Below, one piece after another: positions 1 through 64,000 of a DNA stretch of 64,000 nucleotides. The notes under the pieces were generated by a model. It was not told the origin of the DNA. It did no database searches and saw only the letters and a program-made list of their open reading frames with translations. Origin of the DNA: Brachycybe producta (Eukaryota; Arthropoda; Diplopoda; Playtdesmida; Andrognathidae); NCBI GenBank assembly GCA_036925085.1, contig JAUPFP010000149.1, forward strand, positions 81,228 to 145,227, read 5' to 3'. Every line of letters begins with the position of its first letter. Within the stretch, counting starts at the first letter, position 1. The translations under genes and the position numbers were made by a program.

Positions 1-2870
1 TGAAATTGATGTTGAAATTGAAGTTGAAATTGAAGTTGAAATTGAAATTGAAATTGAAGTTGAAATTGAAGTTGAAATTGAAGTTAAAATTGAAGTTGAA
101 ATTGATGTTAAAATTGAAGTTGAAGTTGAAATTGAAGTTGAAATCGAAGTTGAAATTGAAGTCAAAATTGAAATCAAAGTTGATATTGAAGTTAAAATTG
201 AAGTTGAAATTGATGTTGAAATTGAAGTTGAAATTGAAGTTAAAATTGAAATTGAAATTGAAGTTGAAATTGAAGTTGAAATTGAAGTTGAAATTGAAGT
301 TGAAATTGAAGTTAAAATTGAAGTTTATGTTTAAGTTAAGGTTAAGGTTAAAGTTGAAGTTGAAGTTGAATTTGAAGTTGAAATTGAATTTGAAATTGAA
401 GTTGAAATTGAAGTTGAAGTTAAAGTTGAAGTTGAAGTTAAAATTGAAGTTGAACTTGAATGTAAAGTTGAAGTTGAAGTTAAGTTTGAAATTGAAATTG
501 ACATTGAACTTGAAGTCGACATTGAAATTGAAGTTGAAATTGAAGTTGAAATTGAAGTTGAAATTGAAGTTGAAATTGAAGTTGAAGTTGAAGTTGAATT
601 TGAAGTTGAAATTGAAGTTTAAGTTTAATAGAAGTTAAAGTTGAAGTTGAAGTTGAATTTGAAGTTGAACTTGAAAGTGAAGTTAAAGTTGAAGTTGAAG
701 TTAAGTTGAAGTTGAAGTTAAGTTTGAAATTGAAGTGGAAGTTGAAATTGAAGTTGAAATTGAAGTTGAAATTGAAGTTGAAATTGAAGTTGAAATTGAA
801 GTTGAATTTGAAGTTGAAATTGAAGTTAAAATTGAAGTTGAAACTGAAGTTGAAATTGAAGTTGTAATTGAAGTTGAAATTGAAGTTGAAATTGAAGTTG
901 AAATTGAAGTTAAAATTGAAGTTTAAGTTTAAGTTAAGGTTAAGGTTAAAGTTGAAGTTGAAGTTGAATTTGAAGTTGAAATTGAAGTTGAAATTGAAGT
1001 TGAATTTGAAGTTAAAATTGAAGTTAAAATTGAAGTTTAAGTTGAAGTTGAAGTTAAAGTTGAAGTTGATGTTAAATTTGAAGTTGAACTTGAATGTAAA
1101 GTTGAAGTTGAAGTTAAGTTTGAAATTGAAATTGACATTGAACTTGAAGTCGACATTGAAATTGAAGTTGAAATTGAAGTTGAAATTGAAGTTGAAATTG
1201 AAGTTGAAATTGAAGTTGAAATTGAAGTTGAAATTGAAGTTGAAATTGAAGTTGAAGTTGAAGTTGAATTTGAAGTTGAAATTGATGTTAAAATTGAAGT
1301 TGAAGTTGAAATTGAAGTTGAAATCGAAGTTGAAATTGAAGTCAAAATTGAAATCAAAGTTGATATTGAAGTTAAAATTGAAGTTGAAATTGATGTTGAA
1401 ATTGAAGTTGAAATTGAAGTTAAAATTGAAATTGAAATTGAAGTTGAAATTGAAGTTGAAATTGAAGTTGAAATTGAAGTCGAAATTGAAATCAAAGTTG
1501 ATATTGAAGTTAAAATTGAAGTTGAAATTGAAGTTGAAATCGAAGTTGAAATTGAAGTCGAAATTGAAATCAAAGTTGATATTGAAGTTAAAATTGAAGT
1601 TGAAATTGATGTTGAAATTGAAGTTGAAATTGAAGTTGAAATTGAAATTGAAATTGAAGTTGAAATTGAAGTTGAAATTGAAGTTAAAATTGAAGTTGAA
1701 ATTGATGTTAAAATTGAAGTTGAAGTTGAAATTGAAGTTGAAATCGAAGTTGAAATTGAAGTCAAAATTGAAATCAAAGTTGATATTGAAGTTAAAATTG
1801 AAGTTGAAATTGATGTTGAAATTGAAGTTGAAATTGAAGTTAAAATTGAAATTGAAATTGAAGTTGAAATTGAAGTTGAAATTGAAGTTGAAATTGAAGT
1901 TGAAATTGAAGTTAAAATTGAAGTTTATGTTTAAGTTAAGGTTAAGGTTAAAGTTGAAGTTGAAGTTGAATTTGAAGTTGAAATTGAATTTGAAATTGAA
2001 GTTGAAATTGAAGTTGAAGTTAAAGTTGAAGTTGAAGTTAAAATTGAAGTTGAACTTGAATGTAAAGTTGAAGTTGAAGTTAAGTTTGAAATTGAAATTG
2101 ACATTGAACTTGAAGTCGACATTGAAATTGAAGTTGAAATTGAAGTTGAAATTGAAGTTGAAATTGAAGTTGAAATTGAAGTTGAAGTTGAAGTTGAATT
2201 TGAAGTTGAAATTGAAGTTTAAGTTTAATAGAAGTTAAAGTTGAAGTTGAAGTTGAATTTGAAGTTGAACTTGAAAGTGAAGTTAAAGTTGAAGTTGAAG
2301 TTAAGTTGAAGTTGAAGTTAAGTTTGAAATTGAAGTGGAAGTTGAAATTGAAGTTGAAATTGAAGTTGAAATTGAAGTTGAAATTGAAGTTGAAATTGAA
2401 GTTGAATTTGAAGTTGAAATTGAAGTTAAAATTGAAGTTGAAACTGAAGTTGAAATTGAAGTTGTAATTGAAGTTGAAATTGAAGTTGAAATTGAAGTTG
2501 AAATTGAAGTTAAAATTGAAGTTTAAGTTTAAGTTAAGGTTAAGGTTAAAGTTGAAGTTGAAGTTGAATTTGAAGTTGAAATTGAAGTTGAAATTGAAGT
2601 TGAATTTGAAGTTAAAATTGAAGTTAAAATTGAAGTTTAAGTTGAAGTTGAAGTTAAAATTGAAGTTGATGTTAAATTTGAAGTTGAACTTGAATGTAAA
2701 GTTGAAGTTGAAGTTAAGTTTGAAATTGAAATTGACATTGAACTTGAAGTCGACATTGAAATTGAAGTTGAAATTGAAGTTGAAATTGAAGTTGAAATTG
2801 AAGTTGAAATTGAAGTTGAAATTGAAGTTGAAATTGAAGTTGAAGTTGAAGTTGAATTTGAAGTTGAAAT
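1..2870 (+). repeat. 1600-bp higher-order repeat, about 1.8 copies
   Basis: Bases from 1 recur exactly 1600 bp later. GTCGAC at 515 and 1149 reappears at 2115 and 2749, the GAAGTGGAAG cassette at about 733 reappears at 2333, and the sequence at 1601 repeats that at 1. The second copy diverges from about 2880, where it runs into the GTTTAATTGAAG cassette instead of GATGTTAAAATTG. It is a recent segmental tandem duplication inside the satellite. Confidence 0.8.
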
Positions 2871-5800
2871 TGAAGTTTAAGTTTAATTGAAGTTAAAGTT
2901 GAAGTTGAAGTTCAATTTGAAGTTGAACTTGAAAGTGAAGTTAAAGTTGAAGTTGAAGTTAAGTTGAAGTTGAAGTTAAGTTTGAAATTGAAGTGGAAGT
3001 TGAAATTGAAGTTGAAATTGAAGTTGAAATTGAAGTTGAAATTGAAGTTAAAATTGAAGTTAAAATTGAAGTTGAAATTGAAGTTAAAATTGAAGTTGAA
3101 ATTGAAGTTGAAATTGAAGTTGAAATTGAAGTTGAAATTGAAGTTAAAATTGAAGTTGAAGTTGACATTGAAATTGAAGTTGACACTGAAGTTGAAATTG
3201 AAGTTGAAATTGAAGTTGAAATTGAAGTTGAAATTGAAGTTGAAATTGAAGTTGAAATTGAAGTTGAAATTGAAGTTGAAATTGAAGTTGAAACTGAAGT
3301 TGAAATTGAAGTTGAAATTGAAGTTGAAATTGAAGTTGAAATTGAAGTTGAAATTGAAGTTGAAATTGAAGTTGAAATTGAAGTTGAAATTGAAGTTGAA
3401 ATTGAAGTTAAAATTGAAGTTGAAACTGAAGTTGAAATTGAAGTAGTAATTGAAGTTGAAATTGAAGTTAAAATTGAAGTTGAAATTGATGTTTAAATTG
3501 AAGTTGAAGTTGAAATTGAAGTTGAAATTGAAGTTGAAAAAGTTGAAATCGAAGTTGAAATTGAAGTCGAAATTGAAATCAAAGTTGATATTGAAGTTAA
3601 AATTGAAGTTGAAATTGAAGTTGAAATCGAAGTTGAAATTTGAAGTCGAAATTGAAATCAAAGTTGATATTGAAGTTAAAATTGAAGTTGAAATTGATGT
3701 TGAAATTGAAGTTGAAATTGAAGTTGAAATTGAAATTGAAATTGAAGTTGAAATTGAAGTTGAAATTGAAGTTAAAATTGAAGTTGAAATTGATGTTAAA
3801 ATTGAAGTTGAAGTTGAAACTTGAAGTTGAAATCGAAGTTGAAATTGAAGTCAAAATTGAAAATCAAAGTTGATATTGAAGTTAAAATTGAAGTTGAAAT
3901 TGATGTTGAAATTGAAGTTGAAATTGAAGTTAAAATTGAAATTGAAATTGAAGTTGAAATTGAAGTTGAAATTGAAGTTGAAATTGAAGTTGAAATTGAA
4001 GTTAAAATTGAAGTTGAAATTGAAGTTGAAGTTAAAGTTGAAGTTGAAGTTAAAATTGAAGTTGAACTTGAATGTAAAGTTGAAGTTGAAGTTAAGTTTG
4101 AAATTGAAATTGACATTGAACTTGAAGTCGACATTGAAATTGAAGTTGAAATTGAAGTTGAAATTGAAGTTGAAATTGAAGTTGAAGTTGAAGTTGAATT
4201 TGAAGTTGAAATTGAAGTTTAAGTTTAATAGAAGTTAAAGTTGAAGTTGAAGTTGAATTTGAAGTTGAACTTGAAAGTGAAGTTAAAGTTGAAGTTGAAG
4301 TTAAGTTGAAGTTGAAGTTAAGTTTGAAATTGAAGTGGAAGTTGAAATTGAAGTTGAAATTGAAGTTGAAATTGAAGTTGAAATTGAAGTTGAAATTGAA
4401 GTTGAATTTGAAGTTGAAATTGAAGTTAAAATTGAAGTTGAAACTGAAGTTGAAATTGAAGTTGTAATTGAAGTTGAAATTGAAGTTAAAATTGAAGTTG
4501 AAATTGAAGTTAAAATTGAAGTTTAAGTTTAAGTTAAGGTTAAGGTTAAAGTTGAAGTTGAAGTTGAATTTGAAGTTGAAATTGAAGTTGAAATTGAAGT
4601 TGAATTTGAAGTTAAAATTGAAGTTAAAATTGAAGTTTAAGTTGAAGTTGAAGTTAAAGTTGAAGTTGATGTTAAATTTGAAGTTGAACTTGAATGTAAA
4701 GTTGAAGTTGAAGTTAAGTTTGAAATTGAAATTGACATTGAACTTGAAGTCGACATTGAAATTGAAGTTGAAATTGAAGTTGAAATTGAAGTTGAAATTG
4801 AAGTTGAAATTGAAGTTGAAATTGAAGTTGAAATTGAAGTTGAAATTGAAGTTGAAGTTGAAGTTGAATTTGAAGTTGAAATTGAAGTTTAAGTTTAATT
4901 GAAGTTAAAGTTGAAGTTGAAGTTCAATTTGAAGTTGAACTTGAAAGTGAAGTTAAAGTTGAAGTTGAAGTTAAGTTGAAGTTGAAGTTAAGTTTGAAAT
5001 TGAAGTGGAAGTTGAAATTGAAGTTGAAATTGAAGTTGAAATTGAAGTTGAAATTGAAGTTAAAATTGAAGTTAAAATTGAAGTTGAAATTGAAGTTAAA
5101 ATTGAAGTTGAAGTTGACATTGAAATTGAAGTTGACACTGAAGTTGAAATTGAAGTTGAAATTGAAGTTGAAATTGAAGTTGAAATTGAAGTTGAAATTG
5201 AAGTTGAAATTGAAGTTGAAATTGAAGTTGAAATTGAAGTTGAAATTGAAGTTGTAATTGAAGTTGAAATTGATGTTGAAATTGAAGTTGAAAATTGAAG
5301 TTAAAATTGAAGTTTAAGTTGAAGTTGAAGTTAAAGTTGAAGTTAAGTTAAATTTGAAGTTGAACTTGAAGGTTAAGTTGAAGTTAAAGTTAAGTTTGAA
5401 ATTGAAGTTGACATTGAAATTGAAGTTGACATTGAAATTGAAGTTGAAATTGAAGTTGAAATTGAAGTTGAAATTGAAGTTGAAACTGAAGTTGAAATTG
5501 AAGTTGAAATTGAAGTTGAAATTGAAGTTGAAATTGAAGTTGAAACTGAAGTTGAAGTTGAAGTTGAAATTGAAGTTGAAATTGAAGTTGAAATTGAAGT
5601 TGAAATTGAAGTTGAAATTGAAGTTGAAATTGAAGTTGAAATTGAAGTTGAAATTGAAGTTGAAATTGAAGTTGAAATTGAAGTTGAAATTGAAGTTGAA
5701 ATTGAAGTTGAAATTGAAGTTGAAATTGAAGTTAAAATTGAAGTTGAAACTGAAGTTGAAATTGAAGTTGTAATTGAAGTTGAAATTGAAGTTAAAATTG

Positions 5801-8039
5801 AAGTTGAAATTGATGTTAAAATTGAAGTTGAAGTTGAAATTGAAGTTGAAATTGAAGTCGAAATTGAAATCAAAGTTGATATTGAAGTTAAAATTGAAGT
5901 TGAAATTGATGTTGAAATTGAAGTTGAAATTGAAGTTGAAATTGAAGTTGAAATTGAAGTTGAAATTGAAGTTGAAATTGAAGTTGAAATTGAAGTTGAA
6001 ATTGAAGTTAAAATTGAAGTTTAAGTTTAAGTTAAGGTTAAGGTTAAAGTTGAAGTTGAAGTTGAATTTGAAGTTGAAATTGAAGTTGAAATTGAAGTTG
6101 AATTTGAAGTTAAAATTGAAGTTAAAATTGAAGTTAAGTTTGAAATTGAAGTGGAAGTTGAAATTGAAGTTGAAATTGAAGTTGAAATTGAAGTTGAAAT
6201 TGAAGTTGAAATTGAAGTTGAAATTGAAGTTGAAATTGAAGTTGAAATTGAAGTTGAAATTGAAGTTGAATTTGAAGTTGAAATTGAAGTTAAAATTGAA
6301 GTTGAAACTGAAGTTGAAATTGAAGTTGTAATTGAAGTTGAAATAGAAGTTGAAATTGAAGTTGAAATTGAAGTTAAAATTGAAGTTTAAGTTGAAGTTG
6401 AAGTTAAAGTTGAAGTTGATGTTAAATTTGAAGTTGAACTTGAATGTAAAGTTGAAGTTGAAGTTACGTTTGAAATTGAAATTGACATTGAACTTGAAGT
6501 CGACATTGAAATTGAAGTTGAAATTGAAGTTGAAATTGAAGTTGAAATTGAAGTTGAAATTGAAGTTGAAATTGAAGTTGAAATTGAAGTTGAAATTGAA
6601 GTTGAAGTTGAAGTTGAATTTGAAGTTGAAATTGAAGTTTAAGTTTAATTGAAGTTAAAGTTGAAGTTGAAGTTCAATTTGAAGTTGAACTTGAAAGTGA
6701 AGTTAAAGTTGAAGTTGAAGTTAAGTTGAAGTTGAAGTTAAGTTTGAAATTGAAGTGGAAGTTGAAATTGAAGTTGAAATTGAAGTTGAAATTGAAGTTG
6801 AAATTGAAGTTGAAATTGAAGTTGAAATTGAAGTTGAAATTGAAGTTGAAATTGAAGTTGAAATTGAAGTTGAAATTGAAGTTAAAATTGAAGTTGAAAC
6901 TGAAGTTGAAATTGAAATTGTAATTGAAGTTGAAATTGAAGTTAAAATTGAAGTTGAAATTGATGTTAAAATGGAAGTTGAAGTTGAAATTGAAGTTGAA
7001 ATTGAAGTTGAAATTGAAGTTGAAATCGAAGTTGAAATTGAAGTCGAAATTGAAATCAAAGTTGATATTGAAGTTAAAATTGAAGTTGAAATTGATGTTG
7101 AAATTGAAGTTGAAATTGAAGTTGAAATTGAAGTTGAAATTGAAGTTGAATTTGAAGTTGAAATTGAAGTTTAAGTTTAATTGAAGTTAAAGTTGAAGTT
7201 GAAGTTGAATTTGAAGTTGAACTTGAAAGTGAAGTTAAAGTTGAAGTTGAAGTTAAGTTGAAGTTGAAGTTAAGTTTGAAATTGAAGTGGAAGTTGAAAT
7301 TGAAGTTGAAATTGAAGTTGAAATTGAAGTTGAAATTGAAGTTGAAATTGAAGTTGAAATTGAAGTTGAATTTGAAGTTGAAATTGAAGTTAAATGAAGT
7401 TGAAACTGAAGTTGAAATTGAAGTTGTAATTGAAGTTGAAATTGAAGTTGAAATTGAAGTTGAAATTGAAGTTGAAATTGAAGTTGAAATTGAAGTTGAA
7501 ATTGAAGTTGAATTTGAAGTTAAAATTGAAGTTAAAATTGAAGTTTAAGTTGAAGTTGAAGTTAAAGTTGAAGTTGATGTTAAATTTGAAGTTGAACTTG
7601 AATGTAAAGTTGAAGTTGAAGTTAAGTTTGAAATTGAAATTGACATTGAACTTGAAGTCGACATTGAAATTGAGAGTTGAAATTGAAGTTGAAATTGAAG
7701 TTGAAATTGAAGTTGAAATTGAAGTTGAAATTGAAGTTGAAGTTGAAGTTGAATTTGAAGTTGAAATTGAAGTTTAAGTTTAATTGAAGTTAAAGTTGAA
7801 GTTGAAGTTCAATTTGAAATTGAACTTGAAAGTGAAGTTAAAGTTGAAGTTGAAGTTAAGTTGAAGTTGAAGTTAAGTTTGAAATTGAAGTGGAAGTTGA
7901 AATTAAAGTTGAAATTGAAGTTGAAATTGAAGTTGAAATTGAAGTTGAAATTGAAGTTGAAATTGAAGTTGAAATTGAAGTTGAAATTGAAGTTGAAATT
8001 GAAGTTGAAATTGAAGTTGAAATTGAAGTTGAAATTGAA

Positions 8040-11000
8040 GTTAAAATTGAAGTTGAAACTGAAGTTGAAATTGAAGTTGTAATTGAAGTTGAAATTGAAG
8101 TTAAAATTGAAGTTGAAATTGATGTTAAAATTGTAGTTGAAGTTGAAGTTGAAATTGAAGTTGAAATTGAAGTTGATATTGAAGTTGAAATCGAAGTTGA
8201 AATTGAAGTCGAAATTGAAATCAAAGTTGATATTGAAGTTAAAATTGAAGTTGAAATTGATGTTGAAATTGAAGCTGAAATTGAAGTTAAAATTGAAGTT
8301 TAAGTTTAAGTTAAGGTTAAGGTTAAAGTTGAAGTTGAAGTTGAATTTGAAGTTGAAATTGAAGTTGAAATTGAAGTTGAATTTGAAGTTAAAATTGAAG
8401 TTAAAATTGAAGTTTAAGTTGAAGTTGAAGTTAAAATTGAAGTTGAAGTTAAATTTGAAGTTGAACTTGAACGTAAAGTTGAAGTTGAAGTTAAGTTTGA
8501 AATTGAAATTGACATTGAACTTGAAGTCGACATTGAAATTGAAGTTGAAATTGAAGTTGAAATTGAAGTTGAAATTGAAGTTGAAATTGAAGTTGAAATT
8601 GAAGTTGAAATTGAAGTTGAAATTGAAGTTGAAATTGAAGTTGAAATTGAAGTTGAAATTGAAGTTGAAATTGAAGTTGAAATTGAAGTTAAAATTGAAG
8701 TTGAAACTGAAGTTGAAATTGAAGTTGAAATTGAAGTTGAAATTGAAGTTGAAATTTAAGTTGAAATTGAAGTTGAAATTGAAGTTGAAAATGAAGTTGA
8801 AATTGAAGTTGAAATTGAAGTTGAAATTGAAGTTGAAATTGAAGTTGAAATTGAAGTTGAAATTGAAGTTGAAATTGATGTTGAAATTGAAGTTGAATTT
8901 GAAGTTGAAATTGAAGTTAAAATTGAAGTTGAAACTGAAGTTGAAATTGAAGTTAAAATTGAATTTTAAGTTGAAGTTGAAGTTAAAGTTGAAGTTGAAG
9001 TTAAATTTGAAGTTGAACTTGAATGTAAAGTTGAAGTTGAAGTTAAGTTTGAAATTGAAGTTGAAATTGAAGTTGAAATTGAAGTTGAAATTGAAGTTGA
9101 AGTTGAAGTTGAAATTGAAGTTGAAATTGAAGTTGAAATTGAAGTTAAAATTGAAGTTTAAGTTTAAGTTAAGGTAAGGTTAAAGTTGAAGTTGAAGTTG
9201 AATTTGAAGTTGAAATTGAAGTTGAAATTGAAGTTGAATTTGAAGTTAAAATTGAAGTTAAAATTGAATTTTAAGTTGAAGTTGAAGTTAAAGTTGAAGT
9301 TGAAGTTAAATTTGAAGTTGAACTTGAATGTAAAGTTGAAGTTGAAGTTAAGTTTGAAATTGAAGTTGAAATTGAAGTTGAAATTGAAGTTGAAATTGAA
9401 GTTGAAATTGAAGTTGAAATTGAAGTTGAAATTGAAGTTGAAGTTGAAATTGAAGTTGAAATTGAAGTTGAAATTGAAGTTGAAATTGAAGTTGAAATTG
9501 AAGTTGAAATTGAAGTTGAAATTGAAGTTGAAATTGAAGTTGAAATTGAAGTTAAAATTGAAGTTGAAACTGAAGTTGAAATTGAAGTTGTAATTGAAGT
9601 TGAAATTGAAGTTAAAATTGAAGTTGAAATTGATGTTAAAATTGTAGTTGAAGTTGAAGTTGAAATTGAAGTTGAAATTGAAGTTGATATTGAAGTTGAA
9701 ATCGAAGTTGAAATTGAAGTCGAAATTGAAATCAAAGTTGATATTGAAGTTAAAAATTGAAGTTGAAATTGATGTTGAAATTGAAGCTGAAATTGAAGTT
9801 AAAATTGAAGTTTAAGTTTAAGTTAAGGTTAAGGTTAAAGTTGAAGTTGAAGTTGAATTTGAAGTTGAAATTGAAGTTGAAATTGAAGTTGAATTTGAAG
9901 TTAAAATTGAAGTTAAAATTGAAGTTTAAGTTGAAGTTGAAGTTAAAATTGAAGTTGAAGTTAAATTTGAAGTTGAACTTGAACGTAAAGTTGAAGTTGA
10001 AGTTAAGTTTGAAATTGAAATTGACATTGAACTTGAAGTCGACATTGAAATTGAAGTTGAAATTGAAGTTGAAATTGAAGTTGAAATTGAAGTTGAAATT
10101 GAAGTTGAAATTGAAGTTGAAATTGAAGTTGAAATTGAAGTTGAAATTGAAGTTGAAATTGAAGTTGAAATTGAAGTTGAAATTGAAGTTGAAATTGAAG
10201 TTAAAATTGAAGTTGAAACTGAAGTTGAAATTGAAGTTGAAATTGAAGTTGAAATTGAAGTTGAAATTGAAGTTGAAATTGAAGTTGAAATTGAAGTTGA
10301 AAATGAAGTTGAAATTGAAGTTGAAATTGAAGTTGAAATTGAAGTTGAAATTGAAGTTGAAATTGAAGTTGAAATTGAAGTTGAAATTGATGTTGAAATT
10401 GAAGTTGAATTTGAAGTTGAAATTGAAGTTAAAATTGAAGTTGAAACTGAAGTTGAAATTGAAGTTAAAATTGAATTTTAAGTTGAAGTTGAAGTTAAAG
10501 TTGAAGTTGAAGTTAAATTTGAAGTTGAACTTGAATGTAAAGTTGAAGTTGAAGTTAAGTTTGAAATTGAAGTTGAAATTGAAGTTGAAATTGAAGTTGA
10601 AATTGAAGTTGAAGTTGAAGTTGAAATTGAAGTTGAAATTGAAGTTGAAATTGAAGTTAAAATTGAAGTTTAAGTTTAAGTTAAGGTTAAGGTTAAAGTT
10701 GAAGTTGAAGTTGAATTTGAAGTTGAAATTGAAGTTGAAATTGAAGTTGAATTTGAAGTTAAAATTGAAGTTAAAATTGAATTTTAAGTTGAAGTTGAAG
10801 TTAAAGTTGAAGTTGAAGTTAAATTTGAAGTTGAACTTGAATGTAAAGTTGAAGTTGAAGTTAAGTTTGAAATTGAAGTTGAAATTGAAGTTGAAATTGA
10901 AGTTGAAATTGAAGTTGAAATTGAAGTTGAAATTGAAGTTGAAATTGAAGTTGAAGTTGAAGTTGAATTTGAAGTTGAAATTGAAGTTTAAGTTTAATTG
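8040..11000 (+). repeat. 1512-bp duplicated satellite segment (GAAGCTGAA subfamily)
   Basis: The rare variants GAAGCTGAA (about 8271 and 9783) and GAACTTGAACGTAAAG (about 8463 and 9975) recur 1512 bp apart in the same order. The GAAGCTG variant also marks copies near 32112, 33722, 43410 and 47992, so it defines a subfamily spread over the left and middle arrays. Boundaries are approximate. Confidence 0.65.
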
Positions 11001-12826
11001 AAGTTAAAGTTGAAGTTGAAGTTCAATTTGAAGTTGAACTTGAAAGTGAAGTTAAAGTTGAAGTTGAAGTTAAGTTGAAGTTGAAGTTAAGTTTGAAATT
11101 GAAGTGGAAGTTGAAATTGAAGTTGAAATTGAAGTTGAAATTGAAGTTGAAATTGAAGTTGAAATTGAAGTTGAAATTGAAGTTGAAATTGAAGTTGAAA
11201 TTGAAGTTAAAATTGAAGTTGAAACTGAAGTTGAAATTGAAGTTGTAATTGAAGTTGAAATTGAAGTTAAAATTGAAGTTGAAATTGATGTTAAAATTGA
11301 AGTTGAAGTTGAAATTGAAGTTGAAATTGAAGTTGAAATTGAAGTTGAAATCGAAGTTGAAATTGAAGTCGAAATTGAAATCAAAGTTGATATTGAAGTT
11401 AAAATTGAAGTTGAAATTGATGTTGAAATTGAAGTTGAAATTGAAGTTGAAATTGAAGTTGAAATTGAAGTTGAAATTGAAGTTGAAATTGAAGTTGAAA
11501 TTGAAGTTGAAATTGAAGTTGAAATTGAAGTTAAAATTGAAGTTTAAGTTTAAGTTAAGGTTAAGGTTAAAGTTGAAGTTGAAGTTGAATTTGAAGTTGA
11601 AATTGAAGTTGAAATTGAAGTTGAATTTGAAGTTAAAATTGAAGTTAAAATTGAAGTTTAAGTTGAAGTTGAAGTTAAAGTTGAAGTTGAAGTTAAATTT
11701 GAAGTTGAACTTGAATGTAAAGTTGAAGTTGAAGTTAAGTTTGAAATTGAAATTGACATTGAACTTGAAGTCGACATTGAAATTGAAGTTGAAATTGAAG
11801 TTGAAATTAAAGTTGAAATTGAAGTTGAAATTGAAGTTGAAATCGAAGTTGAAATTGAAGTCGAAATTGAAATCAAAGTTGATATTGAAGTTAAAATTGA
11901 AGTTGAAATTGATGTTGAAATTGAAGTTGAAATTGAAGTTGAAATTGAAGTTGAAATTGAAGTTGAAATTGAAGTTGAAATTGAAGTTGAAATTGAAGTT
12001 GAAATTGAAGTTGAAATTGAAGTTAAAATTGAAGTTTAAGTTTAAGTTAAGGTTAAGGTTAAAGTTGAAGTTGAAGTTGAATTTGAAGTTGAAATTGAAG
12101 TTGAAATTGAAGTTGAATTTGAAGTTAAAATTGAAGTTAAAATTGAAGTTTAAGTTGAAGTTGAAGTTAAAGTTGAAGTTGAAGTTAAAGTTGAAGTTGA
12201 AGTTAAATTTGAAGTTGAACTTGAATGTAAAGTTGAAGTTGAAGTTAAGTTTGAAATTGAAATTGACATTGAACTTGAAGTCGACATTGAAATTGAAGTT
12301 GAAATTGAAGTTGAAATTGAAGTTGAAATTGAAGTTGAAATTGAAGTTGAAATTGAAGTTGAAATTGAAGTTGAAATTGAAGTTGAAATTGAAGTTGAAA
12401 TTGAAGTTGAAATTGAAGTTAAAATTGAAGTTTAAGTTTAAGTTAAGGTTAAGGTTAAAGTTGAAGTTGAAGTTGAATTTGAAGTTGAAATTGAAGTTGA
12501 AATTGAAGTTAAAATTGAAGTTTAAGTTGAAGTTGAAGTTAAAGTTGAAGTTGAAGTTAAAGTTGAAGTTGAAGTTAAATTTGAAGTTGAACTTGAATGT
12601 AAAGTTGAAGTTGAAGTTAAGTTTGAAATTGAAATTGACATTGAACTTGAAGTCGACATTGAAATTGAAGTTGAAATTGAAGTTGAAATTGAAGTTGAAA
12701 TTGAAGTTGAAATTGACGTTGAAATTGAAGTTGAAATTGAAGTTGAAATTGAAGTTGAAGTTGAAGTTGAATTTGAAGTTGAAATTGAAGTTTAAGTTTA
12801 ATTGAAGTTAAAGTTGAAGTTGAAGT

Positions 12827-15800
12827 TCAATTTGAAGTTGAACTTGAAAGTGAAGTTAAAGTTGAAGTTGAAGTTAAATTGAAGTTGAAGTTAAGTTTGA
12901 AATTGAAGTGGAAGTTGAAATTGAAGTTGAAATTGAGGTTGAAATTGAAGTTGAAATTGAAGTTGAAATTGAAGTTGAAATTGAAGTTGAAATTGAAGTT
13001 GAAATTGAAGTTGAAATTGAAGTTGAAATTGAAGTTAAAATTGAAGTTGAAACTGAAGTTGAAATTGAAGTTGTAATTGAAGTTGAAATTGAAATTAAAA
13101 TTGAAGTTGAAATTGATGTTAAAATAGAAGTTGAAGTTGAAATTGAAGTTGAAATTGAAGTTGAAATTGAAGTTGAAATTGAAGTTGAAATTGAAGTTGA
13201 AATCGAAGTTGAAATTGAAGTCGAAATTGAAATCAAAGTTGATATTGAAGTTAAAATTGAAGTTGAAATTGATGTTGAAATTGAAGTTGAAATTGAAGTT
13301 GAAATTGAAGTTGAAATTGAAGTTGAAATTGAAGTTGAAATTGAAGTTGAAATTGAGGTTGAAATTGAAGTTGAAATTGAAGTTGAAATTGAAGTTGAAA
13401 TTGAAGTTGAAATTGAAGTTGAAATTGAAGTTGAAATTGAAGTTGAAATTGAAGTTAAAATTGAAGTTGAAACTGAAGTTGAAATTGAAGTTGTAATTGA
13501 AGTTGAAATTGAAATTAAAATTGAAGTTGAAATTGATGTTAAAATAGAAGTTGAAGTTGAAATTGAAGTTGAAATTGAAGTTGAAATTGAAGTTGAAATT
13601 GAAGTTGAAATTGAAGTTGAAATCGAAGTTGAAATTGAAGTCGAAATTGAAATCAAAGTTGATATTGAAGTTAAAATTGAAGTTGAAATTGATGTTGAAA
13701 TTGAAGTTGAAATTGAAGTTGAAATTGAAGTTGAAATTGAAGTTGAAATTGAGGTTGAAATTGAAGTTGAAATTGAAGTTGAAATTGAAGTTGAAATTGA
13801 AGTTTAAGTTGAAGTTGATGTTAAATTTGAAGTTGAACTTGAATGTAAAGTTGAAGTTGAAGTTAAGTTTGAAATTGAAATTGACATTGAACTTGAAGTC
13901 GACATTGAAATTGAAGTTGAAATTGAAGTTGAAATTGAAGTTGAAATTGAAGTTGAAATTGAAGTTGAAATTGAGGTTGAAATTGAAGTTGAAATTGAAG
14001 TTGAAATTGAAGTTGAAATTGAAGTTTAAGTTGAAGTTGAAGTTAAAGTTGAAGTTGAAGTTAAAGTTGAAGTTGAAGTTAAAATTGAAGTTTAAGTTGA
14101 AGTTGAAGTTAAAGTTGAAGTTGAAGTTAAAGTTGAAGTTGAAGTTAAATTTGAAGTTGAACTTGAATGTAAAGTTGAAGTTGAAGTTAAGTTTGAAATT
14201 GAAATTGACATTGAACTTGAAGTCGACATTGAAATTGAAGTTGAAATTGAAGTTGAAATTGAAGTTGAAATTGAAGTTGAAATTGAAGTTGAAATTGAAG
14301 TTGAAATTGAAGTTGAAATTGAAGTTGAAATTGAAGTTGAAATTGAAGTTGAAATTGAAGTTCAAATTGAAGTTAAAATTGAAGTTTAAGTTTAAGTTAA
14401 GGTTAAGGTTAAGGTTAAAGTTGAAGTTGAAGTTGAATTTGAAGTTGAAATTGAAGTTGAAATTGAAGTTAAAATTGAAGTTTAAGTTGAAGTTGAAGTT
14501 AAAGTTGAAGTTGAAGTTAAAGTTGAAGTTGAAGTTAAATTTGAAGTTGAACTTGAATGTAAAGTTGAAGTTGAAGTTAAGTTTGAAATTGAAATTGACA
14601 TTGAACTTGAAGTCGACATTGAAATTGAAGTTGAAATTGAAGTTGAAATTGAAGTTGAAATTGAAGTTGAAATTGACGTTGAAATTGAAGTTGAAATTGA
14701 AGTTGAAATTGAAGTTGAAGTTGAAGTTGAATTTGAAGTTGAAATTGAAGTTTAAGTTTAATTGAAGTTAAAGTTGAAGTTGAAGTTCAATTTGAAGTTG
14801 AACTTGAAAGTGAAGTTAAAGTTGAAGTTGAAGTTAAATTGAAGTTGAAGTTAAGTTTGAAATTGAAGTGGAAGTTGAAATTGAAGTTGAAATTGAGGTT
14901 GAAATTGAAGTTGAAATTGAAGTTGAAATTGAAGTTGAAATTGAAGTTGAAATTGAAGTTGAAATTGAAGTTGAAATTGAAGTTGAAATTGAAGTTGAAA
15001 TTGAAGTTAAAATTGAAGTTGAAACTGAAGTTGAAATTGAAGTTGTAATTGAAGTTGAAATTGAAATTAAAATTGAAGTTGAAATTGATGTTAAAATAGA
15101 AGTTGAAGTTGAAATTGAAGTTGAAATTGAAGTTGAAATTGAAGTTGAAATTGAAGTTGAAATTGAAGTTGAAATCGAAGTTGAAATTGAAGTCGAAATT
15201 GAAATCAAAGTTGATATTGAAGTTAAAATTGAAGTTGAAATTGATGTTGAAATTGAAGTTGAAATTGAAGTTGAAATTGAAGTTGAAATTGAAGTTGAAA
15301 TTGAAGTTGAAATTGAAGTTGAAATTGAGGTTGAAATTGAAGTTGAAATTGAAGTTGAAATTGAAGTTGAAATTGAAGTTGAAATTGAAGTTGAAATTGA
15401 AGTTGAAATTGAAGTTGAAATTGAAGTTAAAATTGAAGTTGAAACTGAAGTTGAAATTGAAGTTGTAATTGAAGTTGAAATTGAAATTAAAATTGAAGTT
15501 GAAATTGATGTTAAAATAGAAGTTGAAGTTGAAATTGAAGTTGAAATTGAAGTTGAAATTGAAGTTGAAATTGAAGTTGAAATTGAAGTTGAAATCGAAG
15601 TTGAAATTGAAGTCGAAATTGAAATCAAAGTTGATATTGAAGTTAAAATTGAAGTTGAAATTGATGTTGAAATTGAAGTTGAAATTGAAGTTGAAATTGA
15701 AGTTGAAATTGAAGTTGAAATTGAAGTTGAAATTGAAGTTGAAATTGAAGTTGAAATTGAAGTTAAAATTGAAGTTTAAGTTTACGTTAAGGTTAAGGTT

Positions 15801-16170
15801 AAAGTTGAAGTTGAAGTTGAATTTGAAGTTGAAATTGAAGTTGAAATTGAAGTTGAATTTGAATTTAAAATTGAAGTTAAAATTGAAGTTTAAGTTGAAG
15901 TTGAAGTTAAAGTTGAAGTTGAAGTTAAATTTGAAGTTGAACTTGAATGTAAAGTTGAAGTTGAAGTTAAGTTTGAAATTGAAATTGACATTGAACTTGA
16001 AGTCGACATTGAAATTGAAGTTGAAATTGAAGTTGAAATTGAAGTTGAAATTGAAGTTGAAATTGAAGTTGAAATTGAAGTTGAAATTGAAGTTGAAATT
16101 GAAGTTGAAATTGAAGTTGAAGTTGAAGTTGAATTTGAAGTTGAAATTGAAGTTTAAGTTTAATTGAAGT
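12827..16170 (+). repeat. 1960-bp higher-order repeat containing a 420-bp tandem pair
   Basis: The block beginning near 12874 recurs at 14834 (1960 bp) and again near 21858. Inside each copy a 420-bp unit is tandemly duplicated (13131/13551, 15103/15523, 22124/22544), marked by GAGGTTGAAATTG and AAAATAGAAG variants. A smaller 922-bp repeat follows (16241/17163). The nesting shows successive rounds of unequal exchange or replication slippage at several scales. Confidence 0.7.
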
Positions 16171-19100
16171 TAAAGTTGAAGTTGAAGTTCAATTTGAAGT
16201 TGAACTTGAAAGTGAAGTTAAAGTTGAAGTTGAAGTTAAGTTGAAGTTGAAGTTAAGTTTGAAATTGAAGTGGAAGTTGAAATTGAAGTTGAAATTGAAG
16301 TTGAAATTGAAGTTGAAATTGAAGTTGAAATTGAAGTTGAAATTGAAGTTGAAATTGAAGTTGAAATTGAAGTTGAAATTGAAGTTAAAATTGAAGTTGA
16401 AACTGAAGTTGAAATTGAAGTTGTAATTGAAGTTGAAATTGAAATTAAAATTGAAGTTGAAATTGATGTTAAAATAGAAGTTGAAGTTGAAATTGAAGTT
16501 GAAATTGAAGTTGAAATTGAAGTTGAAATTGAAGTTGAAATCGAAGTTGAAATTGAAGTCGAAATTGAAATCAAAGTTGATATTGAAGTTAAAATTGAAG
16601 TTGAAATTGATGTTGAAATTGAAGTTGAAATTGAAGTTGAAATTGAAGTTGAAATTGAAGTTGAAATTGAAGTTGAAATTGAAGTTGAAATTGAAGTTGA
16701 AATTGAAGTTAAAATTGAAGTTTAAGTTTACGTTAAGGTTAAGGTTAAAGTTGAAGTTGAAGTTGAATTTGAAGTTGAAATTGAAGTTGAAATTGAAGTT
16801 GAATTTGAATTTAAAATTGAAGTTAAAATTGAAGTTTAAGTTTAAGTTGAAGTTAAAGTTGAAGTTGAAGTTAAATTTGAAGTTGAACTTGAATGTAAAG
16901 TTGAAGTTGAAGTTAAGTTTGAAATTGAAATTGACATTGAACTTGAAGTCGACATTGAAATTGAAGTTGAAATTGAAGTTGAAATTGAAGTTGAAATTGA
17001 AGTTGAAATTGAAGTTGAAATTGAAGTTGAAATTGAAGTTGAAGTTGAAGTTGAATTTGAAGTTGAAATTGAAGTTTAAGTTTAATTGAAGTTAAAGTTG
17101 AAGTTGAAGTTCAATTTGAAGTTGAACTTGAAAGTGAAGTTAAAGTTGAAGTTGAAGTTAAGTTGAAGTTGAAGTTAAGTTTGAAATTGAAGTGGAAGTT
17201 GAAATTGAAGTTGAAATTGAAGTTGAAATTGAAGTTGAAATTGAAGTTGAAATTGAAGTTGAAATTGAAGTTGAAATTGAAGTTGAAATTGAAGTTGAAA
17301 TTGAAGTTAAAATTGAAGTTGAAACTGAAGTTGAAATTGAAGTTGTAATTGAAGTTGAAATTGAAATTAAAATTGAAGTTGAAATTGATGTTAAAATAGA
17401 AGTTGAAGTTGAAATTGAAGTTGAAATTGAAGTTGAAATTGAAGTTGAAATTGAAGTTGAAATTGAAGTTGAAATCGAAGTTGAAATTGAAGTCGAAATT
17501 GAAATCAAAGTTGATATTGAAGTTAAAATTGAAGTTGAAATTGATGTTGAAATTGAAGTTGAAATTGAAGTTGAAATTGAAGTTGAAATTGAAGTTGAAA
17601 TTGAAGTTGAAATTGAAGTTGAAATTGAAGTTGAAATTGAAGTTAAAATTGAAGTTTAAGTTTACGTTAAGGTTAAGGTTAAAGTTGAAGTTGAAGTTGA
17701 ATTTGAAGTTGAAATTGAAGTTGAAATTGAAGTTGAATTTGAATTTAAAATTGAAGTTAAAATTGAAGTTTAAGTTGAAGTTGAAGTTAAAGTTGAAGTT
17801 GAAGTTAAATTTGAAGTTGAACTTGAATGTAAAGTTGAAGTTGAAGTTAAGTTTGAAATTGAAATTGACATTGAACTTGAAGTCGACATTGAAATTGAAG
17901 TTGAAATTGAAGTTGAAATTGAAGTTGAAATTGAAATTGAAATTGAAGTTGAAATTGAAGTTGAAATTGAAATTGAAATTGAAGTTGAAATTGAAGTTGA
18001 AATTGAAGTTGAAATTGAAGTTGAAATTGAAGTTGAAATTGAAGTTGAAATTGAAGTTAAAATTGAAGTTCAAACTGAAGTTGAAATTGAAGTAGTAATT
18101 GAAGTTGAAATTGAAGTTAAAATTGAAGTTGAAATTGATGTTAAAATTGAAGTTGAAGTTGAAATTGAAGTTGAAATTGAAGTTGAAATTGAAGTTGAAA
18201 TCGAAGTTGAAATTGAAGTCGAAATTGAAATCAAAGTTGATATTGAAGTTAAAATTGAAGTTGAAATTGAAGTTGAAATCGAAGTTGAAATTGAAGTCGA
18301 AATTGAAATCAAAGTTGATATTGAAGTTAAAATTGAAGTTGAAATTGATGTTAAAATTGAAGTTGAAATTGAAGTTGAAATTGAAATTGAAATTGAAGTT
18401 GAAATTGAAGTTAAAATTGAAGTTGAAATTGAAGTTAAAATTGAAGTTGAAATTGAAGTTGAAATTGAAGTTGAAATTGAAGTTAAAATTGAAGTTGAAG
18501 TTGACATTGAAATTGAAGTTGACACTGAAGTTGAAATTGAAGTTGAAATTGAAGTTGAAATTGAAGTTGAAATTGAAGTTGAAATTGAAGTTGAAATTGA
18601 AGTTGAAATTGAAGTTGAAATTGAAGTTGAAATTGAAGTTGAAATTGAAGTTGAAATTGAAGTTGAAATTGAAGTTGAAATTCATGTTGAAATTGAAGTT
18701 GAAATTGAAGTTAAAATTGAAGTTTAAGTTTAAGTTGAAGTTAATGTTAAGTTTGAAATTGAAGTTGGCATTGAATTTGAAGTTGACATTGAAATTGAAG
18801 TTGAAATTGAAGTTGAAATTGAAGTTGAAATTGAAGTTGAAATTGAAGTTGAAATTGAAGTTGAAATTGAAGTTGAAATTGAAGTTGAAATTGAAGTTGA
18901 AATTGAAGTTGAAATTGATGTTGAAATTGAAGTTGAAATTGAAGTTAAAATTGAAGTTTAAGTTTAAGTTGAAGTTAAAGTTAAGTTTGAAATTGAAGTT
19001 GACATTGAATTTGAAGTTGACATTGAAATTGAAGTTGAAATTGAAGTTGAAATTGAAGTTGAAATTGAAGTTGAAACTGAAGTTGAAATTGAAGTTGAAA

Positions 19101-20449
19101 TTGAAGTTGAAATTGAAGTTGAAATTGAAGTTGAAATTGAAGTTGAAACTGAAGTTGAAGTTGAAGTTGAAATTGAAGTTGAAATTGAAGTTGAAATTGA
19201 AGTTGAAATTGAAGTTGAAATTGAAGTTGAAATTGAAGTAGAAATTGAAGTTGAAATTGAAGTTGAAATTGAAGTTGAAATTGAAGTTGAAATTGAAGTT
19301 GAAATTGAAGTTGAAATTGAAGTTGAAATTGAAGTTGAAATTGAAGTTGAAATTGAAGTTAAAATTGAAGTTGAAACTGAAGTTGAAATTGAAGTTGTAA
19401 TTGAAGTTGAAATTGAAGTTAAAATTGAAGTTGAAATTGATGTTAAAATTGAAGTTGAAGTTGAAATTGAAGTTGAAATTGAAGTCGAAATTGAAATCAA
19501 AGTTGATATTGAATTTAAAATTGAAGTTGAAATTGATGTTGAAATTGAAGTTGAATTTGAAGTTGAAATTGAAGTTGAAATTGAAGTTGAATTTGAAGTT
19601 AAAATTGAAGTTAAAATTGAAGTTTAAGTTGAAGTTGAAGTTAAAGTTGAAGTTGATGTTAAATTTGAAGTTGAACTTGAATGTAAAGTTGAAGTTGAAG
19701 TTAAGTTTGAAATTGAAATTGACATTGAACTTGAAGTCGACATTGAAATTGAAGTTGAAATTGAAGTTGAAATTGAAGTTGAAATTGAAGTTAAAATTGA
19801 AGTTGAAATTGAAGTTGAAATTGAAGTTAAAATTGAAGTTGAAGTTGACATTGAAATTGAAGTTGAAATTGAAGTTAAAATTGAAGTTGAAATTGAAGTT
19901 GAAATTGAAGTTGAAATTGAAGTTAAAATTGAAGTTGAAGTTGACATTAAAATTGAAGTTGACACTGAAGTTGAAATTGAAGTTGAAATTGAAGTTGAAA
20001 TTGAAGTTGAAATTGAAGTTGAAATTGAAGTTGAAATTGAAGTTGAAATTGAAGTTGAAATTGAAGTTGAAATTGAAGTTGAAATTGAAGTTAAAATTGA
20101 AGTTGAAATTGAAGTTGAAATTGATGTTGAAATTGAAGTTGAAATTGAAGTTAAAATTGAATTTTAAGTTGAAGTTGAAGTTAAAGTTGAAGTTGAAGTT
20201 AAATTTGAAGTTGAACTTGAATGTAAAGTTGAAGTTGAAGTTAAGTTTGAAATTGAAGTTGAAATTGAAGTTGAAATTGAAGTTGAAATTGAAGTTGAAA
20301 TTGAAGTTGAAATTGAAGTTGAAATTGAAGTTGAAGTTGAAGTTGAATTTGAAGTTGAAATTGAAGTTTAAGTTTAATTGAAGTTAAAGTTGAAGTTGAA
20401 GTTCAATTTGAAGTTGAACTTGAAAGTGAAGTTAAAGTTGAAGTTGAAG

Positions 20450-23400
20450 TTAAGTTGAAGTTGAAGTTAAGTTTGAAATTGAAGTGGAAGTTGAAATTGA
20501 AGTTGAAATTGAAGTTGAAATTGAAGTTGAAATTGAAGTTGAAATTGAAGTTGAAATTGAAGTTGAAATTGAAGTTGAAATTGAAGTTAAAATTGAAGTT
20601 GAAACTGAAGTTGAAATTGAAGTTGTAATTGAAGTTGAAATTGAAGTTAAAATTGAAGTTGAAATTGATGTTAAAATTGAAGTTGAAGTTGAAATTGAAG
20701 TTGAAATTGAAGTTGAAATTGAAGTTGAAATCGAAGTTGAAATTGAAGTCGAAATTGAAATCAAAGTTGATATTGAAGTTAAAATTGAAGTTGAAATTGA
20801 TGTTGAAATTGAAGTTGAAATTGAAGTTGAAATTGAAGTTGAAATTGAAGTTGAAATTGAAGTTGAAATTGAAGTTGAAATTGAAGTTAAAATTGAAGTT
20901 TAAGTTTAAGTTAAGGTTAAGGTTAAAGTTGAAGTTGAAGTTGAATTTGAAGTTGAAATTGAAGTTGAAATTGAAGTTGAATTTGAAGTTAAAATTGAAG
21001 TTAAAATTGAAGTTTAAGTTGAAGTTGAAGTTAAAGTTGAAGTTGAAGTTAAATTTGAAGTTGAACTTGAATGTAAAGTTGAAGTTGAAGTTAAGTTTGA
21101 AATTGAAATTGACATTGAACTTGAAGTCGACATTGAAATTGAAGTTGAAATTGAAGTTGAAATTAAAGTTGAAATTGAAGTTGAAATTGAAGTTGAAATC
21201 GAAGTTGAAATTGAAGTCGAAATTGAAATCAAAGTTGATATTGAAGTTAAAATTGAAGTTGAAATTGATGTTGAAATTGAAGTTGAAATTGAAGTTGAAA
21301 TTGAAGTTGAAATTGAAGTTGAAATTGAAGTTGAAATTGAAGTTGAAATTGAAGTTGAAATTGAAGTTGAAATTGAAGTTGAAATTGAAGTTAAAATTGA
21401 AGTTTAAGTTTAAGTTAAGGTTAAGGTTAAAGTTGAAGTTGAAGTTGAATTTGAAGTTGAAATTGAAGTTGAAATTGAAGTTGAATTTGAAGTTAAAATT
21501 GAAGTTAAAATTGAAGTTTAAGTTGAAGTTGAAGTTAAAGTTGAAGTTGAAGTTAAAGTTGAAGTTGAAGTTAAATTTGAAGTTGAACTTGAATGTAAAG
21601 TTGAAGTTGAAGTTAAGTTTGAAATTGAAATTGACATTGAACTTGAAGTCGACATTGAAATTGAAGTTGAAATTGAAGTTGAAATTGAAGTTGAAATTGA
21701 CGTTGAAATTGAAGTTGAAATTGAAGTTGAAATTGAAGTTGAAGTTGAAGTTGAATTTGAAGTTGAAATTGAAGTTTAAGTTTAATTGAAGTTAAAGTTG
21801 AAGTTGAAGTTCAATTTGAAGTTGAACTTGAAAGTGAAGTTAAAGTTGAAGTTGAAGTTAAATTGAAGTTGAAGTTGAGTTTGAAATTGAAGTGGAAGTT
21901 GAAATTGAAGTTGAAATTGAGGTTGAAATTGAAGTTGAAATTGAAGTTGAAATTGAAGTTGAAATTGAAGTTGAAATTGAAGTTGAAATTGAAGTTGAAA
22001 TTGAAGTTGAAATTGAAGTTAAAATTGAAGTTGAAACTGAAGTTGAAATTGAAGTTGTAATTGAAGTTGAAATTGAAATTAAAATTGAAGTTGAAGAAGT
22101 TGAAATTGATGTTAAAATAGAAGTTGAAGTTGAAATTGAAGTTGAAATTGAAGTTGAAATTGAAGTTGAAATTGAAGTTGAAATTGAAGTTGAAATCGAA
22201 GTTGAAATTGAAGTCGAAATTGAAATCAAAGTTGATATTGAAGTTAAAATTGAAGTTGAAATTGATGTTGAAATTGAAGTTGAAATTGAAGTTGAAATTG
22301 AAGTTGAAATTGAAGTTGAAATTGAAGTTGAAATTGAAGTTGAAATTGAGGTTGAAATTGAAGTTGAAATTGAAGTTGAAATTGAAGTTGAAATTGAAGT
22401 TGAAATTGAAGTTGAAATTGAAGTTGAAATTGAAGTTGAAATTGAAGTTAAAATTGAAGTTGAAACTGAAGTTGAAATTGAAGTTGTAATTGAAGTTGAA
22501 ATTGAAATTAAAATTGAAGTTGAAATTGATGTTAAAATAGAAGTTGAAGTTGAAATTGAAGTTGAAATTGAAGTTGAAATTGAAGTTGAAATTGAAGTTG
22601 AAATTGAAGTTGAAATCGAAGTTGAAATTGAAGTCGAAATTGAAATCAAAGTTGATATTGAAGTTAAAATTGAAGTTGAAATTGATGTTGAAATTGAAGT
22701 TGAAATTGAAGTTGAAATTGAAGTTGAAATTGAAGTTGAAATTGAAGTTGAAATTGAAGTTGAAATTGAAGTTGAAATTGAAGTTAAAATTGAAGTTTAA
22801 GTTTACGTTAAGGTTAAGGTTAAAGTTGAAGTTGAAGTTGAATTTGAAGTTGAAATTGAAGTTGAAATTGAAGTTGAATTTGAATTTAAAATTGAAGTTA
22901 AAATTGAAGTTTAAGTTGAAGTTGAAGTTAAAGTTGAAGTTGAAGTTAAATTTGAAGTTGAACTTGAATGTAAAGTTGAAGTTGAAGTTAAGTTTGAAAT
23001 TGAAATTGACATTGAACTTGAAGTCGACATTGAAATTGAAGTTGAAATTGAAGTTGAAATTGAAGTTGAAATTGAAGTTGAAATTGAAGTTGAAATTGAA
23101 GTTGAAATTGAAGTTGAAATTGAAGTTGAAGTTGAAGTTGAATTTGAAGTTGAAATTGAAGTTTAAGTTTAATTGAAGTTAAAGTTGAAGTTGAAGTTCA
23201 ATTTGAAGTTGAACTTGAAAGTGAAGTTAAAGTTGAAGTTGAAGTTAAGTTGAAGTTGAAGTTAAGTTTGAAATTGAAGTGGAAAGTTGAAATTGAAGTT
23301 GAAATTGAAGTTGAATTGAAGTTGAAATTGAAGTTGAAATTGAAGTTGAAATTGAAGTTGAAAATTGAAGTTGAAATTGAAGTTGAAATTGAAGTTAAAA

Positions 23401-26400
23401 TTGAAGTTGAAACTGAAGTTGAATTGAAGTTGTAATTGAAGTTGAAATTGAAATTAAAATTGAAGTTGAAATTGATGTTAAAATAGAAGTTGAAGTTGAA
23501 ATTGAAGTTGAAATTGAAGTTGAAAATTGAAGTTGAAATTGAAGTTGAAATCGAAGTTGAAATTGAAGTCGAAATTGAAATCAAGTTGATATTGAAGTTA
23601 AAATTGAAGTTGAAATTGATGTTGAAATTGAGTTGAAATTGAAGTTGAAATTGAAGTTGAAATTGAAGTTGAAATTGAAGTTGAAATTGAAGTTGAAATT
23701 GAAGTTGAAATTGAAGTTAAAATTGAAGTTTAAGTTTACGTTAAGGTTAAGGTTAAGTTGAAGTTGAAGTTGAATTTGAAGTTGAAATTGAAGTTGAAAT
23801 TGAAGTTGAATTTGAATTTAAAATTGAAGTTAAAATTTAAGTTTAAGTTTAAGTTGAAGTTAAAGTTGAAGTTGAAGTTAATTTGAAGTTGAACTTGAAT
23901 GTAAAGTTGAAGTTGAAGTTAAGTTTGAAATTGAAATTGACATTGAACTTGAAGTCGACATTGAAATTGAAGTTGAAATTGAAGTTGAAATTGAAGTTGA
24001 AATTGAAGTTGAAATTGAAGTTGAAATTGAAGTTGAAATTGAAGTTGAAGTTGAAGTTGAATTTGAAGTTGAAATTGAAGTTAAGTTTAATTGAAGTTAA
24101 AGTTGAAGTTGAAGTTCAATTGAAGTTGAACTTGAAAGTGAAGTTAAAGTTGAAGTTGAAGTTAAGTTGAAGTTGAAGTTAAGTTTGAATTGAAGTGGAA
24201 GTTGAAATTGAAGTTGAAATTGAAGTTGAAATTGAAGTTGAAATTGAAGTTGAAAGTTGAAGTTGAAATTGAAGTTGAAATTGAAGTTGAAATTGAAGTT
24301 GAAATTGAAGTTAAAATTGAAGTTGAAACTGAAGTTGAAATTGAAGTTGTAATTGAAGTTGAAATTGAAATTAAAATTGAAGTTGAAATTGATGTTAAAA
24401 TAGAAGTTGAAGTTGAAATTGAAGTTGAAATTGAAGTTGAAATTGAAGTTGAAATTGAAGTTGAAATTGAAGTTGAAATCGAAGTTGAAATTGAAAGTCG
24501 AAATTGAAATCAAAGTTGATATTGAAGTTAAATTGAAGTTGAAATTGATGTTGAAATTGAAGTTGAAATTGAAGTTGAAATTGAAGTTGAAATTGAAGTT
24601 GAAATTGAAGTTGAAATTGAAGTTGAAAATGAAGTTGAAATTGAAGTTAAAATTGAAGTTTAAGTTTACGTTAAGGTTAAGGTTAAAGTTGAAGTTGAAG
24701 TTGAATTTGAAGTTGAAATTGAAGTTGAAATTGAAGTTGAATTTGAATTTAAAATTGAAGTTAAAATTGAAGTTTAAGTTGAAGTTGAAGTTAAAGTTGA
24801 AGTTGAAGTTAAATTTGAAGTTGAACTTGAATGTAAAGTTGAAGTTGAAGTTAAGTTTGAATTGAAATTGACATTGAACTTGAAGTCGACATTGAAATTG
24901 AAGTTGAAATTGAAGTTGAAATTGAAGTTGAAATTGAAATTGAAATTGAAGTTGAAATTGAAGTTGAAATTGAAATTGAAATTGAAGTTGAAATTGAAGT
25001 TGAAATTGAAGTTGAAATTGAAGTTGAAATTGAAGTTGAAATTGAAGTTGAAATTGAAGTTGAAATTGAAGTTGAAACTGAAGTTGAAATTGAAGTTGAA
25101 ATTGAAGTTGAAATTGAAGTTGAAATTGAAGTTGAAATTGAAGTTGAAATTGAAGTTGAAATTGAAGTTAAAAATGAAGTTGAAACTGAAGTTGAAATTG
25201 AAGTAGTAATTGAAGTTGAAATTGAAGTTAAAATTGAAGTTGAAATTGATGTTAAATTGAAGTTGAAGTGAAATTGAAGTTGAAATTGAAGTTGAAATTG
25301 AAGTTGAAATCGAAGTTGAAATTGAAGTCGAAATTGAAATCAAAGTTGATATTGAAGTTAAAATTGAAGTTGAAATTGAAGTTGAAATCGAAGTTGAAAT
25401 GAAGTCGAAAATTGAAATCAAAGTTGATATTGGAAGTAAATTGAAGTTGAAATTGATGTAAAATTGAAGTTGAAATTGAAGTTGAAATTGAAATTGAAAT
25501 TGAAGTTGAAATTGAAGTTAAATTGAAGTTGAAATTGAAGTTAAAATTGAAGTTGAAATTGAAGTTGAAATTGAAGTTGAAATTGAAGTTAAAATTGAAG
25601 TTGAAGTTGACATTGAAATTGAAGTTGACACTGAAGTTGAAATTGAAGTTGAAATTGAAGTTGAAATGAAGTTGAAATTGAAGTTGAAATTGAAGTTGAA
25701 ATTGAAGTTGAAATTGAAGTTGAAATTGAAGTTGAAATTGAAGTTGAAATTGAAGGTGAAATTGAAGTTGAAATTGAAGTTGAATTGAAGTTGAAATTCA
25801 TGTTGAAATTGAAGTTGAAATTGAAGTTAAAATTGAAGTTTAAGTTTAAGTTGAAGTTAATGTTAAGTTTGAAATTGAAGTTGACATTGAATTTGAAGTT
25901 GACATTGAAATTGAAGTTGAAATTGAAGTTGAAATTGAAGTTGAAATTGAAGTTGAAATTGAAGTTGAAATTGAAGTTGAAATTGAAGTTGAAATTGAAG
26001 TTGAAATTGAAGTTGAAATTGAAGTTGAAATTGAAGTTGAAATTGATGTTGAAATTGAAGTTGAAATTGAAGTTAAAATTGAAGTTTAAGTTTAAGTTGA
26101 AGTTAAAGTTAAGTTTGAAATTGAAGTTGACATTGAATTTGAAGTTGACATTGAAATTGAAGTTGAAATTGAAGTTGAAATTGAAGTTGAAATTGAAGTT
26201 GAAACTGAAGTTGAAATTGAAGTTGAAATTGAAGTTGAAATTGAAGTTGAAATTGAAGTTGAAATTGAAGTTGAAACTGAAGTTGAAGTTGAAGTTGAAA
26301 TTGAAGTTGAAATTGAAGTTGAAATTGAAGTTGAAATTGAAGTTGAAATTGAAGTTGAAATTGAAGTAGAAATTGAAGTTGAAATTGAAGTTGAAATTGA

Positions 26401-27320
26401 AGTTGAAATTGAAGTTGAAATTGAAGTTGAAATTGAAGTTGAAATTGAAGTTGAAATTGAAGTTGAAATTGAAGTTAAAATTGAAGTTGAAACTGAAGTT
26501 GAAATTGAAGTTGTAATTGAAGTTGAAATTGAAGTTAAAATTGAAGTTGAAATTGATGTTAAAATTGAAGTTGAAGTTGAAATTGAAGTTGAAATTGAAG
26601 TCGAAATTGAAATCAAAGTTGATATTGAAGTTAAAATTGAAGTTGAAATTGATGTTGAAATTGAAGTTGAATTTGAAGTTGAAATTGAAGTTGAAATTGA
26701 AGTTGAATTTGAAGTTAAAATTGAAGTTAAAATTGAAGTTTAAGTTGAAGTTGAAGTTAAAGTTGAAGTTGATGTTAAATTTGAAGTTGAACTTGAATGT
26801 AAAGTTGAAGTTGAAGTTAAGTTTGAAATTGAAATTGACATTGAACTTGAAGTCGACATTGAAATTGAAGTTGAAATTGAAGTTGAAATTGAAGTTGAAA
26901 TTGAAGTTAAAATTGAAGTTGAAATTGAAGTTGAAATTGAAGTTAAAATTGAAGTTGAAGTTGACATTGAAATTGAAGTTGAAATTGAAGTTAAAATTGA
27001 AGTTGAAATTGAAGTTGAAATTGAAGTTGAAATTGAAGTTAAAATTGAAGTTGAAGTTGACATTGAAATTGAAGTTGACACTGAAGTTGAAATTGAAGTT
27101 GAAATTGAAGTTGAAATTGAAGTTGAAATTGAAGTTGAAATTGAAGTTGAAATTGAAGTTGAAATTGAAGTTGAAATTGAAGTTGAAATTGAAGTTGAAA
27201 TTGAAGTTGAAATTGAAGTTGAAATTGAAGTTGAAATTGATGTTGAAATTGAAGTTGAAATTGAAGTTAAAATTGAAGTTTAAGTTTAAGTTGAAGTTAA
27301 AGTTGAAGTTAAGTTAAATT
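20450..27320 (+). repeat. Second copies of the 11-kb and 18-kb satellite segments
   Basis: Sequence from about 11070 recurs at 20450 (offset 9380), and the 1960-bp type block recurs at 21858. Sequence from about 18964-20100 recurs at about 26092-27240 (offset about 7.1 kb), including the GTTGACATTGAATTTG and GAAGTAGAAATTG variants. Many one-base insertions and deletions break the pattern between about 23280 and 25850, unlike the sister copies. Confidence 0.6.
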
Positions 27321-29385
27321 TGAAGTTGAACTTGAAGGTTAAGTTGAAGTTAAAGTTAAGTTTGAAATTGAAGTTGACATTGAAATTGAAGTTGACATTG
27401 AAATTGAAGTTGAAATTGAAGTTGAAATTGAAGTTGAAATTGAAGTTGAAACTGAAGTTGAAATTGAAGTTGAAATTGAAGTTGAAATTGAAGTTGAAAT
27501 TGAAGTTGAAATTGAAGTTGAAACTGAAGTTGAAGTTGAAGTTGAAATTGAAGTTGAAATTGAAGTTGAAATTGAAGTTGAAATTGAAGTTGAAATTGAA
27601 GTAGAAATTGAAGATGAAATTGAAGTTGAAATTCAAGTTGAAATTGAAGTTGAAATTGAAGTTGAAATTGAAGTTGAAATTGAAGTTGAAATTGAAGTTG
27701 AAATTGAAGTTAAAATTGAAGTTGAAACTGAAGTTGAAATTGAAGTTGTAATTGAAGTTGAAATTGAAGTTAAAATTGAAGTTGAAATTGATGTTAAAAT
27801 TGAAGTTGAAGTTGAAATTGAAGTTGAAATTGAAGTCGAAATTGAAATCAAAGTTGATATTGAAGTTAAAATTGAAGTTGAAATTGATGTTGAAATTGAA
27901 GTTGAAATTGAAGTTGAAATTGAAGTTGAAATTGAAGTTGAAATTGAAGTTGAAATTGAAGTTGAAATTGAAGTTGAAATTGAAGTTGAAATTGAAGTTG
28001 AAATTGATGTTGAAATTGAAGTTGAAATTGAAGTTAAAATTGAAGTTTAAGTTTAAGTTGAAGTTAAAGTTGAAGTTAAGTTAAATTTGAAGTTGAACTT
28101 GAAGGTTAAGTTGAAGTTAAAGTTAAGTTTGAAATTGAAGTTGACATTGAAATTGAAGTTGACATTGAAATTGAAGTTGAAATTGAAGTTGAAATTTAAG
28201 TTGAAATTGAAGTTGAAACTGAAGTTGAAATTGAAGTTGAAATTGAAGTTGAAATTGAAGTTGAAATTGAAGTTGAAATTGAAGTTGAAACTGAAGTTGA
28301 AGTTGAAGTTGAAATTGAAGTTGAAATTGAAGTTGAAATTGAAGTTGAAATTGAAGTTGAAATTGAAGTTGAAATTGAAGTTGAAATTGAAGTAGAAATT
28401 GAAGTTGAAATTGAAGTTGAAATTGAAGTTGAAATTGAAGTTGAAATTGAAGTTGAAATTGAAGTTGAAATTGAAGTTGAAATTGAAGTTGAAATTGAAG
28501 TTAAAATTGAAGTTGAAACTGAAGTTGAAATTGAAGTTGTAATTGAAGTTGAAATTGAAGTTAAAATTGAAGTTGAAATTGATGTTAAAATTGAAGTTGA
28601 AGTTGAAATTGAAGTTGAAATTGAAGTCGAAATTGAAATCAAAGTTGATATTGAAGTTAAAATTGAAGTTGAAATTGAAGTTGAAATTGAAGTTGAAATT
28701 GAAGTTGAAATTGAAGTTGAAATTGAAGTTGAAATTGAAGTTGAAATTGATGTTGAAATTGAAGTTGAAATTGAAGTTAAAATTGAAGTTTAAGTTTAAG
28801 TTGAAGTTAAAGTTGAAGTTAAGTTAAATTTGAAGTTGAACTTGAAGGTTAAGTTGAAGTTAAAGTTAAGTTTGAAATTGAAGTTGACATTGAAATTGAA
28901 GTTGACATTGAAATTGAAGTTGAAATTGAAGTTGAAATTTAAGTTGAAATTGAAGTTGAAACTGAAGTTGAAATTGAAGTTGAAATTGAAGTTGAAATTG
29001 AAGTTGAAATTGAAGTTGAAATTGAAGTTGAAACTGAAGTTGAAGTTGAAGTTGAAATTGAAGTTGAAATTGAAGTTGAAATTGAAGTTGAAATTGAAGT
29101 TGAAATTGAAGTTGAAATTGAAGTTGAAATTGAAGTAGAAATTGAAGTTGAAATTGAAGTTGAAATTGAAGTTGAAATTGAAGTTGAAATTGAAGTTGAA
29201 ATTGAAGTTGAAATTGAAGTTGAAATTGAAGTTGAAATTGAAGTTAAAATTGAAGTTGAAACTGAAGTTGAAATTGAAGTTGTAATTGAAGTTGAAATTG
29301 AAGTTAAAATTGAAGTTGAAATTGATGTTAAAATTGAAGTTGAAGTTGAAATTGAAGTTGAAATTGAAGTCGAAATTGAAATCAA
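27286..29385 (+). repeat. 743-bp tandem repeat
   Basis: A unit opening with GAAGTTAAGTTAAATTTG and GAACTTGAAGGTTAAG repeats at 27320, 28087 and 28830 (spacings 767 and 743). Each copy carries two GTTGACATTG motifs, a GAAATTTAAGTTG or similar variant, and a GAAGTAGAAATTG variant. A related copy starts at 35661. Confidence 0.7.
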
Positions 29386-30999
29386 AGTTGATATTGAAGT
29401 TAAAATTGAAGTTGAAATTGATGTTGAAATTGAAGTTGAAATTGAAGTAGAAATTGAAGTTGAAATTGAAGTTGAAATTGAAGTTGAAATTGAAGTTAAA
29501 ATTGAAGTTGAAATTGAAGTTGAAATTGAAGTTGAAATTGAAGTTAAAATTGAAGTTAAAATTGAAGTTAAGGTTAAGGTTAAAGTTGAAGTTGAAGTTG
29601 AATTTGAAGTTGAAATTGAAGTTGAAATTGAAGTTGAATTTGAAGTTAAAATTGAAGTTAAAATTGAAGTTTAAGTTGAAGTTGAAGTTAAAGTTGAAGT
29701 TGAAGTTAAAGTTGAAGTTGAAGTTAAATTTGAAGTTGAACTTGAATGTAAAGTTGAAGTTGAAGTTAAGTTTGAAATTGAAATTGACATTGAACTTGAA
29801 GTCAACATTGAAATTGAAGTTGAAATTGAAGTTGAAATTGAAGTTGAAATTGAAGTTGAAATTGAAGTTGAAGTTGAAGTTGAATTTGAAGTTGAAATTG
29901 AAGTTTAAGTTTAATTGAAGTTAAAGTTGAAGTTGAAGTTGAATTTGAAGTTGAACTTGAAAGTGAAGTTAAAGTTGAAGTTGAAGTTAAGTTGAAGTTG
30001 AAGTTAAGTTTGAAATTGAAGTGGAAGTTGAAATTGAAGTTGAAATTGAAGTTGAAATTGAAGTTGAAATTGAAGTTGAAATTGAAGTTGAAATTGAAGT
30101 TGAAATTGAAGTTGAATTTGAAGTTGAAATTGAAGTTAAAATTGAAGTTGAAACTGAAGTTGAAATTGAAGTTGTAATTGAAGTTGAAATTGAAGTTGAA
30201 ATTGAAGTTGAAATTGAAGTTAAAATTGAAGTTTAAGTTGAAGTTGAAGTTAAAGTTGAAGTTGATGTTAAATTTGAAGTTGAACTTGAATGTAAAGTTG
30301 AAGTTGAAGTTAAGTTTGAAATTGAAATTGACATTGAACTTGAAGTCGACATTGAAATTGAAGTTGAAATTGAAGTTGAAATTGAAGTTGAAATTGAAGT
30401 TGAAATTGAAGTTGAAATTGAAGTTGAAGTTGAAGTTGAATTTGAAGTTGAAATTGAAGTTTAAGTTTAATTGAAGTTAAAGTTGAAGTTGAAGTTCAAT
30501 TTGAAGTTGAACTTGAAAGTGAAGTTAAAGTTGAAGTTGAAGTTAAGTTGAAGTTGAAGTTAAGTTTGAAATTGAAGTGGAAGTTGAAATTGAAGTTGAA
30601 ATTGAAGTTGAAATTGAAGTTGAAATTGAAGTTGAAATTGAAGTTGAAATTGAAGTTGAAATTGAAGTTGAAATTGAAGTTGAAATTGAAGTTGAAATTG
30701 AAGTTGAAATTGAAGTTGAAATTGAAGTTGAAACTGAAGTTGAAATTGAAGTTGTAATTGAAGTTGAAATTGAAGTTAAAATTGAAGTTGAAATTGATGT
30801 TAAAATTGAAGTTGAAGTTGAAATTGAAGTTGAAATTGAAGTTGAAATTGAAGTTGAAATTGAAGTTGAAATTGAAGTTGAAATTGAAGTTGAAGTTGAA
30901 GTTGAATTTGAAGTTGAAATTGAAGTTTAAGTTTAATTGAAGTTAAAGTTGAAGTTGAAGTTCAGTTTGAAGTTGAACTTGAAAGAAGTTAAAGTTGAA

Positions 31000-33900
31000 G
31001 TTGAAGTTAAGTTGAAGTTGAAGTTAAGTTTGAAATTGAAGTGGAAGTTGAAATTAAAGTTGAAATTGAAGTTGAAATTGAAGTTGAAATTGAAGTTGAA
31101 ATTGAAGTTGAAATTGAAGTTGAAATTGAAGTTGAAATTGAAGTTGAAAATGAAGTTGAAATTGAAGTTGAAATTGAAGTTGAAATTGAAGTTGAAATTG
31201 AAGTTGAAATTGAAGTTGAAATTGAAGTTGAAATTGAAGTTGAAATTGAAGTTGAAATTGAAGTTGAAATTGAAGTTAAAATTGAAGTTGAAACTGAAGT
31301 TGAAATTGAAGTTGAAATTGAAGTTGAAATTTAAGTTGAAATTTAAGTTGAAATTGAAGTTGAAATTGAAGTTGAAAATGAAGTTGAAATTGAAGTTGAA
31401 ATTGAAGTTGAAATTGAAGTTGAAATTGAAGTTGAAATTGAAGTTGAAATTAAAGTTGAATTTGAAGTTGAAATTGAAGTTAAAATTGAAGTTGAAACTG
31501 AAGTTGAAATTGAAGTTAAAATTGAATTTTAAGTTGAAGTTGAAGTTAAAGTTGAAGTTGAAGTTAAATTTGAAGTTGAACTTGAATGTAAAGTTGAAGT
31601 TGAAGTTAAGTTTGAAATTGAAGTTGAAATTGAAGTTGAAATTGAAGTTGAAATTGAAGTTGAAATTGAAGTTGAAGTTGAAGTTGAAATTGAAGTTGAA
31701 ATTGAAGTTGAAATTGAAGTTAAAATTGAAGTTTAAGTTTAAGTTAAGGTTAAGGTTAAAGTTGAAGTTGAAGTTAAATTTGAAGTTGAACTTGAATGTA
31801 AAGTTGAAGTTGAAGTTAAGTTTGAAATTGAAGTTGAAATTGAAGTTGAAATTGAAGTTGAAATTGAAGTTGAAATTGAAGTTGAAATTGAAGTTGAAAT
31901 TGAAGTTGAAATTGAAGTTGAAATTGAAGTTGAAATTGAAGTTGAAATTGAAGTTGAAATTGAAGTTGAAATTGAAGTTGAAATTGAAGTTGAAATTGAA
32001 GTTGAAATTGAAGTTGAAATTGAAGTTGAAATCGAAGTTGAAATTGAAGTCGAAATTGAAATCAAAGTTGATATTGAAGTTAAAATTGAAGTTGAAATTG
32101 ATGTTGAAATTGAAGCTGAAATTGAAGTTAAAATTGAAGTTTAAGTTTAAGTTAAGGTTAAGGTTAAAGTTGAAGTTGAAGTTGAATTTGAAGTTGAAAT
32201 TGAAGTTGAAATTGAAGTTGAATTTGAAGTTAAAATTGAAGTTAAAATTGAAGTTTAAGTTGAAGTTGAAGTTAAAATTGAAGTTGAAGTTAAATTTGAA
32301 GTTGAACTTGAACGTAAAGTTGAAGTTGAAGTTAAGTTTGAAATTGAAATTGACATTGAACTTGAAGTCGACATTGAAATTGAAGTTGAAATTGAAGTTG
32401 AAATTGAAGTTGAAATTGAAGTTGAAATTGAAGTTGAAATTGAAGTTGAAATTGAAGTTGAAATTGAAGTTGAAATTGAAGTTGAAATTGAAGTTGAAAT
32501 TGAAGTTGAAATTGAAGTTGAAATTGAAGTTGAAATTGAAGTTGAAATTGAAGTTAAAATTGAAGTTGAAACTGAAGTTGAAATTGAAGTTGAAATTGAA
32601 GTTGAAATTGAAGTTGAAATTGAAGTTGAAATTGAAGTTGAAATTGAAGTTGAAATTGAAGTTGAAATTGAAGTTGAAATTGAAGTTGAAATTGAAGTTG
32701 AAATTGAAGTTGAAATTGAAGTTGAAATTGAAGTTGAAATTGAAGTTGAAATTGAAGTTGAAATTGAAGTTGAAATTGAAGTTGAAATTGAAGTTGAAAT
32801 TGAAGTTGAAATTGAAGTTGAAATTGAAGTTGAAATTGAAGTTGAAATCGAAGTTGAAATTGAAGTCGAAATTGAAATCAAAGTTGATATTGAAGTTAAA
32901 ATTGAAGTTGAAATTGAAGTTGAAATTGAAGTTGAAATTGAAGTTGAAATTGAAGTTGAAATTTAAGTTGAAATTGAAGTTGAAATTGAAGTTGAAAATG
33001 AAGTTGAAATTGAAGTTGAAATTGAAGTTGAAATTGAAGTTGAAATTGAAGTTGAAATTGAAGTTGAATTTGAAGTTGAAATTGAAGTTAAAATTGAAGT
33101 TGAAACTGAAGTTGAAATTGAAGTTAAAATTGAATTTTAAGTTGAAGTTGAAGTTAAAGTTGAAGTTGAAGTTAAATTTGAAGTTGAACTTGAATGTAAA
33201 GTTGAAGTTGAAGTTAAGTTTGAAATTGAAGTTGAAATTGAAGTTGAAATTGAAGTTGAAATTGAAGTTGAAGTTGAAGTTGAAATTGAAGTTGAAATTG
33301 AAGTTGAAATTGAAGTTAAAATTGAAGTTTAAGTTTAAGTTAAGGTTAAGGTTAAAGTTGAAGTTGAAGTTAAATTTGAAGTTGAACTTGAATGTAAAGT
33401 TGAAGTTGAAGTTAAGTTTGAAATTGAAGTTGAAATTGAAGTTGAAATTGAAGTTGAAATTGAAGTTGAAATTGAAGTTGAAATTGAAGTTGAAATTGAA
33501 GTTGAAATTGAAGTTGAAATTGAAGTTGAAATTGAAGTTGAAATTGAAGTTGAAATTGAAGTTGAAATTGAAGTTGAAATTGAAGTTGAAATTGAAGTTG
33601 AAATTGAAGTTGAAATTGAAGTTGAAATTGAAGTTGAAATCGAAGTTGAAATTGAAGTCGAAATTGAAATCAAAGTTGATATTGAAGTTAAAATTGAAGT
33701 TGAAATTGATGTTGAAATTGAAGCTGAAATTGAAGTTAAAATTGAAGTTTAAGTTTAAGTTAAGGTTAAGGTTAAAGTTGAAGTTGAAGTTGAATTTGAA
33801 GTTGAAATTGAAGTTGAAATTGAAGTTGAATTTGAAGTTAAAATTGAAGTTAAAATTGAAGTTTAAGTTGAAGTTGAAGTTAAAATTGAAGTTGAAGTTA

Positions 33901-35350
33901 ATTTTGAAGTTGAACTTGAACGTAAAGTTGAAGTTGAAGTTAAGTTTGAAATTGAAATTGACATTGAACTTGAAGTCGACATTGAAATTGAAGTTGAAAT
34001 TGAAGTTGAAATTGAAGTTGAAATTGAAGTTGAAATTGAAGTTGAAATTGAAGTTGAAATTGAAGTTGAAATTGAAGTTGAAATTGAAGTTGAAATTGAA
34101 GTTGAAATTGAAGTTGAAATTGAAGTTGAAATTGAAGTTGAAATTGAAGTTAAAATTGAAGTTGAAACTGAAGTTGAAATTGAAGTTGAAATTGAAGTTG
34201 AAATTGAAGTTGAAATTGAAGTTGAAATTGAAGTTGAAATTGAAGTTGAAATTGAAGTTGAAATTGAAGTTGAAATTGAAGTTGAAATTGAAGTTGAAAT
34301 TGAAGTTGAAATTGAAGTTGAAATTGAAGTTGAAATTGAAGTTGAAATTGAAGTTGAAATTGAAGTTGAAATTGAAGTTGAAATCGAAGTTGAAATTGAA
34401 GTCGAAATTGAAATCAAAGTTGATATTGAAGTTAAAATTGAAGTTGAAATTGATGTTGAAATTGAAGCTAAAATTGAAGTTAAAATTGAAGTTTAAGTTT
34501 AAGTTAAGGTTAAGGTTAAAGTTGAAGTTGAAGTTGAATTTGAAGTTGAAATTGAAATTGAAATTGAAGTTGAATTTGAAGTTAAAATTGAAGTTAAAAT
34601 TGAAGTTGAAGTTGAAGTTGAAGTTAAAATTGAAGTTGAAGTTAAATTTGAAGTTGAACTTGAACGTAAAGTTGAAGTTGAAGTTAAGTTTGAAAATGAA
34701 ATTGACATTGAACTTGAAGTCGACATTGAAATTGAAGTTGAAATTGAAGTTGAAATTGAAGTTGAAATTGAAGTTGAAATTGAAGTTGAAATTGAAGTTG
34801 AAATTGAAGTTGAAATTGAAGTTGAAATTGAAGTTGAAATTGAAGTTGAAATTGAAGTTGAAATTGAAGTTGAAATTGAAGTTAAAATTGAAGTTGAAAC
34901 TGAAGTTGAAATTGAAGTTGAAATTGAAGTTGAAATTGAAGTTGAAATTTAAGTTGAAATTGAAGTTGAAAATGAAGTTGAAATTGAAGTTGAAATTGAA
35001 GTTGAAATTGAAGTTGAAATTGAAGTTGAAATTGAAGTTGAATTTGAAGTTGAAATTGAAGTTAAAATTGAAGTTGAAACTGAAGTTGAAATTGAAGTTA
35101 AAATTGAATTTTAAGTTGAAGTTGAAGTTAAAGTTGAAGTTGAAGTTAAATTTGAAGTTGAACTTGAATGTAAAGTTGAAGTTGAAGTTAAGTTTGAAAT
35201 TGAAGTTGAAATTGAAGTTGAAATTGAAGTTGAAATTGAAGTTGAAATTGAAGTTGAAGTTGAAGTTGAAATTGAAGTTGAAATTGAAGTTGAAATTGAA
35301 GTTAAAATTGAAGTTTAAGTTTAAGTTAAGGTTAAGGTTAAAGTAGAAGT
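31000..35350 (+). repeat. About 1608-bp higher-order repeat
   Basis: Cassettes at 31739-32881 recur at 33335-34417, offset about 1596-1608 bp, including the GAACGTAAAG and GTCGAC markers (32368 and 33976). A third, altered copy begins near 34500. One spurious Lys-Leu frame of 1469 codons (30937-35346) spans the block because every unit change here is a multiple of three. Confidence 0.65.
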
Positions 35351-36547
35351 TGAAGTTAAATTTGAAGTTGAACTTGAATGTAAAGTTGAAGTTGAAGTTA
35401 AGTTTGAAATTGAAGTTGAAATTGAAGTTGAAATTGAAGTTGAAATTGAAGTTGAAATTGAAGTTGAAATTGAAGTTGAAATTGAAGTTGAAATTGAAGT
35501 TGAAATTGAAGTTGAAATTGAAGTTGAAATTGAAGTTGAAATTGAAGTTGAAATTGAAGTTGAAATTAAAGTTGAAATTGATGTTGAAATTGAAGTTGAA
35601 ATTGAAGTTAAAATTGAAGTTTAAGTTTAAGTTGAAGTTAAAGTTGAAGTTAAGTTAAATTTGAAGTTGAACTTGAAGGTTAAGTTGAAGTTAAAGTTAA
35701 GTTTGAAATTGAAGTTGACATTGAAATTGAAGTTGACATTGAAATTGAAGTTGAAATTGAAGTTGAAATTGAAGTTGAAATTGAAGTTGAAATTGAAGTT
35801 GAAATTGAAGTTGAAATTGAAGTTGAAATTGAAGTTGAAATTGAAGTTGAAATTGAAGTTGAAATTGAAGTTAAAATTGAAGTTGAAACTGAAGTTGAAA
35901 TTGAAGTTGTAATTGAAGTTGAAATTGAAGTTAAAATTGAAGTTGAAATTGATGTTGAAATTGAAGTTGAAATTGAAGTAGAAATTGAAGTTGAAATTGA
36001 AGTTGAAATTGAAGTTGAAATTGAAGTTGAAATTGAAGTTGAAATTGAAGTTGAAATTGAAGTTGAAATTGAAGTTAAAATTGAAGTTTAAGTTTAAGTT
36101 AAGGTTAAGGTTAAAGTTGAAGTTGAAGTTGAATTTGAAGTTGAAATTGAAGTTGAAATTGAAGTTGAATTTGAAGTTAAAATTGAAGTTAAAATTGAAG
36201 TTTAAGTTGAAGTTGAAGTTAAAGTTGAAGTTGAAGTTAAAGTTGAAGTTGAAGTTAAATTTGAAGTTGAACTTGAATGTAAAGTTGAAGTTGAAGTTAA
36301 GTTTGAAATTGAAATTGACATTGAACTTGAAGTCGACATTGAAATTGAAGTTGAAATTGAAGTTGAAATTGAAGTTGAAATTGAAGTTGAAATTGAAGTT
36401 GAAATTGAAGTTGAAGTTGAAGTTGAATTTGAAGTTGAAATTGAAGTTTAAGTTTAATTGAAGTTAAAGTTGAAGTTGAAGTTGAATTTGAAGTTGAACT
36501 TGAAAGTGAAGTTAAAGTTGAAGTTGAAGTTAAGTTGAAGTTGAAGT

Positions 36548-36572
36548 TGTAACGTCCCGCCGGACCGTTACA
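36548..36572. other. Terminal hairpin at the 3' end of the island
   Basis: TGTAACG (36548-36554) and CGTTACA (36566-36572) are perfect inverses. TCC (36555-36557) and GGA (36562-36564) extend the stem across one bulged C, leaving the loop CGCC. The outer end coincides with the satellite junction. Ends of the form TGTAACG...CGTTACA occur at termini of some LTR elements, but no partner long terminal repeat was found at 41300. Confidence 0.6.
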
Positions 36573-36886
36573 ATAACCCCAGTAAGTTCCACGTAAAAAA
36601 CACGAAAAACTTACCGCACAACCGGCTCCTTCCGGGGACGGGACCGTACCCGTAGCCGTCTCCCGCACGGTGCTCCCTGAGTTGTGCCGGCTCCACGGAG
36701 CCACCCTCGACAGACACGACGAAAAACCACGCCACCACGCCGAGAATAACGCGGTAGAACTCCGGTTCTACCGCGAGCCGACACGAAGACCGGCCGAAAC
36801 AAGTCGGAAACAGGACGGTGGTGATACCCCAACCGGTAATCCCACCCTCCCCCGCGGTACTTCCCCAAGAAACGACACGACACGAG
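36573..36886 (-). other. Island 3' flank beyond the poly(A) signal, no gene seen
   Basis: This GC-rich stretch holds another perfect 11-bp hairpin (36750-36760/36765-36775, loop TCCG) and a 7-bp hairpin (36582-36588/36608-36614). Minus-strand frames of 90-116 codons cross it but have no recognisable features and overlap each other. In an LTR-type element it could correspond to an R-U5 region, but nothing proves that. Confidence 0.4.
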
Positions 36887-36922
36887 GTAAGTGATGAAAA
36901 AGTGTATTTATTAAACACTTAC
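36887..36922 (-). terminator. Poly(A) signal AATAAA within a hairpin loop
   Basis: The minus strand reads AATAAA at 36912-36907, about 515 bp downstream of the stop codon of the long frame. It sits in the 9-base loop between AAGTGT (36900-36905) and ACACTT (36915-36920). GTAAGTG (36887-36893) and CACTTAC (36916-36922) offer an alternative longer pairing. Position and strand fit 3' end formation for the island transcript. Confidence 0.55.
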
Positions 36923-36968
36923 GACGTATGAAAGATGAAATACGATGGCAGTAACGATATTTACACAA

Positions 36969-37386
36969 CTTGGCTGGTAATTCTCTACCAGCCAAGCCCC
37001 CATAAATATACAAACAAAAGCCTAATGGCCAAAGGCACAAAAGAAGAAGATGAGGCACTGGCCAGTGGAGGTCTACCTTGACCTCCACCCACAGGTCTAG
37101 TCTTGATCACTGCCTACCACCAACTGCCCAGATCCTGTGGTTGACTAGGCCACAGGAAACCTCCAGGCAACTCCACCTGGAGGGGACAGAGGTCACATCT
37201 GACCTCTCACCCATAGACTTCATGGTGAGAGGTCTGCTGGCACCAAAATGGCGTCCGTCCCAACAGCCTACTGTAGCTGTCAGGCAGACCACCATAGGGA
37301 AATTCGTCTGCTCCACCAAAATTAAAAATGGAGCAGACCAGGTTGCCACAATCCTCTCAACTTCCCTGTTCCGTCTCGGGAACAGG
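36969..37386 (-). other. Hairpin cluster in the 3' non-coding region
   Basis: Seven perfect stem-loops lie in 418 bp between the stop codon and the AATAAA. They are 36969-36979/36986-36996 (11 bp), 37066-37073/37080-37087 (8), 37134-37140/37150-37156 (7), 37160-37167/37176-37183 (8), 37201-37211/37224-37234 (11), 37306-37315/37329-37338 (10) and 37365-37372/37379-37386 (8). Loops are 6 to 13 bases. The first six also lack any plausible reading frame. The arrangement suggests a strongly structured 3' untranslated RNA. Confidence 0.75.
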
Positions 37387-37427
37387 TCAGTCAAGCCAGC
37401 CAGGATTGCTCCCCGAACCTGACCTTC

Positions 37428-40400
37428 TTAGGTACCGGACGGCTTCTCTGGCGGTGTCGCGAAAGTGGAGCCCATCCACTCCGCAGCCCACCGACGTGCC
37501 CACCACAAGCACATCTGGGTGTTACGCCACCCAAAACCAGTATCAAAAGCTGTCCCCCTAAGACGGCTTTCCTCCAGGGCTCGGAATTCCTCAAAAGGAA
37601 TATCCTGGAGTTGCGGACGCGTGCGAAGCGTCCGACTTGTTAGGAGGTCTACCAGGGCAACCGCGGGCTCGGTCTCGCACCCTGGTAGAGGCTCAGTAAT
37701 AAACTGTCCAGCCATACCTCCTAAGTCGCATCCCAGCAAACGTTGGATGAATGGGGCTGCACGCCGGGCTAGACGAACTATCCCGGCATCTAGTCCCACC
37801 ACATCCAAAATAGCAAACGTTTGCTGGACCGGATTTACAACCATAATCACCGGAAAACCTCCACAACCAAACGCCACCACATGGCGCATGTTGTACGGCG
37901 GTAGCCTTGCTACCCACGGTTCTGGAAGTGGCTCATCCAGACGGTAGTAACCGTGGTATTGGCAACCCTCCATTCCCGGTTGGTCCTGCCAGAGACCAAG
38001 CCGGTTATTCAGATACACCTCTGCATCTGAATACGGGGGCAATGCGCCAATACGCCGTCCCTCGGCCTCAGGCCTAGGGGAGGTTGACGTTTCAGGTCCT
38101 AGGGTATCGAATACCCCACCGCCATGGACCGGAGAGAAGGATGTACCCCTACTGGGGGTCACGGGGTCACGTTTGGCAGGAACACTAACTCCTGCAACCA
38201 AGGTTCCTTCGCCCCTAGGTGAGGGCAAAGTCACCCGGTGCAGGGTTCCCACCGCTCGAACCCGCAGGCTCGAGACCGCATCCACCTTCGGGGAGGATGG
38301 AGGCGTGCCGACCAAAACGTCGCGCATCGACCTACCATCCATCCGCGCCGCCTCAACGGGACGGGTATGGACCGGTTGACTCCCGGCCGGCGTGCTTGCC
38401 TGAGCACGCCGGGACTCCTCCTTTTCCGCCACGACGCCTCCAGTTTTGGCTCCCTGGCGCCTACTACTGGAGGGTGTCGGACTTCCCTTCCTCTCACGCT
38501 TGGACCTCTTCCGGTCCTTCTTATTTTTCTTTTTCTTCCCGTGAGAGGAAGGTTGACCATGCGTCGGGTCAGACTTAACTGACCCCGACGACTTACTGGG
38601 CCGATCGGGCTTAGGAGGGTGGTTAGCCCCCTTCGCCTTCTCGGACTCCTTCTTCGAAGGTTTTCCGGCCGGAGCCGTACTCTTCTTTGAAGAAGTGCCC
38701 TTAGCCGAAGTGACAGCCGAGGATGACTGTCCGGAAACAAATCTTCCTCGACCATCCCGAAGGAGAGACTTCTCCTTCGGTGCAAGAGTCGGCTGACTCT
38801 TGCCACCAGTCGCTTTGGCTTCCGCACCATGGGCTGGTGCACTGGAAGCCTGCATCGCCTCCCTCTCGGCGATTCGCTTCTGGCCAGCGATGGTCGTGGC
38901 ACTCGCAATAGGCGGGGCACCACGACCGACAGGAGGTTCCCCTGTTTTGAGCGGACTCCGGGCGGGCATTCCCTGCAGGGGAGGGAACTCCGCAGCCCGG
39001 CGCTCAAACTCCTGCCGCTCTCCTGCACCGACCGCACGAGCGATTTGTCGGTGCAGGCTCGCTGCTTGAGCCTGAAGCCGTTTGAGCTTAACCTCTAAGC
39101 TCTCGGGCTTCCGAGGTTCGGAGGCCTTTCCTCGACCTGAGGACCTGGCCTTCTTACCTCTCGAGCTTTCAGCCACTGGTGGGGTGTGAGGGCGGGACCT
39201 CTTTTGTCCCTTACCACCACCACCACTCACAGATTTTCCCATTTTACCGGGAGCGGGTACTGGAGGCTGGGTAGCCTTCTTCTCCGCTCGCCGGTCCCTC
39301 TTCGGGTTGTCCGACCGCCAGCCGGAGGGGCCAGCTACTGCCTCGGGCGGACCCGATCCAGCAGCCGGCTTCTCTGGCCAAGCAGCCCCTGGACAACCTT
39401 CAGGGTGGGCAAGAGTTTCCGCTCGCAGCCCCACAGCAGGCGTGAACTTCTTCAACGCCTCCTCCTTAGCTTTGAGCAGAGCCTCTCTCTCTGCGAGAGC
39501 CTTGGCTCTGGCAGTGATCCGTGCGGCTCCGGACTTTTTCTTGCGCTTCCTTGTGCCGTCCTTCCTCACCTGCACGGTTGGAAACTCCCCGACGAAGCAC
39601 CGACGGTCCCCGACCAGGAAGCCACCTTCCTGGACCATGTCCCGTCTAGCTTCGTCCAACCGATCCAAGCGGTCTTCTTCTTCGGCCAAGGACACAGCCA
39701 CGGCCTCCAAAGACATTGGATCGGCGGGAAGTACTCCGGGGGATCCCGTCCCAGACGGTTTACCCTCGGAGGCCGAACTACTCCCGTCAAACTCCGAAGA
39801 GCCCTCTGAAGAGGTGTTGCGGCTCCGCCACTGCCTTGAGGCGTCCACCACCGAATCAACGGTGGTTTCGACCTCCATCTCCGTGTCAATGACTAAGGAC
39901 GCTCCCAAGGAGACGTCCTCACTGTCTTCGACCACCCTAGACCAATCTAGGAGGTCTCGAACAGACGGAGACCCGGGTTCCGGGGTACTAGCGGTTACCA
40001 CACCAGTAGCCGCTTTCCCACCATCAACACCCGCTTCTGCAGTCTCTCCAACCGGAGAAACTACCGCCGCCACCGACTGAACGGTGGTAGCAGCCGTATC
40101 TCTGGTAGGAGACTGCAGGTATCTGCCCCAGAAGGCTCCGACACCGGTCGGAGTCGACTGGGCAGATGCCGGACCTTCCACGGCCTCTGCCGCCGGGGAA
40201 TCACCAGATTCCACGGTGGCGTCAGCCGTTTCCGGTCCGCCAGATGATGGGGAGCCCTCCGATCCCGACTCCAACAGCCTTGCATCCCCAGGATGCAGCG
40301 GGCTGAGGGAGGGGGACCGTTGGCCACTCCCGTCGCCTTCCTCCTTCTCCTTCTCCGTGATGGGCCTGCGAAAAAGGGACAAAACCGTTAAAAACAAGGT

Positions 40401-41237
40401 TTTACCAAGGAAAAGTGAATTCCACGGACTTTTACCGTGAGAATTCCTGTTTTCACCGTCCAAAGTCGGTAATTCACGGTCATAACCGTGTTTTACCGTC
40501 TTCGTCCGGTGGAAACAACTTTTCCCCCTTTCAGAACCGGTAGAAAGAGTATTCCACGGGTTTTCACCGTGCGAATCGCGGTTTCCACCGTCCAAAGTCG
40601 GTGAACCACGGTAAAAACCATGATTAACCACCTTCGGACGGTGAAAACACCCTTTCACCGAGTTCCGACGGTTGGAAAGGGCATTGCACGGACTTCTACC
40701 GTGCAAAATGCCGTTTTCACCGTCCAAAGTCGGCAACTCACGGTCAAAACCGTGTTTCACCGCCTTCGATCGGTGAAAACCACTCCCTGGCGGGCTTCTA
40801 CCATCCAAACTCTGTCGAACCTGGGCCTTCCCAAGCGAAACGGCGCTCGGACGGGCTGAACCCGCCGGAAAAGTGCTTTCCACAGTGGCTTGGCCTCCAT
40901 GACAACAGTCATGGCGGCGAAACCACTCCCACCACGTGTGTATACGGTCAATGACCGTAAAACACACCGTTAACATATAAAAGAGAACTGCCAACAGGCA
41001 GGAGAAGGAAATACCCTTAGAGGGACTTACTTTTTCAATATTGCCCTCGATTTCCAGCTCTTGGTGGCCTCCTTGACGGTGAATTCTGGTTATTTTTCCT
41101 GAACCACGTGCGGCCGGCGTTTTTTGTTTAAGTTTGTAAACAAAATGGCGCCTAGCCGCCAAATTCACCGTCTTAGCGGCTAATGGCCGTGCAGTAGCGG
41201 CTAAAACGTCATTAGCCGCCTCATGCAGGGTCACCAT
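37428..41237 (-). CDS. Hypothetical disordered gag-like protein, about 1269 aa
   Basis: No family was recognised. An uninterrupted minus-strand frame runs from ATG at 41237 (context tccATGg) to TAA at 37430-37428; an earlier start at 41276 would be GTG and is unlikely in a eukaryote. Residues are numbered from the ATG. Residues 70-291 overlap an intron-like segment with three 44-residue repeats starting FHRxK. Residues 292-550 are rich in Ser, Gly, Glu and Pro. A basic patch (RKDGTRKRKKK) lies near 559-569 and could be a nuclear localisation or RNA-binding signal. A charged helical stretch lies near 575-600. A second likely coiled coil (709-750) ends in AEFPPL. A Lys/Arg-rich tract (GKKKKNKKDRKRSKRERK) lies near 897-915. 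The last 205 residues or so, from about 1064, look globular, with many hydrophobic, Trp and Gly residues. There is no CCHC knuckle, protease DSG/DTG or RT motif. The layout resembles retroelement gag or ORF1 proteins, but that is inference. The correct start or exon structure is unsettled. Confidence 0.55.
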   Translation of the reverse strand: MVTLHEAANDVLAATARPLAAKTVNLAARRHFVYKLKQKTPAARGSGKITRIHRQGGHQELEIEGNIEKVSPSKGISFSCLLAVLFYMLTVCFTVIDRIHTWWEWFRRHDCCHGGQATVESTFPAGSARPSAVSLGKAQVRQSLDGRSPPGSGFHRSKAVKHGFDRELPTLDGENGILHGRSPCNALSNRRNSVKGCFHRPKVVNHGFYRGSPTLDGGNRDSHGENPWNTLSTGSERGKSCFHRTKTVKHGYDRELPTLDGENRNSHGKSPWNSLFLGKTLFLTVLSLFRRPITEKEKEEGDGSGQRSPSLSPLHPGDARLLESGSEGSPSSGGPETADATVESGDSPAAEAVEGPASAQSTPTGVGAFWGRYLQSPTRDTAATTVQSVAAVVSPVGETAEAGVDGGKAATGVVTASTPEPGSPSVRDLLDWSRVVEDSEDVSLGASLVIDTEMEVETTVDSVVDASRQWRSRNTSSEGSSEFDGSSSASEGKPSGTGSPGVLPADPMSLEAVAVSLAEEEDRLDRLDEARRDMVQEGGFLVGDRRCFVGEFPTVQVRKDGTRKRKKKSGAARITARAKALAEREALLKAKEEALKKFTPAVGLRAETLAHPEGCPGAAWPEKPAAGSGPPEAVAGPSGWRSDNPKRDRRAEKKATQPPVPAPGKMGKSVSGGGGKGQKRSRPHTPPVAESSRGKKARSSGRGKASEPRKPESLEVKLKRLQAQAASLHRQIARAVGAGERQEFERRAAEFPPLQGMPARSPLKTGEPPVGRGAPPIASATTIAGQKRIAEREAMQASSAPAHGAEAKATGGKSQPTLAPKEKSLLRDGRGRFVSGQSSSAVTSAKGTSSKKSTAPAGKPSKKESEKAKGANHPPKPDRPSKSSGSVKSDPTHGQPSSHGKKKKNKKDRKRSKRERKGSPTPSSSRRQGAKTGGVVAEKEESRRAQASTPAGSQPVHTRPVEAARMDGRSMRDVLVGTPPSSPKVDAVSSLRVRAVGTLHRVTLPSPRGEGTLVAGVSVPAKRDPVTPSRGTSFSPVHGGGVFDTLGPETSTSPRPEAEGRRIGALPPYSDAEVYLNNRLGLWQDQPGMEGCQYHGYYRLDEPLPEPWVARLPPYNMRHVVAFGCGGFPVIMVVNPVQQTFAILDVVGLDAGIVRLARRAAPFIQRLLGCDLGGMAGQFITEPLPGCETEPAVALVDLLTSRTLRTRPQLQDIPFEEFRALEESRLRGTAFDTGFGWRNTQMCLWWARRWAAEWMGSTFATPPEKPSGT
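40366..41030 (-). other. Intron-like segment inside the long reading frame
   Basis: On the minus strand a consensus donor, AAAAA|GTAAGT, lies at 41031/41030. A strong acceptor, CCCTTTTTCGCAG|G, preceded by TTTTTAAC, ends at 40366. The 665 bp between them hold the 132-bp repeats and a hydrophobic translated stretch with no resemblance to the flanking protein. However, 665 is not a multiple of three. Splicing exactly here would put the upstream ATG frame out of phase with the downstream long frame, and the in-phase upstream frame hits TAA before any ATG. The segment is therefore either a true intron in a non-coding leader or alternative transcript, or coding sequence with chance splice-like sites. 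Confidence 0.45.
40383..40778 (-). repeat. 132-bp tandem repeat, three copies
   Basis: Three diverged units begin at 40778, 40646 and 40514 (minus strand), exactly 132 bp apart. Each carries a CACCG start, the core CCGACTTTGGACGGTG and a CACGG(N7)CCGTG hairpin. Their translation aligns as FHRxKxVxHGxxR...PTLDGxN...HGxxPxNxL. A partial fourth unit may lie just upstream. Because 132 is a multiple of three, an open frame across all copies does not by itself prove coding. The many ACGGT/ACCGT pairs suggest repeated binding sites or a structured RNA. Confidence 0.75.
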
Positions 41238-41243
41238 GGAGAT

Positions 41244-41284
41244 TTCACCGTCGTCTGCCTTTTTAGGGGCAGACACACGGTGAA
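41244..41284 (-). other. Terminal hairpin at the 5' end of the island
   Basis: TTCACCGT (41244-41251) plus GTCTGCC (41253-41259) pairs with GGCAGAC (41268-41274) plus ACGGTGAA (41277-41284). This gives 15 base pairs interrupted only by a 1x2 internal loop, around an 8-base loop. The first ATG of the long frame begins 7 bases inside the stem base, so the hairpin would sit in the leader of a transcript. It could be a structured 5' untranslated region, a retroelement end or an encapsidation-type signal; the role is unknown. Confidence 0.6.
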
Positions 41285-41300
41285 TTCTCCTACACCAACC

Positions 41301-44300
41301 AAGTTAAGTTTGAAATTGAAGTTGAAATTGAAGTTGAAATTGAAGTTGAAATTGAAGTTGAAATTGAAGTTGAAATTGAAGTTGAAATTGAAGTTGAAAT
41401 TGAAGTTGAAATTGAAGTTGAAATTGAAGTTGAAATTGAAGTTGAAATTGAAGTTGAAATTGAAGTTGAAATTGAAGTTGAAATTGAAGTTAAAATTGAA
41501 GTTGAAACTGAAGTTGAAATTGAAGTTGAAATTGAAGTTGAAATTGAAGTTGAAATTTAAGTTGAAATTTAAGTTGAAATTGAAGTTGAAATTGAAGTTA
41601 AAATTGAAGTTGAAACTGAAGTTGAAATTGAAGTTGAAATTGAAGTTGAAATAGAAGTTGAAATTGAAGTTGAAATTGAAGTTGAAATTGAAGTTGAAAT
41701 TGAAGTTGAAATTGAAGTTGAAATTGAAGTTGAAATTGAAGTTGAAATTGAAGTTGAAATTGAAGTTAAAATTGAAGTTGAAACTGAAGTTGAAATTGAA
41801 GTTGAAATTGAAGTTGAAATTGAAGTTGAAATTTAAGTTGAAATTTAAGTTGAAATTGAAGTTGAAAATGAAGTTGAAATTGAAGTTGAAATTGAAGTTG
41901 AAATTGAAGTTGAAATTGAAGTTGAAATTGAAGTTGAAATTGAAGTTGAATTTGAAGTTGAAATTGAAGTTAAAATTGAAGTTGAAACTGAAGTTGAAAT
42001 TGAAGTTAAAATTGAATTTTAAGTTGAAGTTGAAGTTAAAGTTGAAGTTGAAGTTAAATTTGAAGTTGAACTTGAATGTAAAGTTGAAGTTGAAGTTAAG
42101 TTTGAAATTGAAGTTGAAATTGAAGTTGAAATTGAAGTTGAAATTGAAGTTGAAATTGAAGTTGAAGTTGAAGTTGAAATTGAAGTTGAAATTGAAGTTG
42201 AAATTGAAGTTAAAATTGAAGTTTAAGTTTAAGTTAAGGTTAAGGTTAAAGTTGAAGTTGAAGTTGAATTTGAAGTTGAAATTGAAGTTGAAATTGAAGT
42301 TGAATTTGAAGTTAAAATTGAAGTTAAAATTGAATTTTAAGTTGAAGTTGAAGTTAAAGTTGAAGTTGAAGTTAAATTTGAAGTTGAACTTGAATGTAAA
42401 GTTGAAGTTGAAGTTAAGTTTGAAATTGAAGTTGAAATTGAAGTTGAAATTGAAGTTGAAATTGAAGTTGAAGTTGAAGTTGAATTTGAAGTTGAAATTG
42501 AAGTTTAAGTTTAATTGAAGTTAAAGTTGAAGTTGAAGTTCAATTTGAAGTTGAACTTGAAAGTGAAGTTAAAGTTGAAGTTGAAGTTAAGTTGAAGTTG
42601 AAGTTAAGTTTGAAATTGAAGTGGAAGTTGAAATTGAAGTTGAAATTGAAGTTGAAATTGAAGTTGAAATTGAAGTTGAAATTGAAGTTGAAATTGAAGT
42701 TGAAATTGAAGTTGAAATTGAAGTTGAAATTGAAGTTAAAATTGAAGTTGAAACTGAAGTTGAAATTGAAGTTGTAATTGAAGTTGAAATTGAAGTTAAA
42801 ATTGAAGTTGAAATTGATGTCAAAATTGAAGTTGAAGTTGAAATTGAAGTTGAAATTGAAGTTGAAATTGAAGTTGAAATTGAAGTTGAAATTGAAGTTG
42901 AAATTGAAGTTGAAGTTGAAGTTGAATTTGAAGTTGAAATTGAAGTTTAAGTTTAATTGAATTTAAAGTTGAAGTTGAAGTTCAGTTTGAAGTTGAACTT
43001 GAAAGTGAAGTTAAAGTTGAAGTTGAAGTTAAGTTGAAGTTGAAGTTAAGTTTGAAATTGAAGTGGAAGTTGAAATTAAAGTTGAAATTGAAGTTGAAAT
43101 TGAAGTTGAAATTGAAGTTGAAATTGAAGTTGAAATTGAAGTTGAAATTGAAGTTGAAATTGAAGTTGAAATTGAAGTTAAAATTGAAGTTGAAACTGAA
43201 GTTGAAATTGAAGTTGTAATTGAAGTTGAAATTGAAGTTAAAATTGAAGTTGAAATTGATGTTAAAATTGAAGTTGAAGTTGAAGTTGAAATTGAAGTTG
43301 AAATTGAAGTTGATATTGAAGTTGAAATCGAAGTTGAAATTGAAGTCGAAATTGAAATCAAAGTTGATATTGAAGTTAAAATTGAAGTTGAAATTGATGT
43401 TGAAATTGAAGCTGAAATTGAAGTTAAAATTGAAGTTTAAGTTTAAGTTAAGGTTAAGGTTAAAGTTGAAGTTGAAGTTGAATTTGAAGTTGAAATTGAA
43501 GTTGAAATTGAAGTTGAATTTGAAGTTAAAATTGAAGTTAAAATTGAAGTTTAAGTTGAAGTTGAAGTTAAAATTGAAGTTGAAGTTAAATTTGAAGTTG
43601 AACTTGAACGTAAAGTTGAAGTTGAAGTTAAGTTTGAAATTGAAATTGACATTGAACTTGAAGTCGACATTGAAATTGAAGTTGAAATTGAAGTTGAAAT
43701 TGAAGTTGAAATTGAAGTTGAAATTGAAGTTGAAATTGAAGTTGAAATTGAAGTTGAAATTGAAGTTGAAATTGAAGTTGAAATTGAAGTTGAAATTGAA
43801 GTTGAAATTGAAGTTGAAATTGAAGTTGAAATTGAAGTTAAAATTGAAGTTGAAACTGAAGTTGAAATTGAAGTTGAAATTGAATTTGAAATTGAAGTTG
43901 AAATTTAAGTTGAAATTGAAGTTGAAATTGAAGTTGAAAATGAAGTTGAAATTGAAGTTGAAATTGAAGTTGAAATTAAAGTTGAAATTGAAGTTGAAAT
44001 TGAAGTTGAATTTGAAGTTGAAATTGAAGTTAAAATTGAAGTTGAAACTGAAGTTGAAATTGAAGTTAAAATTGAATTTTAAGTTGAAGTTGAAGTTAAA
44101 GTTGAAGTTAAAGTTGAAGTTGAAGTTAAATTTGAAGTTGAACTTGAATGTAAAGTTGAAGTTGAAGTTAAGTTTGAAATTGAAGTTGAAATTGAAGTTG
44201 AAATTGAAGTTGAAATTGAAGTTGAAATTGAAGTTGAAGTTGAAGTTGAAATTGAAGTTGAAATTGAAGTTGAAATTGAAGTTAAAATTGAAGTTTAAGT

Positions 44301-47300
44301 TTAAGTTAAGGTTAAGGTTAAAGTTGAAGTTGAAGTTAAATTTGAAGTTGAACTTGAATGTAAAGTTGAAGTTGAAGTTAAGTTTGAAATTGAAGTTGAA
44401 ATTGAAGTTGAAATTGAAGTTGAAATTGAAGTTGAAATTGAAGTTGAAATTGAAGTTGAAATTGAAGTTGAAAATGAAGTTGAAATTGAAGTTGAATTGA
44501 AGTTGAAATTGAAGTTGAAATAGAAGTTGTAATTGAAGTTGAAATTGAAGTTGAAATTGAAGTTGAAATTGAAGTTGAAATTGAAGTTGAAATTGAAGTT
44601 GAAATTGAAGTTGAAATTGAAGTTGAAATTGAAGTTAAAATTGAAGTTGAAACTGAAGTTGAAATTGAAGTTGAAATTGAAGTTGAAATTGAAGTTGAAA
44701 TTTAAGTTGAAATTTAAGTTGAAATTGAAGTTGAAAATGAAGTTGAAATTGAAGTTGAAATTGAAGTTGAAATTGAAGTTGAAATTGAAGTTGAAATTGA
44801 AGTTGAAATTGAAGTTGAAATTGAAGTTGAAATTGAAGTTGAAATTGAAGTTGAAATTGAAGTTAAAATTGAAGTTGAAACTGAAGTTGAAATTGAAGTT
44901 GAAATTGAAGTTGAAATTGAAGTTGAAATTTAAGTTGAAATTGAAGTTGAAATTGAAGTTGAAAATGAAGTTGAAATTGAAGTTGAAATTGAAGTTGAAA
45001 TTGAAGTTGAAATTGAAGTTGAAATTGAAGTTGAAATTGAAGTTGAATTTGAAGTTGAAATTGAAGTTAAAATTGAAGTTGAAACTGAAGTTGAAATTGA
45101 AGTTAAAATTGAATTTTAAGTTGAAGTTGAAGTTAAAGTTGAAGTTAAAGTTGAAGTTGAAGTTAAATTTGAAGTTGAACTTGAATGTAAAGTTGAAGTT
45201 GAAGTTAAGTTTGAAATTGAAGTTGAAATTGAAGTTGAAATTGAAGTTGAAATTGAAGTTGAAATTGAAGTTGAAGTTGAAGTTGAAATTGAAGTTGAAA
45301 TTGAAGTTGAAATTGAAGTTAAAATTGAAGTTTAAGTTTAAGTTAAGGTTAAGGTTAAAGTTGAAGTTGAAGTTAAATTTGAAGTTGAACTTGAATGTAA
45401 AGTTGAAGTTGAAGTTAAGTTTGAAATTGAAGTTGAAATTGAAGTTGAAATTGAAGTTGAAATTGAAGTTGAAATTGAAGTTGAAATTGAAGTTGAAATT
45501 GAAGTTGAAAATGAAGTTGAAATTGAAGTTGAAATTGAAGTTGAAATTGAAGTTGAAATAGAAGTTGAAATTGAAGTTGAAATTGAAGTTGAAATTGAAG
45601 TTGAAATTGAAGTTGAAATTGAAGTTGAAATTGAAGTTGAAATTGAAGTTGAAATTGAAGTTGAAATTGAAGTTAAAATTGAAGTTGAAACTGAAGTTGA
45701 AATTGAAGTTGAAATTGAAGTTGAAATTGAAGTTGAAATTTAAGTTGAAATTTAAGTTGAAATTGAAGTTGAAAATGAAGTTGAAATTGAAGTTGAAATT
45801 GAAGTTGAAATTGAAGTTGAAATTGAAGTTGAAATTGAAGTGAAATTGAAGTTGAATTTGAAGTTGAAATTGAAGTTAAAATTGAAGTTGAAACTGAAGT
45901 TGAAATTGAAGTTAAAATTGAATTTTAAGTTGAAGTTGAAGTTAAAGTTGAAGTTGAAGTTAAATTTGAAGTTGAACTTGAATGTAAAGTTGAAGTTGAA
46001 GTTAAGTTTGAAATTGAAGTTGAAATTGAAGTTGAAATTGAAGTTGAAATTGAAGTTGAAGTTGAAGTTGAATTTGAAGTTGAAATTGAAGTTTAAGTTT
46101 AATTGAAGTTAAAGTTGAAGTTGAAGTTCAATTTGAAGTTGAACTTGAAAGTGAAGTTAAAGTTGAAGTTGAAGTTAAGTTGAAGTTGAAGTTAAGTTTG
46201 AAATTGAAGTGGAAGTTGAAATTGAAGTTGAAATTGAAGTTGAAATTGAAGTTGAAATTGAAGTTGAAATTGAAGTTGAAATTGAAGTTGAAATTGAAGT
46301 TGAAATTGAAGTTGAAATTGAAGTTAAAATTGAAGTTGAAACTGAAGTTGAAATTGAAGTTGTAATTGAAGTTGAAATTGAAGTTAAAATTGAAGTTGAA
46401 ATTGATGTCAAAATTGAAGTTGAAGTTGAAATTGAAGTTGAAATTGAAGTTGAAATTGAAGTTGAAATTGAAGTTGAAATTGAAGTTGAAATTGAAGTTG
46501 AAGTTGAAGTTGAATTTGAAGTTGAAATTGAAGTTGAAATTGAAGTTGAAATAGAAGTTGAAATTGAAGTTGAAATTGAAGTTGAAATTGAAGTTGAAAT
46601 TGAAGTTGAAATTGAAGTTGAAATTGAAGTTGAAATTGAAGTTGAAATTGAAGTTGAAATTGAAGTTAAAATTGAAGTTGAAACTGAAGTTGAAATTGAA
46701 GTTGAAATTGAAGTTGAAATTGAAGTTGAAATTTAAGTTGAAATTTAAGTTGAAATTGAAGTTGAAAATGAAGTTGAAATTGAAGTTGAAATTGAAGTTG
46801 AAATTGAAGTTGAAATTGAAGTTGAAATTGAAGTTGAAATTGAAGTTGAATTTGAAGTTGAAATTGAAGTTAAAATTGAAGTTGAAACTGAAGTTGAAAT
46901 TGAAGTTAAAATTGAATTTTAAGTTGAAGTTGAAGTTAAAGTTGAAGTTGAAGTTAAATTTGAAGTTGAACTTGAATGTAAAGTTGAAGTTGAAGTTAAG
47001 TTTGAAATTGAAGTTGAAATTGAAGTTGAAATTGAAGTTGAAATTGAAGTTGAAGTTGAAGTTGAATTTGAAGTTGAAATTGAAGTTTAAGTTTAATTGA
47101 AGTTAAAGTTGAAGTTGAAGTTCAATTTGAAGTTGAACTTGAAAGTGAAGTTAAAGTTGAAGTTGAAGTTAAGTTGAAGTTGAAGTTAAGTTTGAAATTG
47201 AAGTGGAAGTTGAAATTGAAGTTGAAATTGAAGTTGAAATTGAAGTTGAAATTGAAGTTGAAATTGAAGTTGAAATTGAAGTTGAAATTGAAGTTGAAAT

Positions 47301-50300
47301 TGAAGTTGAAATTGAAGTTAAAATTGAAGTTGAAACTGAAGTTGAAATTGAAGTTGTAATTGAAGTTGAAATTGAAGTTAAAATTGAAGTTGAAATTGAT
47401 GTCAAAATTGAAGTTGAAGTTGAAATTGAAGTTGAAATTGAAGTTGAAATTGAAGTTGAAATTGAAGTTGAAATTGAAGTTGAAATTGAAGTTGAAGTTG
47501 AAGTTGAATTTGAAGTTGAAATTGAAGTTTAAGTTTAATTGAATTTAAAGTTGAAGTTGAAGTTCAGTTTGAAGTTGAACTTGAAAGTGAAGTTAAAGTT
47601 GAAGTTGAAGTTAAGTTGAAGTTGAAGTTAAGTTTGAAATTGAAGTGGAAGTTGAAATTAAAGTTGAATTGAAGTTGAAATTGAAGTTGAAATTGAAGTT
47701 GAAATTGAAGTTGAAATTGAAGTTGAAATTGAAGTTGAAATTGAAGTTGAAATTGAAGTTAAAATTGAAGTTGAAACTGAAGTTGAAATTGAAGTTGTAA
47801 TTGAAGTTGAAATTGAAGTTAAAATTGAAGTTGAAATTGATGTTAAAATTGAAGTTGAAGTTGAAGTTGAAATTGAAGTTGAAATTGAAGTTGATATTGA
47901 AGTTGAAATCGAAGTTGAAATTGAAGTCGAAATTGAAATCAAAGTTGATATTGAAGTTAAAATTGAAGTTGAAATTGATGTTGAAATTGAAGCTGAAATT
48001 GAAGTTAAAATTGAAGTTTAAGTTTAAGTTAAGGTTAAGGTTAAAGTTGAAGTTGAAGTTGAATTTGAAGTTGAAATTGAAGTTGAAATTGAAGTTGAAT
48101 TTGAAGTTAAAATTGAAGTTAAAATTGAAGTTTAAGTTGAAGTTGAAGTTAAAATTGAAGTTGAAGTTAAATTTGAAGTTGAACTTGAACGTAAAGTTGA
48201 AGTTGAAGTTAAGTTTGAAATTGAAATTGACATTGAACTTGAAGTCGACATTGAAATTGAAGTTGAAATTGAAGTTGAAATTGAAGTTGAAATTGAAGTT
48301 GAAATTGAAGTTGAAATTGAAGTTGAAATTGAAGTTGAAATTGAAGTTGAAATTGAAGTTGAAATTGAAGTTGAAATTGAAGTTGAAATTGAAGTTGAAA
48401 TTGAAGTTAAAATTGAAGTTGAAACTGAAGTTGAAATTGAAGTTGAAATTGAATTTGAAATTGAAGTTGAAATTTAAGTTGAAATTGAAGTTGAAATTGA
48501 AGTTGAAAATGAAGTTGAAATTGAAGTTGAAATTGAAGTTGAAATTGAAGTTGAAATTGAAGTTGAAATTGAAGTTGAATTTGAAGTTGAAATTGAAGTT
48601 AAAATTGAAGTTGAAACTGAAGTTGAAATTGAAGTTAAAATTGAATTTTAAGTTGAAGTTGAAGTTAAAGTTGAAGTTAAAGTTGAAGTTGAAGTTAAAT
48701 TTGAAGTTGAACTTGAATGTAAAGTTGAAGTTGAAGTTAAGTTTGAAATTGAAGTTGAAATTGAAGTTGAAATTGAAGTTGAAATTGAAGTTGAAATTGA
48801 AGTTGAAGTTGAAGTTGAAATTGAAGTTGAAATTGAAGTTGAAATTGAAGTTAAAATTGAAGTTTAAGTTTAAGTTAAGGTTAAGGTTAAAGTTGAAGTT
48901 GAAGTTAAATTTGAAGTTGAACTTGAATGTAAAGTTGAAGTTGAAGTTAAGTTTGAAATTGAAGTTGAAATTGAAGTTGAAATTGAAGTTGAAATTGAAG
49001 TTGAAATTGAAGTTGAAATTGAAGTTGAAATTGAAGTTGAAAATGAAGTTGAAATTGAAGTTGAAATTGAAGTTGAAATTGAAGTTGAAATAGAAGTTGA
49101 AATTGAAGTTGAAATTGAAGTTGAAATTGAAGTTGAAATTGAAGTTGAAATTGAAGTTGAAATTGAAGTTGAAATTGAAGTTGAAATTGAAGTTGAAATT
49201 GAAGTTAAAATTGAAGTTGAAACTGAAGTTGAAATTGAAGTTGAAATTGAAGTTGAAATTGAAGTTGAAATTTAAGTTGAAATTTAAGTTGAAATTGAAG
49301 TTGAAAATGAAGTTGAAATTGAAGTTGAAATTGAAGTTGAAATTGAAGTTGAAATTGAAGTTGAAATTGAAGTTGAAATTGAAGTTGAAATTGAAGTTGA
49401 AATTGAAGTTGAAATTGAAGTTGAAATTGAAGTTAAAATTGAAGTTGAAACTGAAGTTGAAATTGAAGTTGAAATTGAAGTTGAAATTGAAGTTGAAATT
49501 TAAGTTGAAATTGAAGTTGAAATTGAAGTTGAAAATGAAGTTGAAATTGAAGTTGAAATTGAAGTTGAAATTGAAGTTGAAATTGAAGTTGAAATTGAAG
49601 TTGAAATTGAAGTTGAATTTGAAGTTGAAATTGAAGTTAAAATTGAAGTTGAAACTGAAGTTGAAATTGAAGTTAAAATTGAATTTTAAGTTGAAGTTGA
49701 AGTTAAAGTTGAAGTTAAAGTTGAAGTTGAAGTTAAATTTGAAGTTGAACTTGAATGTAAAGTTGAAGTTGAAGTTAAGTTTGAAATTGAAGTTGAAATT
49801 GAAGTTGAAATTGAAGTTGAAATTGAAGTTGAAATTGAAGTTGAAGTTGAAGTTGAAATTGAAGTTGAAATTGAAGTTGAAATTGAAGTTAAAATTGAAG
49901 TTTAAGTTTAAGTTAAGGTTAAGGTTAAAGTTGAAGTTGAAGTTAAATTTGAAGTTGAACTTGAATGTAAAGTTGAAGTTGAAGTTAAGTTTGAAATTGA
50001 AGTTGAAATTGAAGTTGAAATTGAAGTTGAAATTGAAGTTGAAATTGAAGTTGAAATTGAAGTTGAAATTGAAGTTGAAAATGAAGTTGAAATTGAAGTT
50101 GAAATTGAAGTTGAAATTGAAGTTGAAATAGAAGTTGAAATTGAAGTTGAAATTGAAGTTGAAATTGAAGTTGAAATTGAAGTTGAAATTGAAGTTGAAA
50201 TTGAAGTTGAAATTGAAGTTGAAATTGAAGTTGAAATTGAAGTTAAAATTGAAGTTGAAACTGAAGTTGAAATTGAAGTTGAAATTGAAGTTGAAATTGA

Positions 50301-50700
50301 AGTTGAAATTTAAGTTGAAATTTAAGTTGAAATTGAAGTTGAAATGAAGTTGAAATTGAAGTTGAAATTGAAGTTGAAATTGAAGTTGAAATTGAAGTTG
50401 AAATTGAAGTTGAAATTGAAGTTGAATTTGAAGTTGAAATTGAAGTTAAATTGAAGTTGAAACTGAAGTTGAAATTGAAGTTAAATTGAATTTTAAGTTG
50501 AAGTTGAAGTTAAAGTTGAAGTTGAAGTTAAATTTGAAGTTGAACTTGAATGTAAAGTTGAAGTTGAAGTTAAGTTTGAAATTGAAGTTGAAATTGAAGT
50601 TGAAATTGAAGTTGAAATTGAAGTTGAAATTGAAGTTGAAGTTGAAGTTGAAATTGAAGTTGAAATTGAAGTTGAAATTGAAGTTAAAATTGAAGTTTAA
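41301..50700 (+). repeat. GAAGTT/GAAATT satellite, middle block with 4.57-kb direct duplication
   Basis: The array resumes at the island edge in the same orientation as before. The segment at about 41658-45561 recurs at about 46558-50131. Cassettes at 43361 and 47942 are offset by 4581, and those at 45561 and 50131 by 4570. The second copy carries a lost base near 47666 and lacks the GAAATTAAAG variant present at 43975. Spurious Lys-Leu frames of up to 430 codons cross it. No unique sequence was found. Confidence 0.9.
41316..45555 (+). repeat. Left arm of a large inverted duplication
   Basis: This segment is the reverse complement of 59757-64000. Paired coordinates sum to about 105315 at many checkpoints: GTGG at 43063 with 62252, GAAATTAAAG at 43975 with 61340, and AAATTTAAGT ending at 41574 with 63741. 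The private variant at 43975 is absent from the direct copy at about 48540, so this arm, not the later direct copy, is the partner. The left end lies about 15 bp from the island. Confidence 0.85.
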
Positions 50701-51900
50701 GTTTAAGTTAAGGTTAAGGTTAAGTTGAAGTTGAAGTTGAATTTGAAGTTGAAATTGAAGTTGAAATGAAGTTGAATTTGAAGTTAAAATTGAAGTTAAA
50801 TTGAATTTTAAGTTGATGTTGAAGTTAAAGTTGATGTTGAAGTTAATTTGAAGTTGACTTGAATGTAAAGTTGAAGTTGAAGTTAAGTTTGAAATTGAAG
50901 TTGAATTGAAGTTGAAATTGAAGTTGAAATTGAAGTTGAAGGTGAAGTTGAATTTGAAGTTGAAATTGAAGTTTAAGGTTTAATTGAAGTTAAAGTTGAA
51001 GTTGAAGTTCAATTTGAAGTTGAACTTGAAAGTGAAGTTAAGTTGAAGTTGAAGTTAAGTTGAAGTTGAAGTTGATGTTTTGATTGGAAGTTGAATTGAA
51101 GTTGAAATTGAAGTTGATATTGAAGTTGAAATTGAAGGTGAAATTGAAGTTGAATTGAAGTTGAATTTGAAGTTGAATTGAAGTGAATTTGAAGTGAATT
51201 AAATTGAGTTGAAGTGAACTGAAGTTGAAATTGAAGTTGTAATTGAAGTTGAAATTGAAGTTAAAATTGAAGTTGATATTGATGTTAAATTGAAGTTGAA
51301 GTTGAATTGTAGTGAATTTGAAGTTGATATTGTAGTTGAAATTGAAGTTGAATTGAAGTTGAAATTGAAGTTGAAGTGAAGTTGAATTTGAAGTTGAAAT
51401 TGAAGTTTAAGTTTATTGAAGTTAATGTGAAGTTGAAGGTCAGTTTGAAGTTGAACTTGTAAGTGAAGTTAAAGTGTTGAAGTAGTTAAGTTGAAGGTTG
51501 TGATGTGATTTGTAGTGGTAGTGGTAAGTTGTAATGGTATGTTGAATTGAAGTGGTGAATTGGATGGTGAAATTGAAGTTGAATTTGAAGTTGAATGTAG
51601 TTGAATTGAAGTGGAATTGAAGTTGAATTGATGGTGTGTAATTGGTTGTGTAATGTGTTGGAATTCGGATGTTGTATTGAAGTTGAAGTGAAGTTGTATT
51701 TGTAGTGTTATTGGTAGTGATATTGGATGGTAATTTGGGTAGTGGATGGTGAAGTTGATTTGGTTGTGGTTGAGTAGTGAAGTTGATTTCGAGGTGTATT
51801 GAAGTCGAATTGGGAATTATATTATGTGTGTTGATGGTATATTGGTTGTTGATTGTGATGGGGTTTGGTTGAGAGTTTGGGATGGTGTATTGGGTTGGGT
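50700..51900. repeat. Degenerate transition from satellite to G-rich repeat
   Basis: The hexamer phase is lost step by step. First come single-base losses (from about 50340), then mixed units such as GAAGGTGAAG and GAAGTGAATTTG. From about 51480 there are TGGTAGTGGTAAG-like stretches with rising G and falling A. No gene, conserved cassette or clean repeat is visible between 51480 and 51900. It may be genuinely decayed array or a region of poor sequence accuracy. Confidence 0.7.
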
Positions 51901-52600
51901 AGGGGTTGGGTTGGGGTTGGGGTTTGGGGTTGGGGTTGGGGTTGGGTTGGTGTTTGGTTGGTGTTTGGGTAGGTGTTGGGTTGGGTTTATGGTTGGGTTT
52001 TTGGTTGGGGTTGGGGTTGGGGTTGGGTTTTGGTTGGGGTTGGGTTTGGGGTTGGGGTTCGGGTTCGGTTTGGGGTTGGGGTTGGGTTGGGGGTTTGGGT
52101 TTGGGTCTGGGTTAGGGTTGGAGTCTGGGTTTGGGTTGGGGTTTGGGTTGGGGTTTGGGTTGGGGTTTGGGTTGGGGTTTGGGTTGGGGTTTGGGTTGGG
52201 GTTTGGGTTGGGGTTTGGGTTGGGGTTTGGGTTGGGGTTTGGGTTGGGGTTTGGGTTGGGGTTTGGGTTGGGTTTTGGGTTGGGGTTTCGGTTGGGGTTT
52301 GGGTTGGGGTTTGGGTTGGGGTTTGGGTTGGGGTTTGGGTTGGGGTTTGGGTTGGGGTTTGGGTTGGGGTTTTGGTTGGGGTTTGGGTTGGGGTTTGGGT
52401 TGGGGTTTGGGTTGGGGTTTGGTTGGGGTTTGGGTTGGGGTTTGGGTTGGGGTTGGGGTTGGGGTTTGGGTTGGGTTTTGGGTTGGGGTTTAGGTTGGGG
52501 TTTGGGTTGGGTTTTTGGGTTGGGGTAGGGGTTGGGGTTGGGTTTGGGGTTGGGGTTGGGTTTGGGGTTGGGGTTAGGGTTGGGTTTGGGGTTGGGGTTG
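51900..52600 (+). repeat. GGGGTT/GGGTTT G-rich repeat block
   Basis: The + strand is nearly all G and T in runs of three or four G separated by two or three T. In the core (52130-52480) GGGTTGGGGTTT units alternate regularly. The motifs resemble G-strand telomeric repeats in form and would readily form G-quadruplexes. Frames encoding Gly-Leu, Gly-Val and Trp-Gly repeats are by-products. Confidence 0.85.
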
Positions 52601-52665
52601 GGTTGGGGGTGAGAGCGAGGGGAAGAAGAAGAAGGGGGGGGGGGGGTGTGTGTGATTTAGGTTAG
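52600..52665. other. Short non-repeat joint with a 13-G run
   Basis: Between two different G-rich arrays lies GAGAGCGAGGGGAAGAAG, more GAA, 13 consecutive G (52634-52646), then TGTGTGTG and the start of the GGATTA array. It is the only non-hexamer sequence in this part of the window and coincides with the centre (about 52657) of the flanking inverted duplication. Confidence 0.75.
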
Positions 52666-55600
52666 GATTAGGATTAGGGTATGGATTGGGATTAGGATTT
52701 GGGTTAGGATTAGGATTAGGGTTAGGATTAGGATTAGGTTTTGGATTGGGGTTAGGATTGGGATTAGGATGGGGATTAGGATTGGGGTTAGGATTGGGAT
52801 TAGGATTTGGATTAGGATTGGGATTAGGATTGGGATTAGGATTGGGATTAGGATTGGGATTAGGATTGGGATTAGGATTGGGATTAGGATGGGGATTAGG
52901 ATTGGGATTAGGATTGGGATTAGGTTTGGGATTAGGATTGGGATTAGGATTGGGATTAGGATTGGGATTAGGATGGGGATTAGGATTGGGGTTAGGATTG
53001 GGATTAGGATTGGGATTAGGATTGGGATTAGGATTGGGATTAGGATTGGGATTAGGATTGGGATTAGGATTGGGATTAGGATTGGGATTAGGATTGGGAT
53101 TAGGATTGGGATTAGGATTGGGATTAGGATTGGGATTGGGAGTAGGATTGGGATTGGGATTGGGATTGGGATTTAGGTTAGGATTAGGATTAGGGTAGGG
53201 ATTGGGATTAGGATTTGGGTTAGGATTAGGATTGGGGTTAGGATTAGGATTAGGTTTAGGATTGGGGTTTGGATTGGGGTTAGGATTTGGATTAGGATTG
53301 GGATTAGGATTGGGATTAGGATTTGGATTAGGATTAGGATTAGGGTTAAGGTTAAGGTTAGGTTTAGGTTTAGGATTGGGGTTAGGATTGGGATGAGGAT
53401 TGGGATTATGATTGGGATTAGGATTGGGGTTAGGATTGTGATTAGGGGTGGGATTGGGAGTAGGATTGGGATTAGGAGTGGGATTAGGATTGTGATTAGG
53501 ATTGGGATTAGGATTGGGATTAGGATTAGGATTAGGATTGGGGTTATGATTGGGATTAGGATTGGGGTTAGGATTGGGATTAGGATTGGTATTAGGATTG
53601 GGATTAGGATGGGGATTAGGATTGGGGTTAGGATTGGGATTAGGATTGGGATTAGGATTGGGATTAGGATTGGGATTAGGATTGGGATTAGGATTGGGAT
53701 TAGGATTGGGATTAGGATTGGGATTAGGATTGGGATTAGGATTGGGATTAGGGTTGGGATTAGTAATAGGATTGGGATTTAGGTTAGGATTAGGATTAGG
53801 TTAGGATTAGGATTAGGGTTAGGATAGGGATTGGGATTAGGATTTAGGTTAGGATTAGGATTAGGGTTAGGATTGGTTTAGGTTTAGGATTGGGATTAGG
53901 ATTTGGATTAGGATTAGGATTAGGATTGGGATTAGGATTGGGATTAGGATTGGGATTAGGATTGGGATTAGGATTGGGATTAGGATTGGGATTAGGATTA
54001 GGATTGGGGTTATGATTGGGATTAGGATTGGGGTTAGGATTGGGATTAGGATTGGTATTAGGATTGGGATTAGGATGGGGATTAGGATTGGGGTTAGGAT
54101 TGGGATTAGGATTGGGATTAGGATTGGGATTAGGATTGGGATTAGGATTGGGATTAGGATTGGGATTAGGATTGGGATTAGGATTGGGATTAGGATTGGG
54201 ATTAGGAATAGGATTGGGATTTAGGTTAGGATTAGGATTAGGTTAGGATTAGGATTAGGGTTAGGATAGGGATTGGGATTAGGATTTGGGTTAGGATTAG
54301 GATTAGGGTTAGGATTGGTTTAGGTTTAGGATTGGGATTAGGATTTGGATTAGGATTAGGATTAGGATTGGGATTAGGATTGGGATTAGGATTGGGATTA
54401 GGATTGGGATTTAGGTTAGGATTAGGATTAGGGTATGGATTGGGATTAGGATTTGGGTTAGGATTAGGATTAGGGTTAGGATTAGGATTAGGTTTTGGAT
54501 TGGGGTTAGGATTGGGGTTAGGATTTGGATTAGGATTGGGATTAGGATTGGGATTAGGATTTGGATTAGGATTAGGATTAGGGTTAAGGTTAAGGTTAGG
54601 TTTAGGTTTAGGATTGGGGTTAGGATTGGGATTAGGATTGGGATTAGGATTGGGATTAGGATTAGGATTAGGATTGGGATTAGGATTGGGATTAGGATTG
54701 GGATTAGGATTGGGATTAGGATTGGGATTTAGGTTAGGATTAGGATTAGGGTACTGGATTGGGATTAGGATTTGGGTTAGGATTAGGATTAGGGTTAGGA
54801 TTAGGATTAGGTTTTGGATTGGGGTTAGGATTGGGATTAGGATGGGGATTAGGATTGGGGTTAGGATTGGGATTAGGATTTGGATTAGGATTGGGATTAG
54901 GATTGGGATTAGGATTGGGATTAGGATTGGGATTAGGATTGGGATTAGGATTGGGATTAGGATGGGGATTAGGATTGGGATTAGGTTTGGGATTAGGTTT
55001 TGGGATTAGGATTGGGATTAGGATTGGGATTAGGATTGGGATTAGGATGGGGATTAGGATTGGGGTTAGGATTGGGATTAGGATTGGGATTAGGATTGGG
55101 ATTAGGATTGGGATTAGGATTGGGATTAGGATTGGGATTAGGATTGGGATTAGGATTGGGATTAGGATTGGGATTAGGAGTGGGATTAGGATTGGGATTA
55201 GGATTGGGATTAGGATTGGGATTAGGATGGGGATTAGGATTGGGATTAGGATTGGGATTAGGATTGGGATTAGGATTGGGATTAGGATTGGGATTAGGAT
55301 TGGGATTAGGATTGGGATTTAGGTTAGGATTAGGATTAGGGTATGGATTGGGATTAGGATTTGGGTTAGGATTAGGATTAGGGTTAAGGTTAAGGTTAGG
55401 TTTAGGTTTAGGATTGGGGTTAGGATTGGGATTAGGATTGGGATTAGGATTGGGATTAGGATTAGGATTAGGATTGGGATTAGGATTGGGATTAGGATTG
55501 GGATTAGGATTGGGATTAGGATTGGGATTTAGGTTAGGATTAGGATTAGGGTATGGATTGGGATTAGGATTTGGGTTAGGATTAGGATTAGGGTTAGGAT

Positions 55601-58600
55601 TAGGGTTAGGATTAGGATTAGGTTTTGGATTGGGGTTAGGATTGGGATTAGGATGGGGATTAGGATTGGGGTTAGGATTGGGATTAGGATTTGGATTAGG
55701 ATTGGGATTAGGATTGGGATTAGGATTGGGATTAGGATTGGGATTAGGATTGGGATTAGGATTGGGATTAGGATGGGGATTAGGATTGGGATTAGGATTG
55801 GGATTAGGTTTGGGATTAGGATTGGGATTAGGATTGGGATTAGGATTGGGATTAGGATGGGGATTAGGATTGGGGTTAGGATTGGGATTAGGATTGGGAT
55901 TAGGATTGGGGATTAGGATTGGGATTAGGATTGGGATTAGGATTGGGATTAGGATTGGGATTAGGATTGGGATTAGGATTGGGATTAGGATTGGGATTAG
56001 GATGGGGATTAGGATTGGGATTAGGTTTGGGATTAGGTTTGGGATTAGGATTGGGATTAGGATTGGGATTAGGATTGGGATTAGGATGGGGATTAGGATT
56101 GGGGTTAGGATTGGGATTAGGATTGGGATTAGGATTGGGATTAGGATTGGGATTAGGATTGGGATTAGGATTGGGATTAGGATTGGGATTAGGATTGGGA
56201 TTAGGATTGGGATTAGGAGTGGGATTAGGATTGGGATTAGGATTGGGATTAGGATTGGGATTAGGATGGGGATTAGGATTGGGATTAGGATTGGGATTAG
56301 GATTGGGATTAGGATTGGGATTAGGATTGGGATTAGGATTGGGATTAGGATTGGGATTTAGGTTAGGATTAGGATTAGGGTATGGATTGGGATTAGGATT
56401 TGGGTTAGGATTAGGATTAGGGTTAAGGTTAAGGTTAGGTTTAGGTTTAGGATTGGGGTTAGGATTGGGATTAGGATTGGGATTAGGATTGGGATTAGGA
56501 TTAGGATTAGGATTGGGATTAGGATTGGGATTAGGATTGGGATTAGGATTGGGATTAGGATTGGGATTTAGGTTAGGATTAGGATTAGGGTATGGATTGG
56601 GATTAGGATTTGGGTTAGGATTAGGATTAGGGTTAGGATTAGGGTTAGGATTAGGATTAGGTTTTGGATTGGGGTTAGGATTGGGATTAGGATGGGGATT
56701 AGGATTGGGGTTAGGATTGGGATTAGGATTTGGATTAGGATTGGGATTAGGATTGGGATTAGGATTGGGATTAGGATTGGGATTAGGATTGGGATTAGGA
56801 TGGGGATTAGGATTGGGATTAGGATTGGGATTAGGTTTGGGATTAGGATTGGGATTTGGATTGGGATTAGGATTGGGATTAGGATGGGGATTAGGATTGG
56901 GGTTAGGATTGGGATTAGGATTGGGATTAGGATTGGGATTAGGATTGGGATTAGGATTGGGATTAGGATTGGGATTAGGATTGGGATTAGGATTGGGATT
57001 AGGATTGGGATTAGGATTGGGATTAGGATTGGGATTAGGATTGGGATTAGGATTGGGATTGGGAGTAGGATTGGGATTGGGATTGGGATTGGGATTTAGG
57101 TTAGGATTAGGATTAGGGTAGGGATTGGGATTAGGATTTGGGTTAGGATTAGGATTGGGGTTAGGATTAGGATTAGGTTTAGGATTGGGGTTAGGATTGG
57201 GGTTAGGATTTGGATTAGGATTGGGATTAGGATTGGGATTAGGATTTGGATTAGGATTAGGATTAGGGTTAAGGTTAAGGTTAGGTTTAGGTTTAGGATT
57301 GGGGTTAGGATTGGGATGAGGATTGGGATTATGATTGGGATTAGGATTGGGGTTAGGATTGTGATTAGGGGTGGGATTGGGAGTAGGATTGGGATTAGGA
57401 GTGGGATTAGGATTGTGATTAGGATTGGGATTAGGATTGGGATTAGGATTAGGATTAGGATTGGGGTTATGATTGGGATTAGGATTGGGGTTAGGATTGG
57501 GATTAGGATTGGTATTAGGATTGGGATTAGGATGGGGATTAGGATTGGGGTTAGGATTGGGATTAGGATTGGGATTAGGATTGGGATTAGGATTGGGATT
57601 AGGATTGGGATTAGGATTGGGATTAGGATTGGGATTAGGATTGGGATTAGGGTTGGGATTAGGAATAGGATTGGGATTTAGGTTAGGATTAGGATTAGGT
57701 TAGGATTAGGATTAGGGTTAGGATAGGGATTGGGATTAGGATTTAGGTTAGGATTAGGATTAGGGTTTGGATTGGTTTAGGTTTAGGATTGGGATTAGGA
57801 TTTGGATTAGGATTAGGATTAGGATTGGGATTAGGATTGGGATTAGGATTGGGATTAGGATTGGGATTAGGATTGGGATTAGGATTGGGATTAGGATTAG
57901 GATTGGGGTATGATTGGGATTAGGATTGGGGTTAGGATTGGGATTAGGATTGGTATTAGGATTGGGATTAGGATGGGGATTAGGATCTGGGGTTAGGATT
58001 GGGATTAGGATTGGGATTAGGATTGGGATTAGGATTGGGATTAGGATTGGGATTAGGATTGGGATTCGGATTGGGATTAGGATTGGGATTAGGATTGGGA
58101 TTAGGAATAGGATTGGGATTTAGGTTAGGATTAGGATTAGGTTAGGATTAGGATTAGGGTTAGGATAGGGATTGGGATTAGGATTTGGGTTAGGATTAGG
58201 ATTAGGGTTAGGATTGGTTTAGGTTTAGGATTGGGATTAGGATTTGGATTAGGATTAGGATTAGGATTGGGATTAGGATTGGGATTAGGATTGGGATTAG
58301 GATTGGGATTTAGGTTAGGATTAGGATTAGGGTATGGATTGGGATTAGGATTTGGGTTAGGATTAGGATTAGGGTTAGGATTAGGATTAGGTTTTGGATT
58401 GGGGTTAGGATTGGGATTAGGATGGGGATTAGGATTGGGGTTAGGATTGGATTAGGATTGGATTAGGATTGGGATTAGGATTGGGATTAGGATTGGGATT
58501 AGGATTGGGATTAGGATTGGGATTAGGATTGGGATTAGGATGGGGATTAGGATTGGGATTAGGTTTGGGATTAGGTTTGGGATTAGGATTGGGATTAGGA

Positions 58601-59650
58601 TTGGGATTAGGATTGGGATTAGGATGGGGATTAGGATTGGGGTCTAGGATTGGGATTAGGATTGGGATTAGGATTGGGATTAGGATTGGGATTAGGAATT
58701 GGGATTAGGATTGGGATTAGGATTGGGATTAGGATTGGGATTAGGATTGGGATTAGGAGTGGGATTAGGATTGGGATTAGGATTGGGATTAGGATTTGGA
58801 TTAGGATTAGGATTAGGATTGGGATTAGGATTGGGATTAGGATTGGGATTAGGATTGGGATTAGGATTGGGATTAGGATTGGGATTAGGATTAGGATTGG
58901 GGGTATGATTGGGATTAGGATTGGGGTTAGGATTGGGATTAGGATTGGTATTAGGATTGGGATTAGGATGGGGATTAGGATTGGGGTTAGGATTGGGATT
59001 AGGATTGGGATTAGGATTGGGATTAGGATTGGGATTAGGATTGGGATTAGGATTGGGATTAGGATTGGGATTAGGATTGGGATTAGGATTGGGATTAGGA
59101 ATAGGATTGGGATTTAGGTTAGGATTAGGATAGGTTAGGAATAGGATTAGGGTTAGGATAGGGATTGGGATTAGGATTTGGGTTAGGATTAGGATTAGGG
59201 TTAGGATTGGTTTAGGTTTAGGATTGGGATTAGGATTTGGATTAGGATTAGGATTAGGATTGGGATTAGGATTGGGATTAGGATTGGGATTAGGATTGGG
59301 ATTTAGGTTAGGATTAGGATTAGGGTCATGGATTGGGATTAGGATTTGGGTTAGGATTAGGATTAGGGTTAGGATTAGGATTAGGTTTTGGATTGGGGTT
59401 AGGATTGGGATTAGGATGGGGATTAGGATTGGGGTTAGGATTGGGATTAGGATTTGGATTAGGATTGGGATTAGGATTAGGGATTAGGGATTGGGATTAG
59501 GATTGGGATTAGGATTGGGATTAGGATGGGGATTAGGATTGGGATTAGGTTTGGGATTAGGTTTGGGATTAGGATTGGGATTAGGATTGGGATTAGGATT
59601 GGGATTAGGATGGGGATTAGGATTGGGGATTAGGATTGGGATTAGGATTG
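52665..59650 (+). repeat. GGATTA/GGATTG telomere-like array, about 7 kb
   Basis: The array is made of hexamers AGGATT and GGGATT, usually alternating as a 12-bp unit (TTAGGATTGGGA). Recurring cassettes contain GGTTAGG, GGTTAAGGTTAAGG, GGTTTAGG and GGATTTAGG. Canonical (TTAGGG)n and (TTAGG)n occur only as short variant stretches, so this is telomere-like, not a normal telomere. All G-rich units lie on the + strand. Higher-order copies are seen: 52769-53782 recurs at 56692-57681 (offset 3923), and units near 55322 recur at 56361 (offset 1039). Frames coding Gly-Leu and Gly-Ile-Arg repeats are by-products. No gene is seen. Confidence 0.92.
52769..57703 (+). repeat. Higher-order duplication inside the telomere-like array
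   Basis: The cassette series 52769, 53202 and 53393 is repeated at 56692, 57125 and 57316, each exactly 3923 bp later. This includes the rare ATTAGGGGTGGGATTGGGAG and GGTTAAGGTTAAGG variants. Between them a 1039-bp unit is tandemly duplicated. Long-range homogenisation of this kind is typical of satellites, not of an active telomere end. Confidence 0.75.
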
Positions 59651-59756
59651 GGATTAGGATTTGACTTAATTGGGACTTAGGATTGGAATTCAGATTGGAC
59701 TTCAGATTTGGACTTCGAATTGGCATAGGATTGGGATTAGATTGATTAGATTGCAG
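59650..59756. other. Junction between telomere-like array and inverted satellite
   Basis: About 100 bp of mixed sequence contains GGACTTAGGATTGG, GAATTCAGATTGG, GACTTCGAATTGG and TAGATTGATTAGATTGCAG, then the C-rich satellite strand begins. The + strand changes here from C-free to G-free. No duplication or element end was recognised. Confidence 0.75.
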
Positions 59757-62700
59757 ACTTCAATTTCAACTTCAATTTCAACTTCAATTTCAACTTCATT
59801 TTCAACTTCAATTTCAACTTCAATTTCAACTTCAATTTCAACTTCAATTTCAACTTCAATTTCAACTTCAATTTCAACTTCAATTTCAAACTTAACTTCA
59901 ACTTCAACTTTACATTCAAGTTCAACTTCAAATTTAACTTCAACTTCAACTTTAACCTTAACCTTAACTTAAACTTAAACTTCAATTTTAACTTCAATTT
60001 CAACTTCAATTTCAACTTCAATTTCAACTTCAACTTCAACTTCAATTTCAACTTCAATTTCAACTTCAATTTCAACTTCAATTTCAACTTCAATTTCAAA
60101 CTTAACTTCACTTCAACTTTACATTCAAGTTCAACTTCAAATTTAACTTCAACTTCAACTTTAACTTCAACTTTAACTTCCAACTTCAACTTAAAATTCA
60201 ATTTTAACTTCAATTTCAACTTCAGTTTCAACTTCAATTTTAACTTCAATTTCAACTTCAAATTCAACTTCAATTTCAACTTCAATTTCAACTTCAATTT
60301 CAACTTCAATTTCAACTTCAATTTCAACTTCAATTTCAACTTCATTTTCAACTTCAATTTCAACTTCAATTTCAACTTAAATTTCAACTTCAATTTCAAC
60401 TTCAATTTCAACTTCAATTTCAACTTCAGTTTCAACTTCAATTTTAACTTCAATTTCAACTTCAATTTCAACTTCAATTTCAACTTCAATTTCAACTTCA
60501 ATTTCAACTTCAATTTCAACTTCAATTTCAACTTCAATTTCAACTTCAATTTCAACTTCAATTTCAACTTCATTTTCAACTTCAATTTCAACTTAAATTT
60601 CAACTTAAATTTCAACTTCAATTTCAACTTCAATTTCAACTTCAATTTCAACTTCAGTTTCAACTTCAATTTTAACTTCAATTTCAACTTCAATTTCAAC
60701 TTCAATTTCAACCTTCAATTTCAACTTCAATTTCAACTTCAATTTCAACTTCAATTTCAACTTCAATTTCAACTTCAATTACAACTTCTATTTCAACTTC
60801 AATTTCAACTTCAATTTCAACTTCAATTTCAACTTCATTTTCAACTTCAATTTCAACTTCAATTTCAACTTCAATTTCAACTTCAATTTCAACTTCAATT
60901 TCAACTTCAATTTTCAACTTCAATTTCAAACTTAACTTCAACTTCAACTTTACATTCAAGTTCAACTTCAAATTTAACTTCAACTTCAACTTTAACCTTA
61001 ACCTTAACTTAAACTTAAAACTTCAATTTTAACTTCAATTTCAACTTCAATTTCAACTTCAATTTCAACTTCAACTTCAACTTCAATTTCAACTTCAATT
61101 TCAACTTCAATTTCAACTTCAATTTCAACTTCAATTTCAAACTTAACTTCAACTTCAACTTTACATTCAAGTTCAACTTCAAATTTAACTTCAACTTCAA
61201 CTTTAACTTCAACTTTAACTTCAACCTTCAACTTAAAATTCAATTTTAACTTCAATTTCAACTTCAGTTTCAACTTCAATTTTAACTTCAATTTCAACTT
61301 CAAATTCAACTTCAATTTCAACTTCAATTTCAACTTTAATTTCAACTTCAATTTCAACTTCAATTTCAACTTCATTTTCAACTTCAATTTCAACTTCAAT
61401 TTCAACTTAAATTTCAACTTCAATTTCAAATTCAATTTCAACTTCAATTTCAACTTCAGTTTCAACTTCAATTTTAACTTCAATTTCAACTTCAATTTCA
61501 ACTTCAATTTCAACTTCAATTTCAACTTCAATTTCAACTTCAATTTCAACTTCAATTTCAACTTCAATTTCAACTTCAATTTCAACTTCAATTTCAACTT
61601 CAATTTCAACTTCAATTTCAACTTCAATTTCAACTTCAATTTCAATGTCGACTTCAAGTTCAATGTCAATTTCAATTTCAAACTTAACTTCAACTTCAAC
61701 TTTACGTTCAAGTTCAACTTCAAATTTAACTTCAACTTCAATTTTAACTTCAACTTCAACTTAAACTTCAATTTTAACTTCAATTTTAACTTCAAATTCA
61801 ACTTCAATTTCAACTTCAATTTCAACTTCAAATTCAACTTCAACTTCAACTTTAACCTTAACCTTAACTTAAACTTAAACTTCAATTTTAACTTCAATTT
61901 CAGCTTCAATTTCAACATCAATTTCAACTTCAATTTTAACTTCAATATCAACTTTGATTTCAATTTCGACTTCAATTTCAACTTCGATTTCAACTTCAAT
62001 ATCAACTTCAATTTCAACTTCAATTTCAACTTCAACTTCAACTTCAATTTTAACATCAATTTCAACTTCAATTTTAACTTCAATTTCAACTTCAATTACA
62101 ACTTCAATTTCAACTTCAGTTTCAACTTCAATTTTAACTTCAATTTCAACTTCAATTTCAACTTCAATTTCAACTTCAATTTCAACTTCAATTTCAACTT
62201 CAATTTCAACTTCAATTTCAACTTCAATTTCAACTTTAATTTCAACTTCCACTTCAATTTCAAACTTAACTTCAACTTCAACTTAACTTCAACTTCAACT
62301 TTAACTTCACTTTCAAGTTCAACTTCAAACTGAACTTCAACTTCAACTTTAAATTCAATTAAACTTAAACTTCAATTTCAACTTCAAATTCAACTTCAAC
62401 TTCAACTTCAATTTCAACTTCAATTTCAACTTCAATTCAACTTCAATTTCAACTTCAATTTCAACTTCAATTTCAACTTCAAACTTCAATTTTGACATCA
62501 ATTTCAACTTCAATTTTAACTTCAATTTCAACTTCAATTACAACTTCAATTTCAACTTCAGTTTCAACTTCAATTTTAACTTCAATTTCAACTTCAATTT
62601 CAACTTCAATTTCAACTTCAATTTCAACTTCAATTTCAACTTCAATTTCAACTTCAATTTCAACTTCAATTTCAACTTCAATTTCAACTTCCACTTCAAT

Positions 62701-64000
62701 TTCAAACTTAACTTCAACTTCAACTTAACTTCAACTTCAACTTTAACTTCACTTTCAAGTTCAACTTCAAATTGAACTTCAACTTCAACTTTAACTTCAA
62801 TTAAACTTAAACTTCAATTTCAACTTCAAATTCAACTTCAACTTCAACTTCAATTTCAACTTCAATTTCAACTTCAATTTCAACTTCAATTTCAAACTTA
62901 ACTTCAACTTCAACTTTACATTCAAGTTCAACTTCAAATTTAACTTCAACTTCAACTTTAACTTCAACTTCAACTTAAAATTCAATTTTAACTTCAATTT
63001 TAACTTCAAATTCAACTTCAATTTCAACTTCAATTTCAACTTCAAATTCAACTTCAACTTCAACTTTAACCTTAACCTTAACTTAAACTTAAACTTCAAT
63101 TTTAACTTCAATTTCAACTTCAATTTCAACTTCAATTTCAACTTCAACTTCAACTTCAATTTCAACTTCAATTTCAACTTCAATTTCAACTTCAATTTCA
63201 ACTTCAATTTCAAACTTAACTTCAACTTCAACTTTACATTTCAAGTTCAACTTCAAATTTAACTTCAACTTCAACTTTAACTTCAACTTCAACTTAAAAT
63301 TCAATTTTAACTTCAATTTCAACTTCAGTTTCAACTTCAATTTTAACTTCAATTTCAACTTCAAATTCAACTTCAATTTCAACTTCAATTTCAACTTCAA
63401 TTTCAACTTCAATTTCAACTTCAATTTCAACTTCAATTTCAACTTCATTTTCAACTTCAATTTCAACTTAAATTTCAACTTAAATTTCAACTTCAATTTC
63501 AACTTCAATTTCAACTTCAATTTCAACTTCAGTTTCAACTTCAATTTTAACTTCAATTTCAACTTCAATTTCAACTTCAATTTCAACTTCAATTTCAACT
63601 TCAATTTCAACTTCAATTTCAACTTCAATTTCAACTTCAATTTCAACTTCAATTTCACTTCTATTTCAACTTCAATTTCAACTTCAATTTCAACTTCAGT
63701 TTCAACTTCAATTTTAACTTCAATTTCAACTTCAATTTCAACTTAAATTTCAACTTAAATTTCAACTTCAATTTCAACTTCCAATTTCAACTTCAATTTC
63801 AACTTCAGTTTCAACTTCAATTTTAACTTCAATTTCAACTTCAATTTCAACTTCAATTTCAACTTCAATTTCAACTTCAATTTCAACTTCAATTTCAACT
63901 TCAATTTCAACTTCAATTTCAACTTCAATTTCAACTTCAATTTCAACTTCAATTTCAACTTCAATTTCAACTTCAATTTCAACTTCAATTTCAACTTCAA
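59757..64000 (-). repeat. Inverted satellite block, right arm of the large inverted duplication
   Basis: The sequence is the GAAGTT/GAAATT satellite read on the minus strand. It matches 41316-45555 cassette by cassette in reverse order. Differences are chiefly single-base gains or losses (for example near 60111, 60181, 60713, 61018, 61226, 63241, 63657 and 63781), plus a rearranged patch near 62370-62480. The GTCGAC cassette appears at 61646-61651. It runs off the window end. No gene is present. Confidence 0.92.

Follow-up and report, generated by a model that had tools for sequence, protein, structure and literature searches.

We found that satellite DNA in the millipede Brachycybe producta is interrupted by a 4752-bp insertion that is saturated with perfect short-loop inverted repeats and is predicted to fold, along its whole length, beyond what its composition and codon use account for (positions are those of the window, i.e. 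the whole 64,000-nt stretch analysed). We give a probability of about 0.45 to the reading that this island is a copy of a selfish element and that its RNA, 4.75 kb long, is under selection for self-folding in the manner of RNA phage genomes.

The limits of the island (36549–41300) were set by joining its flanks. With one AAGTT removed, the joined flanks (24 + 16 bases were compared) reproduce satellite sequence of which the window has 21 other intact copies, and this moves the ends from 36548 and 41284, where an earlier note on this DNA had placed them. The element, which we read 5' to 3' on the minus strand, is a precise insertion into a 12-bp satellite, flanked by a target-site duplication of at most 5 bp (AAGTT at 36544–36548, where the split between element and flank is ambiguous, and at 41301–41305). 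It has a hairpin close to the 5' end of the minus strand (41238–41290), whose base adjoins the ATG of a long open reading frame (ORF), and another at the 3' terminus (36548–36572), whose outermost base could be part of the target duplication.

These ends bear on whether the hairpins could be incidental features of an ordinary retrotransposon, be it a non-autonomous LTR or non-LTR element or a solo LTR. The target duplication of 3–5 bp and the possible TG...CA ends resemble an integrase- or LINE-type insertion, and a target duplication such as a non-LTR retrotransposon leaves is present (AAGTT, at most 5 bp). LTR retrotransposons and solo LTRs have TG...CA ends with target duplications of 4–6 bp; here, framing the ends as TG...CA leaves a duplication of only 3 bp, and framing the duplication as 5 bp gives GT...CC ends. 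There are no direct terminal repeats, as none of the element's direct repeat families connects its two ends. By eye, the ends GTAACGTCCC and GGTTGGTGTA (the latter the reverse complement of the other end) do not match as the terminal inverted repeats of a DNA transposon would. No poly(A) or repeat tail, nor any further trace of reverse transcription, was seen, the 3' end of the minus strand going directly into satellite; a satellite-like tail of the element could hide within the surrounding satellite. Pfam found no gag or pol domain in the ORF, which a solo LTR would not need. Since an ordinary retrotransposon would also leave the folding unexplained, we consider this origin quite improbable.

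Perfect stems with loops of 3–22 bases were counted in 36548–41284 and in 100 dinucleotide shuffles. We found 12 stems of at least 9 bp (shuffle mean 0.41, maximum 2), 23 of at least 8 bp (mean 1.39, maximum 6) and 42 of at least 7 bp (mean 5.39, maximum 13); the rough random expectation of about 0.4 for stems of at least 9 bp in the earlier note agrees with the first of these means. The excess is present in each part of the island, and synonymous-codon shuffling abolishes most of it in the main coding part: 40364–37428 holds 20 stems of at least 7 bp against 4.28 (maximum 12 in 300 shuffles) and 6 of at least 9 bp against 0.36 (maximum 3 in 300 shuffles). The claimed saturation with stems was thus borne out, as neither dinucleotide nor codon shuffles gave similar counts. 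Stems of 6 bp or more take up about 25% of the bases (7.5% in shuffles). The enrichment is 30-fold at loops of 4–8 nt and 1.1–1.4-fold beyond 160 nt, so the enriched loops are those physically suited to hairpins, in favour of selected folding. The stems are nested 19 times and cross 8 times, against 12.1 (SD 3.5) and 10.7 (SD 3.3) under random relocation, so nesting is not clearly in excess.

All ten stems of 9–11 bp that had been named by eye are present, two of them starting one base lower (37648 and 38757), and the stem at 37066, previously classed among those of 6–8 bp, has 9 bp and starts at 37065. Within the ORF are perfect stems of 10 bp (37648–37689, loop 22), 9 bp (38006–38033, loop 10), 10 bp (38387–38412, loop 6) and 11 bp (39022–39057, loop 14), as well as two adjoining stems of 10 and 9 bp with loops of 4 each (38757–38803). 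A cluster of perfect hairpins lies 3' of the ORF on the minus strand (36969–37386), formed by 36969–36996, 37065–37088, 37133–37157, 37160–37183, 37188–37207, 37201–37234, 37306–37338 and 37365–37386, and an 11-bp stem with a loop of 4 is found at 36750–36775. The 9-bp stem at 41122–41145 (loop 6) adds to the ten.

Predicted folding, which the earlier note had proposed as a check, lies far below that of shuffles on both strands, with a mean z of −4.19 and −4.23 for the two strands (46 overlapping 200-nt windows, all negative). In a single run with yardsticks, the island had mean z values of −3.69/−3.87 on the two strands, compared to −4.09/−3.41 for MS2, −3.66/−3.57 for Qbeta and −0.37/−0.04 for T7 DNA. 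Hairpin folding about as strong as that of two RNA phages suggests descent from a tightly folded RNA entity. The ORF (18 windows, 41237–37620) is 24% more stable than 60 synonymous shuffles that kept the protein and the codon pool and left dinucleotides free to vary (−1595 vs −1284, SD 19), with 17 of the 18 windows negative. Hence, fold strength in the ORF is carried largely by synonymous codon choice.

The flanking satellite served as a control for a process acting throughout the host. By DNA template switching, such a process would fill all unique host DNA with hairpins, and the island would be one of the host's ordinary genes or transposons. Stems of at least 8 bp occur at 0.44–0.52 per kb in the satellite and at 4.84 per kb in the island, and since the satellite density is about one-tenth that of the island, a host-general mutation process is less likely. 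The 46,244 bases of flanking satellite hold 21 such stems (raw count), all variants of two recurring satellite motifs, and the reverse-oriented words TTCAACTT, CAACTTCA and CAATTTCA do not occur there. The satellite is an imperfect control because tandem arrays homogenise; a variant that recurs in it contains an 8-bp stem, 16 occurrences of the reverse-oriented word TTCAATTT were counted in it, and no other unique host sequence was seen in the window to set against the island. Whole genomes can behave in this way, as nematomorph mitochondria show (PMC6649704). On balance we think a host-wide origin improbable.

The ORF, on the minus strand, has 1269 codons, from the ATG at 41237 to the TAA at 37430–37428, and its frame is open from 41303 (1291 codons); the longest frame in 200 dinucleotide shuffles has 294 codons. 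The frame runs through a part that had been called intron-like (41036–40366), where it contains 0 stops against 7.9 expected and stays open in 0 of 2000 shuffles. The best donor and acceptor by eye (near 41036 and 40366), once joined, leave the ORF frame. Because the frame stays open and this junction exits it, we dropped the intron. Stems do occur in untranslated and coding parts alike, as first described, and the intron-like label is not supported. The part 3' of the ORF is also poor in stops in the same frame (2 vs 10.9 expected). A single reassigned codon does not explain this, since the ORF stop is TAA and the next two in-frame stops, read by eye, are TGA and TAG.

By eye, the encoded protein is disordered and has a basic middle. 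Pfam scans of the ORF and the 3' frames gave no family above the cut-off and no RNA-directed RNA polymerase, and no replicase, reverse transcriptase, capsid or other hallmark domain was found with Pfam, NCBIfam and PDB sequences, where matches were sub-threshold or weak. The best of these, directly after the ATG (41019–41231, minus strand), is a possible HARE-HTH-like domain (E 0.0041, 17.9 bits vs a gathering threshold of 25.9) that lies below the Pfam cut-off and may serve as a lead only; the next best had E values of 0.12, 0.18 and 0.29. AlphaFold models of two protein pieces, made without an alignment, had pLDDT values of 48.6 and 43.6, the latter being too poor to judge the HARE-HTH question.

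Searches for homologues with three protein pieces in viral contigs gave 1, 77 and 32 pattern matches, with no relative among them. The 978-codon part gave 277 pattern matches and no relative in genome contigs, and no match by tblastn in phage records. Rfam had 0 matches at gathering in the window; below threshold, 36400–41400 matched mir-1260b (E 0.01, 29.1 of 81 bits) and aspS (E 0.95). A satellite 36-mer and a telomere-like 35-mer had no match in viral contigs, and a satellite 30-mer matched 7 genome contigs with bacterial titles, probably in repetitive coding sequence. Among the literature matches listed for satellite words, no title concerned this satellite and one concerned plant microsatellite markers.

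The imperfections of the stems differ between parts of the island. In the 3' part (37427–36548), 17 non-redundant helices comprise 141 Watson–Crick and 2 other pairs, so that non-Watson–Crick pairs make up 2 of 143, compared to 36 of 408 in the main coding part (p = 0.0017), where 39 helices were found against 13.9 in shuffles and some are thus chance. Compromised coding stems and almost perfect 3' stems are expected under selection for folding because coding and structure compete.

The same contrast bears on the chief rival, self-templated copying, in which, during reverse transcription of the element or through polymerase template switching on single strands, the growing end would fold back and take itself as template, leaving perfect hairpins throughout without use. 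Neutral decay should not spare the least constrained part, so the mismatches in coding stems and the near-perfect 3' stems count against this process; the share of bases in stems would moreover need a very high rate, and the fold energies coincide with those of two RNA phage genomes. The form of the stems speaks for it: many are perfect, their loops are short and their strength is equal on the two strands (MS2 and Qbeta likewise fold on both). Per kb, perfect stems of 8 bp or more are 3.4 times as dense as in Qbeta and 8.6 times as dense as in MS2, and stems in the island are more often perfect than in these phages. Their loops are not the stable tetraloops (0 of 12 GNRA; 1 of 12 UNCG-type, on the plus strand). 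Some arms are common to alternative stems and recur in alternating orientation, for example near 37188–37234 and 41153–41219; 27 of 97 helices in the island, tandem repeat included, were dropped for such arms, and 8 of 47 when the main coding part is taken by itself; the figures for MS2 and Qbeta are 4 of 41 and 4 of 49.

Self-templating also draws on the internal repeats, three in-frame tandem copies of 132 bp (40412–40807, minus strand; 72–73% identity to the first), each forming a hairpin of 32–33 pair positions with a 4-nt loop. No two-sided compensation is seen at the 10 variable pair positions of the three copies. On the side of selected folding, transitions away from a Watson–Crick pair lead to G-U on the ORF strand six times and to A-C once (p = 0.06). 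Divergence between the copies is nearly the same at all three codon positions; therefore, no protein-level constraint is visible. A 16-base motif of the repeat matched 5 viral contigs, and by our estimate at least that many are expected by chance.

A clear codon register, whose absence likewise suits self-templating, is not evident. The register favoured in MS2 and Qbeta is used by 20 of 74 island helices and 60 of 129 phage helices at a looser threshold (p = 0.007), and by 14 of 39 and 35 of 74 at a stricter one (p = 0.32). At neither threshold do mismatches differ significantly by codon position in either part of the island (p = 0.059 to 0.295), and the leanings of the two parts are opposite. 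GU and CA interruptions number 24:15 in the island overall, 12:1 inside the tandem repeat and 11:16 outside it. This ratio does not decide, because the positive yardsticks are close to 1:1 (MS2 11:12, Qbeta 26:26) while the negative one, T7, stands at 12:3 with the same threshold and at 27:19 with a looser one.

Precedents for self-templating exist: PMC8794818 describes template-switch events in RNA genes, and PMC6649704, in its treatment of nematomorph mitochondrial genes, names the mechanism as a possibility. Perfect short-loop stems made as reverse-complement copies would resemble those of the island, whereas the events described are in RNA genes and do not saturate a 4.75-kb protein-coding element (PMC8794818). 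The nematomorph genes share with the island perfect inverted repeats within protein-coding sequence; their palindromes reach 284 bp, with a phase bias and no excess of imperfect repeats, whereas those of the island are mostly 7–11 bp, include imperfect ones in the ORF and have no clear phase bias (PMC6649704). Nor does the satellite context of the island look mitochondrial. With points on both sides, we regard self-templating, one of two readings offered in the earlier note, as a possible though doubtful explanation. The other, selection for a folded RNA genome, fits best because fold strength is like that of MS2 and Qbeta, because it is carried largely by synonymous choice, and because coding stems are compromised while 3' stems are nearly perfect.

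The island shares with the leviviruses MS2 and Qbeta its folding z values in 200-nt windows on both strands, an excess of short-loop stems and, outside the tandem repeat, a near balance of GU and CA interruptions; in contrast to them, it is a DNA insertion in satellite, and a search for a replicase domain in it found none. Genome-scale ordered RNA structure is also a property of positive-strand RNA viruses of eukaryotes, and the island is like them in kind in its global excess of folding beyond dinucleotide composition and codon use; unlike them, it has no RNA virus protein that we could find.

If folding is selected, the element would pass through an RNA stage, in which selection would keep its RNA in local hairpins on both strands, through synonymous codon choice in the ORF and through nearly perfect stems outside it. 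A probable advantage is that the template strand and its product would each fold up rather than anneal; the RNA may also be compact, resistant to cleavage and difficult to detect as double-stranded RNA. The protein could bind this RNA through its basic middle, and we would guess that the DNA copy arose by reverse transcription of the folded RNA with the element's own or a borrowed enzyme. It is conceivable, though we hold it rather unlikely, that the island represents a class of selfish element not described before, one that integrates as DNA, with a replicating or packaged RNA that is folded on both strands over its whole length, the coding part as well, in the way of RNA phages, and that left a DNA copy flanked by a target-site duplication, and with one large protein of no known family, apparently able to bind RNA.

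To our knowledge, whole-genome RNA folding is known only from RNA viruses. Should selection be the cause, such folding extends to a chromosomal element and suggests that the element has an RNA stage; should self-templated copying be the cause, the island would be a hot spot for a process that is usually inferred one event at a time.

We scanned the island, an element embedded in a 12-base satellite, for perfect stems (9 bp or longer, loops of 3-22 bases) and found 12 at 36548-41284, where inspection by eye in the earlier note had given ten of 9-11 bp. In 100 dinucleotide-preserving shuffles, the mean was 0.41 and the maximum was 2, so the rough chance expectation of 0.4 proposed with that count was accurate. 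With interruptions permitted, helices with a score of at least 8 were similarly in excess (45 vs. 5.25, maximum 10 in 60 shuffles), and stems of at least 6 bp include about 25% of the bases of the island vs. 7.5% in 20 shuffles. As the same note had stated, untranslated, intron-like and coding parts alike contain the excess. For stems of at least 7 bp, we found 4 in the 5' 267 bases (0.19 in shuffles), 6 in the 'intron-like' 671 bases (1.25), 20 in the main coding 2938 bases (3.97), and 8 and 2 in two 3' stretches (0.59 and 0.41, respectively). Synonymous-codon shuffling of the main coding part (40364-37428) reduced its 20 stems to a mean of 4.28 (maximum 12, 300 shuffles).

The inverted-repeat excess is local, since 8-bp inverted repeats are enriched 30-fold at loops of 4-8 bases, 14-fold at 9-14, 5-fold at 15-22, 3-fold at 23-40, 6.5-fold at 41-80 and 2.7-fold at 81-160, and just 1.1-1.4-fold beyond 160. 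Direct repeats in the island are 0 to 7-fold enriched, with small counts to which a tandem repeat contributes.

We found that the flanks (24 + 16 bases), joined after removal of 36549-41300 and one AAGTT, form a sequence of which the rest of the window has 21 intact copies. Hence, the island is a 4752-bp insertion whose target-site duplication measures 5 bp at most. The island lacks direct terminal repeats, and its ends, read by eye, have neither terminal inverted repeats nor poly(A). The length of the satellite suggests a eukaryotic host.

A hairpin-making process acting on all host DNA is a less likely origin of the stems, because the flanking satellite has 0.44 and 0.52 stems of at least 8 bp per kb vs. 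4.84 in the island, a weak control since arrays homogenise. All 21 such stems in the 46,244 bases of satellite are variants of two recurring satellite motifs. A satellite variant found repeatedly in both arrays, AAGTTCAATTTGAAGTTGAACTT (2908 and other positions), makes an 8-bp stem. Moreover, three of the four reverse-oriented words tested are absent from the flanking satellite (the word TTCAATTT occurs 16 times), and 6,951 telomere-like bases lack stems of 7 bp or longer; these satellite and telomere-like values are raw counts. The degenerate telomere-like repeats (TTAGGATTGGGA) extend from about 52650 to 59650 and are reached through a G/T-rich zone with little C (51500-52650), in which satellite passes into GGGTTTGGGTTG repeats. 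Beyond them, the 12-base satellite restarts in reverse orientation (59650-64000); hence, the window has inverted satellite around telomere-like DNA.

Predicted folding of the island is stronger than that of its shuffles in all 46 overlapping 200-base windows on both strands (60 shuffles per window), with mean z of -4.19 (+) and -4.23 (-). In a single run with 40 shuffles per window, z was -3.69/-3.87 for the island (23 windows), -4.09/-3.41 for RNA phage MS2 (17 windows), -3.66/-3.57 for RNA phage Qbeta (21 windows) and -0.37/-0.04 for 15-25 kb of DNA phage T7 (20 windows). The MS2 and Qbeta genomes are globally folded, and the island matches them on both strands; however, it has more perfect stems of 8 bp or longer per kb (4.84 vs. 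0.56 for MS2 and 1.42 for Qbeta; T7 has 0.10). With protein sequence and codon pool preserved, 41237-37620 of the ORF folds 24% more stably than its synonymous shuffles do (-1595 vs. -1284, SD 19; 60 shuffles), and 17 of 18 windows were negative. Among the titles and abstract openings covered by our narrow literature search, none described a chromosomal element folded like this.

The open minus-strand frame has 1291 codons (41303 to 37431), and the longest among 200 shuffles has 294. Its first ATG (41237) adjoins a 5' hairpin. The 'intron-like' part (41036-40366) is instead read as coding, because it has 0 stops in the ORF frame vs. 7.9 expected; its other frames have 6 and 16. The 3' 880 bases (37427-36549) are also stop-poor in the ORF frame although non-coding in appearance, with 2 stops beyond the ORF end where 10.9 are expected and the other frames have 13 and 8. 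Read by eye, the ORF ends at TAA, and the two further stops are TGA and TAG. The protein, also read by eye, looks disordered with a basic middle, and had no match above threshold in Pfam, NCBIfam or PDB sequences. A sub-threshold match directly after the ATG (41019-41231; 17.9 bits, E 0.0041, cut-off 25.9) is suggestive of a HARE-HTH-like domain. In Rfam, no family reached gathering in the window, and two matches at 36400-41400 were far below it. At 40412-40807 lie three in-frame tandem 132-bp units, and the second and third share 72-73% identity with the first. All three contain a long hairpin, and their differences are nearly equal across the three codon positions.

The earlier note offered two origins, selection for a folded RNA genome and a mutation process in which sequence is templated by its own complement; we favor the first, and the second is its main rival. 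Self-templated copying during the element's own replication, which we consider less probable than selection, would agree with the equal folding of both strands, though MS2 and Qbeta share this. It would also fit the absence of a clear codon-register preference: helix excess over synonymous shuffles in the 1.3/2.2 register, which is favored in MS2 and Qbeta (9.1 and 13.2), is 9.0 in the island vs. 6.6 and 6.7 in its other two registers (island vs. phage p = 0.32; with a looser threshold, p = 0.007). Likewise, island tetraloops are not of stable kinds. Arms common to alternative stems are also more frequent than in MS2 (4 of 41 helices) and Qbeta (4 of 49): in the island they affect 27 of 97 helices when the tandem repeat is counted, and 8 of 47 in the main coding part. 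Template switching can give rise to stems of this kind (PMC8794818). No second copy of the element was found in viral, prokaryotic genome and phage collections, which were searched with three pieces of the protein (viral contigs) or with the 978-codon part (genome contigs and phage records).

Selection is favored because fold strength equals that of MS2 and Qbeta, and because stems are near-perfect in the 3' part, with 141 Watson-Crick pairs and 2 others, whereas those of the main coding part are compromised (372 and 36; Fisher p = 0.0017 against the 3' part); the 5' part has 75 and 6. This is the tug-of-war that joint selection on sequence and structure should give, as described in a nematomorph paper (PMC6649704). 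It is favored further because, among transitions leaving a Watson-Crick pair in the three 132-bp repeats, those giving G-U exceed those giving A-C on the ORF strand (6:1, p = 0.06). Our preferred reading, at a probability of roughly 0.45, is a mobile element whose RNA stage has been selected for self-folding.
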